Of a stretch of 64,000 bases of DNA, positions 1 to 64,000 are shown one piece after another (positions within the stretch are counted from its first letter, which is position 1; every line of letters begins with the position of its first letter). The notes under the pieces are model-generated. The model was not told the origin of the DNA, made no database searches, and saw nothing but the letters and a program-made list of their open reading frames with translations. The position numbers and the translations under genes were made by a program. The stretch is from Candidatus Woesearchaeota archaeon (GTDB taxonomy: Archaea > Nanobdellota > Nanobdellia > Woesearchaeales > ARS49). The DNA lies in the NCBI GenBank assembly GCA_017609645.1, contig JAFCDQ010000001.1, forward strand, positions 124,001 through 188,000, in the 5' to 3' direction.

Positions 1-791
1 TGCAACACAGCAATCCTACTACACAAAAGCTCAATCTCTGTAAGAAAATGAGACGCTAAAACAACAGTAGTGCCTTTATCATTAATCTGCTTAATCAAAT
101 TCCAAAACTGACGCCTTAAAGTAGGATCAAGATCTGCAGTAGGTTCATCAAGAAATAAAATAGGAGGCTTATGAACCAACGCACAAGTAATATCCAAACG
201 TTTTTGCATACCTCCAGACAAATTTTTTGCCTGAATGTCCTTAGCATCACTCAAGCTAAACTGAGACAACAAAGAATTTACTCTACGCAATAAAGGCATG
301 CCACTCAATCCATACAAAGAACCAAAATGCATTAAATTTTCTTTAGTAGTTAACCTAGGATAAAAACTAGGAGTTTGAGTAGAGAAACCAACAAGCTGCT
401 TAATAAGCTCAGGATTATCCTTAATAGAAACCATATTCTTCTTAAGAGTCAAATATTGAACATCTCCTTTATCAGGCTCAAGAAAACCGACCATCAAATT
501 CAACAAAGTAGTCTTGCCTGCTCCGCTTAAACCGATAATACCAAAAATCTCGCCAGAAATCACTTCAAAAGACGTATCTGCAATAATAATCTTATTCTCA
601 AAAGCTCTAGAAACATTAGAAACCCTAATCAAAGGCAAAATTTCAAGTTCCTTGAAATGCTTCTTAACATACTCATCAATCAACTTCTTAGGCCAACCCG
701 CAGCAACTAAAGAATTAATCACATCCTCTTTTTTAGCGCCCTTTATTATAGCCTTTTTAATATGTTCTTCAAGGAAAGATTCATCTAACAT
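1..791 (-). CDS. ABC transporter ATP-binding protein (C-terminus cut by window edge)
   Basis: ATPase subunit of an ABC exporter, probably of the ABC-2/drug-export type; the substrate cannot be told. On the minus strand from ATG at 791 I read a Walker A GLSGAGKT at about residues 87-94, the signature LSGGMQKR, Walker B ILFLDEPT and an H-loop SH. The reading frame is open to base 1, so the C-terminus and any permease gene lie outside. The first 50 residues are a helical extension ahead of the nucleotide-binding domain, not part of the usual ABC fold. Transcribed divergently from MBF1 across a 107-bp gap. Confidence 0.9.
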   Translation of the reverse strand, partial: MLDESFLEEHIKKAIIKGAKKEDVINSLVAAGWPKKLIDEYVKKHFKELEILPLIRVSNVSRAFENKIIIADTSFEVISGEIFGIIGLSGAGKTTLLNLMVGFLEPDKGDVQYLTLKKNMVSIKDNPELIKQLVGFSTQTPSFYPRLTTKENLMHFGSLYGLSGMPLLRRVNSLLSQFSLSDAKDIQAKNLSGGMQKRLDITCALVHKPPILFLDEPTADLDPTLRRQFWNLIKQINDKGTTVVLASHFLTEIELLCSRIAVL

Positions 792-898
792 AAACCCAAT
801 ATAAATTGTTTGAGTTTAAAAGATAATATCACCATTAGTGAATAGTATTCGCCAGGGATTACAAAAATTTAAATTGTTTAAAATTTTATGATAAAAAT

Positions 899-1354
899 AT
901 GGCAGTATGCGACATGTGCGGCAAAGATTCAACTCTTTTTAAAACAGAAATAGAAGAAACAATACTAACTGTATGCTCTGCCTGTGCAAAACATGGCAAA
1001 ATATTGAAAAGAATCAAGCCCGCCATTGAAAAGAAACAGCAACAAATCAAACCGCAAATTCAAAAACCAGAAAGAGAAGAATTTGTAGTAGCCAACTGCG
1101 GAGAGATCATAAGAAAAAAAAGAGAAAAACTAGGAAAAACACAAAAAGAATTCGCATTATTACTAAAGGAAAAAGAAAGCATCATACAAAAAATAGAAAC
1201 AGGCAATTTCACACCATCACTAAAAATAGCAAAAAGATTTGAAAAAATATTAAATGTCAAATTAGTAGAAGAAATAGAAGCAACAGAAGAAACAATACAA
1301 CAGAAAAAAACAGAAGCATTAACAATAGGCGATTTGATTAAGATTAAAAAATGA
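899..1354 (+). CDS. Multiprotein bridging factor 1 homologue (aMBF1)
   Basis: Archaeal MBF1-type protein, a ribosome-associated or transcription-linked helix-turn-helix protein. The 151 residues start with a zinc ribbon (Cys4, Cys7, Cys26, Cys29), continue through a Lys/Gln-rich linker and contain a Cro/C1-type HTH at about residues 64-118 (IIRKKREKLGKTQKEFALLL, then ESIIQKIETG). This zinc-ribbon plus HTH order is diagnostic of the archaeal family. The 3' end overlaps the convergent glycosyltransferase gene by 11 nt. Confidence 0.92.
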   Translation: MAVCDMCGKDSTLFKTEIEETILTVCSACAKHGKILKRIKPAIEKKQQQIKPQIQKPEREEFVVANCGEIIRKKREKLGKTQKEFALLLKEKESIIQKIETGNFTPSLKIAKRFEKILNVKLVEEIEATEETIQQKKTEALTIGDLIKIKK

Positions 1355-2762
1355 TTCTATGATAAATTTTATACCAACATCTGCCTTGCTGTTTATTGAA
1401 AACACTTTTGAAATTATTATCTAAAAAGTCTATTAATTCATCATTTTTTTGACTGCAAATGTTGTCGTTAGGAGGGCAGATTATGCCTCCGCCGCAATTA
1501 TCTAAGAAAACAAATTCGACTTTTTCTGAATTATTTTTTAGATAATTAAAAAAGTTTGTTGAAATATTACCGTCATAAACAGGATAATAAATTTTATGCA
1601 GCAAATTATCAGAATAAGCTGCGAGAACTGGATTAGAAGTCCAAATCTCACCGCCAATCTCTTTATTATGAAGATAATAGAAATATTCTAATTCAGGCTC
1701 AATAAGAACTGATTTTTCCTGATGAAAATAAAAAACACCCCTAAAACCAACAACAAGAACTGCAAGAATCAATAAAGCAAGAAACAATTTTCTTGTTTTC
1801 TCTTTCTTAAATTTATCCATCAAAAAAACCAAGCCAGCAGAAGCCAGCAGAATCACAAAAGGAAGAAAAACAACAACATAACGATAATCCCTACATCCAA
1901 GATTCATAAAATATATCAACGGCAAAACTGCAGATAAAATAATCAAAATATTTTTCCTAACATTATGGAAAATTCCGACTAAGGCTGCGATAAGAAACTT
2001 ATTCTCATAAAAGAAAAGCTGGGAAAAATAATACCACCATTTCTGCTTTCTTAAAATATTACAGCCAAGAACTTTTTTTATCGTCAATTGAGCAGCAAAT
2101 AAGCCGCCAAAAATACTTCCATAAACAACAAAATTAGCTATAATGAAAGGCAAAACAGTAATTGCAACACCAATAGAAAAGAAAAGAGCCTGCTTCCATT
2201 GTTTTCTGAATAACAAGAAAAAGAACAAAATAGCTATAAAAATAGCAGCCGGAAACTTAGTAAGAAAAGCAATTCCGATAAACAAACCAGCTAACAAATA
2301 TTTTTTTCTGAAAAACAAGAAGTAAGCTAAAAGCGTGAAAAACATCGCAGGAATTTCAGTATAAAGATGAAAAACGAGATGAAACAAAATTGCACTAGAT
2401 GCAAGAAAAGCAGCAGCGATAATGCCTGCAGATTTAGAATAAAGTTTCTTTCCTATAAAATAAATCAAGAAAATAGACGAGAAAAACATACCAAATTGAA
2501 CTAGTCTACCAAAGAAAATAACAGGCAAACCAAGCTTCCAAAATCCCCCAAGAATAAAAGGCCAAGCAACAGGACGAATATGCTCCCACAAGCCAATCTT
2601 ACCTAAACTAAAAATATACTTACCCATTCCCACATAAACACCAGAATCCCACCAAACAACATATTTATCAAAACAAAAAATAAAAACAGCAAGTAAGAAA
2701 AAGAAAATAATCAGAATAAACAAATAATTATTTTTTACAAATTCCTTCAATTTAAAATTCAT
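1344..2762 (-). CDS. GT-C fold glycosyltransferase, family 39/83-like (PMT/ArnT type)
   Basis: Polytopic membrane protein of 472 residues, likely transferring a sugar from a polyprenyl-phosphate donor to a surface acceptor. After the first membrane segment comes WWDSGVYVGM (about residues 37-46), resembling the acidic first-loop motif of PMT/ArnT enzymes. About ten further hydrophobic segments follow, then a soluble C-terminal domain with several cysteines (CGGGIICPPNDNICS). It is the last gene of a five-gene minus-strand operon, and its ATG overlaps the upstream stop by 4 nt. Acceptor and donor are unknown. Confidence 0.75.
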   Translation of the reverse strand: MNFKLKEFVKNNYLFILIIFFFLLAVFIFCFDKYVVWWDSGVYVGMGKYIFSLGKIGLWEHIRPVAWPFILGGFWKLGLPVIFFGRLVQFGMFFSSIFLIYFIGKKLYSKSAGIIAAAFLASSAILFHLVFHLYTEIPAMFFTLLAYFLFFRKKYLLAGLFIGIAFLTKFPAAIFIAILFFFLLFRKQWKQALFFSIGVAITVLPFIIANFVVYGSIFGGLFAAQLTIKKVLGCNILRKQKWWYYFSQLFFYENKFLIAALVGIFHNVRKNILIILSAVLPLIYFMNLGCRDYRYVVVFLPFVILLASAGLVFLMDKFKKEKTRKLFLALLILAVLVVGFRGVFYFHQEKSVLIEPELEYFYYLHNKEIGGEIWTSNPVLAAYSDNLLHKIYYPVYDGNISTNFFNYLKNNSEKVEFVFLDNCGGGIICPPNDNICSQKNDELIDFLDNNFKSVFNKQQGRCWYKIYHRIIF

Positions 2763-4840
2763 TTTAATACAGGATTAACATCTCCAAAAGTTGTTTGCGT
2801 GGGAAAGTCATTAAAAAGCTTAACACCATAAGGATAAGAACTTGAATGAAACAAAATAACCCTTCTTGTATCACTTTTTTTAAGCCAATCAGCCAAAACC
2901 TCATAATCTCTCTTATTATAAACACGCGTAGCAATAACATTTGCACCTTTACGCATAGCAAACATCAACAAATCAGGCTGACCTGCAAAACCAGTCATAG
3001 TAAAATAAGAAACATTCAAAGGAATAAACTTTTCTAAAACAGAAAAATAATGCTCAGGCGTCTGATAATACCACAAAGAAAACTGCGCATTAGTACTATT
3101 AGCAACAACAAAAATATCTTTAGTCGTAAATTCAACAGGTCTATCTCCAAGAATAACTTTTTTACGAGAAATATTGAGAGGAGGACTTCCTAAAACACTT
3201 GTATTTTGGCCAAGCAAAAGATGGAAAAACTTATTAGGAAAACTCACGACACTAATTCCCTTGTCACTCAAATACTTAGCAGCAGCAGCCTTAGCAGGAT
3301 GATCCCCGCAGCCAATAACTAAATCAACATCATGACTTAAAGCTTGATCAACTAACATATTAACACCATGCGTATCAATAATAACAGCTAAATCTTTTCT
3401 CAAAAATCTAGTAGTAGGATATAAAACCTTATCAATAGGCACTTCAAAACGGAAAATACCATTTTCATCAGGAGCAAACCACTTATCATCTGTTTTAGCA
3501 ATCAAAGTTCCAGTGCCGATCACATATTTAGCATCAACACTTAACAAATCATCCAAGCGGCCTCCTTCATGCCAGCCAATATCTTCTCTTAATTCATTCT
3601 TATCCCATCTTTTTTTCTCAGAAAAAACATTCAAAATCTTGCCCTTGAAAGGATTTTGAACAGTTCCTGCAAGCCAATCTCGAGTTACTCTATCTGTCTG
3701 AACAAGAATCTTAGTTGAGTCGTCAACAACAAACTTAGTATTGCCTAAAATAACTTTAGAATAATTACCTTTCTTAAGAGCAGGCTGCACAACAGCTATA
3801 TCAAAAACAATATCAGGCATTTCACCTTGAGCAAGAGCATAATCAAAATCAGCACGCCACTGTTTGCCAATCTTTTCCCATTCTTTTGCAGCCAGTCTAT
3901 AAAAAGATTCTTTATCATTACCACAATCAATACTTGCAATAGTCTCATACACCAAAGCCATCTCCTCAGGAGTTTCAGAATCAACATTCTTAAACTCGCT
4001 TAAAGCAGAACAAAGCATAGAATCATTCTTTGTTAGCCTGCTTAAAATAAACAACAAATCAGCTTTTGTAAAAGGATCATACTCAATCTGCGACCTTAAC
4101 CTGAAAGAATTAATCAAATCATCTTTATCTTCGCCAGTTGCTTTAATCGTAAAATCAATATCATATTCTTTAGCATAAGGATCAGCAATATTCAACTCTT
4201 GATGAATTGTCTTATTAAGCGCTTTATTATTAATAAGACCTTCAACTTTCTTCTTACCAATAATAATAGTAGGTGCTTTTGTTATATTAAAAATATCAAT
4301 CAAAGTATTAACAATAGGTTCATCCTTGTAATTCTTATCAATAGACAAAACAACAAGAGTATTATCATACTCCGCGCTTAAATCATCTAAAATAAAACCC
4401 TGCCTCTCACTAGCCTCCTGATCAATCTCATAAAAAAACAAAACAGGCAGATAAGGCCTGCCGCACATATCATTAAGTCTCTGAACAATGGCCAATAACT
4501 CAAACTCCAAAAGAAAATATTTTCTCTTCAAATAATCAAAATCCTTCTTCTTGAAAAGACTAAACTTACTATACGTAGAAAGTTCATCACCAACATTCCT
4601 GATCTCTGACTGTAAAGAAGAAAATCTTTTCTTCAATATACTGCAACCGTTTTCAGCAAAACTCTCCACAAAAGACTGCTGAGCAAGAAAAGCATCCCTG
4701 TCAAGCTCATGAGCTGCCATAACATCAGTAACAACATCAATCCTCCAAAAATCCAAAAAATGATTGAACAAAATAGCAAAACCAAATATTAGAATAGTAA
4801 CGAACAAACTCTTCCAAATAATCCTTACTCGCTTGTCCAT
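2759..4840 (-). CDS. Membrane-anchored protein: thioredoxin-fold module lacking CXXC plus large unknown domain
   Basis: 693 residues. One N-terminal membrane anchor (about residues 10-30) is followed by a helical region, a thioredoxin-like fold with a cis-proline motif KAPT (around residue 190), and about 400 residues of unrecognised sequence. Residues about 35-215 are clearly paralogous to the whole extracytoplasmic part of the next gene upstream (4825-5463): shared AESFL/DAFL, LKKKF/LKRKY, CGK/CGR and KAPT. The usual CXXC position reads EASERQG, so disulfide chemistry is unlikely. The C-terminal region contains VIIDTHGVNM, LVIGCGDHPAKAAAAKYL and ILFHSSSYPYG. I do not recognise that domain. 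Probably a scaffold or enzyme working with the flanking glycosyltransferases. Confidence 0.7.
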   Translation of the reverse strand: MDKRVRIIWKSLFVTILIFGFAILFNHFLDFWRIDVVTDVMAAHELDRDAFLAQQSFVESFAENGCSILKKRFSSLQSEIRNVGDELSTYSKFSLFKKKDFDYLKRKYFLLEFELLAIVQRLNDMCGRPYLPVLFFYEIDQEASERQGFILDDLSAEYDNTLVVLSIDKNYKDEPIVNTLIDIFNITKAPTIIIGKKKVEGLINNKALNKTIHQELNIADPYAKEYDIDFTIKATGEDKDDLINSFRLRSQIEYDPFTKADLLFILSRLTKNDSMLCSALSEFKNVDSETPEEMALVYETIASIDCGNDKESFYRLAAKEWEKIGKQWRADFDYALAQGEMPDIVFDIAVVQPALKKGNYSKVILGNTKFVVDDSTKILVQTDRVTRDWLAGTVQNPFKGKILNVFSEKKRWDKNELREDIGWHEGGRLDDLLSVDAKYVIGTGTLIAKTDDKWFAPDENGIFRFEVPIDKVLYPTTRFLRKDLAVIIDTHGVNMLVDQALSHDVDLVIGCGDHPAKAAAAKYLSDKGISVVSFPNKFFHLLLGQNTSVLGSPPLNISRKKVILGDRPVEFTTKDIFVVANSTNAQFSLWYYQTPEHYFSVLEKFIPLNVSYFTMTGFAGQPDLLMFAMRKGANVIATRVYNKRDYEVLADWLKKSDTRRVILFHSSSYPYGVKLFNDFPTQTTFGDVNPVLK

Positions 4841-5463
4841 TTTGTCAGCTCTTTTTTGACAGCATCATATGGCTGCAAACCATCAAGTTTATCTTTAAAA
4901 TTAATCACCAAAGTAGGCGCTTTCTTAATCTCATAATATTCCTCTAAAAACTTAATTTCCGGAGCATAAGCAAACTCAATAGCAAAAACCTTAGCATCAA
5001 CATCATTAACAATATCATCCAAAATTTCTCCTTGCTCTTTGCTGGCAGGATCATTCTTATTAAAATAAAACAAAATCACATCAGACTCCTTGCCACAAGT
5101 TTTTTCTAAATTTTTATACAAAGAATATGTCTTAATCTGTGTCAAATGAAATTTCTTCTTCAATAAATCGAATTTCGCCTCGCCAAGCTCTTCCTTAGAA
5201 GATTCTTCATCAAGCACTTTTCCTAAATGCCAAAGCTGTTCAGACAACACAGAAAGCCTGGCCCGCGAGAAATCACAATCTGAACCAAGAGTATCAATAA
5301 GCTGCTGCTCTATAAGAAAACTCTCTGCATTTAATTCAGAATCCTTAAGCAACTTACTGGTACTAGTGCCTAAGGAAGTGAAATAATTACCTAAACCAAA
5401 ACCCAGCATAAACACAAAAGCAACAACCAAAATCAAAATCAAAAGCTTAGACTTCTCGCGCAT
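4825..5463 (-). CDS. Membrane-anchored thioredoxin-fold protein lacking CXXC
   Basis: 212 residues. The ATG at 5463 is preferred over a GTG at 5481 because GGGAGGTGG lies just upstream of the ATG. One membrane segment (LLILILVVAFVFMLGFGLG) is followed by a helical region and a thioredoxin-like fold: VILFYFNKNDPASKEQGEIL is strand 1 and helix 1, with PASKEQG where CXXC would be, and KAPTLVI is the cis-Pro loop. It is a paralogue of the N-terminal half of the downstream 693-residue protein and overlaps that gene by 16 nt. Without the cysteines it is more likely a binding or structural module than an oxidoreductase. Confidence 0.7.
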   Translation of the reverse strand: MREKSKLLILILVVAFVFMLGFGLGNYFTSLGTSTSKLLKDSELNAESFLIEQQLIDTLGSDCDFSRARLSVLSEQLWHLGKVLDEESSKEELGEAKFDLLKKKFHLTQIKTYSLYKNLEKTCGKESDVILFYFNKNDPASKEQGEILDDIVNDVDAKVFAIEFAYAPEIKFLEEYYEIKKAPTLVINFKDKLDGLQPYDAVKKELTKWTSE

Positions 5464-6769
5464 AATCCACCTCCCACACACTTACTTTATCATTAGACAA
5501 CAGGTTTTTAAAACATTTACTATGATTCAACAGAAAAATCAAACCATAATCATCTCTTTTCCAAAGCTTTTCTTTCATTTCAGGAGTAATTACGACATAC
5601 TTAATATAATATTTTTTCATTATATCCAAAGTCTCTGAAAGCTCTGTAGAGTAAAACATATTCAAATAATCACTGAAAAAACCTGAAGAAACCTCCTCTT
5701 GTCTCAACAAAGGCTTCTTACCTGAATAAAATTCAACAAAATCCCCATAATCCTGTAAAGTCAAGATCAAACCAGGAGGTGCGCCAGAAATCAAATCCAA
5801 ACCCTGAACAAATTCCAAAGAAGGCGGAGCTTTTGAAAGAGTGACCGCATTAGATAAATTAGCAAACAATAAACCGCAAAAAATTGTCAAAAAAAACAAA
5901 CTCTTCAGCCAGTTAAGAGACCATTTCCACTTATATAAATAACAAAGAAAAGTCATATTCAAGAAAGAAATAATCAACAAAGAATAAATCCTCAAATTCG
6001 GCAAAAAGAAAGACGCTAATATAACAAAACCGCAAAACCAAAATAAAGAATAATACTGCTTCTTAAATTTCATTAAAGCAAAAAAGCCAAAAATTGCCAA
6101 AAAAACCTCAAAAATACCGAAACCAAAATAAGAACCAAACTCACTAAAAAAACCAATAAAAATATCCTGCAGATTAATATCTGCAAAATTCAAAAACAAA
6201 GACCTAAGATGAATTAGTAAAAACATAAGTCCAAACAAAACAGCAAGAAAATTAATTTTCTTTGAATTAAACCAATATTTCTTTATTATAAGCACTAAAA
6301 AAATATTGAAAACTGCGTGCGCAGGAGAAATTAACGACGTAAAAATAAGAGGAATGGCTGCGAGAAATAAATTCTTTCTCAACAAGAAAAAAAAGCCTAA
6401 AAGGAAAAAAGGAAAAATAAACGTGTTAGAATCAATAAAAAATGCCAAAGAATGAGTTAAAGGAGAAAGAGCAAACACTAAAATAAAAACAAAAAAATAA
6501 ATTTTCTTAATACCCAGTTCTTTCAAAATCTTCATAACTAAGAAAAAAGAAATTAAGATAGATGCAAAAGGCAGGAATAACAAAACAATAAAAGGTAAAT
6601 TATGAATAATATTGCCTAAAACAGGCAGTGTTTCTCCAGGGACATGCTCCTGCAGCAAATAAGCGTAAACATCATCGCCAGGAAGAGTCAAATTAGCGTC
6701 CGTCACCCTCAATAAAAGAGGCAAAACAAGAAGGACAATAATAAATAAATATAAAGCAACTTTTTTCAT
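5447..6769 (-). CDS. Polytopic membrane protein, GT-C glycosyltransferase-like
   Basis: 440 residues with about ten hydrophobic segments. The first extracytoplasmic loop holds PGDDVYAYLLQEHVPGE (about residues 30-46), an acidic DD-x-Y motif like that of the upstream neighbour (SDDSYLHL). The C-terminal soluble part has the same layout as that neighbour: a strand, then FYSGKKPLL, then a helix, then YYIKYVVITPEMKEKL. The two look like divergent paralogues of the GT-C superfamily. It sits second in the operon and overlaps the preceding gene by 4 nt. Specificity is unknown. Confidence 0.6.
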   Translation of the reverse strand: MKKVALYLFIIVLLVLPLLLRVTDANLTLPGDDVYAYLLQEHVPGETLPVLGNIIHNLPFIVLLFLPFASILISFFLVMKILKELGIKKIYFFVFILVFALSPLTHSLAFFIDSNTFIFPFFLLGFFFLLRKNLFLAAIPLIFTSLISPAHAVFNIFLVLIIKKYWFNSKKINFLAVLFGLMFLLIHLRSLFLNFADINLQDIFIGFFSEFGSYFGFGIFEVFLAIFGFFALMKFKKQYYSLFWFCGFVILASFFLPNLRIYSLLIISFLNMTFLCYLYKWKWSLNWLKSLFFLTIFCGLLFANLSNAVTLSKAPPSLEFVQGLDLISGAPPGLILTLQDYGDFVEFYSGKKPLLRQEEVSSGFFSDYLNMFYSTELSETLDIMKKYYIKYVVITPEMKEKLWKRDDYGLIFLLNHSKCFKNLLSNDKVSVWEVDYAREV

Positions 6770-8223
6770 TTTACCACCCTTAACCTGCAGTCAGGATTCT
6801 TAACATAAACCTTAGAATTGCCCTCATAACCAAGACTGAAACACCAACTTGAATCCACATATTGTAAATCATCAATACCAAGCTCTTTTTTAGTATTATC
6901 AGAAAACAAAATATATGATACTTTATATTTATTAAGCAATTCAACAGCTTCAGTGGCAAAACGAGTCTTATAAATCCTATAAATATCATCTAATTTTTTA
7001 TCAGCATCAGGATTATTAAAAAAATCATTAGTCATCACAACATTCCTGCCAGTAAAAAAAGTAATCAAAGGTCCTTCCTCAGGCAAACTCAATATAACTG
7101 CATCACCAGGTGCATTATATTTAATCCATTCAAGCGAATCAAACACTTTATATGCTTTTGACTCCTTTAAATTCAAATTAGTGTAATACAAAGACGCAGG
7201 AATAACAATGCCTGCAATCAATATCAATATCATAAAAAGGAAAAGATAAACATATTTAGCGCTCTTTGTCTTCTTAACAAATTGGATAAAATCAACAAAC
7301 CATCTAGCTAAAAGAATACAGAAAAACAAACCAAGCAAAATCAAAGCAATATCGGTAAAACAAAAGTTAAGCCAAAATAATAGTGCGAACAATGCAATAA
7401 ACGAAATTACAAAAGTAATCTCTCTGCCCTTTTTCTCAAAAGAATACTTGTAAATAATATACAAACCTGCTATAAAAGGAATAATTCCCAAAAAGGTCAT
7501 AATAGTGGAAAAAGAATAGGCAGGGAAGTAAGTTGAAAACAATTTAGCAGGCAGATTAAAAGTTAATACATTTATGCCATGCAACAAAAGAACTTTCTTA
7601 TAAAGAAGAATCTGCGCCCATAAACCAAAAAAAATAGAGAACAAAGAGAGCTCAGTCTCAGATTTCTCCTGTTTAATTCCTTCAATCCTAAGCAGCAAAT
7701 GATAAACTGCCAAGCCGAGAATATAAACAATAACAAGCCAATGAGAAAAACTAAAAATAACAAAACTAATGACATAGATAATATTCCACGGCTTTTTATC
7801 AGACTTAAGATAAGCATAAATATTGAAAAATAACAAAAACAAGCCAAAAGACAAAGGAGTCAAAGAATTAAAAGTCTTAGAAAAAAAGATAGGTAAAAAT
7901 CCAGATATTAATGCAGCAATAAAAGAAAAAGCCCTATGTTTAGAAAGCCGCAAAGCGATAAAATAAATCATCACACTAGTCAAAGCAAAAAAAATATTGG
8001 AAAATAATTTTATAACAACAGCATTTTTAGATAAAAACAAAATAAAAGCAAGAAAATAATAAAAAACAAAATTAGCAGTTTTTGCAGAACCACCTTCAAG
8101 AGAAGTTTCTAAATGCAAATAAGAGTCATCAGACAAAAAGGGAATTTGCAAAGAAAAAAACATTCTAATCCCTAACAAAACCAAGAACAATAATATCGGA
8201 ATCCATAGTTTTCTCTGTTTCAT
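6766..8223 (-). CDS. Polytopic membrane protein, GT-C glycosyltransferase-like (first gene of envelope operon)
   Basis: 485 residues from the ATG at 8223. A GTG at 8232 is also in frame, but AGGTG lies about 9 nt before the ATG and would touch the GTG. The first loop carries FLSDDSYLHLETSLEGG, typical of GT-C enzymes that use polyprenyl-linked donors. About eleven membrane segments follow, then a soluble C-terminal domain with FFTGRNVVMTNDF and KYKVSYILFSD. It is paralogous to the next gene by motif layout. A TTTATAAAT element at about 8248-8258 could be its promoter, shared with divergent radB. Confidence 0.6.
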   Translation of the reverse strand: MKQRKLWIPILLFLVLLGIRMFFSLQIPFLSDDSYLHLETSLEGGSAKTANFVFYYFLAFILFLSKNAVVIKLFSNIFFALTSVMIYFIALRLSKHRAFSFIAALISGFLPIFFSKTFNSLTPLSFGLFLLFFNIYAYLKSDKKPWNIIYVISFVIFSFSHWLVIVYILGLAVYHLLLRIEGIKQEKSETELSLFSIFFGLWAQILLYKKVLLLHGINVLTFNLPAKLFSTYFPAYSFSTIMTFLGIIPFIAGLYIIYKYSFEKKGREITFVISFIALFALLFWLNFCFTDIALILLGLFFCILLARWFVDFIQFVKKTKSAKYVYLFLFMILILIAGIVIPASLYYTNLNLKESKAYKVFDSLEWIKYNAPGDAVILSLPEEGPLITFFTGRNVVMTNDFFNNPDADKKLDDIYRIYKTRFATEAVELLNKYKVSYILFSDNTKKELGIDDLQYVDSSWCFSLGYEGNSKVYVKNPDCRLRVVK

Positions 8224-8331
8224 CTCAGCCACACCTATTTTTAGAGAGGCGATTTATAAAGGTTTAGAAATTTATTTAAAAGCACTAAAAAAAGCCACAA
8301 GGCATATAAACTGATAAAATCCGGAAATTTT

Positions 8332-9000
8332 ATGAACCTAATCTCCTCAGGAATCAAAGAATTAGACAAAATAATAGAGGGATACCCCGACGACGGCATA
8401 ACCACCTTCTTTGGCGCTGCAGGCTCAGGCAAAACAAACCTAATTTTAACCGCAGCGATCAAAACAGCAGAAACAGGCAAAAAAATCATAATTATCAACA
8501 CAGAAGGGGAAATAATCTCAGAAAGACTAAAACAGCTTTTAACAAATGAACAATTATTGAAATCATTCATATTCTTCACAGCAAAAACATTCGCAGAACA
8601 AGAAAAAATAATACACAAAATCAATGAATTTTCCTTAAAAAACATAGGCTTAATAGCATTTGATTCTTCAAATAAACTATTACGAGTTGAAAAAAATCAA
8701 GAAAACAAGGAAAAATTCAAGCAACAACTTGCAAAACTAAAAAAAACAGCCCGTGAGAAAAAAATTCCTATATTATTAACTGCGCAAGTATATCAATCAT
8801 ATGAAACCGATGAAAACGTAATATTTGCAGGTCCGATAATCAATGAATTCAGCGACTGCGTCCTTGAACTAATTGTCATGAATCAAATAAGAAAACTCAC
8901 ATTAAAAAAACACAACACTACAATAGGAGAAAAAATATTCTTATTCAAAATAGAAGAAAAAGAAATAAAAAGTTTTATAGAAAATTGCACAAAAGATTAA
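8332..9000 (+). CDS. radB: DNA repair and recombination protein RadB
   Basis: RecA-superfamily paralogue of RadA that lacks the N-terminal helix-hairpin-helix domain, as expected for RadB. The 222 residues fit the family length. Walker A GAAGSGKT is at residues 28-35, Walker B is IGLIAFDSS near residue 105, and a polar block LLTAQVYQS follows. Assists Holliday-junction processing and recombination, and is known in other archaea to interact with Hjc and DP1. It is transcribed divergently from the envelope operon. A GCATATAAAC element about 20 nt upstream suggests a very short or absent leader. Confidence 0.9.
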   Translation: MNLISSGIKELDKIIEGYPDDGITTFFGAAGSGKTNLILTAAIKTAETGKKIIIINTEGEIISERLKQLLTNEQLLKSFIFFTAKTFAEQEKIIHKINEFSLKNIGLIAFDSSNKLLRVEKNQENKEKFKQQLAKLKKTAREKKIPILLTAQVYQSYETDENVIFAGPIINEFSDCVLELIVMNQIRKLTLKKHNTTIGEKIFLFKIEEKEIKSFIENCTKD

Positions 9001-9072
9001 TACATTTAGTGCACAATTTTCTATTCCCAAAAACCGCTTAACAAGATAAAAATTCTAAGTAGCAGTTTCTGG

Positions 9073-9669
9073 TTATTCCTCAGTAAAATCTTCTAAAGTG
9101 AAAGGAGGCTCTTCATCAGCTTTAATCAAACCTTTCTTTCTAAGATATTCTCTTGCAAGAATATAAAAAATCAAACCCAAAGATTTCTTGCCCTTATTAT
9201 TACAAGGCAAAACAAAATCAATACAATTACTCTGATTATTAGTATCACATAAAGCAATCACAGGCACTCCAATACGCATAGCGTCCTTAACGGCATTACG
9301 ATCAGGCCAAGGATCTGTCACAAGAATCAAATCAACTTCTACATAACCATCCAACTTAGGATTAGTCAAAATTCCAGGAGGATACCTGCCAGCAAAAGCC
9401 TTACACCCTGTATATTGCGCAAAAGCCTTAATCGCTTTCCAACCATTCTCTCGTCTAGACGCGATAAGAATAGTCTCAGGCTCATAATGCGCCAAAATAT
9501 TAACCGCAAGATTAAGCCTTTCATCAATCTTTTGCAGATTTAACACTGACAAACCGTCAGGTCTTGTTTTGTAAATAAAAGAAGACATATATTTTGTCTT
9601 AAATTTAGTTCCAATATGGATTCCTGACTTTAAATAAATATCCTGTGAAATCAATAATTCTTCAGTCAT
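9073..9669 (-). CDS. rps2: 30S ribosomal protein S2
   Basis: Small-subunit ribosomal protein S2 (uS2), 198 residues, normal for archaea. Recognisable segments are GIHIGTKFKT (residues 16-25), NLQKIDERL, ILIASRRENG, AGRYPPGILTNP and LILVTDPWPDRNAV. The start is fixed by a strong GGAGGT about 6 nt before the ATG. It appears to have its own promoter and a folded 5' leader (see 9684-9743) and is separated from the upstream TRAM gene by 205 bp. Confidence 0.96.
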   Translation of the reverse strand: MTEELLISQDIYLKSGIHIGTKFKTKYMSSFIYKTRPDGLSVLNLQKIDERLNLAVNILAHYEPETILIASRRENGWKAIKAFAQYTGCKAFAGRYPPGILTNPKLDGYVEVDLILVTDPWPDRNAVKDAMRIGVPVIALCDTNNQSNCIDFVLPCNNKGKKSLGLIFYILAREYLRKKGLIKADEEPPFTLEDFTEE

Positions 9670-9683
9670 TTTAACCTCCTAGT

Positions 9684-9743
9684 CTGTGATTTTTATAACC
9701 TCACACAGCGATGCAATGAATTTGTAGCCAAACCCAATGCGTC
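9684..9743 (-). promoter_or_regulatory. Structured 5' leader of rps2 (two tandem hairpins)
   Basis: A TATA element TTTATAAA at 9772-9779 predicts transcription start near 9749. The next bases fold as one hairpin (arms 9735-9743 and 9710-9718, nine pairs with one G-U and one A-A mismatch) and then a second (CTGTG/CACAG, 9704-9708 with 9684-9688). The ribosome binding site GGAGGT and the ATG follow directly. Placement between start site and Shine-Dalgarno is what an autoregulatory ribosomal-protein leader would look like. The function is inferred. Confidence 0.4.
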
Positions 9744-9874
9744 GGTAATATTCCTTAGAATTCGTAATTTATTTATAAAGCTTTCGTAGGAAAAACCTTG
9801 ATTAATTATAAGCAGCAATAAATAACCTCATAAAAAAGAATTAAAAAAAATTTAATAAATCTTTTGCTAAGAAC

Positions 9875-10255
9875 TCACTCTTCCTTCTCTTTTTCTTCAA
9901 CTTCTTCTACAGATTCTTCTTCAGAAGATTCTTCTCCAAAGTCTTCAGTATCTTCATACCGCTGTGCAGGTTCTTCAGTAATCTCTTCAACAGTCTCTAC
10001 AACTCTCTTTTCAACAACAGGCTCTGACAGCGCTGCACCAATCTTGTCAGCAAAACCTACCTTTTGGAGAACCTTTGTTATCTTAACTCTAACTTTTTCT
10101 CCTTCTTTAGCATTTGGAATAAAAAGGACAAAACCCTTAATCTTAGCAATACCATCGCCTTTTTCACCAACTGCCTCTATGACAACATCTAGTTCCTCGC
10201 CAACATCAACAGGCGGCTTGAAACCTCCTCCGCTATTTCCTTTTCTTTTTTGCAT
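9875..10255 (-). CDS. TRAM-domain RNA-binding protein with acidic tail
   Basis: 126 residues. Residues about 15-75 form a TRAM/OB-like domain (VDVGEELDVVIEAVGEKGDG, then FVLFIPNAKEGEKVRVKITK), a small RNA-binding module found alone in many archaea, where such proteins act as RNA chaperones. The last 45 residues are almost entirely acidic (Glu-rich), an unusual tail. GGTGA precedes the ATG. A TATA-like sequence at about 10302-10309 is the likely promoter. It lies between radA and rps2 on the same strand. Confidence 0.85.
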   Translation of the reverse strand: MQKRKGNSGGGFKPPVDVGEELDVVIEAVGEKGDGIAKIKGFVLFIPNAKEGEKVRVKITKVLQKVGFADKIGAALSEPVVEKRVVETVEEITEEPAQRYEDTEDFGEESSEEESVEEVEEKEKEE

Positions 10256-10329
10256 GTTTTAATTCACCTATATATAAACTAAAATAGCAGAACTATTAGA
10301 GATATATAAATATTTTGGAGAAAGTAAAT

Positions 10330-10354
10330 TTAATTAAAGAAAAAGAAAAAAAAA
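10330..10354 (-). terminator. T-rich terminator after radA
   Basis: Directly after the radA stop codon the transcribed strand reads through runs of 9, 5 and 3 T. Archaeal RNA polymerase commonly terminates at such U-tracts without a hairpin. Confidence 0.4.
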
Positions 10355-11332
10355 TTAAACATCTTTTAACCCATTCTCAGTAATAGAGAAAGCAGCCTCA
10401 GACTCTGGCAAATTAGGGCTGTCAACCATCTTAGCAACTCTAGTATTCTTCTTGCCGCGTCTTAAGTAAACCCTAAAAGTAGAATTATGCGCAACAATGT
10501 GGCCGCCAATAGCTTCAGTAGGATCGCCAAAAAACATATCAGGCTTAGACATAACTTGATTAGTCACATAAATCGCAAGATTATATTTATCAGCCAAACG
10601 CATTAAAACATGCATATGCTTGTTAAGCTTTTGCTGCCTCTCAGCCAAAGTGCCTCTTCCAATAAATTCAGCTCTGAAATGTGCTGTAAGGCTGTCAACA
10701 ATAATAATCCTTACATTCAAACCTTGCTTTTTTATAAGATCCTCGACTTTCTCAGCCAACAACATCTGATGATCTGAAGTAAGAGCTCTAGCAACTTTAA
10801 TATTTTTCAAAACTTCATCAGAATCTAAACCAACAGCATTAGCAATTTGAATTATTCTCTCAGGTCTGAAAGTATTCTCAGTATCAATAAAAACAGCAAC
10901 ACCATCTGCACCACCTTTTTCTCTAGGAAGCTGACATTGAACAGCCATCACATGAGCAATCTGCGACTTGCCTGAACCATACTGACCATAACATTCAGTA
11001 ATCGCACCTGTCTCAATTCCACCTGCAAATAAAGCATCCATATTAGAACTGCCTGTTGATATTTTAATAACATTATTTCTCTTTATCATAATCTCTTCTC
11101 CACTCTCAAAATTCATCTCCATATTAGCTCTGGCAATAGCAATAACTTTCTTAGCAGTTGCCTCAGAAATATCTGCAACACCAATAAGCTCACCAGGAGT
11201 TGCAACTGAAATTGAAAGAAGATCAGTAAAACCTCCATTAGACAGTTTGTCAATAGTTGCAGGGCCAACACCAGGAAGATCCTCAACAGATTGAACTTTT
11301 TTTTTCTCTTCAACAACACATTCTTGTTCCAT
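10355..11332 (-). CDS. radA: DNA repair and recombination protein RadA
   Basis: Archaeal RecA/Rad51 recombinase that catalyses ATP-dependent homologous strand exchange. It is 325 residues from the ATG at 11332. The frame is open 41 codons further upstream, but that extension is not RadA-like and AGGTGA sits just before this ATG. Helix-hairpin-helix motif [15 protein letters not shown] is near residues 15-30, Walker A GQYGSGKS follows GAITECY, and Walker B is [15 protein letters not shown]. The C-terminus has the [11 protein letters not shown] and [20 protein letters not shown] blocks. No intein. Confidence 0.96.
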
Positions 11333-11451
11333 TTTTTTCACCTCATTTATTTTTCTTAATTTCACTAAAGGAAAAATGAATTTTGCCTTTAATAACAATT
11401 TCCTACAAAAATTGGAAAAATTTTCAAAAAAAATGTAAAATAAAATAAAAC

Positions 11452-11479
11452 ACACAAAAATCTTTCAGATTTTTGGTGT
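11452..11479 (-). terminator. Hairpin plus T-rich run downstream of the 92-residue gene
   Basis: An inverted repeat (ACAC-AAAAATC against GATTTTT-GGTGT, 11 pairs with one bulged base, loop TTTCA) lies 35 nt past the stop of the gene at 11514. On the minus strand it is followed by T-rich sequence. This resembles a hairpin terminator or an RNA 3'-end stabiliser ahead of radA. Confidence 0.35.
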
Positions 11480-11513
11480 ACAGACAAGCAAATTTTTCTG
11501 TTTAATGAAAATT

Positions 11514-11792
11514 TTAAGCAGAAGCTGCTTCTATCTGGTTATTATTAAGCACAATAAACTTGTAAGCTTCTTGTAAAACCAAAGCTGCTTTAGGAATATC
11601 TGCAGCTCTCAAAGAAGCAGTGCTTTGCCATTGGCCTTCTTTATCTTTATATCCTCTTTCTAAGGACACAGAAAAGAATTCATAGGCAGTGCCGTCTTTT
11701 TCATTTACATTTTTCCAAACAGTTGCGCTGATTGCGCCTGCACGGAACTTTTTTTCAGGCAAGGTTTTGCCATTTTTATTCATTTGCGTCAT
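11514..11792 (-). CDS. Small conserved-looking protein, possibly nucleic-acid linked
   Basis: 92 residues, not assigned to a family. Composition and pattern (FRAGAISATVWKNV, FFSVSLERGYKDKEGQWQST, SLRAADIPKAALVLQEAYKF) suggest a small alpha/beta or PC4-like single-domain protein. Similar sequences, from memory, occur in archaea and phages near replication or repair genes. GGTGA six nt before the ATG at 11792 fixes the start. The gene has its own folded leader (11826-11863) and sits just upstream of radA, with the RPA gene nearby on the same strand. A DNA-repair accessory role is an inference from position only. Confidence 0.6.
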   Translation of the reverse strand: MTQMNKNGKTLPEKKFRAGAISATVWKNVNEKDGTAYEFFSVSLERGYKDKEGQWQSTASLRAADIPKAALVLQEAYKFIVLNNNQIEAASA

Positions 11793-11825
11793 GTTATTTC
11801 ACCTTCCTTTCGGTTTTTATTTCAA

Positions 11826-11863
11826 CATCTCCTTAAGCATGAGCTGCTTTGGCTCCAGAGATG
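11826..11863 (-). promoter_or_regulatory. Structured leader hairpin of the 92-residue gene
   Basis: An ATTTAAAT element at 11899-11906 predicts transcription start near 11877, giving a leader of about 85 nt. Within it CATCTC (11826-11831) pairs with GAGATG (11858-11863), enclosing an inner stem GAGC/GCTC (11841-11844 with 11852-11855). Long leaders are rare in this window, so this may be regulatory. The ligand or protein is unknown. Confidence 0.35.
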
Positions 11864-11945
11864 GGTGTCTTATGACAATTATTAGAAAAACAAGATTCAT
11901 TTAAATAGCTCACAAGCAACAATGTCTAGTGTCCAGTGAGAATAT

Positions 11946-12407
11946 TTATAGAAGAAGAGCTATAACTTGAGCTATGCTTAGTATCGCTGCAAAGATGAAA
12001 ACAACTACTTCAAAAGCTCCGCCTGTAGGGATGAAACCTTCAATCTTTAATTTTGCGGCAGGATGTAAAAGATTAACGCCAACAGGGGTGAGGCCATCAG
12101 ATAATAAATGGGATGCGTATCCTATTGCTAAAGCAAAACCAATGCCGCTCATATTTGTTAAAAATTCCAGAACGATAAAAAAAATAACAGGATAAGCACT
12201 ATGAAAAAAACCTCTATGCCTGAATAATTTAGCAAAATGTTTTGTTAAAGGTAGAATCTGATTTATCTTAGAACCTTCATGATCAATGTCTGGAAGAATA
12301 CTTCCTAGAAGAACTGCAGGGAAAAACAAATACCATTTAATTTGAAGAATAGGATATAAAACTGCTGCTGTCAATAATCCAATAGCTAAATGAGTTCTAG
12401 CCAGCAT
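11946..12407 (-). CDS. YdjM-type membrane-bound metal-dependent hydrolase (DUF457-like)
   Basis: 153-residue membrane protein of the LexA-regulated YdjM family, putative integral-membrane metal-dependent hydrolases of unknown substrate. Diagnostic residues are an early His (ARTHLAIG), PDIDHE (about residues 39-44), HRGFFHS (about 64-70) and a late SHLLSDGLTP. These provide the His/Asp metal ligands between four or five hydrophobic segments. It lies 15 nt downstream of the RPA gene and is probably cotranscribed with it, which fits a damage-linked context but does not prove it. Confidence 0.85.
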   Translation of the reverse strand: MLARTHLAIGLLTAAVLYPILQIKWYLFFPAVLLGSILPDIDHEGSKINQILPLTKHFAKLFRHRGFFHSAYPVIFFIVLEFLTNMSGIGFALAIGYASHLLSDGLTPVGVNLLHPAAKLKIEGFIPTGGAFEVVVFIFAAILSIAQVIALLL

Positions 12408-12422
12408 TTGTGCTTACTTAAA

Positions 12423-13406
12423 TTAAACCTCTTTTTTTTCTAACTTCTCAAGCTCTTCCTTAGCATCAGCTTTCTCAACTTTCTGAGCAACAAATTCTAA
12501 ACGCTCAAAAAAAGCATTCTTCTTAACGCGTCCTGTGATTTTGAACTGCTCGCCTAATAATTCAATCTTAATAGGATCAAAAGCCTCTGGAACAGAACGA
12601 AAAGCCTTAACTTCATCATTACTTTTTCCAAGAAATTCCTCTGCCTGCTCTCTAAAAAAAACAGCACGAATAGTATCAGAACCATCATCTAAAACAGCAT
12701 TCAACACAAAACTAAACTCAGGACTAACCTCCCCATGCTTTGCACAAGAAAAAACACCAGTTTCTTCTTTTAAACGAGTGCCACAGTCTGGACAAACTTC
12801 AAAAAAACGAGGATCAAACACCTGAACAACAGTAGCAAGAAGCTCTGCACGCTCATCCTCCTGCAAATCCTTAATCTTCTTACGCTCAACAGAACTTTTC
12901 TTAACAGCATCAATAGTCTCCCCCTCAGGATTAACAATAACATTACTTTGGTCATTCAAATGAACTTCTTTAAAACCCCTATTTTCCCTCACAAAAGCAC
13001 CTTGAACACGAACAACATCCTCCTCTTTTATCTTAGCAATAATGTCTGTCTGAGTATTCCAACAAACAACACGAATCATACCTGTCTCATCACCAACAAG
13101 AAAAGAAGCAACACTGCCTGCGCTTCCGTCTTGCCTTGTAAAATCCTTTTTCTCATAAATAGAAACAACCTTGCCAAGAAACTCAGCATTACGCATACCT
13201 GGATAAATATCCTTAATCTTACCAGAAGACTCAAAAAGTTTCACACCCAGTTCGTTAGCAATAATATTAGCAGCACCTTCTTTAGAAATCAAACCTGACA
13301 AAGAGTCACACTTAGCATCAATCTTCTTATTAATATCATCTTCAGAAAGTCCTGTTTTCTGCGCAATCTTTGCGATCATTTCACTTAAAGGAATTTTAAT
13401 CATCAT
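12423..13406 (-). CDS. rpa: Replication protein A-like single-stranded DNA-binding protein
   Basis: 327 residues with an N-terminal helical region, a first OB fold (NAEFLGKVVSIYEKKDFTRQ to FKEVHLNDQS, about residues 80-160), a zinc finger CPDCG...CAKHG (about 205-225) and a second OB-like region (AVLDDGSDTIRAVFFREQAE). This is the usual archaeal RPA architecture. It binds ssDNA in replication and repair. Two adjacent in-frame ATGs (13406 and 13403) follow an AAAGGTGG binding site, and TATTTAAATA at about 13442-13451 is the likely promoter. Starts a minus-strand pair with the YdjM gene. Confidence 0.92.
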   Translation of the reverse strand: MMIKIPLSEMIAKIAQKTGLSEDDINKKIDAKCDSLSGLISKEGAANIIANELGVKLFESSGKIKDIYPGMRNAEFLGKVVSIYEKKDFTRQDGSAGSVASFLVGDETGMIRVVCWNTQTDIIAKIKEEDVVRVQGAFVRENRGFKEVHLNDQSNVIVNPEGETIDAVKKSSVERKKIKDLQEDERAELLATVVQVFDPRFFEVCPDCGTRLKEETGVFSCAKHGEVSPEFSFVLNAVLDDGSDTIRAVFFREQAEEFLGKSNDEVKAFRSVPEAFDPIKIELLGEQFKITGRVKKNAFFERLEFVAQKVEKADAKEELEKLEKKEV

Positions 13407-13470
13407 TATACCACCTTTTGTAGAAAATCAAGCACGGCTGTTATTTAAATAGTTTTGGGTAATGCAATAT

Positions 13471-14259
13471 TTATATTTTTATGCCTCTGTTTTCTAAAGA
13501 AGGAAAATTAAGAGCATAACAAACAGGCCTATCAAAATCAATGAAAGAGAACTTGTAAAGCAAAATATCAGAATCAAACTTGCTAACTTGAGAAGAAGAC
13601 TCAATAACCGCATCATTAATCAAACGACCATCAGAACAACGCTTAAGATCTTGAGACAATTTACATTGATTGTAAATTAATTTTAATCTTTTAAGAATTT
13701 GAGGGTAAAGATTTAATTCATTTTTTTGAATTATTGTGAAAGAAGGTTTGAAAGAAAAACCAGTCCAAAGTTGTTTAGTTAATTGATTGCCTAAGCTATA
13801 ATAACTTGTTCTCAAGGGAATACCTCTAATAATAGATCCTTCAATATACAACTCATAAGGTTCAGTAGAAATTACATTAGCACTTCCAATTTTTAAAGCA
13901 TACAAATGCTGTGAGAACTCTTGATTAAGAAACTTGCTTAAATCAGGAAAAATAATATTCTCAGGATTGTTTTTGGAATTTAAAGCAACACAACCCTCAA
14001 TAAATTTCACATCATCAGAAAATCCGCCATTTTTAGCAAGATTAACCAAAGTTTGAGCAAAAGCAATGCCAGCATTCTTATCAAGCTCATTCAAAATCAA
14101 ATCTCTCTTTAAATCTGCCTTAAAAATATTAGCCTGCTGAGCGCCAATAGGTCTGCCAGAAGCATTCAACTGCTTACTAACTGCAAGAAGAACAAACGGC
14201 AAAGTAATTAAAACAGCCACAACAAAAAAAGTCGGAAAACCAATACCTTTTTTATTCAT
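13471..14259 (-). CDS. Pilin-like membrane-anchored protein (class III signal peptide)
   Basis: 262 residues, last gene of a 12-gene operon. The N-terminus MNKKG followed by IGFPTFFVVAVLITLPFVLL matches the archaeal prepilin pattern: basic residues, then G/A at the cleavage site, then a hydrophobic stretch. The ectodomain contains AGIAFAQTLVNLAKNGGFSD, which resembles KAFFNLGQNGGFFD in the 379-residue protein of the second cluster (30078-31217), so the two operons share at least one family. Four cysteines in the last 60 residues could form disulfides. Function unknown; a structural subunit of a surface assembly is inferred. Confidence 0.65.
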   Translation of the reverse strand: MNKKGIGFPTFFVVAVLITLPFVLLAVSKQLNASGRPIGAQQANIFKADLKRDLILNELDKNAGIAFAQTLVNLAKNGGFSDDVKFIEGCVALNSKNNPENIIFPDLSKFLNQEFSQHLYALKIGSANVISTEPYELYIEGSIIRGIPLRTSYYSLGNQLTKQLWTGFSFKPSFTIIQKNELNLYPQILKRLKLIYNQCKLSQDLKRCSDGRLINDAVIESSSQVSKFDSDILLYKFSFIDFDRPVCYALNFPSLENRGIKI

Positions 14260-14260
14260 T

Positions 14261-14860
14261 TTATTTCATCAACACCTCAAACCTAAACTCAAACTTCTTG
14301 CCAGGAACAATTGCATGCCAAAACAATCTAGGAGTAGACGAAGAACCAACTGGCTTAAAACCAGAAGCAATCAACAAAGTATTTCTTTTTTTATAAGACA
14401 TATCAGGATTATCTACATAAACTTTGCAAATAATAGCATCTCCTAACCCAAAAGAACCTCCTCCGAGATAAACACTATATTCAGTAATCCACACATCTTC
14501 GGGAAGGATTTCATCAATAGATTCTTTAACAAACATGAAAACTTTTTCCTTCAAAGGAAATTTCTCATTTTTCTTAAAAACAGAAAATTTATCTGCCTTA
14601 ACCCATACTCGATTTAAGTCATCATCCCAAATCTCCTGCAAAACAACAGGAAAATATTCATTATCTATTTTTTTGGAAACAATATCATACCATCTATCTT
14701 CTGCAAGAACATCACCAACAAGCTTATTTGACTTTTCAGCATTTTTATTAGCTAAAAAATTAAGAGAAACAATAAGAATAATACAAAAAATGATAATTAT
14801 AATAAACGCTAACAAAAAGTTAAAAGGCTTAATTAATGATTCTGCTTTTTTATTTAACAT
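14261..14860 (-). CDS. Pilin-like membrane-anchored protein
   Basis: 199 residues from the ATG at 14860 (MLNKKAESLIKPF). Adjacent upstream in-frame starts would only add residues before the KKA motif. A single hydrophobic segment (LLAFIIIIIFCIILIVSLNF) follows, and the remainder is a soluble beta-rich domain with no recognised family. The start overlaps the preceding gene by 11 nt and the stop is 1 nt from the next start, so translation is probably coupled. Class III-like KKA before the hydrophobic stretch, though the stretch begins a little later than in classical pilins. Confidence 0.6.
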   Translation of the reverse strand: MLNKKAESLIKPFNFLLAFIIIIIFCIILIVSLNFLANKNAEKSNKLVGDVLAEDRWYDIVSKKIDNEYFPVVLQEIWDDDLNRVWVKADKFSVFKKNEKFPLKEKVFMFVKESIDEILPEDVWITEYSVYLGGGSFGLGDAIICKVYVDNPDMSYKKRNTLLIASGFKPVGSSSTPRLFWHAIVPGKKFEFRFEVLMK

Positions 14861-15317
14861 CATACACCTTTGGCAAAATTTGCTCAAAAATAACTTGACC
14901 GCATTTAGAACCTTCTAAGCAGGTTACATCTTTTTTGAAAGTAACCTTAACATAATCACCAAGAGGGGCAATATCTTTGGCGGTCAAATACAAGTTTTCA
15001 TTATAATAAACATCTTTTCTTTCAAAAGACAACATATAAGCAGCATTTTTGCCGACTAAAGTGAAATAATCATCAAAATTAGATTTAAAATCCTCTTTAT
15101 TCTTTAAAGTCATAGAATAATCACGCAAAGTAAAAGGGTCAGTGTAGCTGATTCTATTTTCAACAGCTCTGCGCGCAAGAGTTGCGTCTAAAGAAGAAAC
15201 CTTAATACTTTCATCAAGAACCTTAGTCGGCATATAAGCAAACACAATAACAACTACTGCTACCATTACCAAAACAAAAGGAAAATACAAAATCTGAGCA
15301 ATACCTTTCCTAGACAT
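14850..15317 (-). CDS. Pilin-like membrane-anchored protein
   Basis: 155 residues. MSRKG then IAQILYFPFVLVMVAVVVIV fits a class III signal peptide with cleavage after KG. The ectodomain contains LARRAVENRISYTDPFTLRDYS and one late cysteine pair (TCLEGSKCGQ). Overlaps the upstream gene by 8 nt and the downstream one by 11 nt. No family recognised. Confidence 0.62.
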   Translation of the reverse strand: MSRKGIAQILYFPFVLVMVAVVVIVFAYMPTKVLDESIKVSSLDATLARRAVENRISYTDPFTLRDYSMTLKNKEDFKSNFDDYFTLVGKNAAYMLSFERKDVYYNENLYLTAKDIAPLGDYVKVTFKKDVTCLEGSKCGQVIFEQILPKVYDVK

Positions 15318-16266
15318 TGTACACTCCCTCTATTATTGAATCAACAATTTCTTTCTTTGAATCAGCAAGGAATTTAGTTCCAATCTCTAACAAAACAGCA
15401 GGTTTCTCTATGTTTAAAATTTGTTTAAAATCATCTTCTAAAATGAACTCAAAATTAACAGGAATAATAGCAAAATCAGTAAACGTGCCTGGATTTAGAT
15501 TCTTAAGCAAAGCATTCATCAAATTGCAAGCCAAAATAACACTTTCTTCTTTATCATTAGTATAAATTTTAATATCATCTTCAAATTCTCCTGCATGAAC
15601 AGAAATCAAAGCAGCACTAACTTTATCTTTTCTATCATCAACAGACATAAAAGAATCTTTTAACGTAGTATGAACTGGTCTAGTAGACTTAAAATCAGGC
15701 TCAAATCTTAGCAAAGCAGCTAATTTTAAAGTATGCAAACTTTCAGACAAACCATCAATAAGCTGACCCTGAGATCCTTGATTATACACTTCATCAAAAC
15801 CTTTGCCAGGATCAAAAGTAACTTCATTAAGATTTAAATCAGTTTTTTTACAAAAATAATAATTTAAACTACCAGGATTATCAGCAGAAAATGATAAAGT
15901 ATTGCCACTTTTTGTAAGATAAAGAATCTTAATATTCTCAAAAGTATGATATCCAATCTTAATATTAGGATCTGCAGAATAATAATATTCTGCAATTATT
16001 TTATCTCTAGTTAACATAACTTTATTAGGAAGAATGGCAACATTAGTCTCAAAAGGAAAAGTAAAAGCAGCAAAAGAATTAGAATCATGCTTCAACCCAG
16101 TCAAAGCAGAAATCTCAAAAGACAAATCAACAGCCAAAGGCTTTAACACATAAGTATCAGCCTGGCTAATACGATAAGTATTGCCTAACAAAGCAGCAGC
16201 AACAATAACAACTATAAGAATCTCAAATATCTTCTTTAAACTAATATCACCCTTTTTATTCAACAT
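15310..16266 (-). CDS. Pilin-like membrane-anchored protein, large ectodomain
   Basis: 318 residues from the ATG at 16266 (MLNKKGDISLKKIFEILIVV). A TTG two codons upstream (16272) would overlap the preceding stop but is less likely. Hydrophobic segment at about residues 12-30, then a roughly 280-residue ectodomain with no recognised family and few cysteines. The longest member of this operon. Its length relative to the small partners suggests an accessory, tip or adhesin subunit, which is speculation. Confidence 0.6.
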   Translation of the reverse strand: MLNKKGDISLKKIFEILIVVIVAAALLGNTYRISQADTYVLKPLAVDLSFEISALTGLKHDSNSFAAFTFPFETNVAILPNKVMLTRDKIIAEYYYSADPNIKIGYHTFENIKILYLTKSGNTLSFSADNPGSLNYYFCKKTDLNLNEVTFDPGKGFDEVYNQGSQGQLIDGLSESLHTLKLAALLRFEPDFKSTRPVHTTLKDSFMSVDDRKDKVSAALISVHAGEFEDDIKIYTNDKEESVILACNLMNALLKNLNPGTFTDFAIIPVNFEFILEDDFKQILNIEKPAVLLEIGTKFLADSKKEIVDSIIEGVYNV

Positions 16267-16268
16267 TT

Positions 16269-16823
16269 TCAATTAGGAGCCAACAATAACAATCTTCCAC
16301 TATCTGAAACCCTTAATTCAATAGATTTTTTATCAGTTATATAACCTGACTTTCTAGGAATACTATCAAACAAATCTTCATCTCTCTCATTATAAAAAAT
16401 ACTTCCATCCTCTTTTTCCCACGCACGAACCTGCTGATAACCCTCAACACAAGGCTCTTTAGAAATCTTATTAAAAGTACAAATAGGCACATCTAAATAC
16501 GCAACACCTGAATAAACGTTCTCTCCTTTTTGAAAAGTCACAAGAATATATGGTTTTTTCTTTTCAGATAAAGAATATAATTCAAAAGTCTTGCCACCTT
16601 GATATTGTGTAGAAACTTCAAAAGGAATTCTAGTAAAATCACCAGCACTCTTTAAATTCTCAACAGCATTAGCAAAATTATTAGTATCATCCTGAGATTC
16701 ACTAACCTCTTCTCCTGGGAAGAAAATCGAAGCACCTTTCACAAGAATAAAAATAAGAAAAAAAATACCAATAATACCTAAAATAAGACTAATCAGTTTT
16801 TTTAAAGAAAATCCTGCTGCCAT
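16269..16823 (-). CDS. Membrane-anchored protein of the pilin-like operon
   Basis: 184 residues, anchor LKKLISLILGIIGIFFLIFILV near the N-terminus, followed by a soluble domain with a cysteine pair (PICTFNKISKEPCVEGY). The LKK preceding the hydrophobic stretch lacks a clear G/A cleavage residue, so this one may keep its anchor. Its start codon shares one base with the upstream stop. No family recognised. Confidence 0.58.
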   Translation of the reverse strand: MAAGFSLKKLISLILGIIGIFFLIFILVKGASIFFPGEEVSESQDDTNNFANAVENLKSAGDFTRIPFEVSTQYQGGKTFELYSLSEKKKPYILVTFQKGENVYSGVAYLDVPICTFNKISKEPCVEGYQQVRAWEKEDGSIFYNERDEDLFDSIPRKSGYITDKKSIELRVSDSGRLLLLAPN

Positions 16824-17098
16824 TAATCAACCTCGCAACAAACTTCTCCTGTTTTACAATCAGACCATGCAGAACCAATAGGATTCACAATCTTATTAGG
16901 AGAACAACTAGTTTTACACTCACGATTGCCGAAAAAAGACTCACATTTGTCTAAACTCTCACCAATCTCTGCATATTTTTTAGCGCCCTTAGTCATCTGA
17001 GTATTAATAAAAACAACAGCAACAACTAAAGCGATCAAAATCAAAATCAAAATAGCAATCATATTCATAGAGAAACTAACACCTTTTTTATTATTCAT
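16823..17098 (-). CDS. Small pilin-like protein with vicinal cysteines
   Basis: 91 residues. MNNKKG is followed by VSFSMNMIAILILILIALVVAVVFI, a clean class III pattern. The short ectodomain has seven cysteines, ending in a vicinal pair (GEVCCEVD). The same late CC feature recurs in the 92-, 105- and 201-residue proteins of this operon. Size and layout are those of a major or minor pilin. Confidence 0.66.
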   Translation of the reverse strand: MNNKKGVSFSMNMIAILILILIALVVAVVFINTQMTKGAKKYAEIGESLDKCESFFGNRECKTSCSPNKIVNPIGSAWSDCKTGEVCCEVD

Positions 17099-17108
17099 AT
17101 TATCACCT

Positions 17109-17714
17109 TTACTCTTCTTTAACTATTCCTTTAGCTACATCGAGACAATCATAATCTTCTAAGCCTATCGTAGTCATATAAACTTTATCCTTATTACAAC
17201 AAACTTCTGCTTTTCTTGTAACCCATACAACCTCTTCAAAACGAGAACCTTTATGCTTATAATAAGACTCTTTACCAAATCTTTGAATTTGACTAACCAA
17301 ATTCACAAAAGGATTAAACTTCAAAGCTTTAGCTCTCTCATCAACTGACATAAATGTCTGAAGTTGATCAAATTCAATACTATATTTTAAATCATGAGCA
17401 TCAACATAAAAACAAAACAAAGGCTCGCTTTTTTCTTTACAAGACGCATAACAAGTCATAATTAAATCTTCTAAAATACCCACTGCAGTAATTTCATTTG
17501 CAGTACCATCACTTGGAAGAAAAATTTGTCTTCCTAAAAAATACTCAAACACTGCGGGAGAAACATCGGAAGTTTTTTCATCGGGAACAGCACTTTTAAC
17601 TTTTTCAAAAGCCTTTTCCTGCGTCTTAGACAACAAAGGGAAAAATATCACAATAACAAGGACTAAAAAAATCAAAGCGAAAATCAAAACAGCAAAATTC
17701 ATTCCTTTTTTCAT
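17109..17714 (-). CDS. Pilin-like membrane-anchored protein
   Basis: 201 residues. MKKG then MNFAVLIFALIFLVLVIVIF. The ectodomain has CYASCKEKSEPLFCF and a late vicinal pair (EVCCNKDKVYM). The ATG overlaps the stop of the 50-residue gene (ATGA). No family recognised; the arrangement supports cotranslation with its neighbours. Confidence 0.62.
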   Translation of the reverse strand: MKKGMNFAVLIFALIFLVLVIVIFFPLLSKTQEKAFEKVKSAVPDEKTSDVSPAVFEYFLGRQIFLPSDGTANEITAVGILEDLIMTCYASCKEKSEPLFCFYVDAHDLKYSIEFDQLQTFMSVDERAKALKFNPFVNLVSQIQRFGKESYYKHKGSRFEEVVWVTRKAEVCCNKDKVYMTTIGLEDYDCLDVAKGIVKEE

Positions 17715-17863
17715 AATATTTTACCTGTTAATAATTTAGCCATACCTCCTGTCGTAACTGCAAAATAAATTAAAAAAAACAAAAGAGCTAAAGATAAAAT
17801 AATCCAAACAAGAGTCCAAATAGGAGAACCCTCTCCTTTTAAGTTCCTAATATTTGATCGCAT
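17711..17863 (-). CDS. 50-residue single-pass membrane peptide, translationally coupled
   Basis: A short ORF read directly from the sequence: MRSNIRNLKGEGSPIWT then a hydrophobic stretch LVWIILSLALLFFLIYFAV and a tail ending LLTGKIL. Its ATG lies inside the last nine codons of the upstream gene (25-nt overlap) and its TGA overlaps the next ATG by 4 nt, the same coupling seen across the operon. KG before the hydrophobic segment fits a class III-like signal. Without this ORF the operon would have its only gap over 100 nt. Confidence 0.6.
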   Translation of the reverse strand: MRSNIRNLKGEGSPIWTLVWIILSLALLFFLIYFAVTTGGMAKLLTGKIL

Positions 17864-18687
17864 TCTTTATACACCTTTCCAAATTTTGAATAATCATTCT
17901 TTAATTGATCAGAAGGAATAAACTCCATATAAGACTTTTGACCTAAACCAACACCAGGAATTAAACCTTCTTCACGCGTCATAACATAAACAACAGCATA
18001 CTCCTCATCAAGCTCAAAAGGAATTTCCTTCAAAGGATAATACTGATAATTATTATTAATCCATTCATCATAAGTCTTATCATCTTTTCTCCAACCTTTT
18101 TTCTCAGCACGCAAAAAAGCACCAAGAGAGCCAAAATAATTCTCATCACCAATAAAAGGTCTAAGTGGTTTTCCAATCTTTTCCTCAATCTTATGTTTGT
18201 CTTTAAATTGGATCTTAGAACACAACAAACAAGTCCTGCCAGAACTTAAAAAAGACTTAGTATTAATAGCACCAAACACAGCTTTTGCAGACCAACAATC
18301 AAACAACTGATCAGCAATAAGCTTATCAACAGCCCACTCCCAATAACTAGCTTCATCTTTCTTGAAAAACTGTAAAACTTCAAAATAATTACTAGGATCC
18401 TCATAATATCTATCAATAGCAAGCTCAGGATAACCTGCATCAATAACATCTTCTATTTTATCAGGAGTAATTTGAACAAACTTAGCACTACATTCAGGAG
18501 GAGTCTTAGGAGTAATTAAACCTAAAGTGCTTTGTTCTTGAAAAGAAGCTACATACATCTTCAAACCACACATACTAGATTCACCTGCTTCTTTAGCACC
18601 TTTTAAAAAATCATTAACAACAAAAATAAGAACTATCAAAACAACAAGTAAAGCTATAATCCTTACTAACATTTTCATATCAACCAT
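17839..18687 (-). CDS. Membrane-anchored protein of the pilin-like operon
   Basis: 282 residues with anchor MLVRIIALLVVLIVLIFVV near the N-terminus and a large ectodomain containing seven cysteines, including CLLCSK and a final C near the C-terminus. No KKG/KKA motif, so probably a permanently anchored partner rather than a processed pilin. Family not recognised. The 50-residue gene begins inside its 3' end. Confidence 0.6.
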   Translation of the reverse strand: MVDMKMLVRIIALLVVLIVLIFVVNDFLKGAKEAGESSMCGLKMYVASFQEQSTLGLITPKTPPECSAKFVQITPDKIEDVIDAGYPELAIDRYYEDPSNYFEVLQFFKKDEASYWEWAVDKLIADQLFDCWSAKAVFGAINTKSFLSSGRTCLLCSKIQFKDKHKIEEKIGKPLRPFIGDENYFGSLGAFLRAEKKGWRKDDKTYDEWINNNYQYYPLKEIPFELDEEYAVVYVMTREEGLIPGVGLGQKSYMEFIPSDQLKNDYSKFGKVYKECDQILGT

Positions 18688-18688
18688 T

Positions 18689-18787
18689 TTACTTAATCAC
18701 ATTCCAAATAAGTATAATCATCAAAATACCAATAGCAATAACAAGAATCAATCCAATTAATTTCTCAAACTGGGCTTTTTTGTTCAT
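18689..18787 (-). CDS. 32-residue class III signal-type membrane peptide
   Basis: ATG at 18787 opens MNKKAQ, then FEKLIGLILVIAIGILMIIL and a stop six codons later. It is essentially a prepilin-like signal segment with no ectodomain. The start lies inside the 3' end of the 92-residue pilin gene and the stop is 1 nt from the next ATG. The exact MNKKAQ motif and the spacing argue that it is real. The longer in-frame reading from 18901 is only read-through of the neighbour in another frame. Confidence 0.55.
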   Translation of the reverse strand: MNKKAQFEKLIGLILVIAIGILMIILIWNVIK

Positions 18788-19043
18788 CTTTAAATGACCC
18801 TTTTTTACAACAAATCTTACTAACTCCTGTATCTTTAAAACTGCCATAAATAACTGTGCATTCAGTACCATAAGGCTTAGGTGTGCCGCCTGCCTTGTCA
18901 CAAGTAGCTTCTTGAATTTCTTTTAAACCCTCACCTGTCTTAGAAGTCTTTTGAACAAACATAGCAATAACTACAACTAAAACAATAAGAGCTAATAAAA
19001 CTATAATTATAGTAGTAATTGGCAAACCCTGAGCTTTCTTCAT
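18765..19043 (-). CDS. Small pilin-like protein (MKKAQ type) with vicinal cysteines
   Basis: 92 residues from ATG 19043, five nt after the previous stop. MKKAQGLPITTIIIVLLALI is nearly identical at its N-terminus to the first gene of the operon (MKKAQGLPITVIIIAALGIL), so the two are recent paralogues in the signal region. The ectodomain has Cys...Cys...KICCKKG. Cleavage is expected between A and Q. Confidence 0.68.
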   Translation of the reverse strand: MKKAQGLPITTIIIVLLALIVLVVVIAMFVQKTSKTGEGLKEIQEATCDKAGGTPKPYGTECTVIYGSFKDTGVSKICCKKGSFKDEQKSPV

Positions 19044-19048
19044 TGGCT

Positions 19049-19366
19049 TTAACCAGTTGGAACACAACAAGCGTCACACTTGTAATCGTTCATATCGACA
19101 TCCTTAGGAGTGCCCATTGCCATATAAGTGCCACTAAGTTTAGTCTCAAATTCAGAACATTCTCCACTTGCACGAACACTAAACTGAGCATAAGGCGCTG
19201 CGTCAATTGGCTTAGCAGTAACAACACAAACACCACGACATTCTCCAGTCACTCTGCCAAATTTGCCAATCTGGCCACCGAAAATGGCTGCAATAACCAC
19301 AAGCACTAGAATACCTAAAGCAGCAATAATAATAACAGTAATAGGCAAACCCTGAGCTTTCTTCAT
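19049..19366 (-). CDS. Small pilin-like protein (MKKAQ type), first gene of operon A
   Basis: 105 residues. MKKA|QGLPITVIIIAALGILVLVVI is a textbook class III signal. The ectodomain carries six cysteines including CRGVC and a terminal CDACC. GAGAGGTG precedes the ATG, giving the best ribosome binding site in the operon, as expected for an abundant first-position subunit. Likely the major pilin-like subunit, by analogy only. Confidence 0.68.
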   Translation of the reverse strand: MKKAQGLPITVIIIAALGILVLVVIAAIFGGQIGKFGRVTGECRGVCVVTAKPIDAAPYAQFSVRASGECSEFETKLSGTYMAMGTPKDVDMNDYKCDACCVPTG

Positions 19367-19369
19367 TAT

Positions 19370-19419
19370 AACACCTCTCTTAAGTATTTATAATAATAGT
19401 ATACTCTGTATTTTTAAAT
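19370..19419 (-). promoter_or_regulatory. Promoter and ribosome binding site of pilin-like operon A
   Basis: CATTTAAAAA (about 19411-19420) is a TATA-type element predicting a start near 19389. GAGAGGTG lies at 19370-19377, a few bases before the ATG at 19366. It drives the 12-gene operon ending at 13471. Confidence 0.45.
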
Positions 19420-19482
19420 GTTATGTTGTTATTCTAGTACTAATAGCGTTAAATTAATATAATATAAAATCATCTTACGCTT

Positions 19483-19818
19483 GTGAAGAAAAAAACACAA
19501 AGAAAACTAGCAAGAGAAACAGAAAAAGAACTAGAAAAAACACAAAGAGAACTAAAAAAAGCAATTGCGTCTGGATATATATTTTTACTAGGAATATTCT
19601 TTGGTGTTTTAGGCAATATGATTGCGGAAATTCTTTTTATTGAAATCATACCAAGAGTATCAAATACCCTAAGATATACAATAGAAGGGCTAATATTATT
19701 GTCTTTCATACTGTTATTAATTGTATTCTTGAAAAAATTTAAAGAAACAAGGAAATTATCTATAAAAATCAATAGACTAATAGCACTTAAAGAAAAAAGA
19801 AAAAAATTAAATAAGTGA
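19483..19818 (+). CDS. Small coiled-coil membrane protein, GTG start
   Basis: 111 residues from GTG at 19483. A basic/acidic helical N-terminus (ARETEKELEKTQRELKKAIA) is followed by two membrane segments (YIFLLGIFFGVLGNMIAEIL and LILLSFILLLIVFL) and a basic tail. No family recognised. It is divergent from pilin operon A and its end overlaps the convergent Lrp gene by 12 nt. An AT-rich TATA-like stretch is about 15-20 nt upstream. Confidence 0.5.
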   Translation: MKKKTQRKLARETEKELEKTQRELKKAIASGYIFLLGIFFGVLGNMIAEILFIEIIPRVSNTLRYTIEGLILLSFILLLIVFLKKFKETRKLSIKINRLIALKEKRKKLNK

Positions 19819-20265
19819 AATAGTCATAGGATTTGCTAAAAAACACTCTCTTTGCAAATCAGACAAAACATAATGAATTTCCTTAGCCTTAAAAACAAAC
19901 TTTTCCTCAAGATTTTCTAAAAAACTCTCTAAATGATTCAAATCCTTAAACAAACACTCTGCCATCACATCCCAGCCATTATTAATCTTAAACAAATTAT
20001 TCACATTAAAATCATTTTGCATAGTTTTAAGGAAAGCTTCTTTTTGATCTTTCTTTACTCTAAACAAGAGATAGGCCTTAAGATTATACCCTAAAGCAGC
20101 AAAATCAACCAAAGAAGTGAACCTTATAATCTTATTATCAAACTTATTCTTTACTTTATTAAAAACAGTAGAAACAGGCATGCCTGTTTTTTTAGCAAGC
20201 CTAGTCAAACTCATCCTTGCATCCTGCCTTAAATAAGAAACCAACAAAAGATCTTTTTCATTCAT
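19807..20265 (-). CDS. Lrp/AsnC-family transcriptional regulator
   Basis: 152 residues. An N-terminal HTH (LLVSYLRQDARMSLTRLAKK, then PVSTVFNKVKNK) and a C-terminal RAM-like alpha/beta domain (NLKAYLLFRVKKDQKEAFL...GWDVMAECLF...). This family senses amino acids or acts as a general regulator. It is next to the APH-like kinase gene on the same strand. Target unknown. Confidence 0.85.
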   Translation of the reverse strand: MNEKDLLLVSYLRQDARMSLTRLAKKTGMPVSTVFNKVKNKFDNKIIRFTSLVDFAALGYNLKAYLLFRVKKDQKEAFLKTMQNDFNVNNLFKINNGWDVMAECLFKDLNHLESFLENLEEKFVFKAKEIHYVLSDLQRECFLANPMTISLI

Positions 20266-20337
20266 ATGCCAACACCTCTAAGAAAATATATAGTAGAAAT
20301 CTTGTTTATACTTTATCCTTAAATAATATAAGGTTGC

Positions 20338-21867
20338 TTATAATTCTAAATGTTCTTTCAAACCTAAGAAACCTTTCTCTAAAGCAACATAAGCACTTTT
20401 ATTTTTATTATAAGCACTAGAATAATCCTGCTTAATTACATCAACAGCCATTAAAGCATTATCTATCAAATCTTTTCTTTTTTCATGTAAACTAGACCTA
20501 TTAGGATCTGACCATGCTGAGCAAAGAAAAAAAGAACGATGAATAAGAGCATTCCAGAAAAGAAATTCAAACTCAGGATAAATAATATTATTTCCCCAAT
20601 CTTTTGCTGTTTCTTCAAGCTGATCAAAATACCTTCCAATACCTTCTTTCATTTCCTTTTTAGAGAAATAATCACCATAACCATAAAGATTGGCAAGATC
20701 AAAAACAACAGGACAATTATATTTAACTTCCATATCAAGCACTCTAATTTCATTATAATCAGTAATTAACCAATTCTCAGGATGCGCATCTTTATTAAAA
20801 CGCCAAAGATCTTCATATTCAAAAAATAAATAAGTTAAAAAAGAATAACCTTCATCTAAATTTTTAATAACTTCTTCAGAAAGATTGAGATTTGAATTAT
20901 AAACTCTTTTTTTTATTTCTTCATAAAAATTTTCTTCACTAAGAGTCCAACATAATTCTGTAGGTATTTTATTATGAATCTCAAAAAGAATATCAACAAT
21001 ATCAAGAGTATAAAATTTAAATCCTTGTTCTAATTGTTGAAGAAAAGTCTCGCCATCTAAATATGCCATAATATAAACAGCCCTATCAATATCCTCAAAA
21101 TAATAAAAAGATTGATGAGTTTTTATTTTACGCATCTGGAAAATATTATTTACGGCGGATTCTGCACTTAAACAATTCAATTCTTCAGTTGCTTCTTTAA
21201 AAATTAAAATTCTATTCAACAAATTACTGCCCTTAATTTTCTTAACAATAGTCCTTGTTTCACCAATTCTTTCCCATTCAGGCATATTATCAAGTAAAGC
21301 AAAAGTCTGCTTCCATTTCTCATCAGCCAAAGAGCTGTTTAAAGAAGAATAAAACAAAGATTCAATAGTTCTAGCTTCAATTTTTTCAGGAAGGTCAAGT
21401 TCAAAAGTTAAATCAGCAGCCAGAGTTGCATAAAATAAAGCTTTTTCAGGATGGCTATAAAAAATCTCAACTAAAGCTAAATTAAAATATTTGCCAATAT
21501 CATCAATTTCATCAACACATTCAGAAAATATCTCATCATAAAAATCTTTAAAAGAAGAAGTTTCCTTTAATTTTTTACCTTCAATTAAACCTAAAAATTC
21601 TTTTAAAAAAACTAAAGAATGAGTCCAACTACCTTTTTGCATTAAAGATATGGTGCCTGCAGCAAAAGATGACTCACTATTTCTATCTTTTACAGTTCGC
21701 AAAATTTTATCTTTTTCAAAATCATCAAAAAAAGCAAGTCTATCAATAAGCGCTCTAACAGAAAAATCATCTATAAGCTCTTTATCCTGATCTGACAAAG
21801 AATTTGCAATCTCTGCTAAAGAAATATTATTCTTAACTTTAGTTAAAACATCTAACTTATCCCCCAT
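20338..21867 (-). CDS. Aminoglycoside-phosphotransferase-like kinase with long N-terminal helical region
   Basis: 509 residues. Residues about 1-215 look all-helical and unassigned. The C-terminal 290 residues have protein-kinase-like features: a Lys in TIVKKIKGS, an acidic helix, KDAHPENWLI as catalytic loop (Asp and Asn kept, the usual HGD altered), and LDMEVK as metal-binding Asp, then FDLANL. Similar to APH/choline-kinase folds, so it may phosphorylate a small molecule or a protein. The ATG is 25.5 bp from the centre of a palindromic TATA element, suggesting a leaderless mRNA. Substrate unknown. Confidence 0.65.
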   Translation of the reverse strand: MGDKLDVLTKVKNNISLAEIANSLSDQDKELIDDFSVRALIDRLAFFDDFEKDKILRTVKDRNSESSFAAGTISLMQKGSWTHSLVFLKEFLGLIEGKKLKETSSFKDFYDEIFSECVDEIDDIGKYFNLALVEIFYSHPEKALFYATLAADLTFELDLPEKIEARTIESLFYSSLNSSLADEKWKQTFALLDNMPEWERIGETRTIVKKIKGSNLLNRILIFKEATEELNCLSAESAVNNIFQMRKIKTHQSFYYFEDIDRAVYIMAYLDGETFLQQLEQGFKFYTLDIVDILFEIHNKIPTELCWTLSEENFYEEIKKRVYNSNLNLSEEVIKNLDEGYSFLTYLFFEYEDLWRFNKDAHPENWLITDYNEIRVLDMEVKYNCPVVFDLANLYGYGDYFSKKEMKEGIGRYFDQLEETAKDWGNNIIYPEFEFLFWNALIHRSFFLCSAWSDPNRSSLHEKRKDLIDNALMAVDVIKQDYSSAYNKNKSAYVALEKGFLGLKEHLEL

Positions 21868-21881
21868 AATGCCAGATTTTC

Positions 21882-21903
21882 GAAAGAAATATATATTTCT
21901 TTC
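21882..21903. promoter_or_regulatory. Perfect 22-bp palindromic TATA element in a divergent promoter
   Basis: The half-site GAAAGAAATAT is followed exactly by its reverse complement. The centre is 25.5 bp from the A of both flanking start codons (21867 on minus, 21918 on plus), so TATA binding in either orientation would start both transcripts at their ATGs. It may also be an operator for the AbrB-domain regulator encoded at 21918. Confidence 0.65.
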
Positions 21904-21917
21904 TATTTTATAAGGTT

Positions 21918-22829
21918 ATGAAGCGAAAAGTTATACAATTAGCCAAAAAAACACTCGTTATTAGTTTGCCACATAAATGGGTCAAAGAATGGAGCGTAAA
22001 AAAAGGAGAAGAACTGCATGTTGATTTAAAAGGAGCAAACATCATCTTTTCAACAGAAAGTCAAAGAAAAAAACAAAAAATAACAATAAACACAGAAAAA
22101 AGCTCAGAAAGAGTAATAAGATGGTGGTTAAGCAGCTTGCACAAAAAAGGGTTTGATGAAATAGAAATATTCTACAAAAAAGAACAACTACCTTTATTTT
22201 CAGAATTAATCAAAGACTTGTTCACAGGATTTGCAATAATAGAACAAACAGACAAAAGATGCGTATTACAAGCAATATCACAAGACAACCAAGCAACATT
22301 TGACAACATCTTAAGGAGATCATTCCTAGTAACAATGTCATTAGGAGAAAGCATAGTAGAAATGGCAAAAGAAGATAAATATGAAGAAATGAAAGATCTG
22401 CTGCAACTGGAAAAAACAAACAACCAACTCACAAATTTTTGCCAAAGACTAATCAATAAAAAAGGAATGTCTGAACCTGCAACAAATTCATTCTATTATG
22501 TAATTGCATGGAATCTAGAAAAAGTAGCAGATTCTTATAAATACATAATAAGGCACATAATAGAAGACAAAATAAAATTAAATCCTAATACAATCAATTT
22601 ATTAGAAGAAGCAAATAAAGTTATAAGAGGATTTTATGAATTTTTTTATGAAAAAAATCAATCTACCATAAATGAACTGCATGAACTGAAGAAAAAAATA
22701 CAAAAACAAATTGAAAAAGAATTAATAAAATCTGACAAAGAAAGCTTGATATTAAGCAGACTTCACAGTCTTATCGATAAATCTCTTGATTTTTCCGTAT
22801 CTATGATTGCAATACACACAGAACATTAA
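21918..22829 (+). CDS. PhoU-domain regulator with N-terminal AbrB/SpoVT-like DNA-binding domain
   Basis: 303 residues. Residues 1-45 are a swapped-hairpin AbrB-type domain (RKVIQLAKKTLVISLPHKWV, then VKKGEELHVDL). The remainder is helical with PhoU-like repeats (SLGESIVEMAKEDKYEEMKD, then WNLEKVADSYKYIIRHI). Archaeal proteins with this layout are annotated as phosphate-uptake regulators, but no phosphate transport gene is visible here. It is divergent from the kinase gene, and a regulator-kinase pair is possible. It converges with pilin operon B, overlapping by 4 nt. Confidence 0.8.
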   Translation: MKRKVIQLAKKTLVISLPHKWVKEWSVKKGEELHVDLKGANIIFSTESQRKKQKITINTEKSSERVIRWWLSSLHKKGFDEIEIFYKKEQLPLFSELIKDLFTGFAIIEQTDKRCVLQAISQDNQATFDNILRRSFLVTMSLGESIVEMAKEDKYEEMKDLLQLEKTNNQLTNFCQRLINKKGMSEPATNSFYYVIAWNLEKVADSYKYIIRHIIEDKIKLNPNTINLLEEANKVIRGFYEFFYEKNQSTINELHELKKKIQKQIEKELIKSDKESLILSRLHSLIDKSLDFSVSMIAIHTEH

Positions 22830-23320
22830 TGACAAATATCAAACTTAACCTGCGCTGTTTCTCCTGTGAAAATAATTAATGGTCTGCTTTTGCTTTCATA
22901 TTCACCTTTACAAGGCTGACCAAAAACAAAAGAATTCAAAGCAATAGGACCTGAAATAGAAAAAAAGAACTTCTTATTTCTTTCAGAAAAAGTCTCATCT
23001 AATAAATCCTTAATCAAAGACTTAGCAACAAAACAAGAATTCCTGCCATCCTCACAAGCAATAGCGCCCATAAAATCAATATCTAACTCAGCACAAGCCT
23101 GAATAATCTCCCCAAAAGTCCTGCCTTTACAAGCAGCATCAGATTTTAACAAAGTGTTTAAAAAATTCGCAGCAAGCAAACCCTCCTGCTCATATCTTAA
23201 TTCCTGGCCAACAGGCTTAGAAAAAATAAGAATAGCAATCAAAATACCTACGGATATTAACACAACAATAATAACCAAACCAAGAATTTCAGTCTGCCCC
23301 TTCTTATTTTTACTGAACAT
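22826..23320 (-). CDS. Pilin-like membrane-anchored protein, last gene of operon B
   Basis: 164 residues. MFSKNKKG|QTEILGLVIIVVLISVGILI is a class III signal. The ectodomain has cysteines in ACKGRTF, ACAEL, ACEDGRNSCF and a terminal CH. The start overlaps the upstream gene by 11 nt. No family recognised beyond the signal type. Confidence 0.66.
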   Translation of the reverse strand: MFSKNKKGQTEILGLVIIVVLISVGILIAILIFSKPVGQELRYEQEGLLAANFLNTLLKSDAACKGRTFGEIIQACAELDIDFMGAIACEDGRNSCFVAKSLIKDLLDETFSERNKKFFFSISGPIALNSFVFGQPCKGEYESKSRPLIIFTGETAQVKFDICH

Positions 23321-23792
23321 ACTTACTCACCTCTGACTGGCTGAATAAATATTTGCCGCTAACGGCGTCATAAACAAGAACAGGCATCATCTGCTTAATC
23401 ATAGACCTAAACTTGCTGGGCTTAGAATCATAAATCAAAAAATTCTCCTTTACAGGAAAAGAAATATTAACACTGATTGTTGCTTCACCAAAAATAGGAT
23501 AATAAAATTCCTTAGCAGCATCTTTTTTAATCAAATCAGAAAATGCAATAAGCTTATACTTATCAAAACAATTAATAGTGTGAGCAGAAGCAAAAGAACA
23601 ATCTAATTCAGGCAGGGATTGAAGCTTGATTAAAGTTCTCATTGTTTCTGCATTCTCAAAAACAAGCCTTTCCTTATCCATCCTAGAATTCTGAATCTTA
23701 AAATAAATCGTACTGGCAATAACAAGAAGAATAAAAAAAATAACCAAAACTGCAACACTTTCCAAAATCCTCATCTGAGCTTTCTTATTCAT
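23310..23792 (-). CDS. Pilin-like membrane-anchored protein
   Basis: 160 residues. MNKKA|QMRILESVAVLVIFFILLVI, then a beta-rich ectodomain with two cysteines (ELDCSFASAHTINCF). Sits 8 nt after the preceding stop. Pilin-like size and layout; function unknown. Confidence 0.65.
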   Translation of the reverse strand: MNKKAQMRILESVAVLVIFFILLVIASTIYFKIQNSRMDKERLVFENAETMRTLIKLQSLPELDCSFASAHTINCFDKYKLIAFSDLIKKDAAKEFYYPIFGEATISVNISFPVKENFLIYDSKPSKFRSMIKQMMPVLVYDAVSGKYLFSQSEVSKYVQ

Positions 23793-23800
23793 TTTTTATA

Positions 23801-24811
23801 TTAAAATAATTCAGGACAAGAATGCTGAATCAAAGCATTATTATTCTGCAATAAATCGCCTTTAAGCGAATTAATTTTTGTGACAGTCGCAAACAAATCT
23901 TGATCATCCTTAACTTCAACATTCATCGTGGTTGAATTAAGCACCTTAAGCTTATCAAAAGGATAAGCACAAACTAACCCTAATGACGCAGCTTTATCAT
24001 TAAGAAGAACTGCCCGTCCATAAAATATATCCACAATATTATGCAATCGTTTAAGCGCTGATTTCATACCGCAAGCAAACATATCCTTATCAGCACTAAA
24101 CAAAGCAGCAAAAATCCAAGTCATATCATTAGGAATCTTAAAACCAGCTTTTAACTTAAACTCATCACCTTGTTTTTCAAAAAAACTGACTAAAGGAGGA
24201 TTAATTTTAATCAACTTAGAATCAAAATTTCCTGCTTTAGGAATATCAACATCACCAATCAAAAAAATCCTTGTCAATCTAGAACCATCATCAACAATAT
24301 TTCCAAACTGTTTTTTTTCAAAAATAATATTATCAGGAATTAATTTATCTAATTTATTTTCAATATCCTTTGCAAGGGTGTTGTCTTCTTCAAAAACCAA
24401 AATCTTTCTAGTCTCGGGATTAGAAACATACAAAAAATTAGCAACACGAAAAGGAGTTTTCCAAGGCAAACTCCAAATAACAGCCTGAGGAGAATCAAGA
24501 ATATTTTCAGAAAAAATAACATTATTACCAAAAGAACTTCTGGCATTGCCTGTTTGAAAAAAACAATCACAAGTATTTGTGCAAGATAAAGAAACACCTT
24601 TCTTAGGCAAAGGAATAACCTGGCTGGTTCCTTCACTAGCTTCAGCCATCTCTAAAACCAGATCAACACTTCGAACCAAAGATAATGAAAGTTTCTCCTC
24701 GCTTAAATCCTTCTGCTTAGTTGCAACAGAAAAAAAGAAAGCAAGAATAAGACCTCCTGCAATCAAAATAAAAATCCAATTAAGCTGCAAAGTAATAGCT
24801 TTCTTGTTCAT
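23801..24811 (-). CDS. Pilin-like membrane-anchored protein, large ectodomain
   Basis: 336 residues from the ATG at 24811, which overlaps the upstream TGA (ATGA). The five-codon extension in frame is not needed. MNKKA|ITLQLNWIFILIAGGLILAF is class III-like. The ectodomain begins with a cluster of cysteines (SCTNTCDCFF) and contains TPFRVANFLYVSNPETRKIL. Function unknown. Confidence 0.65.
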   Translation of the reverse strand: MNKKAITLQLNWIFILIAGGLILAFFFSVATKQKDLSEEKLSLSLVRSVDLVLEMAEASEGTSQVIPLPKKGVSLSCTNTCDCFFQTGNARSSFGNNVIFSENILDSPQAVIWSLPWKTPFRVANFLYVSNPETRKILVFEEDNTLAKDIENKLDKLIPDNIIFEKKQFGNIVDDGSRLTRIFLIGDVDIPKAGNFDSKLIKINPPLVSFFEKQGDEFKLKAGFKIPNDMTWIFAALFSADKDMFACGMKSALKRLHNIVDIFYGRAVLLNDKAASLGLVCAYPFDKLKVLNSTTMNVEVKDDQDLFATVTKINSLKGDLLQNNNALIQHSCPELF

Positions 24812-25314
24812 TCTCCAATATCCCAACGATGAACCTTAACAGAATCACCTTTTCCAGTAAGCTTTATGGTTACAAGACCATTAACATTAGGAACACAAAC
24901 ATAACCAGATTCAATCCTAATTTCATTCATAGCAATCTCAACACGACGAGGAACACTAAAAACATTAGCAGACTTTGCATTACAAGCGCTAGCCGCCCAC
25001 GCAAGAGAATTTCCTTCAAAAGATTTCACATCAAAAGGCATCTTACCTTCCCCGCATTTCTTAGCATCAAAAAAACACAACTCCCTAACATCATTTGGAG
25101 TGCGCAATTCTATTTTCCTGACACTGCCATAAGAACGCTTTGTAGAATCAACAGCAGCCTCAAGATCTGACTTAAGCTCGGCAACAGTAATATCAGAAGA
25201 ACTCTGAACAAGATCAGTAACGGCTTTATAACCAAAACCAATAATCAAAATAAAAATAATTCCTGCAATAATAAACGCTAAAACCTGTCCAATCAAAATA
25301 CCTTTTTTATTCAT
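24808..25314 (-). CDS. Pilin-like membrane-anchored protein
   Basis: 168 residues. MNKKG|ILIGQVLAFIIAGIIFILII, then ADLVQ-type helix and a beta-rich C-terminal half with three cysteines. It follows the giant surface protein gene by 9 nt, so it is probably cotranscribed with it. No family recognised. Confidence 0.66.
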   Translation of the reverse strand: MNKKGILIGQVLAFIIAGIIFILIIGFGYKAVTDLVQSSSDITVAELKSDLEAAVDSTKRSYGSVRKIELRTPNDVRELCFFDAKKCGEGKMPFDVKSFEGNSLAWAASACNAKSANVFSVPRRVEIAMNEIRIESGYVCVPNVNGLVTIKLTGKGDSVKVHRWDIGE

Positions 25315-25323
25315 TTTAATTTT

Positions 25324-28300
25324 TTATTTTCTTTTTTTCTTTTTATGCTCTTCAACTCTTTCTCTTAATTTATTAAACAAATCTTCCTGAGATTTTGGAG
25401 AAGAACTTTTCTTTAATTTTTCAAAAATATCCTTATCAATTTTCCCAATACTTTTCTTTAATTTATCAAGAGCTTCTTTATGATTTTTAGCAGAAGGCTT
25501 AACCTCAAGCCAACCAGACTCAAGATCATGCTGCTTAGCAAACTTCTTCAACCTTTCAATCTTTTCATCAGCGGGGCTAAGTTTAGGTTTTTCAGTGACA
25601 TGCTTGTAAGTGATATGCGCTGGCCTAGGCTTAGACGGCTGAAATGGTTTTTTGAATTTAGGCAAGATCTTTTTCTCTTTGAACTTCTTATACAACAAAT
25701 AACCTCCAATACCCATTCCTGAAAGCAGCAATAAAATCAACAAGAAAGTCAAAAAGCTAAAACCTTTTTCTTCACTAATTTCTTCAGAAACCTTTTGAGA
25801 AAGACTGCAACCATATTGATCAACAGGCTCGCCAGAAGGTGTATTAGGACAAATATCTTCATTATCAGGAACTCCATCATTATCAGTATCTTTCTCTTCT
25901 TCAAAAACACAAACAGAATCCAAACAAATCAAACCAGCTTCACAATCCACATCAACTTCACAACTCCTACCTTCCGCACAAGGCCAACAAGGACCACCGC
26001 AATCAATATCAGTCTCACCTGTACTTAATTTACGATCCTCACAAGCAGGAGTTTTTTCACATCGGCCTCTAGAAGGACTGCAATAATCTGACTTACAATC
26101 ATTATCAACATCACAACGCTCGCCATCATAACAAGGATCACAAACACCGCCACAATCAACATCAGTCTCAAAACCATCAAGAATGCCATTAGTACACGTA
26201 GCAGTCTGAATAAGACAAACACCATTTATACACAAATCACTAGAACAATCACCACTAACATTACAATTCTCACCATTATCACAAGCAGGACAACTACCTC
26301 CGCAATCAACATCACTCTCTGTGCCATCTTTAATACCATTATTACAAGTATAAGGTTCTGCACTAGCATCAACTAAAACACCATCACTCTCTAAAACATC
26401 ACTAATTAATCCTGCATGATCCACTGCACGAACAACAACAGTATACTTAGTATTATTCTCTAAAGTTAAATTTTCAAGATAATGATAACTGCCGTCAAGA
26501 ACAATACTCTTAATCTCACTAACAATAATCTCGTCAGTCAAAGTCTTATGAATAGACACAAGATAATAAGCAACACCTGACAAAGAATCATTAGCAAGAT
26601 AAGCAACCCTTAACTTATCAGCAAAATAAGAAACATTACCCTCTGGCAAAATAGAAGAATCATTAACATAAACCATCTCAGGATCAGTCTGATCAATAAT
26701 AATCTTGGCATCAATAATATCTGACTGGCTGCTCAAAGGATGAACACACTTAACAACATAATCATACTCCCCTTCATCATCAACAAGCATATCCTGATGA
26801 TGCACATATTCAGGAGTACACTCACCCACACACGCTAAAGTAGAAAGTTCCTCGCCAATATAACACAAAGATTTCTTATTAATCTCAATGCCTATAAAGA
26901 AATCCAAATCACTGAATACTGTCTTAGAAGCTAATCTCGCCTGCAAAACCGCAGACAAATCAATAGAAAAACTAATAGACTTGGTTTCAGAAACAACGCC
27001 TGCAGGACTTTCGCAAGCAACATAATAAGTATAAGACCTAATACTATCAACAAAAATAGAGGCTGCATGGGAAATAAGAGGATGCTCATTAAATCCAATA
27101 AATTCATTCTCCATTAATTCATAATTATTCGCAACCTTACTAAACTTACAAAAAGACGGCTTATCAGTTTCAACCTTTAAAGTAGTTGAATAAGTATTAG
27201 GACCAAGAACAGACTCTTCAGCAATAACATCAGGGAAAGCATAAGCACTAACCATAACAGGAGCATAAGGATCAACATAAACATCAAACATAGCAGAAAC
27301 AAAATCATCACCTTTTTTGCAGAAAACATACAAAGGATGTTCACTATAATCATTAAAAGGAATAGACAATTTAGACAATTGACTTGTTTCAAAATTATAA
27401 CCATCAAAACCAGACATGTCAGCAAAAGCTAAGAACGAAGAAGACGTAATCTTCGGTATATCAGGCAAATCAAAAGCATACTTGCATTGATCATACTTCA
27501 AAGCAGTTTCAACAGCAGCAGTAAACACAAAAGTATCAGAAACACCAAACCTAGGCTTGACAAGAGCAATAAAATCATTAATATCTCCTTCTTCTCCAAT
27601 ATAAAATCTGGTTTCACGAATAATACTCAAACCACGATAATCCTTAGCATCAACATACAACTTATATGCGCCAGCAGTTAAGTCACTTACTGTGGTTTCA
27701 TAAATAATATTATCGCTAGTTAAAAATTCCTCGGTAATATCCTGAGAAGTTTCATTCAACAAATAATCATTCACAGATTTAACATGAGTCAATTTAACTT
27801 GTTTTAACTCGCTCATCTTAGAAAATGTTAATTTAAAATCAACTTCTTGCGAAGATAAAACCGCGCCATCAGCAGGAACAATATCAACACTCGCTAAAGA
27901 AGTATCAATATACAAATTAAAAAACAAAATAGGATCTGCCTTAATCTGCTTCTCATTCTCGACATCAACACTTAACCTAAACAAATCCTCTGCAAGATTG
28001 CCGCTAAAACGCAAAACATGAGTAGTCTTATAACCAGGCTCAGAAATAACATCAACAACAGTATTAGTAATAGACGTAGAAAGAATCTTAGTAGGCTCAT
28101 CAAAAATCAAAGTAATAACAGGATTAGTAAAACTAGAATACAAATTAGAACCAGACAACTGACCTCCTGTGATTTTCACGTCTAATAAAGTAGGGCCTTG
28201 ACAATCATCACAAGCATCAAATTCAATGTTTTTGATAATCTCTAAATTCTTAGAAGGATCTCTAGAATAAAAATATAATTTATTTTCTCCATCAACAAGC

Positions 28301-30081
28301 CTGGCAAGTTTTGCCCGTCCATCTTTTAAATCAAGATTCTTAAGAATCAATCTCTTAGCATTAACCTTAATCATATAATCCTCAGCATCATTACAAGCAT
28401 TATTAGCAGATTTAATACACAGGAAAGTCTCATAACTAGGCTCGGCAGCATGATCCTTTAATTCATCCTTAGCAAACTTTTTATCAAGCAAAATCAAATT
28501 AAGAAAATCAGTTCTATCCTCAACACCAGCAGGAATAACATTAGTCCAAGGAGGAAAATAATCAAGCTCGCAAGCAGCATCGTCTTTAACGCAGTCAGGC
28601 CAAGCAGTACCTTTAGAACCGTCAGCATTCTTCCTGCAGCCAGTTAATTCATCATACTGACAAACTCCAATATGACAAACATCAGCACTTTTATCAATAA
28701 TAGAATTATCATTTGCAAGAGAAATGCCGCCCATAGGAGAAGCGCACTGTAATTGAGAATAATCAGTACAAGAAACTTCATCACAAGTCTTAACAGTCTC
28801 TTCAGGAGTAAGAGCATCTTTATCATAAAAACATTCATTACCTAAAACTGATAATGCAGTTGCTTTTTTCTCACTGCAATTATTAAACACAGAATTATCC
28901 CTAGGGGAGGAATCAAAACAAAAATCACAATTACTCTTACGAGAATCAACACAAACACCAATACCTAATAAGCTGAAAACAGGATTCCACGTGCAAGAAC
29001 CAACACCGCAATTATCCCTTGAACAACTAGTTTGAGATTTATAATTATAACAATCCATACCTGCAACACAATCAAAACAAGAATCAACAATTGTCTTTGA
29101 ATTATCTAAGAAACAAAACTCAGGCTCTTGCTCGTCTGTTTTTTCACAAGAGGAAATCGTCGAGAATAAACCAAACAAATTATCATTAGAACAATCACCT
29201 TTTACAATACAAACAGGTGAATCAGCCTTAATAGCACATACAGCAGTATTAGAACAACCAAAATCCTGATACTGCTCAAGAACATTATCATCAGTACAAT
29301 AATAAGCCTTATTAAACTTAGAATAAAACACATCCTCAACACTATCATCAAAATCACTCATGAAATTCATAGAAGTTTCGTCACCATGACCAAAAGTCTC
29401 AAGATAAGATTTGACAACAGGATTAGAATAAAACAATTCATTCAAACAAAAAACATCCTTACCAATCCAGCATTCTAAATCACCAAGATTAACATCAACC
29501 TCAATTTCCTCGCTTTTGCCGTCAAAAACAGCATAATAAGAATATATCTTATAAGTATAATCAGTATTCCATTTTAACAAAGACTCATCAACAAACTCAG
29601 AAGCACGAAGTTGAGGTGCAACAGTCTTGCCGACATTAGAATCTTTCTCAAAACGCTTAATAACAACATAAGTAGCAGGACATTCCTGATTAAAAGTAAT
29701 CTTAATCTTTTTCTCACCAATAAGAGGAGTAACTAGAACATTATTTGGCTCAGGATAATAACCCCTGCTGCCGCACAACAACAATTCTCGGGTCACACAA
29801 TCAGAAGGACAAGAAACATCCTCGCCTGTTTCACAAATACCGTCGCCGCAAACAGGAACACGAGGCAAAATAGGAATCTCTTCACAAACCTGATCACAAG
29901 GAGGAAAAGTTCCAGAAAGAAAATTATGCTCTAAATCAGAACATTCAACTTCTGTAACAAAACGACCTGCATTAGTAACAGGATTACAACAACAACCATA
30001 CTCAACATTCTGAGCAGAAATAACTGCAGTTAAAACTATAAAAATCAACACAGCAATCCAAATCAATCTTTTATTTTTCAT
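25324..30081 (-). CDS. Giant Cys-rich surface protein with EGF-like repeats and C-terminal membrane anchor
   Basis: 1585 residues from ATG 30081 (ATGA overlap with the upstream stop; a TTG two codons earlier is not needed). A secretory signal (LIWIAVLIFIVLTAVISA) is followed by Cys-rich modules and several beta-sandwich/fibronectin-like stretches. Near residues 1270-1410 are three tandem 45-residue modules with the core ETDVDCGG-C-C, and then a thrombospondin type 3-like calcium loop DTDNDGVPDNEDICP. A membrane segment (FSFLTFLLILLLLSGMGIGG) leads to a Lys-rich cytoplasmic tail of about 130 residues. Typical of an adhesin or receptor. It sits in the middle of the pilin-like operon. Confidence 0.75.
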   Translation of the reverse strand: MKNKRLIWIAVLIFIVLTAVISAQNVEYGCCCNPVTNAGRFVTEVECSDLEHNFLSGTFPPCDQVCEEIPILPRVPVCGDGICETGEDVSCPSDCVTRELLLCGSRGYYPEPNNVLVTPLIGEKKIKITFNQECPATYVVIKRFEKDSNVGKTVAPQLRASEFVDESLLKWNTDYTYKIYSYYAVFDGKSEEIEVDVNLGDLECWIGKDVFCLNELFYSNPVVKSYLETFGHGDETSMNFMSDFDDSVEDVFYSKFNKAYYCTDDNVLEQYQDFGCSNTAVCAIKADSPVCIVKGDCSNDNLFGLFSTISSCEKTDEQEPEFCFLDNSKTIVDSCFDCVAGMDCYNYKSQTSCSRDNCGVGSCTWNPVFSLLGIGVCVDSRKSNCDFCFDSSPRDNSVFNNCSEKKATALSVLGNECFYDKDALTPEETVKTCDEVSCTDYSQLQCASPMGGISLANDNSIIDKSADVCHIGVCQYDELTGCRKNADGSKGTAWPDCVKDDAACELDYFPPWTNVIPAGVEDRTDFLNLILLDKKFAKDELKDHAAEPSYETFLCIKSANNACNDAEDYMIKVNAKRLILKNLDLKDGRAKLARLVDGENKLYFYSRDPSKNLEIIKNIEFDACDDCQGPTLLDVKITGGQLSGSNLYSSFTNPVITLIFDEPTKILSTSITNTVVDVISEPGYKTTHVLRFSGNLAEDLFRLSVDVENEKQIKADPILFFNLYIDTSLASVDIVPADGAVLSSQEVDFKLTFSKMSELKQVKLTHVKSVNDYLLNETSQDITEEFLTSDNIIYETTVSDLTAGAYKLYVDAKDYRGLSIIRETRFYIGEEGDINDFIALVKPRFGVSDTFVFTAAVETALKYDQCKYAFDLPDIPKITSSSFLAFADMSGFDGYNFETSQLSKLSIPFNDYSEHPLYVFCKKGDDFVSAMFDVYVDPYAPVMVSAYAFPDVIAEESVLGPNTYSTTLKVETDKPSFCKFSKVANNYELMENEFIGFNEHPLISHAASIFVDSIRSYTYYVACESPAGVVSETKSISFSIDLSAVLQARLASKTVFSDLDFFIGIEINKKSLCYIGEELSTLACVGECTPEYVHHQDMLVDDEGEYDYVVKCVHPLSSQSDIIDAKIIIDQTDPEMVYVNDSSILPEGNVSYFADKLRVAYLANDSLSGVAYYLVSIHKTLTDEIIVSEIKSIVLDGSYHYLENLTLENNTKYTVVVRAVDHAGLISDVLESDGVLVDASAEPYTCNNGIKDGTESDVDCGGSCPACDNGENCNVSGDCSSDLCINGVCLIQTATCTNGILDGFETDVDCGGVCDPCYDGERCDVDNDCKSDYCSPSRGRCEKTPACEDRKLSTGETDIDCGGPCWPCAEGRSCEVDVDCEAGLICLDSVCVFEEEKDTDNDGVPDNEDICPNTPSGEPVDQYGCSLSQKVSEEISEEKGFSFLTFLLILLLLSGMGIGGYLLYKKFKEKKILPKFKKPFQPSKPRPAHITYKHVTEKPKLSPADEKIERLKKFAKQHDLESGWLEVKPSAKNHKEALDKLKKSIGKIDKDIFEKLKKSSSPKSQEDLFNKLRERVEEHKKKKRK

Positions 30082-31217
30082 ATGCAAACAGCCACACTAA
30101 TCGGAATAATCTTAAAATCTTTCAATATGCTGTCAAAAGCAGCAATCTCTAAATTATACTGCCCAGGTTTCCTAAATTGAATACTGGATTCATCATTAAT
30201 CAAAAAACTAACATCTCTTTCATCAGCGTCAGACACCTTCAATAATATCCTAGTATTATCACCGCAAGGATCATTAATCAATAACATATCACCATCAATT
30301 GTCATTTTAGTGCCCACATGAAAATTCTTAGACATATCAAACTCCCACAAAGCAGGATAACGATCTTCTCTAGCAAAAACAAAACTATAAGGCTCACCAA
30401 AAATCTTTGAAAGAGAGTCAGTGATGGTCAGGGTCGTGAAATCATCAAAATAACCAATATTAACATTCATATTTGCATCAGAAATATCAGGAACATAAGA
30501 AACATCACTAACATCCTTATTGATAACATGCTCGAGATAATAATGCAAAGTAGAAAACCTAATAGGAAGCTTAACAGAAAAAGTTTTATGCTTCGTCTTT
30601 ATGCCGGCAGCATCTTCGGTCAAAGACCAATCAAGCTTAATGTTCGTGAATTTATCCTGAGAAATATGTGAAAAATTAGAAAACACAAAAGTAACATTAG
30701 GGGCAGAATTAATCTTAACATTAACACCTTGCTCTTTTAACTCATTAAAATTATTCACACACTGCTTAATAAGAACTTCTGTCTTGCCTTCTAATTTAGC
30801 CTGCATAGAATTCAAAGTAGGCAGCAAAGAATCTCCAAAATAACCAACAAAACTTTCATCATTATTTTCATCATAAGGGAAAGAAGGCCAAGGATAATCA
30901 GGAGGATTTGCAAAATAAACACATTTACCTCCAGGACAAACATCTTTTTTAGGAGTTGTAATTAAAACAGAAAAAGCCTTGTCTTCAGAAGAAACAACAG
31001 TACGGGCGCTAGTCTCGTCAAAAAAACCACCATTCTGGCCAAGATTAAAAAAAGCTTTTTCACTAGCCTGCTTTAAACAAGAGTCAACAAAATACTTAAC
31101 ATCACTCTTAACAACCTTGGCTTTAGTAACAATAAAACTTGTCGCATACAAAGTTATTCCAACAGCTATCAACATCACAAAACCAATGATGATGAAAATA
31201 GTTATTTGCGCTTTCAT
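30078..31217 (-). CDS. Pilin-like membrane-anchored protein
   Basis: 379 residues from ATG 31217, overlapping the upstream TGA. The frame stays open 11 codons further, inside the neighbour. MKA|QITIFIIIGFVMLIAVGITL is a short class III signal. DSCLKQASEKAFFNLGQNGGF follows the anchor and parallels the NLAKNGGF motif of the protein at 13471. The ectodomain has several cysteines (CPGGKC). The recurrence in both operons suggests a shared core subunit. Confidence 0.66.
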   Translation of the reverse strand: MKAQITIFIIIGFVMLIAVGITLYATSFIVTKAKVVKSDVKYFVDSCLKQASEKAFFNLGQNGGFFDETSARTVVSSEDKAFSVLITTPKKDVCPGGKCVYFANPPDYPWPSFPYDENNDESFVGYFGDSLLPTLNSMQAKLEGKTEVLIKQCVNNFNELKEQGVNVKINSAPNVTFVFSNFSHISQDKFTNIKLDWSLTEDAAGIKTKHKTFSVKLPIRFSTLHYYLEHVINKDVSDVSYVPDISDANMNVNIGYFDDFTTLTITDSLSKIFGEPYSFVFAREDRYPALWEFDMSKNFHVGTKMTIDGDMLLINDPCGDNTRILLKVSDADERDVSFLINDESSIQFRKPGQYNLEIAAFDSILKDFKIIPISVAVCI

Positions 31218-33943
31218 TTTAACCTCAATTTCGCAGTTAAGTCTTTCCAATAATCAGTCAAAGGAGGAAGAGGAGAGAAAGGAGGCCTTCCAGACAAAAA
31301 GTCAAAAGCCGTTAGGTAATAATGCTCTCCAGAATTGGCTTCACAATTAGTCCTCCTAAACTTCTTAAAAGTCTTAGTGCAAATATCAGCACCCAAATTA
31401 ATACTCTTGAAATCAACACCTAAATAATCAAGACTATTCTTATCCCTCTCTAAAAAACCAAACACTTCTGACTGTGCTGACTTTGAAACAAACACATTAT
31501 TAAAAACAGGCCGACGGAAAAAAGCATAATTATCACTGCCTACAGTAGAAGTATACGGCAATGAAAAAATATAATCCTTAATATCATTAAACTCGTCAAC
31601 AAAAAAAGTTTTTTCAGGAACTTCACTGGAATAACCCAAACCCGGAGAATAAATCAAACTTTTAATAATATTATTATACCAAACAGAATTAAACTCCCCG
31701 CATTTATTCAAAAAACTACCTCCGCTAGAACAAATACTTGTACTAAAACCTAAAGAAGCTAAAAAAGAATCACTATCATCAACAGGAACATTCAAAGTAG
31801 TAGCTAACAAAATCTCATCATCAGCCTCTGCAATACAAATATTATTAACACAAGGAATATCTTCGCCGTGTATAGAACAATCATTCTCAAGCTCTGCTGT
31901 GTCAAGCAAAACATTTCCAGGAAGGTCACAATAAATCGTGAAATACTCATAAGACGAATCTAAAAATTCATACAAGTTCTTAGCAAGAAAATAAGTCCTA
32001 GACGTCCAATTTCCATCCACACAATAATTATCCAAAATAAAAGCTCCATTATCAATACACTTAGGCCTATAATTATCCTCATCATTCCAATAATCATCAG
32101 GATCAGTAATAGAAGGATTAAAATCAGGATCAACCAAACACTGAGAATCAAACTCACAAAAACCAACTTTTGAAGCAGTAAAATCTAACTTAGTAAAACC
32201 AGAAATCCAGTCGCCATCAGCACAATAATAAAACATATCATCAACAAAAAAAGAACCATCCGCAGTGCAGCCAGTGCCATTCCAACATTCTGTCTGTAAA
32301 CAACAACCCCTATCCTCTACATCCCACTTAGTTTGTTTAGGTAATAAAAAAGCTAACCTGACTTCATCACCTTTAATCCAACCTTGAGGAGTACAAACAG
32401 CCATATCATTAGGAATAGAAGGATCCATCAAAGGATTAAGGAATAAAGGATTAATACAAGTGTGTAAACTTTCAGCATCACAAACTCGTTCTTCTCCTTT
32501 GTAAACAAGAGAAAGATTATTGTCGAAAATCTGCCAATCTGGGATGTATTTACCGTCTTGACATAAACCAGAAGTTTTAGATTCAGGTTGAGTCTGCCAA
32601 GGATCTTCATAATCATCCCCAGGCTCACAACACTTAGAACCTGTAAAATTAAAACCAGCCTTATAACAAGTATAATTGAAAATTTTAGCATCAAGGAAAG
32701 GGGTCCAAACAGCCATATCAAAAGGAGAAGGCATCTGAGCACAATAAACAAAACCAGGCGGCAAAACATTACTTGCGCTAGGCACATCAAACTTTTCAGC
32801 TGTAGTAAAATAATTAAAACTGCTAAAAGGAGCATCACCGCCACATTCAAAAATCTCTTTATTAAAACAATAATAATTATGCTTAACATCACCTATTTGA
32901 ATATCAAAAATAGAATCATCAGGAATCAATTCAACATTAGAAGGAAAATTAGCAGGAGTCTGACCACAAATCATGAACTTAGAACCATCACTAACAACAG
33001 AACCACTGCTTAATTCAATAATCTCGCCAACATAATCTACAGGTAGCCAAACAGGATTACCTTGTTTATCTTCAGTACAAAGAGCATTAACATCATCTTC
33101 AACATAATTACCAGGCTCAACTTCTGCACCAACACCACAACATTTATTCTTATAAAAATCAAAACCATCATCCCAACAAGCATCCTGTGCATACAAGAAA
33201 TCACAATCTCCATTTTCATCAGAATCTAAACAAACATAAACAACATCTTGCGCATACTCACTAGCATATTCACGAACAGGAGCAACTGCACCTGTATTAG
33301 TTAAATCAGCAGGATCAGAAGAGAAACCAATCAAAATCTTAGGATTTGGAGAACCAATTCCAACAGGCTTTTGCAAATCATGACCTAATGTATACAGAAA
33401 ATGATCATCCTTGATTAATTCACGAATATTACCTAACTCTTTAACTTCATTTTTAATAGTAACAGAAGTAAAAAGAGATTTTTTAGATTTAAGATAATCA
33501 AAAGTTACCTTTCCCCACAGCCCACAATCAGCATTGCTATGTTGACAAAGCGAAGATTCTACCAGAAAAACTTCTCCTACTTTATTTATATCATCAATCG
33601 AAGAAATAGTTTTCCATTTAGTCGCCCACATCCAGTCCCAAGCGGGTGAAATAGTGTTATCAAATACTCTTCCCCCTAATAAATCCCTTAACTCAATTCT
33701 AAGTCTAATTCGCACGTCATAAGGACTATTTCGTTTAAATTCATAAGGGCCACTTGAAAGAACAAAAACTCTTCCAATATTAACTGGATATTCTTTCGAT
33801 ACTCCATGATGCTCAAAATGAGTATAGGATTTAACAATACTATCCGGCTCTGCATAAATAGTGAAATCAAAACTCTCAGCAACTACAGAAATAGTGAAAA
33901 GACTCAAAAATACTAAAATTACAACTAATGTTAATCTCTTAAT
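31214..33943 (-). CDS. Large secreted Cys-rich protein, first gene of operon B; probable non-ATG start
   Basis: The frame runs from a stop upstream of 33950 to 31214. An ATT at 33943 preceded by GAGGG gives a classical signal peptide (KRLTLVVILVFLSLFTISVV, then AES) and 909 residues. The next candidate, TTG at 33907, would leave a signal of only about ten residues. The mature protein is rich in cysteines with repeated vicinal pairs (NKCCGVG, SKCCEPG, RGCCLQTEC), each followed by a Gly/Trp-rich segment, and has no transmembrane anchor. Probably an extracellular component of the operon B apparatus. Confidence 0.65.
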   Translation of the reverse strand: MKRLTLVVILVFLSLFTISVVAESFDFTIYAEPDSIVKSYTHFEHHGVSKEYPVNIGRVFVLSSGPYEFKRNSPYDVRIRLRIELRDLLGGRVFDNTISPAWDWMWATKWKTISSIDDINKVGEVFLVESSLCQHSNADCGLWGKVTFDYLKSKKSLFTSVTIKNEVKELGNIRELIKDDHFLYTLGHDLQKPVGIGSPNPKILIGFSSDPADLTNTGAVAPVREYASEYAQDVVYVCLDSDENGDCDFLYAQDACWDDGFDFYKNKCCGVGAEVEPGNYVEDDVNALCTEDKQGNPVWLPVDYVGEIIELSSGSVVSDGSKFMICGQTPANFPSNVELIPDDSIFDIQIGDVKHNYYCFNKEIFECGGDAPFSSFNYFTTAEKFDVPSASNVLPPGFVYCAQMPSPFDMAVWTPFLDAKIFNYTCYKAGFNFTGSKCCEPGDDYEDPWQTQPESKTSGLCQDGKYIPDWQIFDNNLSLVYKGEERVCDAESLHTCINPLFLNPLMDPSIPNDMAVCTPQGWIKGDEVRLAFLLPKQTKWDVEDRGCCLQTECWNGTGCTADGSFFVDDMFYYCADGDWISGFTKLDFTASKVGFCEFDSQCLVDPDFNPSITDPDDYWNDEDNYRPKCIDNGAFILDNYCVDGNWTSRTYFLAKNLYEFLDSSYEYFTIYCDLPGNVLLDTAELENDCSIHGEDIPCVNNICIAEADDEILLATTLNVPVDDSDSFLASLGFSTSICSSGGSFLNKCGEFNSVWYNNIIKSLIYSPGLGYSSEVPEKTFFVDEFNDIKDYIFSLPYTSTVGSDNYAFFRRPVFNNVFVSKSAQSEVFGFLERDKNSLDYLGVDFKSINLGADICTKTFKKFRRTNCEANSGEHYYLTAFDFLSGRPPFSPLPPLTDYWKDLTAKLRLK

Positions 33944-33962
33944 ATTAATCCCTCTTTTTACC

Positions 33963-33986
33963 TATATATAAAGAAATAAGCTTTTT
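33963..33986 (-). promoter_or_regulatory. Promoter region of pilin-like operon B
   Basis: Two TATA-type elements on the minus strand: TTTATAAAG (about 33978-33986) and TATATATA (33963-33970). The first would start transcription near 33957, leaving a short leader with GAGGG. The second would start near 33941, at the ATT codon itself. Confidence 0.4.
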
Positions 33987-33989
33987 GCT

Positions 33990-34625
33990 TTATAAAGTTT
34001 TTCTAAATTTATCGAGTAATTCCTTGAATTTTTTCTGACCATCAATAATCTCCTTAGGATGCATGCCAATATCAATAAAAAAAGCCTTAAAATCAGTAGG
34101 AGAACGCAATTCAAAAGTATCCGCAGCAAAAGATAAAGGAAGCATAGAAACCTTATATTTTCTGCATAATTTGATATTTTGCTGAATCCTTCCAATAATT
34201 TTCGCCTTGAAACCATCATCTGCATTTAATATGCTATTAAAATTAAAAGCAATAATAGAATTCTTTCTTTTAGCTATATTACACAATACTTGATTCAAAC
34301 CAGAAGCGCGATGATGCAAGAAATCATCTCGTTTATCTATCTCAAAATCAAACAAAACATGAGCGCCAGCTTCAATAGCTTCACGACAACCTTTAGCGAA
34401 AATTAGTTTAGATTTTTTAAAAGAACTTATTTGTTTAACATCTGCAAGAAGAATATCAGATTTTTTATCTGTTGAAAGAAAACAAAGATCTTTCACGCCT
34501 AATGTTTTAGCCATATCACTAAATTGATCCTGGTCTTTTTTGTTTTTAGGAAATGCAATATCAAACATAGAATAGAAATAAGCGACGATAGTATAAAAGT
34601 TTTTGGGAATTTTACTTAAATTCAT
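33990..34625 (-). CDS. rnp3: Ribonuclease P protein component 3 (Rpp30)
   Basis: Protein subunit of archaeal RNase P, which trims tRNA 5' ends. The 211 residues show the Rpp30 TIM-barrel-like pattern: FDIAFPKNKKDQDQF near the start, DVLLAD-type strand ILLADVKQI, AHVLFDFE, HHRASGLNQVLCNIAKRKN and the late SFAADTFELRSPTDF. Overlaps the upstream ThiI-like gene by 4 nt, so probably cotranslated. The RNase P RNA is not recognised in the window. Confidence 0.85.
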   Translation of the reverse strand: MNLSKIPKNFYTIVAYFYSMFDIAFPKNKKDQDQFSDMAKTLGVKDLCFLSTDKKSDILLADVKQISSFKKSKLIFAKGCREAIEAGAHVLFDFEIDKRDDFLHHRASGLNQVLCNIAKRKNSIIAFNFNSILNADDGFKAKIIGRIQQNIKLCRKYKVSMLPLSFAADTFELRSPTDFKAFFIDIGMHPKEIIDGQKKFKELLDKFRKTL

Positions 34626-35431
34626 ATTGCTGCTTTATATTGAAGAACTTCTTTTTCAATCTCTTTATCTGAGTAAAAAATCAAAGGGCGCATTATTTCT
34701 ATATCTGTATTAAATTCAGACAAATCTTTTAATTGCTGACCAGAATATAACAGAATACATTTATTTTCTTTAAGAACTTGGTCTAACTCATCTAACTTTT
34801 TCAGACTAATTTTTTTATCAGCACCAAACGTTTCCAACAATTTAATATCAGAATAACCATAACAAATTGGTAAAATACTACAGCCACGTTTTAAAGCTAA
34901 TAAGCCAGCAAGAATATCTTTAGCAGATTGAAGCAGAACAGCGACTTTAGACTGAGAACCAACTGGAAGACCACTAAAACATTCTATTTTTTCTATAAAA
35001 ACAAAAGCACTGCCATCAATTAATTCAACACAAACATTAGTCTTAAAATTCTTTAAACTTACCTTACCCCCTTCTGCGAATAACAAAGCACCAACATCTT
35101 TCTCAACATTAATAGACTTCAAAGGAATGCGCTTATCAATCCGCTGACAACTAACCCTAAACTTATCCAGCTTAGGCTTTAAACTAAGAACTGCTTCGTA
35201 AATACTAACATTATCAGGCTTACATTGAACAACAGAACTAAAAGAAGCCAAGCCAAAAATCGTCTTAAAACTTATTTTTTTAGGAGAATGAACAATAATC
35301 CTTCCTTGAGTTTTTTTAACCTTAATATCTTTACTCAATTTCTTAATATTCTTAATTAGAATCTTCTCAAAAAAAGCTCTGTTCTTGCCTTTTAGACCTA
35401 TTTCAGCGTATCTTAACACATAAATAACCAT
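34622..35431 (-). CDS. ThiI-like protein with degenerate, truncated PP-loop domain
   Basis: 269 residues. The N-terminal region (RYAEIGLKGKNRAFFEKILI) is the ferredoxin-like start of ThiI and is followed by a THUMP domain (to about residue 160). Next comes GLPVGSQSKVAVLLQSAKDI, aligned with the ThiI P-loop region where an SGGIDS motif is expected. Here that motif is replaced by QSAKDI. The remaining 90 residues retain a weak Rossmann-like pattern but the protein is over 100 residues shorter than ThiI. It probably binds tRNA through THUMP without sulfur-transfer activity. Operon partner of RNase P p30. Confidence 0.7.
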   Translation of the reverse strand: MVIYVLRYAEIGLKGKNRAFFEKILIKNIKKLSKDIKVKKTQGRIIVHSPKKISFKTIFGLASFSSVVQCKPDNVSIYEAVLSLKPKLDKFRVSCQRIDKRIPLKSINVEKDVGALLFAEGGKVSLKNFKTNVCVELIDGSAFVFIEKIECFSGLPVGSQSKVAVLLQSAKDILAGLLALKRGCSILPICYGYSDIKLLETFGADKKISLKKLDELDQVLKENKCILLYSGQQLKDLSEFNTDIEIMRPLIFYSDKEIEKEVLQYKAAI

Positions 35432-35493
35432 TTTATTATCATCATATTTTAGGGGAAAGCTTTTTAAAGGTTTTGGGGTTTTTCAGACGAATC

Positions 35494-35769
35494 ATGGTAG
35501 AAGGAAGATATAAATCCAGAAGCTACATAAGAAAGAAAGTTAGAACTCCTGGTGGAACGCTAAAAACAGCATATACAAGAAAGAGACCTGCAAAACCACA
35601 GTGTGGCGGATGCGGAAAAGCATTAGCAGGGGTACCAAGAGTAAAAGAAACAGCCATGAAAAAAATACCAAAAACAAAAAGAAGACCTGAAAGACCTTTT
35701 GGCGGAGTCTTATGCAGTCCATGCTCAAGAAAAGAGATTATAAGAAGAACCAGAGCAGCCAAAAAATAG
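35494..35769 (+). CDS. rpl34e: 50S ribosomal protein L34e
   Basis: 91 residues from the ATG at 35494 (MVEGRYKSRSYIRKKVRTPG). An earlier in-frame start adds seven residues not found in the family. Zinc ribbon CGGCG...CSPCS as expected for eL34. A TTTAAAGG element about 25 nt upstream suggests a nearly leaderless message. First gene of an L34e-L14e pair. Confidence 0.95.
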   Translation: MVEGRYKSRSYIRKKVRTPGGTLKTAYTRKRPAKPQCGGCGKALAGVPRVKETAMKKIPKTKRRPERPFGGVLCSPCSRKEIIRRTRAAKK

Positions 35770-35781
35770 AATTGAATTTCC

Positions 35782-35805
35782 TGCAAGAACTGGTGACAGC
35801 TTGCA
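35782..35805 (+). promoter_or_regulatory. Intercistronic hairpin with GTGA tetraloop between L34e and L14e
   Basis: TGCAAG (35782-35787) pairs with CTTGCA (35800-35805). An AA bulge separates this from CTG/CAG capped by GTGA, a GNRA loop. The hairpin ends a few bases before the AAGGAGGG binding site of L14e (35808-35815). It could tune L14e translation or mark a processing site. Confidence 0.4.
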
Positions 35806-35820
35806 AGAAGGAGGGAAAAA

Positions 35821-36300
35821 ATGATTGAAATCGGAAGATTATGTGTGAAAATTGCAGGAAGAGACAGCAATAAAAAATGCGTCATAGTAGACTTAATAGA
35901 CGAAAGAACAGTATTAATTGACGGCGAAACAAGAAGAAAAAAATGCAATATAAATCATTTAGAAATCTTAGAAGAAAAAATTGACATTCAAAAAGGAGCA
36001 GATCACAAAAAAATAATTGAAGCATTCAAGAAACTAGGAATAGAATTGAAAGAGAAAAAAGCAAAAACAGTATACACAAAACCATTAAAGAAAAGAGTGC
36101 TGCAAATAAGAGCGAGAACAGAAGAAAAACAGAAACAAAAAGAAAAACCAAAAACAGAAACAAAAGAAAAGAAAGCGCCTGCAGAGAAAAAAGCAACAAA
36201 AAAAGAAAAAGCTCCAAAGAAAACAGTAAAAAAGGAAACACTGAAGAAAGAAGTTAAAGAAGAAAAGAAAGAAACAAAAGAAGAGCCTAAAAAGGCTTAA
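35821..36300 (+). CDS. rpl14e: 50S ribosomal protein L14e with long Lys/Glu-rich tail
   Basis: 159 residues. The first 80 are the eL14 KOW-type core (MIEIGRLCVKIAGRDSNKKC, then NHLEILEEKIDI). The remainder is a charged low-complexity tail of Lys, Glu, Thr and Pro, much longer than the usual archaeal L14e of about 80-90 residues. AAGGAGGG gives a strong start. Eukaryotic L14 also has a basic tail, but homology is not implied. Confidence 0.9.
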   Translation: MIEIGRLCVKIAGRDSNKKCVIVDLIDERTVLIDGETRRKKCNINHLEILEEKIDIQKGADHKKIIEAFKKLGIELKEKKAKTVYTKPLKKRVLQIRARTEEKQKQKEKPKTETKEKKAPAEKKATKKEKAPKKTVKKETLKKEVKEEKKETKEEPKKA

Positions 36301-36305
36301 TTATT

Positions 36306-36890
36306 ATGAAATTAATCATCACTCGACACGGCGAAACAATAGAAAACAAACAAGGAATAATGCAGGGACATTTGCCTGGCAAACTTTCAGAACTTGGAAT
36401 TGAGCAGGCAAAAAAATTAGCAGAAAGATTAAAAGAAGAAAAAATAGACGTTATTTATTCTAGTGATTTGACAAGAGCAGCAGATACTGCAAAAGAAATA
36501 GCAAAATTCCATTCTGACGTACCTCTGATATTTACCAAAGAATTAAGAGAAAGAAATCTTGGAGAACTTCAAGGAAGGAACAAGAGCGAATTCGGCTGGA
36601 AAGAAGGCAGCATGGAATTAGTAGGGGAAAAAGGAGAAACTTTAGAAGAATCTGTTGAAAGAGCCAAAAAATTTCTACACCAAATCTTACACAAGCATAA
36701 GAAAGACACTGTCTTAGTTATCGGACATAATGGAATCAACAAAGCGATAATATCTCAAATTATTGGAAAAACAATGATGGAAATGAAAAAAATGGGTATT
36801 CTAAAAAATACTTGTGTAAATATATTTGAAATAGATGAAAATAAAAATCACAAAATAATCCTTTTCAATTGCGCAAAACATCTAACTTAA
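36306..36890 (+). CDS. Histidine phosphatase family protein (phosphoglycerate mutase-like)
   Basis: 194 residues. The catalytic RHGET is at residues 7-11, the second-half motif VLVIGHNGI carries the other His, and ERNLGELQG is the conserved acidic loop. The family dephosphorylates small molecules or acts as cofactor-dependent mutase. The length fits a broad-specificity phosphatase. Follows L14e by 5 nt and is probably cotranscribed. Ends convergently on pheT with 4-nt overlap. Confidence 0.9.
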   Translation: MKLIITRHGETIENKQGIMQGHLPGKLSELGIEQAKKLAERLKEEKIDVIYSSDLTRAADTAKEIAKFHSDVPLIFTKELRERNLGELQGRNKSEFGWKEGSMELVGEKGETLEESVERAKKFLHQILHKHKKDTVLVIGHNGINKAIISQIIGKTMMEMKKMGILKNTCVNIFEIDENKNHKIILFNCAKHLT

Positions 36891-38539
36891 GCTTCTTTTT
36901 CTTTAATTACCTCATTCAAATTCAATTCAAAAGCACAAACAGGCATTAATAATCCAAAATTCTCTAAAACTTTAGGATTTAATTCTCCAATAAACCCAAT
37001 AACCTTGCCCTTGCAAAAAACGTGCACGCATCTGCCTGGAATAAAACTATCATGATCAAATTCTTTCATACTATATTCAACATCCAGCATAGACAACAAA
37101 TAATCAACAATTTGTTTGCTTTCAGTAAAATCTGCCTTAGGATGGGCAGATAATCCTGCCAAATGCTCTTCATCAATAACAGCAGCATCTTTTTTCAAAG
37201 TAACAAGACCCTGCTCAAAAATCTTCTGAGGATAATCATAATGCTTATTATGCGACAACATATCCAAAAGAATCGGAAGCAACCACGTGCGAACAACAGA
37301 ATAAGTTTCAGACAAATAAGTATCAATCTCAATAGTTCCAAAATCTTTAACATTCATTTTTTTATACAATAACTCTTTATTAGACAACAACATACTAAAT
37401 ATCTCCTGAAAATCCAAACCAATCATCAATTCACGACAAGCACGCAATACTTTCTCTTTAGGCAGAATATAACCTGCAGTATAAGAAGTCAAAGAAGCAG
37501 GCTCTAAAGCAGAATAACCAAAACCAATCGCAACCTCTTCTATCGCATCAACTTTATGCATAACATCTGCTCTAAAACAAGGAAATGTAACTTTGCTCGT
37601 CTTAGAATCATAATCACAACGCATCTTACGCAAACATTCCTTAATCTTAGCAGAAGAAAGTTCAACACCCACAAGATTCTCAAAATCAACTTGAGCGACT
37701 TCAATGCTATGAGTTTTAACATCAGGAGTAAAAACTTTTTTATCAGGATAAACAACTTCACAAGAACTCAAAGTGAACCCGCGGTCATACAAAGCCTGAG
37801 CAAAAATATTTGCTGCCAACAAAACAACATGTTCATCTGTACCTGTACAATCAAAGAAAATCTCATCATCACCAATTTCTAACTTACCTGTTGTTTCTGA
37901 ATTAATAATAGGCGCTAAACTTAAAATTTGATTTGCAGCATCCCTCAAAACAGGATACTTATCAAAAGGCTCAAGAATCCATGCATACTCCTTACCCTTA
38001 GGATGTTCTTTTAAAATTTCTGCAATGGTGAATTCAGTCTTATATTCTAAAGGAATAAAACTAACTTTCTCATCGACAAGCGCATAACTAACAGGAAACT
38101 TAATCTTATGAGCAGGATAAATACCAATAGACAATTTTTTACGGTGACGGCCAAAACCCTCAGCAAGCTTTTCCTGCAATTGAATAATCTGCTTAAGAAA
38201 ATTATCTGTAAGTTTTTTCCCCTTTGCATTAAAACAAGCAATAAAAGGTCTTACCTTATGCATATCTTTATCGACTAAAATCTGATCCTTGCTTTTATGA
38301 ACTTCAATTTTGGGAATTCCTGCGTCAATACCATAAACACCTTTCGCAAGTCTTGCCAAACCCTCAACAGACCACAATGCAGGCTGGTTAGTATCATCAA
38401 GCCCTGCAGTAATCTCATCACCCGCAATACCATCGAGCTCTGCTTTAGCATAAGTCAAAAACTGATCTAAGTCTTTCTCACTAAATTTCTTACCAACAAG
38501 ATTTTCAAAATCCTTTTTTGAAAAAGTAATAGTAGGCAT
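36887..38539 (-). CDS. pheT: Phenylalanine-tRNA ligase beta subunit
   Basis: 550 residues, the archaeal/eukaryotic type of PheRS beta without the bacterial EMAP and anticodon-binding additions. Recognisable are an early GDEITAGLDDTNQPALWSVE block, VYGIDAGIP, and the catalytic-like domain VRTWLLPILLDMLSHNKHY. Works as alpha2-beta2 with PheS, whose gene ends 1 nt upstream. Charges tRNA-Phe. Confidence 0.93.
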   Translation of the reverse strand: MPTITFSKKDFENLVGKKFSEKDLDQFLTYAKAELDGIAGDEITAGLDDTNQPALWSVEGLARLAKGVYGIDAGIPKIEVHKSKDQILVDKDMHKVRPFIACFNAKGKKLTDNFLKQIIQLQEKLAEGFGRHRKKLSIGIYPAHKIKFPVSYALVDEKVSFIPLEYKTEFTIAEILKEHPKGKEYAWILEPFDKYPVLRDAANQILSLAPIINSETTGKLEIGDDEIFFDCTGTDEHVVLLAANIFAQALYDRGFTLSSCEVVYPDKKVFTPDVKTHSIEVAQVDFENLVGVELSSAKIKECLRKMRCDYDSKTSKVTFPCFRADVMHKVDAIEEVAIGFGYSALEPASLTSYTAGYILPKEKVLRACRELMIGLDFQEIFSMLLSNKELLYKKMNVKDFGTIEIDTYLSETYSVVRTWLLPILLDMLSHNKHYDYPQKIFEQGLVTLKKDAAVIDEEHLAGLSAHPKADFTESKQIVDYLLSMLDVEYSMKEFDHDSFIPGRCVHVFCKGKVIGFIGELNPKVLENFGLLMPVCAFELNLNEVIKEKEA

Positions 38540-38540
38540 T

Positions 38541-40067
38541 TTACAATAACTTAGCCTCCCTTAAATATTTCAAATCATGAGTGAAAACAGTACGAATATC
38601 ATGAACATCGTGCTTAAACATAGCAAGTCTATCAATACCCAAACCCCAAGCAATAACCGTAATATTTTTGCCCACAAGAGGAACAACAAGTTCAGGACGG
38701 AAAATACCTGCGCCGCCAAGCTCAATCCAACCCATCTCTTTATGCTTCACCAACAAACTAGCACTAGGCTCTGTAAAAGGAAAATAACCAGGCATAATCC
38801 TGTACTCAGTACAACCAGCAACCTCTTTAGCGAACATCTTCAGCATGCCAAACAAATGCTTCAAGGTGAGATTCTCCTCAATAACAAAACCCTCAACCTG
38901 AAAAAAATTATTAAGATGAGTTGCATCAACAACATCACGCCTAAAACAAGGAGCAATAGCAAAATACTTACCAGGAATTTTTAGATTTTTAGAAGCAAGC
39001 TTTCTTGCACTGCAGGCAGTAGTTTGTGTTCTTAATAACTGCTGATGTGTACGCTTAACATCAAAATCATATTTCCAACCACTACTTCCAGTTTTCCCAC
39101 CAGTTTCATGAACTTCCTTAACTTTTTCAACAACACTCTCATCAAGCTCAGCATATTTAGGCTCGCTAATGTAAAAAGCATCATGAATATCCCTCGCTGA
39201 ATGGAACTGAGGCATAAACAAAGCATCCATATTCCAAAAATCAGATTCAACAATAGGGCCTTTCATTTCTTCAAATCCTAAACTCGCAAGCTTATCACGA
39301 GTTTGATCAAGAAATCGTCTATACCATTGCTTCTTGCCGCCGTAAATCTTAGGAACATTAATCGCAACATCAAAACGCCTAAACTCTTTGCCTTTCCAAG
39401 AACCCTTTCTCAACATATCAGAAGTAACAGCATCAAACAATTCTATATCAAGTTTTTTAGACTTGATAAGTTCTTTTCCAAGATCTGTCAAAGTCGCTTT
39501 TCTAATATTAATTGTTTCAATCTTAATAATTTTCTTTCTCTTTTTTAATTTATCAACAGCAAGCTTTTCCAAATCTTTCAAATCAGAAACAATAATAGGA
39601 AAACTTTTTTCCAAAAAAACCTCTTCAATCAATTTCTTATCAAAAAACTTTTTCCCTTGTTCAGTTAATTTTAATTTCAAATCGTTACCTTCTTTTTTAA
39701 CATCAACTGAAGCGTGAGACTTAAGCGCACCAATACTAACATTAATCTCTTCATTAGAAAGACCTGTCTTTTTTTCAATTTCTTTAATTGTTAATTCCTT
39801 ATCCTTAAGCGCATCAATAACTTTTCTCTCAGGAAAACCTTCTTTTCTGCACTTGCTTCCATTAGAATCAAGAATAATTCTTGTAACTTTCTCAGAAACA
39901 AGAGAAATAATCTCTTTATTTTCAAGCCACTGCAAAGCACGCATAACTTCAACATCCTTTAATTTTGTTTCTTTAACAAGTTCATCTACAGTAGTATGCT
40001 TGCTAATAAAAGGAAGAACTTTCCTCTCAAGAGGATGTAAACTCTTGCTTAATTTATCAATATCCAT
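38541..40067 (-). CDS. pheS: Phenylalanine-tRNA ligase alpha subunit
   Basis: 508 residues. N-terminal winged-helix repeats (to about residue 200) are followed by the class II catalytic domain: motif 2 region CFRRDVVDATHLNNFFQVEG, and motif 3 GLGIDRLAMFKHDVHDIR near the C-terminus. PheS and PheT genes are adjacent and co-oriented. Confidence 0.95.
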   Translation of the reverse strand: MDIDKLSKSLHPLERKVLPFISKHTTVDELVKETKLKDVEVMRALQWLENKEIISLVSEKVTRIILDSNGSKCRKEGFPERKVIDALKDKELTIKEIEKKTGLSNEEINVSIGALKSHASVDVKKEGNDLKLKLTEQGKKFFDKKLIEEVFLEKSFPIIVSDLKDLEKLAVDKLKKRKKIIKIETINIRKATLTDLGKELIKSKKLDIELFDAVTSDMLRKGSWKGKEFRRFDVAINVPKIYGGKKQWYRRFLDQTRDKLASLGFEEMKGPIVESDFWNMDALFMPQFHSARDIHDAFYISEPKYAELDESVVEKVKEVHETGGKTGSSGWKYDFDVKRTHQQLLRTQTTACSARKLASKNLKIPGKYFAIAPCFRRDVVDATHLNNFFQVEGFVIEENLTLKHLFGMLKMFAKEVAGCTEYRIMPGYFPFTEPSASLLVKHKEMGWIELGGAGIFRPELVVPLVGKNITVIAWGLGIDRLAMFKHDVHDIRTVFTHDLKYLREAKLL

Positions 40068-40123
40068 ATTTAAGAGGAAAGAATAGAACGGATTTTTAAA
40101 GTTAATGGTGATTTAAGCAGTAA

Positions 40124-40157
40124 ATATAAAAAAAATATAAAGAAAAAAGAAAAAAAA
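40124..40157 (-). terminator. T-rich terminator after the TrmB-like gene
   Basis: Just past the stop at 40158 the coding-strand sequence runs through tracts of 8, 6 and 8 T interrupted by single other bases, a typical archaeal termination signal. Confidence 0.4.
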
Positions 40158-40961
40158 TTAAGCTTTTTTCAAGCCTTTCCACACATTATTAAACAAATTT
40201 TCCATGGCAGCAGCATAGAAAGGAGTAGTCACCCAAATACCAATATCATAAGTTGGATGCACTTCTTTATCATCCTGCACCATAAAAATAATCTGTTTAC
40301 CATCAACAATACAAAACCTAGCTTTAAGATCTCCTGAATGCTTTACTTCTGCAACAGAAGAAATGCTCTTTACAGAAGATTTTGTTTCCTTATTCATAGG
40401 AGCGGCAATTCTAATCTTAACACCTTTCTTCTTAAGTTTTTCAAAAACAGGCTTCAAACCTTCTACTTTTCTCAAAAAACCCTGAGATGTCGTCATAAGA
40501 GTCACACTTTTGTTTGCATTCTTAATAGTTAATTCAAGATGAGAATACAAATTATGCCTGCCTCTTAAACTGCCTGACAATTCAGTAGGATCAACAAGCT
40601 CAATTCCTTGAGTGAACAAAGTATTAAGCTCTTTAATAGTATCAGTTTTTTTCAAATTATCAAGTCTTTTGACACGTTCATCAGCATCCAGTGTCATATT
40701 TTTCTTAACTCTTTCAATAACCTCAGAAGGCGGAACAGCAATATACTTAATAGGCTTGCCAAGCTTCATAATAACAAAACCTTTTCTCTCAAGACTTTCT
40801 AGAACATCATAACTTCTAGAACGAGGAACATTAGCAATATCTGAAAGTTCACCAGCAGTTGCAACCCCACGAGAAAGCAAAGCACTCCAAATCTTAACCT
40901 CGTAAAGATTCAATGCAAAATATCTTCTTAACTTGCTTAAAAATTCTTCTTTTACAATCAT
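40158..40961 (-). CDS. TrmB-family transcriptional regulator, copy 1
   Basis: 267 residues. An N-terminal winged helix (VATAGELSDIANVPRSRSYD, then VLESLERKGFVIMKLGKPIK) and a C-terminal phospholipase-D-like effector domain (NKSVTLMTTSQGFLRKVEGL) typical of the TrmB family, which senses sugars in other archaea. Residues about 25-90 are nearly identical to the copy at 57689-58492, while the C-terminal halves differ. Preceded by a repeated promoter/operator (40996-41115). Confidence 0.88.
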   Translation of the reverse strand: MIVKEEFLSKLRRYFALNLYEVKIWSALLSRGVATAGELSDIANVPRSRSYDVLESLERKGFVIMKLGKPIKYIAVPPSEVIERVKKNMTLDADERVKRLDNLKKTDTIKELNTLFTQGIELVDPTELSGSLRGRHNLYSHLELTIKNANKSVTLMTTSQGFLRKVEGLKPVFEKLKKKGVKIRIAAPMNKETKSSVKSISSVAEVKHSGDLKARFCIVDGKQIIFMVQDDKEVHPTYDIGIWVTTPFYAAAMENLFNNVWKGLKKA

Positions 40962-40995
40962 TATTTCCCCCCCTTTTTATTAATTCTGATTAAGT

Positions 40996-41115
40996 CGTAA
41001 AACGGACCAAGTATAAAAACCTTTGGTTTTACGTACATTTCAGTTGTTAAAACCTGAAACTTTTTTCCAGGGGATTCTACTCTTCAGTAAAAGCAAAACC
41101 GACCAAGTATATAAA
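40996..41115 (-). promoter_or_regulatory. Repeated TATA/operator motif upstream of TrmB copy 1
   Basis: Two 21-bp direct repeats (40999-41019 and 41095-41115, 19 of 21 identical) each place the core ACTTGGTC immediately after a TATA box when read on the minus strand. The proximal copy lies inside an inverted repeat with 8-bp arms CGTAAAAC and GTTTTACG (40996-41003 and 41026-41033). The layout suggests tandem promoters and autoregulation by the TrmB protein encoded at 40961. Confidence 0.5.
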
Positions 41116-41162
41116 TATTTAGAGAATAAAATAAACGTAATACAAACTAACATTAATAATAG

Positions 41163-42212
41163 TTATGTTGTTATCTTAAATCGAAGAATTGCAGCAATAC
41201 CGCCGAGACCATCAAGCTGTTTTCCTCCATCATGCTCACTGGAAATGATATGAACAGCGCCTTTTGAACGATCAACAACCTTCATAATATTATTAACATC
41301 TTCAAAAGTGCCTTCTTCTTGTTTTTTCTTAATCAACTCAGTTGAAACAAGCAAAACAGAAACTGCCTTGCACTCCGCAGCAATACAAACATTCGCAAAA
41401 CCATAAACTGCCAATCCCCCTTTAGAAATTTCAGATAAAAGTTTCTCTACCAAATTTAATTCCTGCATTGCACGCTCTTCATGTAACGCTGTTTTCACTT
41501 CGTCTCTTTTCAAAACCTCATTAATCGCTTTCTCGTCGGAACTGGCACAAGTAGCTTGAATAATTTTTTCCCTTAAATCCGCATCCTTCAACTGAGCCAA
41601 CAACTCCTCTTTCCAAAAAGCAGGACTGGCAAGAATAATAAAAGAAGGCTGAAACTTTATATTATACTCTTTTAATTTCTGAATAACTTTTTGATAAAAA
41701 TTTCCAGTCACTTGAGTTTCAACAGCCTTCTTAACAACAGAACCTTTCATTTTAGAGAGGATCTCGTAACCAGTTGCTTTAGTCAAAGCAAAAAACGCAT
41801 CCTCTCTATCAAAAACACAAATCAACACTCTTGCAGCTTTTTGCTTAACTGCATCCTCCAAAATCTTTAACTGATAAGAACCCCACTCTTTTTTTGAAAT
41901 TGCCAAAACAGTGCCTTTCTCAATATTAATAGACTGATGACTTCCTTTAGGAATATCCTCTGGCGCAGAAACAATAAGTCCGCCAATCCGAACCACATCA
42001 GGCTGAAAATCAACTTTTTCAACATTCAAACCAACAAAAAAAGTCTTCTTCACAGAATCCCCTTCATCTCCTCCGATCTTAATCTTCCTCATAGTCTTGC
42101 CAGAAACAATATCGCCCTGACTAATCAATTGAGTAAGAAACCATAAATCATCAGTATTCTCAACCAAAATCTTAATTTCGCCATGCTTCAAATTTTTGCT
42201 GATTATCTTCAT
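41163..42212 (-). CDS. pelA: mRNA surveillance protein Pelota
   Basis: Archaeal Pelota/Dom34, 349 residues, normal length. Domain 1 (KHGEIKILVENTDDLWFLTQ) is Sm-like, and domains 2 and 3 follow the eRF1 pattern, with the conserved Lys/Arg-rich and KGAVHIISSEHDGGKQLDG region at the end. Rescues stalled ribosomes with aABCE1/aEF1a. Divergent from the envelope cassette, each with a TATA-like element in the 70-bp gap. Confidence 0.95.
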   Translation of the reverse strand: MKIISKNLKHGEIKILVENTDDLWFLTQLISQGDIVSGKTMRKIKIGGDEGDSVKKTFFVGLNVEKVDFQPDVVRIGGLIVSAPEDIPKGSHQSINIEKGTVLAISKKEWGSYQLKILEDAVKQKAARVLICVFDREDAFFALTKATGYEILSKMKGSVVKKAVETQVTGNFYQKVIQKLKEYNIKFQPSFIILASPAFWKEELLAQLKDADLREKIIQATCASSDEKAINEVLKRDEVKTALHEERAMQELNLVEKLLSEISKGGLAVYGFANVCIAAECKAVSVLLVSTELIKKKQEEGTFEDVNNIMKVVDRSKGAVHIISSEHDGGKQLDGLGGIAAILRFKITT

Positions 42213-42282
42213 TTTATCTCTAAAACATAAAAACTTTTAAATACTTTTACCTTGTAAATAATATTAAAAAGAAGGTGATTAA

Positions 42283-43458
42283 ATGGCAGACGTAAAACAC
42301 ACAGGCAGGCCTGCTGCGGCGCTAGTAGGAGTATTAACAATTTTGATCGTTTTTTACATATTATTCCTTCCGCAAGATACGCGAGAAGAGCTTTTTGGAG
42401 AAGGAAATATAACAGATGCTGATGAAGAAACTACACAACTGAAAGAAGAACAACTTCTTTTAACAAAAATAGGGAGTCTTTCATACCTTGAAGAAGAAAA
42501 AATAGACCATTACATACCTGGGGCGTATCTAGAAGAAAAAAGAGAATCAAAAGTTTTAGCAGAATTTGATACATTCACAATAAGCAGAGGCTTATTAGGT
42601 GGCGACACTAAGAAAAAAATATTCATAATATCAGACCTTCATAAAATATCAAAAGCAGTATTATCCTTCCAAGCACCTATAAGAGAAGGAATGCTAAAAA
42701 TAACAATAAACCAAGAAGTCATATTTGAAGATGAAATAACGACATCACTTCCAAGACCACTAGTACTGCCAAAAGAATACCTTAAAAGAAATAATGAATT
42801 AATATTTGAAGTTCCAGGAGGATTTCTAGAACAAGGAGAATTCAGATTAGACGATGTAAAAGTCATAGGAACATCAATAGAAGAAGAAAAAATGACTGCA
42901 GCACACAGATTCACTATATTATATACTGAAATAGAAAACTTCCAAAATGCCTACTTAGAATTCAGAATAGCATGCAACCAAAGAGAAGTCGGACCTTTAG
43001 AAATAGAACTCAACAACATAATAATCAGCACAACAACCCCTGCATGCAACAATGTCAACAGAATAGACATATTTGAAGAAGACTTAAACACAAAAAGAAA
43101 CGAGATAAAATTCAACCTTGAAGAAGGAACCGCAAGACTAGAAGCAGCAAAAATCAGAATCAATCTCAAAGAACCAAAAGGATTCACAGACTTCTTCACC
43201 ATAGATGAAACACAATGGGCTGCCATAGAAGATGAAGACCAACTAATCATACTAGATATGGAATTTATAGATGATTCAAAAAGAAAAAGAACAGAAGTAA
43301 GTATTAATGGAATAAGAGATATCATAGACCAAAGAGAACCACACTTCACAAGAGACATCACTAATTATGTGAAAGCAGGCAATAATTACATTCAAGTACT
43401 TCCATTAACAGACATCACAATAGTAGAACTGGAAGTCAGAACAGAAGATAAAAGCTAG
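42283..43458 (+). CDS. Membrane-anchored beta-sandwich protein, first gene of lipoprotein cassette
   Basis: 391 residues. One membrane segment (AAALVGVLTILIVFYILFLP) is followed by three repeats of about 100 residues with a jelly-roll-like pattern. Each ends in a block such as LKRNNELIFEVPG, LNTKRNEIKFNLEEG or VKAGNNYIQVLPL, reminiscent of galactose-binding-like domains. No cysteine-rich motif. GGTGAT precedes the ATG. Function unknown; its place before a 7-pass membrane protein and three lipoproteins suggests one envelope complex. Confidence 0.6.
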   Translation: MADVKHTGRPAAALVGVLTILIVFYILFLPQDTREELFGEGNITDADEETTQLKEEQLLLTKIGSLSYLEEEKIDHYIPGAYLEEKRESKVLAEFDTFTISRGLLGGDTKKKIFIISDLHKISKAVLSFQAPIREGMLKITINQEVIFEDEITTSLPRPLVLPKEYLKRNNELIFEVPGGFLEQGEFRLDDVKVIGTSIEEEKMTAAHRFTILYTEIENFQNAYLEFRIACNQREVGPLEIELNNIIISTTTPACNNVNRIDIFEEDLNTKRNEIKFNLEEGTARLEAAKIRINLKEPKGFTDFFTIDETQWAAIEDEDQLIILDMEFIDDSKRKRTEVSINGIRDIIDQREPHFTRDITNYVKAGNNYIQVLPLTDITIVELEVRTEDKS

Positions 43459-43475
43459 AGAGCATCAGTATATGA

Positions 43476-45113
43476 ATGGTTATTGGAAAAGCAACAAAAT
43501 GGACAGGATCTAGGCTATTACTAATTATATTAGGACTTGTTGGATTCATAATTCCAACAATAATTCTCGGCACACCAAACGGAATATTAGTTGGCGGCGG
43601 GATATTGGTGTTCTTTGTTATAATATTTGCCATCACAAAAATAGCAAAAAAAACACCTGACGAAAAATTCAGCGCAGCATGGTGGAAAAAAGAAATGTAC
43701 GGTGAAAAACACACCGTAGGCAAATCCTTAATAAAAATAGTATTTATTGTTCTAATAAGCTCAGCATTTTTTTTACTAAACACCTTAACAAGATGGGTGT
43801 CTGCAGACATCTCATTCGGGGCAAGCATCATACTAGGACTAATACTAGCAGTAATATTCTTTGGTGCTCCAACAAAAATATTCACAGGCACAGCAGTACT
43901 AATAGGACTTCCTGCAGGATTTTGGCTGCTAACCTTAATTAAAGCACCACCGATAGTAATGGCATTATTCTTATTATTTTATTTAGTATTATTTCCAATA
44001 GCCCTGCCAAAAATAGGATGGATATTCACAATACTAGGAATCATAGGAATTGTAGTATTATTAGTAACTGCTCCAAAAGTCCAATTATTAGGTGCAGAAA
44101 ACGCACTAACAGAAGTACAATCAGGATTCATAGAAATAGGAACCTGGTTTGAAACACAATGGGAAAAAATCAAAAAAGGAGGCGAAAGAGTCTTTGAAGG
44201 AACATTAGGAGAAGGCTATTTTGAGGGAGAAGTACAAGAAGCAGCAGGGAAAAATTTAGGAGTATTCATAGATGAATTTAGATCAATCTCGCCCACATAT
44301 CGAGAAGGAGAACCCATATTATTATTCTCACAAATAAGAGCCGAAACAATAACAGATGAACCCATAAATATAATAACAGAGTGCTCACTTGACGGCAAAA
44401 AAGGAACCATAACCCCTCCACACGCAGCAAATTTTTTAGTAGAGACCTCTGCAATAGAAAACATAAACTGTGACTTTGAAGGTGATGCAACAAAATTCTC
44501 AGCAGGAAATTACAAAGCAAAACTAAGCATAGGCTTTGACTTCACAACAAACGCATTTGTCAAAGCATACTTCATGGACCAACAAAAACTAAGAGAATTC
44601 AGATCACAAAACCTAGATCCTGCAGAAGAATTTGGATTTGAAACAAACCCAACAGCAGTCTATACAGCAGGACCAATAATGATAGGAATGAACCTAGGAA
44701 GAATGCCATTAGGAGTTCAAGAAGAAATAGGAAGCGGACCAAATCTGTTACTCACATTAGAAAACATGTGGAATGGAAAAATAAAAAAACTCAAAAACAT
44801 AATAATAACATCTCCAGTAGGAATAAAACTAGACAAAGCATATCCTGGAGGCGTAATGCCAGAAAAATGCACAGGATGTGAAAAAGGAAGCCAAGAATGC
44901 ATATGCACTTATGATTTAGAAAAATCAACAAAAGACAGCCTAGGAAAAAACATAATAACACTAAGCTTTCATACAGAAATAATAGATCCTGCCGCACTAA
45001 TAGGCACAGCACCAGCAAGCTTTAAAACATTCAAAGTCAGCATGGATTATGATTATGTAATAGAAGAACAAATGGGAATAACCATAAAAAGAAAAATAGG
45101 TGGAACCGCATAA
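43476..45113 (+). CDS. Seven-pass membrane protein with extracytoplasmic beta domain
   Basis: 545 residues. About seven hydrophobic segments in residues 10-205, then a 330-residue soluble domain with cysteines CTGCEKGSQECICTY. Its end (MDYDYVIEEQMGITIKRKI) matches the C-terminal strand pattern of the three lipoproteins that follow (YGYM...DITIQKK and similar), so the Ig-like ending is shared. Stop and next start overlap (TAATG). Not a recognised transporter. Confidence 0.6.
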   Translation: MVIGKATKWTGSRLLLIILGLVGFIIPTIILGTPNGILVGGGILVFFVIIFAITKIAKKTPDEKFSAAWWKKEMYGEKHTVGKSLIKIVFIVLISSAFFLLNTLTRWVSADISFGASIILGLILAVIFFGAPTKIFTGTAVLIGLPAGFWLLTLIKAPPIVMALFLLFYLVLFPIALPKIGWIFTILGIIGIVVLLVTAPKVQLLGAENALTEVQSGFIEIGTWFETQWEKIKKGGERVFEGTLGEGYFEGEVQEAAGKNLGVFIDEFRSISPTYREGEPILLFSQIRAETITDEPINIITECSLDGKKGTITPPHAANFLVETSAIENINCDFEGDATKFSAGNYKAKLSIGFDFTTNAFVKAYFMDQQKLREFRSQNLDPAEEFGFETNPTAVYTAGPIMIGMNLGRMPLGVQEEIGSGPNLLLTLENMWNGKIKKLKNIIITSPVGIKLDKAYPGGVMPEKCTGCEKGSQECICTYDLEKSTKDSLGKNIITLSFHTEIIDPAALIGTAPASFKTFKVSMDYDYVIEEQMGITIKRKIGGTA

Positions 45114-46051
45114 TGAAACTAAAAAAAATAATATTGATGCTAACTTTTATCCTTTTAATATCCTGCACTTTACAAGACATAGAATTCAAATCACCTTTCC
45201 AAAAACAAGCAAAAATAGAAGAATTTTCAGAATATCAAACAGGAAAACAAGGACTAGCAATCAGATTTGCAGAAGAAGCTGTGCAAACAAAAGTAAGAGA
45301 AACAAGCTTATTTGACCTAGTATTTGAACTGCAAAACAAAGGATTTAGCGACATAACAAGAGGTTTATACAAACTAATAACTGAAGAACAATACATAAGA
45401 ACTGAAAGGCCGCAAGGAGTATTTTTACTAAAAGGCAAAAGCCCATACAATCCTATGGGGGAAATAAAAAGAATAAACTTTCCTGCAAAAGCAGGATTAA
45501 TAGACCAAGAACAAATATATGAATTTCCTGTAAAAACAACATTAGTTGCATGCTATGCATATGAAACAATCGCAACAACAGGAATATGCATAGACCCTGA
45601 CGTAAAAGGAATAAAAAAAGACAAAGCCTGCGAGATGGAAGAAATAAGCTTAAGCGACGGACAAGGCGCACCAGTAGCAGTAACAAAAATAATACCAAGA
45701 ATGGAATTCACAGAAAGAGGCGCTGTTCCCACATTTGAAATATACATAGAAAATGCAGGAGAAGGACAAGTAATATCAGAAAACTACATAGAAAATGCCT
45801 GCGGATCAAAACCAAGAACCAACATACAAGATTATAATAAAGCAGAAATAGAAGTAATCTTATCAGACAAAATACTAACCTGCGAACCATCTGCACTAGA
45901 AATAAAAAAATACAAAGAAACAAGAATATACTGCGAACAAAAAACAACAACCCAAAGAAGCGCAGCATATACTGCGCCGCTGCAAATAAAAATAAATTAT
46001 GGATACATGACAAGTGGTTATGGGGACATAACAATCCAAAAAAAAGGCTGA
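45113..46051 (+). CDS. Lipoprotein paralogue 1 of envelope cassette
   Basis: 312 residues. The signal MKLKKIILMLTFILLISC ends in a lipobox (LISC) with Cys18 as acylation site. The mature part has the family motif VACYAYETIATTGICIDPDV near residues 145-165 and two beta-sandwich-like regions. Paralogous to the next two genes by the C-x-Y...CI-DP motif. Function unknown, anchored outside the membrane by lipid. Confidence 0.62.
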   Translation: MKLKKIILMLTFILLISCTLQDIEFKSPFQKQAKIEEFSEYQTGKQGLAIRFAEEAVQTKVRETSLFDLVFELQNKGFSDITRGLYKLITEEQYIRTERPQGVFLLKGKSPYNPMGEIKRINFPAKAGLIDQEQIYEFPVKTTLVACYAYETIATTGICIDPDVKGIKKDKACEMEEISLSDGQGAPVAVTKIIPRMEFTERGAVPTFEIYIENAGEGQVISENYIENACGSKPRTNIQDYNKAEIEVILSDKILTCEPSALEIKKYKETRIYCEQKTTTQRSAAYTAPLQIKINYGYMTSGYGDITIQKKG

Positions 46052-46055
46052 ACAC

Positions 46056-46997
46056 ATGATAAAAAAAATAATACTTGCCATAAGTTTATTGATGCTAATA
46101 AGCTGTCAATTAGTGCCAACAACACAACAACAAGAACCAATATATACCGAAAACTTCAGAACCGGAACAGAAGGCACCAGACTAAACTTTATCAAAAATC
46201 TTCCGCCAGAAAAATTACTAGACACAGAACCATTTACAGCAATGATAGAACTAACGAATGAAGGCACACACACTTTAGGAGGTGCTGGTGACAAAATATA
46301 TTTAGCAGGCTTTGACCCTGCAATAATACAAGGCATCTCAACAACAGGACAACAAATACCGCAACTAGAAGGAAGAAGCCAATACATATATGAGCCTAGC
46401 GTAGATGCAGTGCAATTCAAAGGCACAATAAGAGACCTTTCAAGCTTAAGAATGGACAAATACAAAGCAACCATAGTTGCGACAGCATGTTATTCATATG
46501 AAACAATAGCAACAGCACAAGTATGCATAGACCCAGACCCTTATTCAGCAACAGCAAAACAAAAAGTTTGCACACCTGAAGACACATTTTTAGGAACTCA
46601 AGGAGCACCAATAGCAGTAGAAGAAGTAAAAGTAATACCAAGCAAAGGCACAACAAGATTCAGAATACACGTAAGAAACGCAGGATATGGAGACTCATAC
46701 AAAAATGGAATAGACTACTTACAAAAATGCAGCCCATACTCAACAGGACTGGCATTTGATGAAATAGATTACATACAAGTAGGAGATGTCACAATATCAG
46801 GCACAAACATAAAACCCACATGCAAACCATTAGATTCAACAGGACATCTAAGACTAACTAATGGCGCAGGAGTGCTGATTTGCGAATTAAAAAACATAAG
46901 AGGACAAACGCCATATATGACCCCATTATCCATACTCTTAAGATATGGCTACAGAAATTCAATATTCCAAGAAATAGAAATCCTGCCAACGAGATAA
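46056..46997 (+). CDS. Lipoprotein paralogue 2 of envelope cassette
   Basis: 313 residues. Lipobox LISC at residues 14-17 follows MIKKIILAISLLM. Shares with paralogue 1 the segments FRTGTEGTRLNF, ELTNEGTHTLGG and ACYSYETIATAQVCIDPDP, the strongest pairwise likeness in the cassette. Begins 4 nt after the preceding stop. Beta-rich, no transmembrane segment besides the signal. Confidence 0.62.
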   Translation: MIKKIILAISLLMLISCQLVPTTQQQEPIYTENFRTGTEGTRLNFIKNLPPEKLLDTEPFTAMIELTNEGTHTLGGAGDKIYLAGFDPAIIQGISTTGQQIPQLEGRSQYIYEPSVDAVQFKGTIRDLSSLRMDKYKATIVATACYSYETIATAQVCIDPDPYSATAKQKVCTPEDTFLGTQGAPIAVEEVKVIPSKGTTRFRIHVRNAGYGDSYKNGIDYLQKCSPYSTGLAFDEIDYIQVGDVTISGTNIKPTCKPLDSTGHLRLTNGAGVLICELKNIRGQTPYMTPLSILLRYGYRNSIFQEIEILPTR

Positions 46998-47066
46998 AAA
47001 ATTTCTTAATTTATCTACGCCCTTAGAACGAAACATTTAAAATATAATAATAATTAATAAAAGACA

Positions 47067-48014
47067 ATGACCAAAAAAGTGGTGATAATCGGAGTCATAA
47101 TTCTATTAACGCTATTAATAGGCTGTGAAACAAAAGAAGCAGAAGAAACAGTCAAAATCGACAATCCATTCATTGGAGGAACACAAGGAATTGAAGTAAC
47201 CTTTGAAAACTTAAGAGCAGATGTAAGAGACCAAACACAAGATCCATTTGATATCATACTAAAAATAGAAAACAAAGGAGAAACAGACATACCTAAAGAA
47301 TACTTACAAGCAAGAATATCAGGAATCAATCCGGCAGAATTTGGAAAATCACCATTAGATCTAATAAAAAATGCTGAAGACGCAGCAATAGGACAAAAAA
47401 AGAGTCCTGAAGGAGAAATAATACCAAACCCTCCATCATTCATAGAATTCTTAGGACTCAATTATCAACAAAAAATCACAGGAACACAAATAACATTCCC
47501 ATTAAAAGCAGACATCTGCTATAACTATATAACAAAAGGCATAGGAAAACTATGCATAAGAGAAGACATACTAAACCCAGAACAAGACGGCATATGTGAA
47601 GTAACAGGAGACAAAACAGTATACTCCTCGTCAGCACCAATACAAATAGCAAACCTAAAAGAAAGCGCAAGATCACAAAACAAAATAGGATTCACATTTG
47701 AAATATTAAACGCAGGAGATGGAAATGTATACAAACAAAAAACTTCCTGCACCAAAGCAAAAAGACAAAACGAAAACAAACTATTCCTAAGAGTAAAAAC
47801 AAACTTACAAGGATTAAAATGTGTAGGTTTAAATGCAGTAGGTTCCGACCTTTCAGAAGGAGAAATCACACTATATGCAAATAGCAGAGTCGTAAGCTGC
47901 ACACAAGAAACACCTATCAATGACTTTGAACAAGTAATACAAATATCAGCAGAATATGATTATGAAATAAGTAAAACAAGCCAAATAATTGTCAAGAGTG
48001 CTGGAGTAGCGTAA
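47067..48014 (+). CDS. Lipoprotein paralogue 3 of envelope cassette
   Basis: 315 residues. Signal MTKKVVIIGVIILLTLLIGC with lipobox LIGC. The same layout as its siblings, with TQGIEVTFENLRAD, LKIENKGETDIP and ICYNYITKGIGKLCI, but more diverged. It has its own 69-bp upstream gap with ACATTTAAAATAT as a possible promoter, so it may be transcribed separately. The end overlaps the convergent rfcS by 23 nt. Confidence 0.62.
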   Translation: MTKKVVIIGVIILLTLLIGCETKEAEETVKIDNPFIGGTQGIEVTFENLRADVRDQTQDPFDIILKIENKGETDIPKEYLQARISGINPAEFGKSPLDLIKNAEDAAIGQKKSPEGEIIPNPPSFIEFLGLNYQQKITGTQITFPLKADICYNYITKGIGKLCIREDILNPEQDGICEVTGDKTVYSSSAPIQIANLKESARSQNKIGFTFEILNAGDGNVYKQKTSCTKAKRQNENKLFLRVKTNLQGLKCVGLNAVGSDLSEGEITLYANSRVVSCTQETPINDFEQVIQISAEYDYEISKTSQIIVKSAGVA

Positions 48015-48951
48015 ACTGAGCAAGCAAGGCTTCTAATTGAATAAACTCATCTGCACCTTCAACCATTCTAAACTCAATCTCTCCACATTTATCAATAAGA
48101 CAAACTTTTTCCTTATCTTCAATCTTAAGCTCCCAAATAGTTTTTTGAATCTGCTTAATAATATCAATTCCAGATAAACCATACTTCAACATAATATTAA
48201 GAAGCTTGTCCTTTGCCTTAGAAAAATCACCTTTAACTGCAACATCTAATGCATCTTTTAATTCAACAGGCTTGGCAAAAGACGCTAAACTATAAATAGT
48301 TTCAGTAGTTATCTTTTCACCAAGAACTGCGCAACTCTGCAAAGTGTTCTTCATTTTTCTGCCATCACCATGAGCAACCTCAACCAAAGCATTCAAAGCA
48401 GAATCTTCAAGATTAACTTTTTCTTCTTTAGCAATAAACTTCGCCAAAGCCAACATGTCCTCATCTGGCAGAGGTCTAAAACGAAAAACAGCACAACGAC
48501 TTTGAATAGGATCAAGAATCTTAGAACTATAATTAGCAGCAAGAATAAACCTGCACGAATTAGAATAATTTTCCATAGTTCTTCTTAACGCCTGCTGAGC
48601 CTCTTTAGTGAGGGCATCACACTCATCCAAAAAAATAATCTTAAAAGGAACATCACCAATTGCTTTAGTACGCGCAAAATTCTTAACCTTATTACGAATA
48701 ACATCAATACCCCTCTCATCAGAAGCATTAAACTCAACAAAATTCTCCTTCCAAGAATCGCCAAACAAAGAACGCGCAATTACAATAGCTAAAGTAGACT
48801 TTCCAACACCTGCAGGGCCTGCGAACAACAAATGAGGTAAATTCTTCTGATTAACAAAAGCCCTAATCTTAGAAACAATAACCTCCTGGCCCTTAACTTC
48901 ATCAAAAGTTCTAGGACGATACTTCTCAATCCAAATAGATGATTCTGACAT
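47992..48951 (-). CDS. rfcS: Replication factor C small subunit
   Basis: 319-residue AAA+ clamp-loader subunit. Walker A is AGPAGVGKST (about residues 45-54), Walker B is IIFLDECDAL, and the SRC motif (SRCAVFRF) follows. Loads the sliding clamp onto primed DNA with a large subunit not seen here. No intein. GGGGGTATTTAATG gives a binding site close to the ATG. Confidence 0.95.
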   Translation of the reverse strand: MSESSIWIEKYRPRTFDEVKGQEVIVSKIRAFVNQKNLPHLLFAGPAGVGKSTLAIVIARSLFGDSWKENFVEFNASDERGIDVIRNKVKNFARTKAIGDVPFKIIFLDECDALTKEAQQALRRTMENYSNSCRFILAANYSSKILDPIQSRCAVFRFRPLPDEDMLALAKFIAKEEKVNLEDSALNALVEVAHGDGRKMKNTLQSCAVLGEKITTETIYSLASFAKPVELKDALDVAVKGDFSKAKDKLLNIMLKYGLSGIDIIKQIQKTIWELKIEDKEKVCLIDKCGEIEFRMVEGADEFIQLEALLAQFTLLQHS

Positions 48952-48996
48952 TAAATACCCCCTAAATAAAAGAGAAAAATCAACTGATTTATAAAA

Positions 48997-49260
48997 TTAT
49001 AGCAGGTCTTCTTCGCTTATGACCATAAAGTCTCCCATAGCAATAACAGCGCTAAACGGAACTAAATATTCTCCAGTCTTGCTTTTTTCTAATTCAAGCT
49101 TATCACTATATTGAGTTGGATTTTTCAAAACAATATGAATTAATTCTCCACTTTTAACTTCAAAAACAATATCTCCAACTTCACCAAATCTCTTGCCAGA
49201 TTTGCTAACCACTGTCTTTCCAATCACCTGTTTTGCTAATTTTTTAACATCATCAGTCAT
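48997..49260 (-). CDS. PRC-barrel domain protein
   Basis: 87 residues from ATG 49260 (MTDDVKKLAKQVIGKTVVSK). An upstream in-frame start adds 21 residues that look unrelated. The sequence SGKRFGEVGDIVFEVKSGEL with LVPFSAVIAMGDFMVI is a PRC barrel, a small beta-barrel seen in RNA processing (RimM) and in many stand-alone archaeal proteins. Next to PAN and RFC, role unknown. Confidence 0.85.
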   Translation of the reverse strand: MTDDVKKLAKQVIGKTVVSKSGKRFGEVGDIVFEVKSGELIHIVLKNPTQYSDKLELEKSKTGEYLVPFSAVIAMGDFMVISEEDLL

Positions 49261-49353
49261 AATATCCACCTTAGACTGGGGAATTTTATTAGATATATAA
49301 AACTTTCTTTTCATCAGTAACATTTAAATATCAGATATGACAATTTACCACGA

Positions 49354-50490
49354 ATGACTGAAAACAAATTACAAAATATAGTTTATACCCATGTAACTCA
49401 GATCAGCGATCTAGAAGAAGAAAATAAATTCCTAAAAGATAGCCTGGAAAGCCTAGAAAAAGAACTACAAAAATACAAAAAAACACCCTTGATCGCTTGT
49501 GAAATAAGAGATATAATAGAAGATAAAGCACTAGTAAGACTGCCAAATGGAAATGAATTTTTAGTAGATGTATCAACTAATTGTGAAAGCCCTTTACTGC
49601 CAGGCGAATCTGTATTAGCAGAACAAAAAAACCTGACAATTGTAAAAAAAGTCAAAAGCAAAAAGAATTTTGATGTAGAAAAATTTGTAATAATAGAAAA
49701 ACCAAAAACAAGCTGGGATGTAGTTGGCGGATTAGAACAACAAAGAATTGAAATACAAGAAGTCATAGAACTACCATTAAAAAAACCAGAATTATTCAAA
49801 AAAGTAGGAATAGAACCTCCAAAAGGAATATTATTGCACGGGCCGCCAGGAACAGGAAAAACACTGCTTGCAAAAGCAGTAGCAGCAAGCACAGACAGCA
49901 CATTCATAGAAGTTGTAGCATCTGAACTAGTGCAAAAATTCATAGGAGAAGGCGCAAAATTAGTCAAAGAAATATTCCAACTTGCCAGAGAAAAAGCACC
50001 AAGCATCATATTCATAGATGAACTAGACGCAATCGCAGCAACAAGAATAGAACTAGGAACAAGCGGAGAGCGCGAAGTACAAAGAACATTCATGCAATTA
50101 CTAGCAGAAATAGACGGCTTCAAAGCCTTGGGAAATGTCAAAATAATAGGATGCACCAACAGAAAAGATGTGCTAGACCCTGCAATAGTGCGGCCAGGAA
50201 GACTAGACCGATTAATACAAGTCCCTCTGCCAAATGAAGAAGCCAGAAAAGAAATACTAAATATACATTCTAAAAATTTAACAATGTTAAAAGTGGATTT
50301 AGACAAAATAAATAAACTAATGGAAGAATTCAGCGGAGCAGAAATAAAATCAACAGTAACAGAAGCAGGATATTTTGCAATACGAAGCAAGAGAACAAAA
50401 GTAACAGAAAAAGACTTTATGAGTGCTATTGACAAAATAAAAGAAGAAGATTTAACAGAAAGCAGAGAACACTTAGAAATGTTCGGATAA
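49354..50490 (+). CDS. pan: Proteasome-activating nucleotidase (PAN)
   Basis: 378 residues. Coiled coil (about 5-45), OB domain, and AAA+ domain with Walker A GPPGTGKT, Walker B IIFIDELDAI and an arginine-finger region GREVQ/REVQRTFMQLLAEIDG. Unfolds substrates for the 20S proteasome. The C-terminus is MFG, where the usual HbYX docking motif has Tyr. Phe may substitute, so gate-opening could be weaker. Followed 1 nt later by the AlkD-like gene. Confidence 0.93.
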   Translation: MTENKLQNIVYTHVTQISDLEEENKFLKDSLESLEKELQKYKKTPLIACEIRDIIEDKALVRLPNGNEFLVDVSTNCESPLLPGESVLAEQKNLTIVKKVKSKKNFDVEKFVIIEKPKTSWDVVGGLEQQRIEIQEVIELPLKKPELFKKVGIEPPKGILLHGPPGTGKTLLAKAVAASTDSTFIEVVASELVQKFIGEGAKLVKEIFQLAREKAPSIIFIDELDAIAATRIELGTSGEREVQRTFMQLLAEIDGFKALGNVKIIGCTNRKDVLDPAIVRPGRLDRLIQVPLPNEEARKEILNIHSKNLTMLKVDLDKINKLMEEFSGAEIKSTVTEAGYFAIRSKRTKVTEKDFMSAIDKIKEEDLTESREHLEMFG

Positions 50491-50491
50491 A

Positions 50492-51196
50492 ATGATTATT
50501 TCTGAAATAACAAAAGAACTTAATCAAAACATAGATTGCGCCTATAAAGAAGGAGCAACAAAATTCTTTAAAGAAGAAGTAAAAATATATGGAGTAAGAA
50601 TACCTATAGTAAGAGCGATTGCTCGAAAATATTTTCAAAAAATAAAAAACTGGGAAAAGAAAAAAATATTCTCTTTATGCGAAAAATTACTAAAAAAAGA
50701 TTATGATGTATACAGAACAATAGCATTTGACTGGATTTACAAAATAAAGCAAAAATTTGTAAAAAAAGATTATGATTTGTTTGAGGGTTGGGTCAAGAAA
50801 TATGTGACAAACTGGGCAGCATGTGATGACTTTTGCACACATTCTTTTGGGTATTTAGTCACTGAAAATCCGGAATTACTGCCAAAATTGAGAACAATGG
50901 CAAAATCAAAAAATTTATGGGAAAGAAGAGCTGCAGCAGTAACATTAATACATCCTGTTAAAAGAAAGAAACATTTGGACAAGGTATTTGAAATGGCTAA
51001 AATTTTGTTGAAAGATGAAGAAGATATGGTAAGAAAAGGATATGGATGGATGTTAAAAGAAGCAGCAAATCATTATCAAAAAGAAGTTTTTAATTTTGTG
51101 ATGAAAAATAAAAAAGAAATGCCAAGAACTGCGTTGAGATATGCGATTGAGAAGATGCCTGTTAGTCTGAAGAAAAAAGCCATGAGTAAAAATTAA
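50492..51196 (+). CDS. AlkD-like DNA alkylation repair protein
   Basis: 234 residues made of HEAT-like helical repeats, as in AlkD/AlkC DNA glycosylases. Motifs GVRIPIVRAIARKYF, NWAACDDFCTHSFG and RRAAAVTLIHPV match the family, the second including the catalytic-Asp neighbourhood. Excises alkylated bases in characterised members. Cotranscribed with PAN (1-nt gap). Overlaps trm5 by 4 nt convergently. Confidence 0.85.
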   Translation: MIISEITKELNQNIDCAYKEGATKFFKEEVKIYGVRIPIVRAIARKYFQKIKNWEKKKIFSLCEKLLKKDYDVYRTIAFDWIYKIKQKFVKKDYDLFEGWVKKYVTNWAACDDFCTHSFGYLVTENPELLPKLRTMAKSKNLWERRAAAVTLIHPVKRKKHLDKVFEMAKILLKDEEDMVRKGYGWMLKEAANHYQKEVFNFVMKNKKEMPRTALRYAIEKMPVSLKKKAMSKN

Positions 51197-52020
51197 TTTA
51201 TTTTTGCATCAATACAAACTCTATATACCTTAGGGGCGTGTTCGCCTGCTTTAACTTTTTTTATTATTTTACAAGAACGTTTTAATTTTTTACATTCTGT
51301 TTTAACTTTATTAGCAATTTCATTAAATTCATCTAAAGAACCGAAATCATAATAATGAAGCATACCTCCTTTTTTAACAGCAGGAATACAAAATTTCAAA
51401 AATTCCTCACCACCTTTAGGCATAGCCATAATAACACGATCAAATTTACCTAATTTTGGAACAATCTTTGCAACATCACCTTTAATTGCTTTAATCCTAC
51501 TTTGAAATTTATTTATGCGAATGTTTTCTTCTGCAAATTCATGAGCTTTTGGATTAAGCTCAACAGCAACAATATCACTTGCCCTGCTATGTTTAGCAAA
51601 AATCAAAGGATAAGGCGCCACTCCACTAAAAGCAACTAAAACTTTTTCAGTAGGCTTGATAAGATTAGCAAGTCTAAGCCTTTCATGAGATAATCTTGGA
51701 CTAAAATAACAAGTCTCAACATTTAATCTCATTCTACAACCACTTTCTTTATGCTCTGCAATCTTAGTTCTCTTGCCTGCTAAGAATTTTAATTTAATTC
51801 TTCTAAACTTACCAGAACGAATACCTGCTTTCTTCAAAACAGTATTAATATTCTTCATAGAATCAATAAGAGTTTGCGCAATCTTTTTCTCATACTTTTC
51901 AATATTATCAGAAACTTCAATAATTGCAATTTCGCCAACAGTATCAAAACTCCTCTTAACATCTTTAAGAAATTTCGCAGGAATCTTTCCTTTCAAATTT
52001 TCTTTTAATGAAGGAGTCAT
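51193..52020 (-). CDS. trm5: tRNA (guanine-N1)-methyltransferase Trm5
   Basis: 275 residues. Methylates G37 of tRNA next to the anticodon. SAM-binding motifs are VLVAFSGVAPYPLIFAK and IVAVELNPKAHEFAEENI, and the NPP-like catalytic loop reads AMPKGGEEFL. Somewhat short for aTrm5. It overlaps fen (52017-52020), and FEN1 and Trm5 are likely cotranscribed. Confidence 0.87.
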   Translation of the reverse strand: MTPSLKENLKGKIPAKFLKDVKRSFDTVGEIAIIEVSDNIEKYEKKIAQTLIDSMKNINTVLKKAGIRSGKFRRIKLKFLAGKRTKIAEHKESGCRMRLNVETCYFSPRLSHERLRLANLIKPTEKVLVAFSGVAPYPLIFAKHSRASDIVAVELNPKAHEFAEENIRINKFQSRIKAIKGDVAKIVPKLGKFDRVIMAMPKGGEEFLKFCIPAVKKGGMLHYYDFGSLDEFNEIANKVKTECKKLKRSCKIIKKVKAGEHAPKVYRVCIDAKIN

Positions 52021-53024
52021 AAAAAAGCACCTAAACTTTTTTGCTGAGTGTTAAACTTATCCAAAGCATTATTCACACGAATTTCACTAAAATCAAGCTC
52101 ATCAATTAAAAATTTCTTAATCTTGTCTTTTTTTATAGTGCTCCAAACAAGATTATAATCATCAGTGACGGGCATATCATCAAAAGTTTTCTTAATCTCT
52201 TTAAATTCCTTAAAATCCAAACCAACGTCTTCACAAATCTCTTCTGGCTTTTTATATTTTTTAACAAGTGCCAAAGCTTTTTTAGGACCAATACCTGAAA
52301 CACCTTTAGGATTATAATCAGTGCCAATAAGAATTGCCAAAGTCTTTAACTGATCAATATCAATATCTAATTTTTTAAGATTAGGCCCTAACTCAATCAA
52401 CTCAGGCAATACAGTAACATAAGCAAACTTCTTAGGAAGCTTACGCTTACCAGTAATACTTAAATTTTGTATAACTCTAGGAGTTTCATACAACAAACTA
52501 TCAAAATCCTGACTAGCAACAGCCCAACCACTACCTTTCTTCACCATATAAGATGCCTGAGCCTCACCTTCAGAAGGCGCCTGCACATGAGGAATACCAA
52601 GATAATCAAGAAGTTGTTTAGCCTGATCAACCATCTCTTTAGTAAGCTTAGCTGTACGGCCAGCAAACTTTTTCATGCCAGCAACATCTTCTTCTTTCAT
52701 CGCTTTCTTTAAAGCAACGGCAGCAACGTCCTTAGCCTGAATTCTACGCTCTCTTTCTTTTTGCTTAATCGCAGGAGGCTTGCCGTCAAAAACAAAAACA
52801 AGCTTTATTCCCCTGAGCATCAAATTAGTAACACGAGAAAACAAACCAATTAAATGAGAAGTCGTCACGCCTTTTTTATTAGTAAAAACAGCGCCATCAG
52901 GCCCTCTGATTGTTGTAAGAAACTGATACAACATATTAAAACCATCAACAACAATAATTTTATTTTGCAAATCATCTAACTTAACTTCTTCTCTATCAAA
53001 CAAAACCTTAAGATTAACTCCCAT
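52017..53024 (-). CDS. fen: Flap endonuclease 1
   Basis: 335 residues, structure-specific nuclease removing 5' flaps in lagging-strand synthesis and repair. The N-terminus MGVNLKVLF keeps the catalytic Gly2, and metal residues are in VVDGFNMLY, FVFDGKPP, APSEGEAQASY, ASQDFDSLLY and GTDYNPKGVSGIG. The last residues QKSLGAFL form a PIP box for PCNA. Overlaps trm5 (ATGA). Confidence 0.96.
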   Translation of the reverse strand: MGVNLKVLFDREEVKLDDLQNKIIVVDGFNMLYQFLTTIRGPDGAVFTNKKGVTTSHLIGLFSRVTNLMLRGIKLVFVFDGKPPAIKQKERERRIQAKDVAAVALKKAMKEEDVAGMKKFAGRTAKLTKEMVDQAKQLLDYLGIPHVQAPSEGEAQASYMVKKGSGWAVASQDFDSLLYETPRVIQNLSITGKRKLPKKFAYVTVLPELIELGPNLKKLDIDIDQLKTLAILIGTDYNPKGVSGIGPKKALALVKKYKKPEEICEDVGLDFKEFKEIKKTFDDMPVTDDYNLVWSTIKKDKIKKFLIDELDFSEIRVNNALDKFNTQQKSLGAFL

Positions 53025-53026
53025 CT

Positions 53027-53902
53027 TTAAATCCTCTTAATAATAATATCAGATATTTTATTACTTAAATCCTTTGCCGTCGCATTAAGCTCACCAGAAT
53101 ACAATAAAATACCTGGAAGCTTACGCAGCTGAGCATTCATCAAAGTGGTACTAATATCAGTATCAGCAATTTTAGCTTTTGTCAAAAATTTACAATAAAA
53201 ATTAATCCTGCCCACAGGAGTAGGCATGCTAAGAATCTGCTCAACCTCTTTTGCACGTTTTTTAATAACCTCTACAACAACAATATTTTTTTCACTAAAA
53301 AAAGTTTCAATAGACTTAGGAATTTTATCAACCAACTTCTTCTGCTTAACCTTCTTTATCTCTTTTGTTTCAATCTTTTTCGCAACAGGTGTTTCAACAA
53401 CTGTTTTTACTTCGTTTACGTCTTTTACTTCTTTTACTTCTTTTACTTCTTTTTTCACAGATGGCTTCTCGCTGAAAAACTCTTTAATCAACTCTGTGGC
53501 TTCGTCATCCTTTAACAAAAACCATTTATAGAACAATTCTTTTTTATCATCTTTAATAACTTCTAAAGGAATAGCAAAATCCTTAATATTTTGCAAAGAA
53601 ACACGAATCAAAGGACTTTCCCGCGATGCACGAAGAACCTTTTTCTCTTTTAACAAATCAACAGTTTCCTTATCTTTAGAATTCAAAAAATTCAAAAAAT
53701 TCAATAATTGAGCCTCATTCCCTGGCATAAAATACAAGGGACTGCTGCCTGATTTTAAATTGCTGACTTTTAAAACTTTTTTAGAAACTAAATCAGACAA
53801 AACAGCTCCTGCAATATTAGAATCAATATCTAAAACCCGCGCAACATCCAAAGGCTGCACAGGCCTTAATTTTGCTATTCCAAGAACTTTCTCAATGTCC
53901 AT
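53027..53902 (-). CDS. Winged-helix-like protein upstream of FEN1, function unknown
   Basis: 291 residues. Residues 1-75 resemble a winged helix (LDVARVLDIDSNIAGAVLSD). The middle is a charged linker with KEV repeats (encoded by 53405-53449), and the C-terminal 110 residues look folded (VVVEVIKKRAKEVEQIL). Two nt before fen in the same direction. A TATA-like TTTTAAAT centred about 26 bp before the ATG suggests a leaderless start at 53902. Possibly a DNA-associated factor; no family recognised. Confidence 0.6.
   Translation of the reverse strand: MDIEKVLGIAKLRPVQPLDVARVLDIDSNIAGAVLSDLVSKKVLKVSNLKSGSSPLYFMPGNEAQLLNFLNFLNSKDKETVDLLKEKKVLRASRESPLIRVSLQNIKDFAIPLEVIKDDKKELFYKWFLLKDDEATELIKEFFSEKPSVKKEVKEVKEVKDVNEVKTVVETPVAKKIETKEIKKVKQKKLVDKIPKSIETFFSEKNIVVVEVIKKRAKEVEQILSMPTPVGRINFYCKFLTKAKIADTDISTTLMNAQLRKLPGILLYSGELNATAKDLSNKISDIIIKRI
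53405..53449 (-). repeat. 9-bp tandem repeat (five units) coding KEV repeats
   Basis: Five units of TTTTACTTC (the second is a variant) encode Lys-Glu-Val repeats in the linker of the 53027 gene. Likely slippage-prone and length-variable. Confidence 0.8.
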
Positions 53903-53952
53903 ATTAATAAGCTTTAAGCTGAGATTTTAAATAATTTATGTTAAGCTATTTT

Positions 53953-54100
53953 GGTGAAAAAGCGCACTACGTTCGCTTTGTTGCCAATTCGCTTGATTGA
54001 AGAGTTGATGTAGTAGCGACATCCCCGAAGGGGGCAACCCCCTGTCGCTGTTACTTATAAGAATAAAATAAGCTCATAAATAGGCAACAAAGCTTTCACC
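53953..54100 (+). ncRNA. Candidate structured non-coding RNA (unassigned)
   Basis: A 148-nt gene-free stretch folds compactly. GGTGAAA (53953) pairs with TTTCACC (54094), extended by TTTT/AAAA outside. CTTTGTTGCC (53976) pairs perfectly with GGCAACAAAG (54083). Inside, AGCGACA (54015) pairs with TGTCGCT (54043) around CCCC-GAA-GGGGG-CAA-CCCCC, which allows two mutually exclusive hairpins. A TATA element TTTTAAAT (53925-53932) predicts a plus-strand start near 53954, at the first base of the helix. It is clearly more GC-rich than its surroundings. Alternative: a small inverted-repeat element. The strand is a best guess. Confidence 0.45.
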
Positions 54101-54112
54101 AAAAATAAAGAA

Positions 54113-54646
54113 TTAAGGCCTAATCCAACGGTTTTCCCAATAACTCACATCACCTTCATCATCAACAACAGCAATAAGAAGCCTTTTCTTAGTAGAATGA
54201 GCCACACGCGCTTTAGCAGAAAATTCATGCCAAGTCATGCCCTGGCTTTCATGAACAGGAAAAACAACCCATTTAGCATGATCCTCACCAGGCTTAACAC
54301 CTCTATCATAAACACGAAAATTAGCACCAAACTTAAGAGCAGTCTTAACAATATAACCACGCTTTCTCAAATCCTTAAAAACAACAAAACAAGTAGGAAA
54401 CGTCTTATCCAATCTCTTAGCTTTTTTAAGAAAAGATTCAACAGAAATACTATGATTGCGCTTATCAAGAATATCAATCTTCTTCATTTCATTAAGCAAC
54501 AAAGCTTCATATAACGATAACTTAACCCTGCCATTAGCCAGCAAAGAGCCAAACCTATTCTTATTAAACAAATCTCTAGCCTCATTGCTGTTTTCAGTAA
54601 CAACAGCAGTATCCTCAAAAACCGCATTAATCAATTCCTTTGCCAT
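54113..54646 (-). CDS. endA: tRNA-splicing endonuclease EndA
   Basis: 177 residues, the short homotetrameric form. Cuts bulge-helix-bulge introns from tRNA precursors. Catalytic triad is visible: Tyr in NFRVYDRGVKPG, His in EDHAKWVVFPV, and Lys in HSTKKRLLIAVVDDEGDVSYW. N-terminal domain includes LSLYEALLL. Ends just before the candidate ncRNA at 53953-54100. Confidence 0.95.
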   Translation of the reverse strand: MAKELINAVFEDTAVVTENSNEARDLFNKNRFGSLLANGRVKLSLYEALLLNEMKKIDILDKRNHSISVESFLKKAKRLDKTFPTCFVVFKDLRKRGYIVKTALKFGANFRVYDRGVKPGEDHAKWVVFPVHESQGMTWHEFSAKARVAHSTKKRLLIAVVDDEGDVSYWENRWIRP

Positions 54647-54701
54647 AATCTAATATAAATGGCAAATAAATTTAAAAACATTACTATATTTACCACTGAA
54701 T

Positions 54702-55592
54702 ATGGAAATCACATTTTTAGGTACCACAGCCATGGTTCCAACAAAGGAGAGGAATCATCCAGCATTTTTCTTAAGGTTTGGGACAGAAGGCATACTATTT
54801 GACTGCGGAGAGAATACACAAAGACAAATGAAACAATATGGCTTAAAACTAACAAAAGTAACTAAAATATTAATCACACACTGGCATGGGGATCATATAC
54901 TAGGTCTGCCAGGCCTTCTTCAAAGCATTTTCTCAACAGAAGGCTCTGAAAAAATTAATATCTACGGCCCGAAAGGATCAAAAAAATATTTTAAGTCATT
55001 GTTAGAAGGGATGGCTACAGAAGGGACAATTGATGTGGAAATAAAAGAAGTAAAAGATGAAAAATTCTTTGAAAATGACAAATACATCTTAGAAACAAAA
55101 AGCATGAAACATAAATGCCCTTGCAACGCATATTCTTTAATAGAAAAAGACAAAAGAAAAATCAATTTAACAAAAGCAAAAAAATTTGGATTAAAAGAAG
55201 GACCTTTGCTTGGACAATTGCAAAACGGGAAAACAGTAAAAATAAAAAATAAAACAATCAAACCAGAAGATGTCAGCACAATAGTTAAAGGGAAAAAAAT
55301 AGTGTACATAACTGACACAAATGTTGTAAAGAATTGTTATGACCTGGCGGAAAATGCAGATTTATTAATATGTGAAAGCACTTTTGCTTCAGATATGGAA
55401 ACAACTGCGCACGAAAGACTGCATATGACTGCAAAAGACGCTGCTCAAATCGCCAGCAGCTCTAATGTTAAAAAATTAATATTGACACACTTCAGCACAA
55501 GATATAAAGATGTAAATATTTTAGAAGAAGATGCTAGAGATATATTTGATAACACATTATGCGCATATGATGGACTGAAAATAAAAATCTAA
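54702..55592 (+). CDS. rnz: Ribonuclease Z
   Basis: 296-residue metallo-beta-lactamase-fold nuclease that cuts tRNA 3' trailers. The metal motif THWHGDH is at about residues 61-67, and further ligands are in MKHKCPC, ITDTNVV and LTHFSTRYKD. Divergent from endA. First of three plus-strand genes with hjc and tfe, ending 1 nt before hjc. Confidence 0.95.
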   Translation: MEITFLGTTAMVPTKERNHPAFFLRFGTEGILFDCGENTQRQMKQYGLKLTKVTKILITHWHGDHILGLPGLLQSIFSTEGSEKINIYGPKGSKKYFKSLLEGMATEGTIDVEIKEVKDEKFFENDKYILETKSMKHKCPCNAYSLIEKDKRKINLTKAKKFGLKEGPLLGQLQNGKTVKIKNKTIKPEDVSTIVKGKKIVYITDTNVVKNCYDLAENADLLICESTFASDMETTAHERLHMTAKDAAQIASSSNVKKLILTHFSTRYKDVNILEEDARDIFDNTLCAYDGLKIKI

Positions 55593-55593
55593 A

Positions 55594-55989
55594 ATGACAA
55601 ATATGAAAGCAAAAGGAACTGCTGCTGAACGTGAGTTGATCCATAAATTCTGGGAAAATAATTGGGCTGCTGCAAGAGTCGCAGGCAGCGGATCAATGAG
55701 ATATCCCAGCCCTGACATCATCGCAGGCAAAGAAGGAATGCTATATGTAATAGAATGCAAAACCACAAAAGATGAAAAACAATATTTTGAAAAAAAAGAA
55801 ATCACAGAATTAAAAAAATTCGCAGATATAGTAACAGGCATACCTTACATAGCAGTCAAATTCAAAGGAAAAAACTGGCGATTCTACTTAATTTCTCATT
55901 TAAAAGAAACAAGCAAAAATTATGTGATAACCAGCAAAGAACCTTACTTCACAAGTGAAGAAATCATCAAAACGACGAAAGATTTATAA
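55594..55989 (+). CDS. hjc: Holliday junction resolvase Hjc
   Basis: 131 residues. Resolves four-way DNA junctions. Nuclease residues are Glu in GTAAERELIHKFW, Asp in YPSPDII, and Glu-x-Lys in VIECKTTKDEKQYF. A second ATG three codons downstream is also possible. RadB and Hjc are both in this window, as partners in recombination. Confidence 0.94.
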   Translation: MTNMKAKGTAAERELIHKFWENNWAAARVAGSGSMRYPSPDIIAGKEGMLYVIECKTTKDEKQYFEKKEITELKKFADIVTGIPYIAVKFKGKNWRFYLISHLKETSKNYVITSKEPYFTSEEIIKTTKDL

Positions 55990-56049
55990 ATGCAATTTAC
56001 CAATGTAAAGCTTTGTTTTACGTATTGACAAGGAGTGAAGAGCCAAAGA

Positions 56050-56724
56050 ATGAAAATTACACCAAAAGCGGTAGATGAAGCAATCGCAGAAAGCGCAGGA
56101 GAAGATGTATTACCTTTAATCAAACTTCTAAAGAAAAGGAAAAACGTATCAGAATTCAAGCTCGCAGAAGGAATCAAAAGAGAGATTAATAAAACCAGAA
56201 ACCTACTCTACAGGCTTTATAACATCAATTTAGTAAGTTTTGAACGAATAAAAGACAAAAAAAAAGGTTGGTATGTATATTACTGGACTTTTAACCAAAA
56301 TAAAGTAAGAGATTTGCTCAGAACTGTGAAAAAACAAAGATTAGAAAGATTAAAAGACAAGCTAAAAAGAGAAGAGGAAAATAAATTTTATACCTGCAAA
56401 GAAAAATGCCTAAGACTAGATTTTGAACAATCATTTGACTTTGAATTCAAATGCCCTGAGTGCGGCGATCTTTTAGAAGAAGAAGACAACATAGAAAAAA
56501 TAAAAAATATCAAAAAAGAAATTGAACAACTAGAAAAATATCTTAAAACAAAAGACAAAATTATCATGCACAAAGAACCAAAGGAACCTGTCAAAAAAAC
56601 CAAAAAGAAAAAAATAGTGAAGAAAAAGAAAATTGTGAAGAAAAAAACCAAAAAGAAAATAATTAAGAAAAAGACAATGAAAAAAAAGAAACTTGTAAAA
56701 AAGAAAACAAAAAAGAAAAAATAA
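56050..56724 (+). CDS. tfe: Transcription initiation factor E alpha (TFE) with Lys-rich tail
   Basis: 224 residues from ATG 56050; a GTG at 56035 lies inside AGGAG and is less likely. An extended winged helix (VSEFKLAEGIKREINKTRNL, then YYWTFNQNKVRDLL) and a zinc ribbon CKEKC...CPECG are followed by an unusual C-terminal tail of about 45 residues that is over 60 percent lysine. TFE stabilises the open promoter complex. The tail resembles a nucleic-acid-binding extension. Confidence 0.92.
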   Translation: MKITPKAVDEAIAESAGEDVLPLIKLLKKRKNVSEFKLAEGIKREINKTRNLLYRLYNINLVSFERIKDKKKGWYVYYWTFNQNKVRDLLRTVKKQRLERLKDKLKREEENKFYTCKEKCLRLDFEQSFDFEFKCPECGDLLEEEDNIEKIKNIKKEIEQLEKYLKTKDKIIMHKEPKEPVKKTKKKKIVKKKKIVKKKTKKKIIKKKTMKKKKLVKKKTKKKK

Positions 56725-56931
56725 TTATCTCTTTCTTTTCTTACGTTTTTTAGAAGTTTTTCTTGTAACTTTAGCTTTAGTGGCCAATTTACTAACCAAC
56801 GCATCAGTGTGAATCTCAATCTTAGCGATTCTCCGCTCAAGCAAAATAAGATATCTCACACTGTAAGCAATAGCAACTAAAGTACCAATAATAATCGCCA
56901 AAACAATCCTCAAAATAGTCATCTCATCCAT
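56725..56931 (-). CDS. Small single-pass membrane protein with basic tail
   Basis: 68 residues: MDEMTILRIVLAIIIGTLVA, then a helix and a C-terminus of Lys/Arg (TSKKRKKRKR). No family recognised. Abuts tfe convergently with no spacer. Upstream, AGAGGTGAT and a TATA-like stretch support expression. Confidence 0.6.
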   Translation of the reverse strand: MDEMTILRIVLAIIIGTLVAIAYSVRYLILLERRIAKIEIHTDALVSKLATKAKVTRKTSKKRKKRKR

Positions 56932-57000
56932 TATAAATCACCTCTTTAACCTTAATATTATATAATATAGAAAGAAGGGTATAAAAAGGTTTTGAAAAGA

Positions 57001-57657
57001 TTAATCAAAATAAGTTCTAATTTCACTAAAAGAACAAAACACCTTATCAGGATTTTCAGCTCTTAATCTTTTTTCACTATTCCAACCACCAAGAACAACA
57101 CCTGCAACAAAACCATGTTCTTTAGCTAATCTAACATCAATATCCATATCACCAACATGCAAGACTTCAGAAGGATCTAAAATATTCCAAGCCTTACTTA
57201 TCTTATCAACATCCTTTGAAGAACTAGTTCCATCTTTATGGAGCACTGTGCCGCAAGCAATAATATCAAAACAATGCTTAATATCATAAAAATCAAGCTC
57301 ATTATACAAATCAACTTTATTTCTTGTAGTTAAAAGAGCAATCTTAATCCCTTTACTTCTTAAATAAAATATATCTTCCTTAAAACCAGGAACCAATTTT
57401 GCCTGCTTTGCGAAAGTAGTATGCATTCTTTGATATTCTGCTTGGTGTGTTGATATATCAATTTCAGCAGGGTCAACACCATTAGCAATATAAAACTTAA
57501 TCCAAGGCAAAGTAAAGGTATCCTGAAATCGTTCTAAAGAAACTTCTTTTTTACTATAAAATTTAAGCAGGTGATTACAGCTATTCAAACCAACAATTTT
57601 AGCATCATCCACAACAGTGCCATTAAAATCTAAAATAAGATACTTTAGTTTATTCAT
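57001..57657 (-). CDS. HAD-superfamily hydrolase, phosphoglycolate-phosphatase-like
   Basis: 218 residues. Motif I is ILDFNGTVVDD (residues about 7-17), where the second Asp of DxD is Asn. Motif II is ALLTTRNK, and later VLHVGDMDIDVRLAK is motif IV. The Asn at the general-acid position occurs in a subset of PGP-like HADs, so activity is possible but not certain. Substrate unknown. Just downstream of TrmB copy 2. Confidence 0.85.
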   Translation of the reverse strand: MNKLKYLILDFNGTVVDDAKIVGLNSCNHLLKFYSKKEVSLERFQDTFTLPWIKFYIANGVDPAEIDISTHQAEYQRMHTTFAKQAKLVPGFKEDIFYLRSKGIKIALLTTRNKVDLYNELDFYDIKHCFDIIACGTVLHKDGTSSSKDVDKISKAWNILDPSEVLHVGDMDIDVRLAKEHGFVAGVVLGGWNSEKRLRAENPDKVFCSFSEIRTYFD

Positions 57658-57688
57658 AAAAAAACAAGAAAAAGTATTAATTTAAAAA

Positions 57689-58492
57689 TTATTTCTTTTT
57701 GTCTGATGCGTCTTGCCAAACCCTATCAAACAAGCCTACCATAGATTTAGCGAAATGCTCTGTATTCACCCAAACACCAAAATCATAGTCAGGATGAACT
57801 TTTTCATCATCAGAAGCAAGCAATAACACATTTTTATTATCAACAATAATAAATCTAGCAGCAGGTTTGCCATACTTAATTTGGCTTGCTGACTGTAATT
57901 TTTTAACAGCAGCATTATTTTTAGAAATATTACTAGTTACAATCTTAATTTTAACTCCTCTTTCTTTAGCTCTTAAAAGATGGTTTTTCAAAGCTTCAGC
58001 TTTTCTTACTAGACCATTTTCATTAGTCATAATTAAAATATTTTTTTTAGCCTGCTTAACCATAGAAGCAAGTTGATTATAGATATTTTTTCTTCCTTTC
58101 AAAGCACCTGTAAGATCAACAGGATCAATCGTTTCTATTCCATTACTAAATAAAGCATTTAATTCAGTAAGAAGTTCGCTTTTCTTTAATTTTTCAAGCA
58201 CTTGAGCTTGTTTATCAGCATCATCTTTAATATTCTTTTTAACTCTCTCAATAACTTCAGAAGGAGGCACAGCGATATACTTAATAGGCTTGCCAAGCTT
58301 CATAATAACAAAGCCTTTTCTCTCAAGGCTTTCCAGAACATCATAACTTCTGCTTCTAGGAACGTTAGCAATATCTGAAAGCTCACCAGCTGTGGCAACA
58401 CCACGAGAAAGCAAAGCTGTCCATAATTTGGCTTCATAACTGTTTAATCCGAAATCTTTAATTTTATTCAATAATTCTTTTTGTACAATCAT
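57689..58492 (-). CDS. TrmB-family transcriptional regulator, copy 2
   Basis: 267 residues. The N-terminal winged helix (VATAGELSDIANVPRSRSYD and onward) is essentially identical to copy 1 (40158-40961) over about 65 residues, with high DNA identity as well. The C-terminal effector domain (KKNILIMTNENGLVRKAEAL) is divergent. The gene flanks the predicted replication origin. Its TATA element (TTTATATATAA, about 58536-58546) predicts a 22-nt leader. Confidence 0.88.
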   Translation of the reverse strand: MIVQKELLNKIKDFGLNSYEAKLWTALLSRGVATAGELSDIANVPRSRSYDVLESLERKGFVIMKLGKPIKYIAVPPSEVIERVKKNIKDDADKQAQVLEKLKKSELLTELNALFSNGIETIDPVDLTGALKGRKNIYNQLASMVKQAKKNILIMTNENGLVRKAEALKNHLLRAKERGVKIKIVTSNISKNNAAVKKLQSASQIKYGKPAARFIIVDNKNVLLLASDDEKVHPDYDFGVWVNTEHFAKSMVGLFDRVWQDASDKKK

Positions 58493-58610
58493 TTTAATGT
58501 CACATCCTTGATTTTTACTATTGAGGAGGCGTACTTATATATAAATCTTTCGCTTTTGTCGTTATTCCTGAGTGGCGAATATCTTATTTTTAAAGGGTGG
58601 TTTGAGAGAG

Positions 58611-58633
58611 ACCCCTTGATTTCCTTTGGAGTT
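58611..58633 (-). promoter_or_regulatory. Left origin-recognition box (ORB-like), inverted
   Basis: On the minus strand it reads AACTCCAAAGGAAATCAAGG, then GGT. This matches the archaeal ORB layout (CCA..GGAAA...AAGGGG) and mirrors the right box at 58766-58790. Confidence 0.65.
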
Positions 58634-58765
58634 ATAATATAAAAATAATAATATTTATTATTTTATTATTTTCTATATAATAAATAACATAAATAAACAC
58701 AAAAAACAATAAAAAAATTAAAAAATGATAATTTAAAATAAAAAAACACATTTTTTTATTTTTAT

Positions 58766-58790
58766 AACTTCCAGTGGAAATAAAAGGGTT
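58766..58790 (+). promoter_or_regulatory. Right origin-recognition box (ORB-like)
   Basis: AACTTCCAGTGGAAATAAAA followed by GGGTT. Close to the archaeal ORB consensus (CCAGTGGAAA plus a G-run). It overlaps the GTG at 58774 that would extend orc1/cdc6, which argues against that start. Confidence 0.7.
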
Positions 58791-58833
58791 GCAGATGAAA
58801 AGCTTTTTATATGCGTCTTCGTCTGGAACCAAA

Positions 58834-60030
58834 ATGCAAGAAAAGGGGTTGGTGGACTTTTTTAATGAGTTTATTGAAAATAGACATATTTTCAAAAACA
58901 AAGAAGCACTTTCAACAACTTTCACACCACAAAAAATATTACACAGAGGTGAGCAAATAAAAGAGTTAGCTAGGATTTTGGCACCTCTACTAAGACAAGA
59001 GAAACCTTCAAATATTTTTTTATATGGCAAAACAGGAACAGGCAAGACCTTAACTGCAAGATATACAAGTCAACAAATGATGGCTGTAGCTGAAGAAAGA
59101 AACATACCACTAAAAGTAATTTATATCAACTGTAAAATTAAAAGAACAGCAGATACAGAATATAGACTTTTATCTTATATTTTAAAAGAATATGGAAAAG
59201 TAATACCCTTCACAGGCTTACCAACAGACAGTGTTTACACAAAATTTTACCAAGAACTTGACGCAAAACCACATATGTTATTGTTGATATTAGATGAGAT
59301 AGATGAATTAATAAAAAGAGCGGGTGACGAATTTTTATACAATATAACTCGTGTTGAATTAAAAAAAACCAAAGTTTGTTTGGTAGGAATAAGTAACGAC
59401 TTAAACTTTACAGACAGATTAGATGCAAGAGTAAGAAGCAGCATGTCGGAAGAAGAAATAGTATTTCCCCCTTATGATGCTAACCAAATATTCAAAATAT
59501 TAGCAGATCGAGCGCAAACTGCTTTTGAAAAAGAAGTTATAGAAGAAGGAATGATAGCAAAATGCGCTGCTTATGCTGCGAGAGAACACGGTGATGCAAG
59601 AAAAGCAATAGACTTATTACGAGTGGCGGGCGAGCTGGCAGAAAGAGAAACATCAAAAAAAGTAACACAAATTCACATAGACCAAGCTGAAGAAAAAATA
59701 GAAAAAGATAAATTTATAGATTTAGTTGAAAATCAACCATTACAATACAAACTAGTTCTTTTCGCAATATTAAACACACCACATAATAAATCAGCAAGTA
59801 CAGGAGAAATATATAGTATCTATGAACAGGTCTGCAAAAGAACAAACAACAGACCTTTAACACAACGGAGAGTATCGGATATCATAGCAGAATTTGACAT
59901 GTTAGGTGTGATAAAAGCCACAGTAATATCTAAAGGAAGATATGGCCGAACAAGAGAAATAGATCTTTCTATACCACCTTTACTAATAGCGAAAATAAAA
60001 GAGAACATAATGAAAAACTTGAACTTGTAA
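58834..60030 (+). CDS. cdc6: Orc1/Cdc6 replication initiator
   Basis: AAA+ initiator binding ORB sequences. I choose ATG 58834 (398 residues) since TTTTTATATGC (58801-58811) is about 27 bp upstream and the GTG at 58774 lies in an ORB. Family landmarks are FFNEFIENRHIFKNKEAL, Walker A GKTGTGKT, Walker B LLILDEIDEL, and a C-terminal winged helix (RRVSDIIAEFDMLGVIKAT). It lies in an operon-like row with DP1 (1-nt gap). The start is moderately certain. Confidence 0.93.
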   Translation: MQEKGLVDFFNEFIENRHIFKNKEALSTTFTPQKILHRGEQIKELARILAPLLRQEKPSNIFLYGKTGTGKTLTARYTSQQMMAVAEERNIPLKVIYINCKIKRTADTEYRLLSYILKEYGKVIPFTGLPTDSVYTKFYQELDAKPHMLLLILDEIDELIKRAGDEFLYNITRVELKKTKVCLVGISNDLNFTDRLDARVRSSMSEEEIVFPPYDANQIFKILADRAQTAFEKEVIEEGMIAKCAAYAAREHGDARKAIDLLRVAGELAERETSKKVTQIHIDQAEEKIEKDKFIDLVENQPLQYKLVLFAILNTPHNKSASTGEIYSIYEQVCKRTNNRPLTQRRVSDIIAEFDMLGVIKATVISKGRYGRTREIDLSIPPLLIAKIKENIMKNLNL

Positions 60031-60031
60031 G

Positions 60032-61507
60032 ATGAAAAGACAAATAGTTTCTTACTTAATAGAAAAAAACATATTAGTCAAGCCTGAATTATTGGCAAGA
60101 CTAGAAGACCCTCATATTTTGCAAAAAGCAGCCCAGCAAGTTAAAGAAAAAGCATCAGTGCAAACAGTACTAGAAACAATAAAAGAGACCAAAAAAATAG
60201 CTTCAATGGAAACAAACACAGAAAGCAAATATGCCGTACAAGTATTATTTGACTATGATAAAGAACCATTAAAAAAAAACGTAGACCATTTTGTCAAATA
60301 CTTTAATAATAGATTTAAACAAATAGAAAAAATAATCCTACCTAGACTTGACAATAACATAAGCATATCAAGACTTCAAAACAAAACAGACAAAGAAAAA
60401 ATTTCTATAATAGGAATGGTTACAGACAGATACCTAACCAAAACCAACAAAATAATCCTAACATTAGAAGATCAAACAGGATCGATAAAAGCAATCTTTA
60501 ATACAAGCGATCCTGAACTATTTAAAACCGCAAAAGATGTTATTTTTGATGAAGTGATAGGTGTATCAGGAACAGCAATGAGAGAAATCATATTTGCCGA
60601 CAAAATAACCCTGCCTGACATACCTATACAAACAGAAATCAAAAAAAGCCCTGACGAAGCTTATGCAGTATTCATATCAGATATACACTTAGGGAGCACG
60701 CTTTTTTTAGAAAAACAATTTGAAACTTTTATCTCATGGCTTAAAGGAGAATACGGTACAGAAGAACAAAAAGAAATAGTAAAAAAAGTTGGTTATTGTT
60801 TTATAGCAGGAGATTTGGTAGAGGGAGGAGGAATATATCCAGGGCAAGAGGCAGAATTAACTATATTGGATATTTATGAACAATACAGAAAATTTACAGA
60901 ATACATAAAACAAATTCCGGAAAGAATAAAAATAATAATCATACCAGGAAATCATGATGCAGGAAGAATAGCAGAACCCCAACAAAAAATAGACAAAGAA
61001 TTTCTTCCAGAATTATACGAAATGAATAATGTATTCTTATTAAGCAATCCTGCATTAGTAAACATACATTCAAGCAGCGATTTTTCAGGTTTTAATGTAC
61101 TGCTTTACCATGGATTCAGTTATGACTACTACGGCGACAACATAGAAAGCATAAGAACGAGTGGAAGACAAATCAGCGATAGAACAGAACTAATATCAAA
61201 ATTCTTATTACAAAGAAGACATTTAGCACCGTCGCACAAATCAGCCCTCACAATGCCTGATATAGAAGCAGACCCTTTATTTATAGAAACAGTGCCTGAT
61301 TTTTTTGTAACAGGACATATCCATAAATCATCAATATCCTCATATAGAGGCGTAACCATAATATGTGGAAGCAGCTGGGAATCCATGACAACATATCAAG
61401 AAAAATTTGGGCATGTGCCTGACTTATGCAAAGTTATAATATTTAACTTACAAACAAGAAAACCCATCATCATAGACTTTGAACATGCAGGAAATAATAG
61501 CGAGTAA
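60032..61507 (+). CDS. polB: DNA polymerase D small subunit DP1
   Basis: 491 residues. The proofreading exonuclease subunit of PolD. An OB-like region (ISIIGMVTDRYLTKTNKIIL) is followed by a calcineurin-like phosphoesterase domain with FISDIHLGS, FIAGDLVEG, IIPGNHDAG, LLYHGFSYDYYGD and FVTGHIHKSS. All metal-binding motifs are intact. The DP2 gene begins 23 nt before its stop. Confidence 0.95.
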   Translation: MKRQIVSYLIEKNILVKPELLARLEDPHILQKAAQQVKEKASVQTVLETIKETKKIASMETNTESKYAVQVLFDYDKEPLKKNVDHFVKYFNNRFKQIEKIILPRLDNNISISRLQNKTDKEKISIIGMVTDRYLTKTNKIILTLEDQTGSIKAIFNTSDPELFKTAKDVIFDEVIGVSGTAMREIIFADKITLPDIPIQTEIKKSPDEAYAVFISDIHLGSTLFLEKQFETFISWLKGEYGTEEQKEIVKKVGYCFIAGDLVEGGGIYPGQEAELTILDIYEQYRKFTEYIKQIPERIKIIIIPGNHDAGRIAEPQQKIDKEFLPELYEMNNVFLLSNPALVNIHSSSDFSGFNVLLYHGFSYDYYGDNIESIRTSGRQISDRTELISKFLLQRRHLAPSHKSALTMPDIEADPLFIETVPDFFVTGHIHKSSISSYRGVTIICGSSWESMTTYQEKFGHVPDLCKVIIFNLQTRKPIIIDFEHAGNNSE

Positions 61508-64000
61508 AAAAATAAAAGAATATTTTGAAAAACTTCAAACAGAAGTGAATAGAGCTTACGCTATTGCAAACACTGCGCGGGCCAAAAATTTTGATCCAGA
61601 AAAAAAAGTAGAAATACACTTAGCATCAAATATGGCAGAAAGAGTAGTAGGCCTTATATCTGTAGTTGCGCCAGCACTAGCTAAAAGCAATGTAGCAGTT
61701 AGAATAAGTGAATTAGAAAAAAAATACGGCAGCTTAGACTGGAGAGTGGCATTCACAATAGCATTAGAAGTTGCACAAGAAAAATTCTGCAAGTTTAAAA
61801 ACAAAAAAGAAGCAATAGAAATAGGAATAAGAATAGGTTTTGCATACATAACAATGGGCACAGTCAGTTCACCTTTAGACGGATTTTGCAATATAAACAT
61901 AAAACAAAGAATAGACAAACAAGGAGAATACATAAGCCTTAATTTTGCAGGACCAATAAGAAATGCAGGAGGAACAGCAGCATCAGTATGTGTCTTAATC
62001 GCAGATCATATAAGAAAAAAAATGAACTATGCCCACTATGATGCCCAACCTGAAGAAATAAAAAGAGCGACAACAGAACTGCAGGACTATCATGATAGAA
62101 TCACTAATTTACAATATTTTCCAAGTGAAGAAGAAGTAACCTTTCTAATGAAAAATCTTCCTGTAGAAATTGCAGGAGAACCTTCTGAAAAAATAGAAGT
62201 CAGCAATCATAAAGATTTGCCAAGAGTTGAAACAAACCAAATAAGAAGCGGGTACTGCTTAATCTTATCCTCATGCATACCTTTGAAAGCACCGAAAATA
62301 TGGAAACAATTATCCAAATGGGGAAAAGAATTTGACATGGAAGAATGGAACTTTCTCGAAGAATTCTTAAAAATACAAAAAAAAGTAAAATCAAAAGGAG
62401 AAACAAAAAAAACAGATGAAAAAATAACAAAAGATTATACATTTATAGCAGATTTAGTTGCCGGCAGACCCGTGCTAAGTCATCCAATGAGAATAGGAGG
62501 GTTTCGCTTAAGATATGGGAGGAGCCGTGTCAATGGTTTTTCAGCACAAGCAATGCACCCCGCAACAATGTTTGTTTTAAACAAGTACATAGCAACAGGC
62601 ACCCAATTAAAAGTTGAACGCCCAGGAAAAGCAGCAAGTATGACGCCTTGCTCAACAATAGACGGGCCAATAGTAAAACTAAAAGATGGTAGTGTAATAA
62701 AAATAAATACCCTGGAAGATGCGCAACAATATTACAGAGAAATAGAAACCATACTATATCTAGGAGACATACTAATAAATTACGGAGACTTTTTTGACAG
62801 AGCACACGCATTAGTGCCTTGCGGATATAATGAAGAATGGTGGATTCAAGAAGTAGAGAAAGCAACAGTTAATTTACTAGGCACACTAGACTTAGAAAAA
62901 CTTGCAGGATTAATAGATGAACACGAAAAAACAACAGAAAAAATATTCCAAAAACCCGAAAAAATAGAATTCAAAACCGCAGCAAACATATCAAAAACAC
63001 TTAATGTGCCTCTACATCCTGCTTACATATATTATTGGAATGCTCTTGATGCAGAGGACTGTAAAAAACTAATTGCATGGCTCAAAAAACACAATTTTAA
63101 CCAACTACCTTTAACTGAAGAGAAAAAATATCTAGAACTAACAGGCATTCCTCATAAAATAATAGACAGCAAAATACTACTTCAAGACCAAGAAATACAA
63201 ACACTAAAACTCTGTTTGAACAAAGAGCCATCTGAAAAAGAATTCAAAACAGCATTAGATGTGATAAACGCAATTTCTTCAGTAATTATCAGAGACAAAT
63301 GTGGAACATTCATAGGCGCAAGAATGGGCAGACCTGAAAAAGCAAAAATGAGAAAAATGACAGGAAGTCCACACATGTTATTTCCAGTAGCAGAACAAGG
63401 TGGAAAATTCAGAAGCTTTCAAAGCGCAATGGAAATAGGACACATAGAAACAGACATACCAAGATATTACTGCGAAAAATGCGACAACATAACCTATTTC
63501 GGAAGATGTGAAAAATGCGATGCAGAAACCAACAAACAATATCACTGCCAAAGATGCGGCTGGATAAATCAAGAAACCTGCCCTAAGCACGACGAGACAA
63601 AAAGCTTTTCAAAACAAAAAATAATCATAAAACCTTTAATGGAAAAATGCAAAAAAATAGCTGAACTTCATGTTCTGCCTACATTAATCAAAGGTGTTAG
63701 AGGAACATCAAGCAAAGACCACACAACAGAACACTTAACAAAAGGAATACTAAGAGCAAAACACAATATACACGTCAATAAAGACGGAACAATAAGATAT
63801 GACATGACTCAATTACCAATAACGCACTTTAAACCAAAAGAAATAGGCACGAGTATAGAAAAATTAAAAGAACTAGGATATGAAAAAGATTACCAAGGCA
63901 AACCATTAGAAAAAGAAGACCAAATCTGCGAACTTCTTCCGCAAGACATAATACTGCCTGAAAATACAGACGCGCTAGATGAAGGATCAAAAAAAATAAT
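61485..64000 (+). CDS. polC: DNA polymerase D large subunit DP2 (partial, runs off window)
   Basis: Catalytic subunit of PolD, 838 codons visible. The ATG at 61485 overlaps DP1, and the protein begins MQEIIASKKIKEYFEKLQTE. Landmarks: SSPLDGFCNINIKQR, NFAGPIRNAGGTAASVCVLI, FRLRYGRSRVNGFSAQAMHP, and a zinc-binding region with CEKC, CEKC and CQRC near residues 661-690. The catalytic Asp cluster of the family should lie beyond the window. No intein in the visible part. Confidence 0.93.
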   Translation, partial: MQEIIASKKIKEYFEKLQTEVNRAYAIANTARAKNFDPEKKVEIHLASNMAERVVGLISVVAPALAKSNVAVRISELEKKYGSLDWRVAFTIALEVAQEKFCKFKNKKEAIEIGIRIGFAYITMGTVSSPLDGFCNINIKQRIDKQGEYISLNFAGPIRNAGGTAASVCVLIADHIRKKMNYAHYDAQPEEIKRATTELQDYHDRITNLQYFPSEEEVTFLMKNLPVEIAGEPSEKIEVSNHKDLPRVETNQIRSGYCLILSSCIPLKAPKIWKQLSKWGKEFDMEEWNFLEEFLKIQKKVKSKGETKKTDEKITKDYTFIADLVAGRPVLSHPMRIGGFRLRYGRSRVNGFSAQAMHPATMFVLNKYIATGTQLKVERPGKAASMTPCSTIDGPIVKLKDGSVIKINTLEDAQQYYREIETILYLGDILINYGDFFDRAHALVPCGYNEEWWIQEVEKATVNLLGTLDLEKLAGLIDEHEKTTEKIFQKPEKIEFKTAANISKTLNVPLHPAYIYYWNALDAEDCKKLIAWLKKHNFNQLPLTEEKKYLELTGIPHKIIDSKILLQDQEIQTLKLCLNKEPSEKEFKTALDVINAISSVIIRDKCGTFIGARMGRPEKAKMRKMTGSPHMLFPVAEQGGKFRSFQSAMEIGHIETDIPRYYCEKCDNITYFGRCEKCDAETNKQYHCQRCGWINQETCPKHDETKSFSKQKIIIKPLMEKCKKIAELHVLPTLIKGVRGTSSKDHTTEHLTKGILRAKHNIHVNKDGTIRYDMTQLPITHFKPKEIGTSIEKLKELGYEKDYQGKPLEKEDQICELLPQDIILPENTDALDEGSKKI

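Follow-up and report, generated by a model that had tools for sequence, protein, structure and literature searches.

Operon A, a run of small genes in a 64,000-nucleotide stretch of DNA from Candidatus Woesearchaeota archaeon (the window), is part of a gene block kept across the whole order Woesearchaeales. There is good support for its encoding an assembly of several pilin-like subunits: the N-terminal signals of its products, the machinery encoded in the genome, the order-wide synteny and a structural model of one subunit, P0009. We think the chances slightly better than even that operon A, together with the neighbouring operon B, specifies a type-IV-filament-like apparatus presenting wall hydrolases to bacteria, its version in the window species being probably adhesive or structural. 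A more specific proposal is made tentatively, as one to which we give rather less than an even chance: a contact-dependent, pilus-borne device, its terminal subunits carrying an interchangeable amidase, transglycosylase, carboxypeptidase or endopeptidase, which breaches or feeds on bacteria.

Gene content and conservation of operon A

Operon A comprises 12 tightly coupled minus-strand ORFs (19366-13471); neighbours overlap by up to 25 nt or are separated by at most 10 nt. This agrees with an earlier sequence-only reading, which had described twelve coupled small genes with junctions of about 10 nt or overlapping. A single leader lies 5' of the operon, with a TATA-like TTATAAATA and GAGAGGTG ahead of the first ATG. 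Several of the called starts are internal ATGs, and gene 3 encodes only a short peptide, as do the genes at this position in relatives (34–44 aa). The Lrp/AsnC-like gene adjoins A1 in many relatives and is a possible regulator of operon A.

Searched alone against Pfam and NCBIfam, the operon A proteins of the window gave nothing above the cut-off, and no substrate-binding domain was found in the window proteins with these databases. No known domain was found in A4, and a profile of A1 matched no PDB sequence. Iterative profiles of A1–A3 and A7 fuse via their common helix, and for this reason the short subunits were assigned by position.

Table. Coordinates of operon A, operon B and flanking genes in the window
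Feature	Position	Strand	Description
RPA (OB-fold) gene	12423..13406	-	conserved downstream anchor of the block
A12 / P0012	13471..14259	-	262 aa, MNKKG signal; without the enzyme domains of relatives
A11 / P0011	14261..14860	-	199 aa, MLNKKA signal
A10 / P0010	14850..15317	-	155 aa, MSRKG signal
A9 / P0009	15310..16266	-	318 aa, MLNKKG signal, predicted Amidase_3-fold domain at about 149-317
A8 / P0008	16269..16823	-	184 aa; relaxed signal in window, strict in relatives
A7 / P0007	16823..17098	-	91 aa, MNNKKG signal, Cys-rich
A6 / P0006	17109..17714	-	201 aa, MKKG signal
A5 / P0005	17711..17863	-	50 aa, single-helix peptide; relatives MNKKA(D/E)LPGW
A4 / P0004	17839..18687	-	282 aa; relaxed signal MVDMKM, strict in relatives
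A3 / P0003	18689..18787	-	32 aa, helix-only pilin-like peptide, MNKKAQ
A2 / P0002	18765..19043	-	92 aa, class III signal MKKAQ, Cys-rich; A1 paralogue
A1 / P0001	19049..19366	-	105 aa, class III signal MKKAQ, Cys-rich ectodomain
Lrp/AsnC-like regulator	19807..20265	-	upstream neighbour of operon A
Operon B, B1-B4	22826..25314	-	164, 160, 336 and 168 aa, all with class III signals
Operon B, B5-B7	25324..33907	-	B5, secreted multi-repeat protein, 1587 aa; B6, about 378 aa, MKAQ signal; B7, secreted protein, 897 aa

The strict class III (prepilin) motif, defined as [K/R][K/R][G/A] within about 16 residues and then a hydrophobic helix, is present in nine of the twelve proteins (P0001, P0002, P0003, P0006, P0007, P0009, P0010, P0011 and P0012), the number given by the sequence-only reading. 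Seven of these signals were scored by script, while those of P0009 and P0012 were read directly. Among 697 non-operon genes of relatives, the strict motif occurs in 12 of the 145 proteins with an N-terminal membrane helix, and against this background of 8 percent the binomial chance of 9/12 is about 1e-8. P0004, P0005 and P0008 lack the strict motif in the window. However, their positional orthologues have it (e.g. MKKAQITVDT, MNKKADLPGW and MKKGQFAVFE), and across relatives a class III signal was found at all 12 operon A positions.

Loci of relatives were collected via the adjacent RPA gene, so that the operon itself played no part in their choice. Of the 54 named loci whose upstream sequence reaches 5 kb or more, 49 have the block immediately upstream of RPA, with at least four operon A-type genes in each. 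The gene order beside RPA is kept in distant families, and A9 homologues occur in 196 of the 288 genomes of the order. The synteny comparison that had been suggested from the sequence thus finds the block conserved order-wide next to RPA. Operon B (22826-33907), a neighbouring class III operon, belongs with operon A; in 22 named relatives, operon A is directly preceded by a homologue of at least one of B1–B4.

Putative export and assembly genes

The genome of the window species encodes an A24 prepilin peptidase of the PibD/FlaK type (C2:135478, E 1.4e-13), also present in 38 of 39 near-complete relative genomes, and a 750 aa ATPase of the TadA/ArlI type (C1:317135). Adjoining the ATPase is a 719 aa multi-TM protein, which its position and length mark as a TadC-like candidate; searches with Pfam T2SSF and against the PDB missed this protein, which is found in 39/39 near-complete relative genomes. 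The sequence-only reading had seen no TadA-type ATPase, TadC or peptidase, had asked for a genome-wide search, and had taken a genome devoid of peptidase and ATPase as evidence against its proposal. None of these genes is near operon A, but the search located the peptidase, the ATPase and the TadC-like candidate elsewhere in the genome.

Hydrolase domains in A9 and A12

The predicted structure of P0009 (pLDDT 87) consists of helices at 8–57, strands at 62–127 and a C-terminal domain, which Foldseek matched to CwlV, AmiC2 and AmiP (E 6e-8 to 1e-6), placing the modelled domain in the Amidase_3 fold. P0009 alone reached Pfam Amidase_3 at E 0.045, a solid match being obtained only with relatives; Pfam detected Amidase_3 in 8 of 29 A9 members (best 2e-14). 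As to pilin character, the structure prediction that had been called for earlier cuts both ways: the N-terminal helix with a beta-sheet is arranged as in pilins, but Foldseek matched no pilin with the model of P0009 or P0012. In the zinc/catalytic site of P0009, K155 replaces the His, while E175, H224 and E294 are present. The H/E/H/E site is complete in the A9 orthologues L094, L096, L097 and L098 (Pfam Amidase_3 E 1.5e-7 for L094, also numbered L041, and 3e-12 for L096, also numbered L044), and intact amidase residues persist in genera of several families. Most A9 proteins, however, have a degenerate site or lack the domain, which is absent in 27 of 55 loci. Across the order, 20 of the 54 Amidase_3 matches fall within A9 or next to it.

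Domains found in the A12 family (n=53) were SLT (10), VanY/M15 (6), Amidase_2 (2), M23 (2), NlpC/P60 (2) and VgrG3-like (1); about half of the proteins scanned, or more, had no known enzyme. The A12 hydrolases of relatives retain catalytic motifs, and the SLT domain of the L103 protein aligns to Slt70 across the catalytic QES motif. P0012 of the window species has no enzyme domain, and its model (two long helices and an alpha/beta head) gave no PDB match in a fold search. SLT domains adjoin A9 in 17 genomes, against 0.5 expected. When 124 other operon proteins were scanned, only two families matched, one of them Phage_lysozyme. Many Woesearchaeota encode SLT and Amidase_3 proteins away from the operon as well, and the window genome has no match to either at E 1e-5. 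Compensation of a short A9 by an enzyme on A12 was considered and set aside: A12 exceeds 400 aa at 16 of 27 short-A9 loci and 9 of 28 others, a trend that is not significant (p 0.06) and comes from related genomes that are not independent.

The multi-subunit pilus-like assembly of the sequence-only reading stands on signals, machinery, synteny and the P0009 model, the filament being presumed, but its enzymatic side had been missed; that reading of operon A contained no wall hydrolases. It had also held that ectodomains with unrelated enzymatic folds would speak against such an assembly. Some ectodomains are indeed enzymatic, but all the recognised enzymes are peptidoglycan hydrolases on pilin-like N-termini.

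To our knowledge, peptidoglycan (murein) is a polymer that archaea do not make. The presence of its hydrolases in organisms without murein suggests, from the domain assignments, a filament-like device for breaching bacteria. The subunits would be exported as class III prepilins and cleaved after K-K-G/A by the PibD/FlaK-type peptidase. The TadA/ArlI-type ATPase and its TadC-like partner, encoded elsewhere in the genome, would then assemble the putative filament, with the small helix-only and Cys-rich proteins forming its core. The members encoded last, A9 and A12 in particular, may be minor or terminal subunits, perhaps at the tip, that display enzymes extracellularly. In many lineages A9 would act as a peptidoglycan amidase and A12 as one of several unrelated peptidoglycan hydrolases, with the wall-cutting activity presumably directed at bacterial cells for attachment, penetration or feeding. 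With one zinc ligand of A9 replaced (H to K155) and no enzyme on P0012, the version in the window species is probably adhesive or structural only, and non-lytic. Nor would wall cutting be the sole function, since most A9 sites are degenerate or absent and many A12 proteins are without an enzyme.

Alternative readings and comparison with known systems

A class III signal is not proof of a pilus, as the sugar-binding proteins of the Sulfolobus bindosome also carry one. The operon could instead specify a bindosome-like, non-filament array, in which peptidase-processed class III hydrolases and binding proteins scavenge dead bacterial wall for nutrition. Such an array is consistent with the large, diverse ectodomains and with several unrelated hydrolases at a single position. 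The bindosome model BasE also gave a match to the ATPase, but far below the cut-off, and the ATPase is closer to the TadA and archaellum types. Moreover, A3 and A5 (32–50 aa, helix-only, class III) look less like enzyme carriers than like Flp-type or filament core subunits, and we consider the array unlikely, although a serious contender. An adhesive pilus alone, with A9 and A12 as structural proteins retaining an old enzyme fold and wall cutting as a minority or relict trait, seems to us improbable. It would account for the degenerate amidase site of P0009 and of most A9 proteins, for the loci lacking the domain, and for the window genome being without SLT or Amidase_3 matches. Against it, intact amidases persist in several families, and A12 has gained several unrelated hydrolases with conserved catalytic motifs, which is unexpected for a relict.

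A target in pseudomurein or another archaeal envelope, whether a host's or the cell's own, is highly improbable. Pseudomurein is present in some methanogens, but VanY/M15, NlpC/P60, M23, SLT and Amidase_3/2 enzymes have as substrates MurNAc glycans or stem peptides with D-amino acids, neither of which pseudomurein contains. The co-occurrence of Woesearchaeota with methanogens, discussed in PMC9723730, favours such a target, whereas the tested archaeal hydrolases kill bacteria (PMC12352652). As for the cell's own envelope, wall synthesis by the window species was rejected, the sole Mur-ligase-like match in its genome being FolC-type by sequence. It is barely credible that the products are ordinary signal-anchored membrane proteins with an incidental K-K-G and no assembly. 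Pfam and NCBIfam gave no known-pilin homology, in line with that idea, but the motif is enriched (9/12 over background) and recurs across families, and the prepilin peptidase and TadC-like protein are near-universal in relatives.

We know of no other member of the type IV filament superfamily with enzymes in its own pilins; if the hydrolase-presenting filament is real, it would be the first so armed. How DPANN archaea, most of them uncultured, physically engage their partners is a long-standing question. An order-wide surface apparatus with wall hydrolases in pilin-like subunits would offer a concrete, testable mechanism and would indicate bacteria as the partners or prey of many Woesearchaeota. 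The state of the enzymes (intact, swapped or decayed) could then serve as a marker of lifestyle in genomes.

With the archaeal type IV pili surveyed by Makarova, Koonin and Albers in 2016 (PMC4858521), the operon A system shares class III signals, a single N-terminal helix, an A24 peptidase, and a TadA/ArlI ATPase with an adjacent TadC-like candidate. It differs in having 12 (plus five) distinct subunits in one block with the motor genes elsewhere, and in subunits fused to peptidoglycan hydrolases; the words DPANN and amidase are absent from the text of that survey. Runs of DPANN dark-matter genes with signal peptides have been read as divergent pilins (Makarova et al. 2019; PMC6393860, Figure 2A). 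In the available parts of that paper, these islands are recognised via neighbouring ATPase and TadC genes, unlike operon A, and no RPA-adjacent position, subunit families or enzymes are described for them. Similarity to the archaellum was seen in the ArlI/TadA-like ATPase and FlaK-like peptidase of the window genome. The Sulfolobus Bas bindosome has class III sugar-binding proteins with a dedicated basEF; none of the window proteins showed a substrate-binding domain.

Peptidoglycan hydrolases in archaea, including Woesearchaeota, have been proposed to act against bacteria (PMC12352652, PMC9723730). Unlike those of operon A, they are described as modular secreted enzymes or CAZy hits without a pilin link; PMC12352652 does not mention pilus or pilin, nor does PMC9723730, on 'vampiristic' Woesearchaeota, mention pili. 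A9 resembles the Amidase_3 family (CwlV, AmiC, AmiP) in fold and, in some relatives, in the His/Glu/His/Glu site, but its domain sits on a pilin-like N-terminal region and the window site is broken. Although the machinery is not homologous and no contractile sheath genes were seen, an analogy may be drawn with the T6SS VgrG3 spike and phage tail-tip lysozymes, where a puncturing structure is tipped with interchangeable wall hydrolases.

Subunit genes and assembly machinery

The twelve genes of operon A (A1–A12, products P0001–P0012) follow one another, overlapping by as much as 25 nt or separated by no more than 10 nt, bearing out the tight coupling of small genes proposed in the sequence-only reading. 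A strict class III start (K/R-K/R-G/A near the N-terminus, then a hydrophobic helix) was present in 9 of the 12 products, as that reading had counted; in P0004, P0005 and P0008 the pattern is relaxed in the window and strict at the equivalent position in relatives. Since the strict pattern occurs in only 12 of the 145 proteins that are encoded at related loci outside the operon and have a membrane helix at the N-terminus, this frequency is far above chance.

The reported absence of peptidase, ATPase or TadC genes near operon A was also confirmed. The peptidase and ATPase were found elsewhere in the window genome, which is 90 percent complete at 1.13 Mb in 4 contigs; TadC was assigned from position, to a multi-membrane protein adjoining the ATPase that was missed by Pfam T2SSF and by PDB searches. 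The TadC-like protein is present in 39/39 near-complete relatives and the peptidase in 38/39. Slightly upstream of the TadA/TadC-like pair, beyond two divergent genes, lie three polytopic membrane proteins, possibly extra assembly components.

Coordinates of features (window positions unless a locus, L, or contig, C, is named)
Feature	Position	Strand	Description
Operon A	19366 to 13471	minus	twelve genes
B1–B4	22826-25314		class III genes
TrmB-like regulators	40158-40961; 57689-58492		267 aa each, N-terminal halves nearly identical
Surface-protein cluster	43476-48014		545-aa membrane protein, then three lipoprotein-like paralogues (312-315 aa)
A24 prepilin peptidase	C2:135478		window genome
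TadA/ArlI-type ATPase and TadC-like protein	C1:314-319 kb		window genome; 750 and 719 aa
Polytopic trio	L004 12215-13985 (G000 C1 ~320-322 kb)		consecutive; 180, 207, 198 aa
Canonical pilin N-terminus	L005 10164-10646
P-loop ATPase-like gene	L041 3488-4765	opposite	425 aa, separates A7 from A8 in one relative
Large class III proteins	L053 5102-7744; L058 2794-5751		880-985 aa, A6 position, some genomes

Conservation of the block

Searched with P0004, P0009 and P0012, many genomes in the family and the order yielded syntenic blocks with identical subunit order, terminating at the OB-fold gene RPA, then a DUF457-like gene, then RadA. An RPA-centred scan, a sample picked independently of operon A, returned 80 named loci, labelled nearly all Woesearchaeota, Nanoarchaeota or unclassified archaeon. 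Where at least 5 kb lay upstream (54 loci), 49 had at least four class III genes and 36 had A9, A10 and A12 together at E < 1e-5. Across the order, 196 of 288 genomes contain a match to the A9 profile. One contig labelled Candidatus Aminicenantes bacterium (L156) bears archaeal RPA and operon A genes, and is probably archaeal and mis-binned.

In 22 named loci, operon A is immediately preceded by homologues of B1–B4, the class III genes of the neighbouring operon B. We read the two operons, ~3.5 kb apart here, as pieces of a single ancestral block, split in the window. Upstream of B1–B4 are genes for secreted proteins of 1587, 378 and 897 aa. Elsewhere in the window, the TrmB-like pair is apparently a recent duplication, and a further surface-protein cluster is present.

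Wall hydrolase domains

P0009, the A9 product, by itself matched Amidase_3 at E 0.045 only; its relatives reached 3e-12 and 2e-14. Its AlphaFold model (29 sequences, pLDDT 87) shows helices (8-35 and 38-57) followed by strands (62-127); a separate domain starting at 149 was matched by Foldseek to CwlV, AmiC2 and AmiP (E 6e-8 to 1e-6). The His/Glu/His/Glu site is intact in A9 of L094, L096, L097 and L098, and the DPGH/DAGH, S-[IL]-H and E-[LIMV]-G motifs also occur in loci of other families (L068, L069, L072, L075, L079). In the window the site reads K155, E175, H224, E294, so that catalysis has probably been lost. The A9 state requires at least 7 changes on the RPA tree (shuffles: mean 21, minimum 16), where the window clusters with the intact L094; the lesion is therefore probably recent.

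A12 is often far longer in relatives. Members above 300 aa (n=53) carried SLT (10), VanY/M15 (6), Amidase_2 (2), M23 (2), NlpC/P60 (2) and VgrG3-like (1) domains, counts that include some two-domain proteins and in which the VanY and M15 models overlap. Checked one by one were SLT in L103, L104, L110, L133, L140, L144, L148 and L162, VanY in L131, M23 in L136, and NlpC/P60 plus VgrG3-like in L123. Catalytic motifs were KQES in L103, whose alignment to Slt70 spans its QES motif, H...D...EWWH in L131 and DCSG in L123. Another 124 operon proteins matched just two families, including Phage_lysozyme (E 3.9e-17, one protein that is neither A9 nor A12, alignment A6), an additional wall hydrolase within the block; 126 control genes taken at the same loci had no wall hydrolase among their 25 commonest families.

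Among the 66 SLT matches listed for genomes with a listed A9, at least 17 (in 17 genomes) share the strand of A9 and sit no more than 9 kb from it, where ~0.5 would be expected; with short contigs, this count is a lower bound. Amidase_3 matches in the order fell in or beside A9 in 20 of 54 cases. Contamination is unlikely, because the hydrolase genes are found on the same contigs as archaeal RPA and RadA.

Proposed apparatus and known systems

We propose that the prepilin peptidase would cleave the subunits, which would be assembled on the TadA/TadC motor with helix-only A3/A5 as the core and A8–A12 as a minor or terminal set, and that the apparatus would hydrolyse bacterial wall. In the window species the amidase is degenerate and A12 is short, and the whole genome gave zero SLT or Amidase_3 matches at E 1e-5; the apparatus of this species is probably non-lytic. 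The sole Mur-ligase-like gene there is FolC-like and was rejected as a mark of own murein synthesis, of which, judged from this one marker, there is therefore no sign. Set against this proposal are three rival readings: a bindosome-like array, a pilus with an adhesive role only, and pseudomurein as the target of the enzymes.

A link of such wall hydrolases to pilins was not made in the open-access papers found. The pilin part is covered in general terms by a 2016 census of archaeal T4P (PMC4858521) and by a note from 2019 that describes islands of diverse pilins in DPANN genomes (PMC6393860). Archaeal hydrolases have been shown to kill bacteria, with Nanoarchaeota counted among the carriers (2025; PMC12352652), and predatory Woesearchaeota with GH23 genes have been proposed (2022; PMC9723730).
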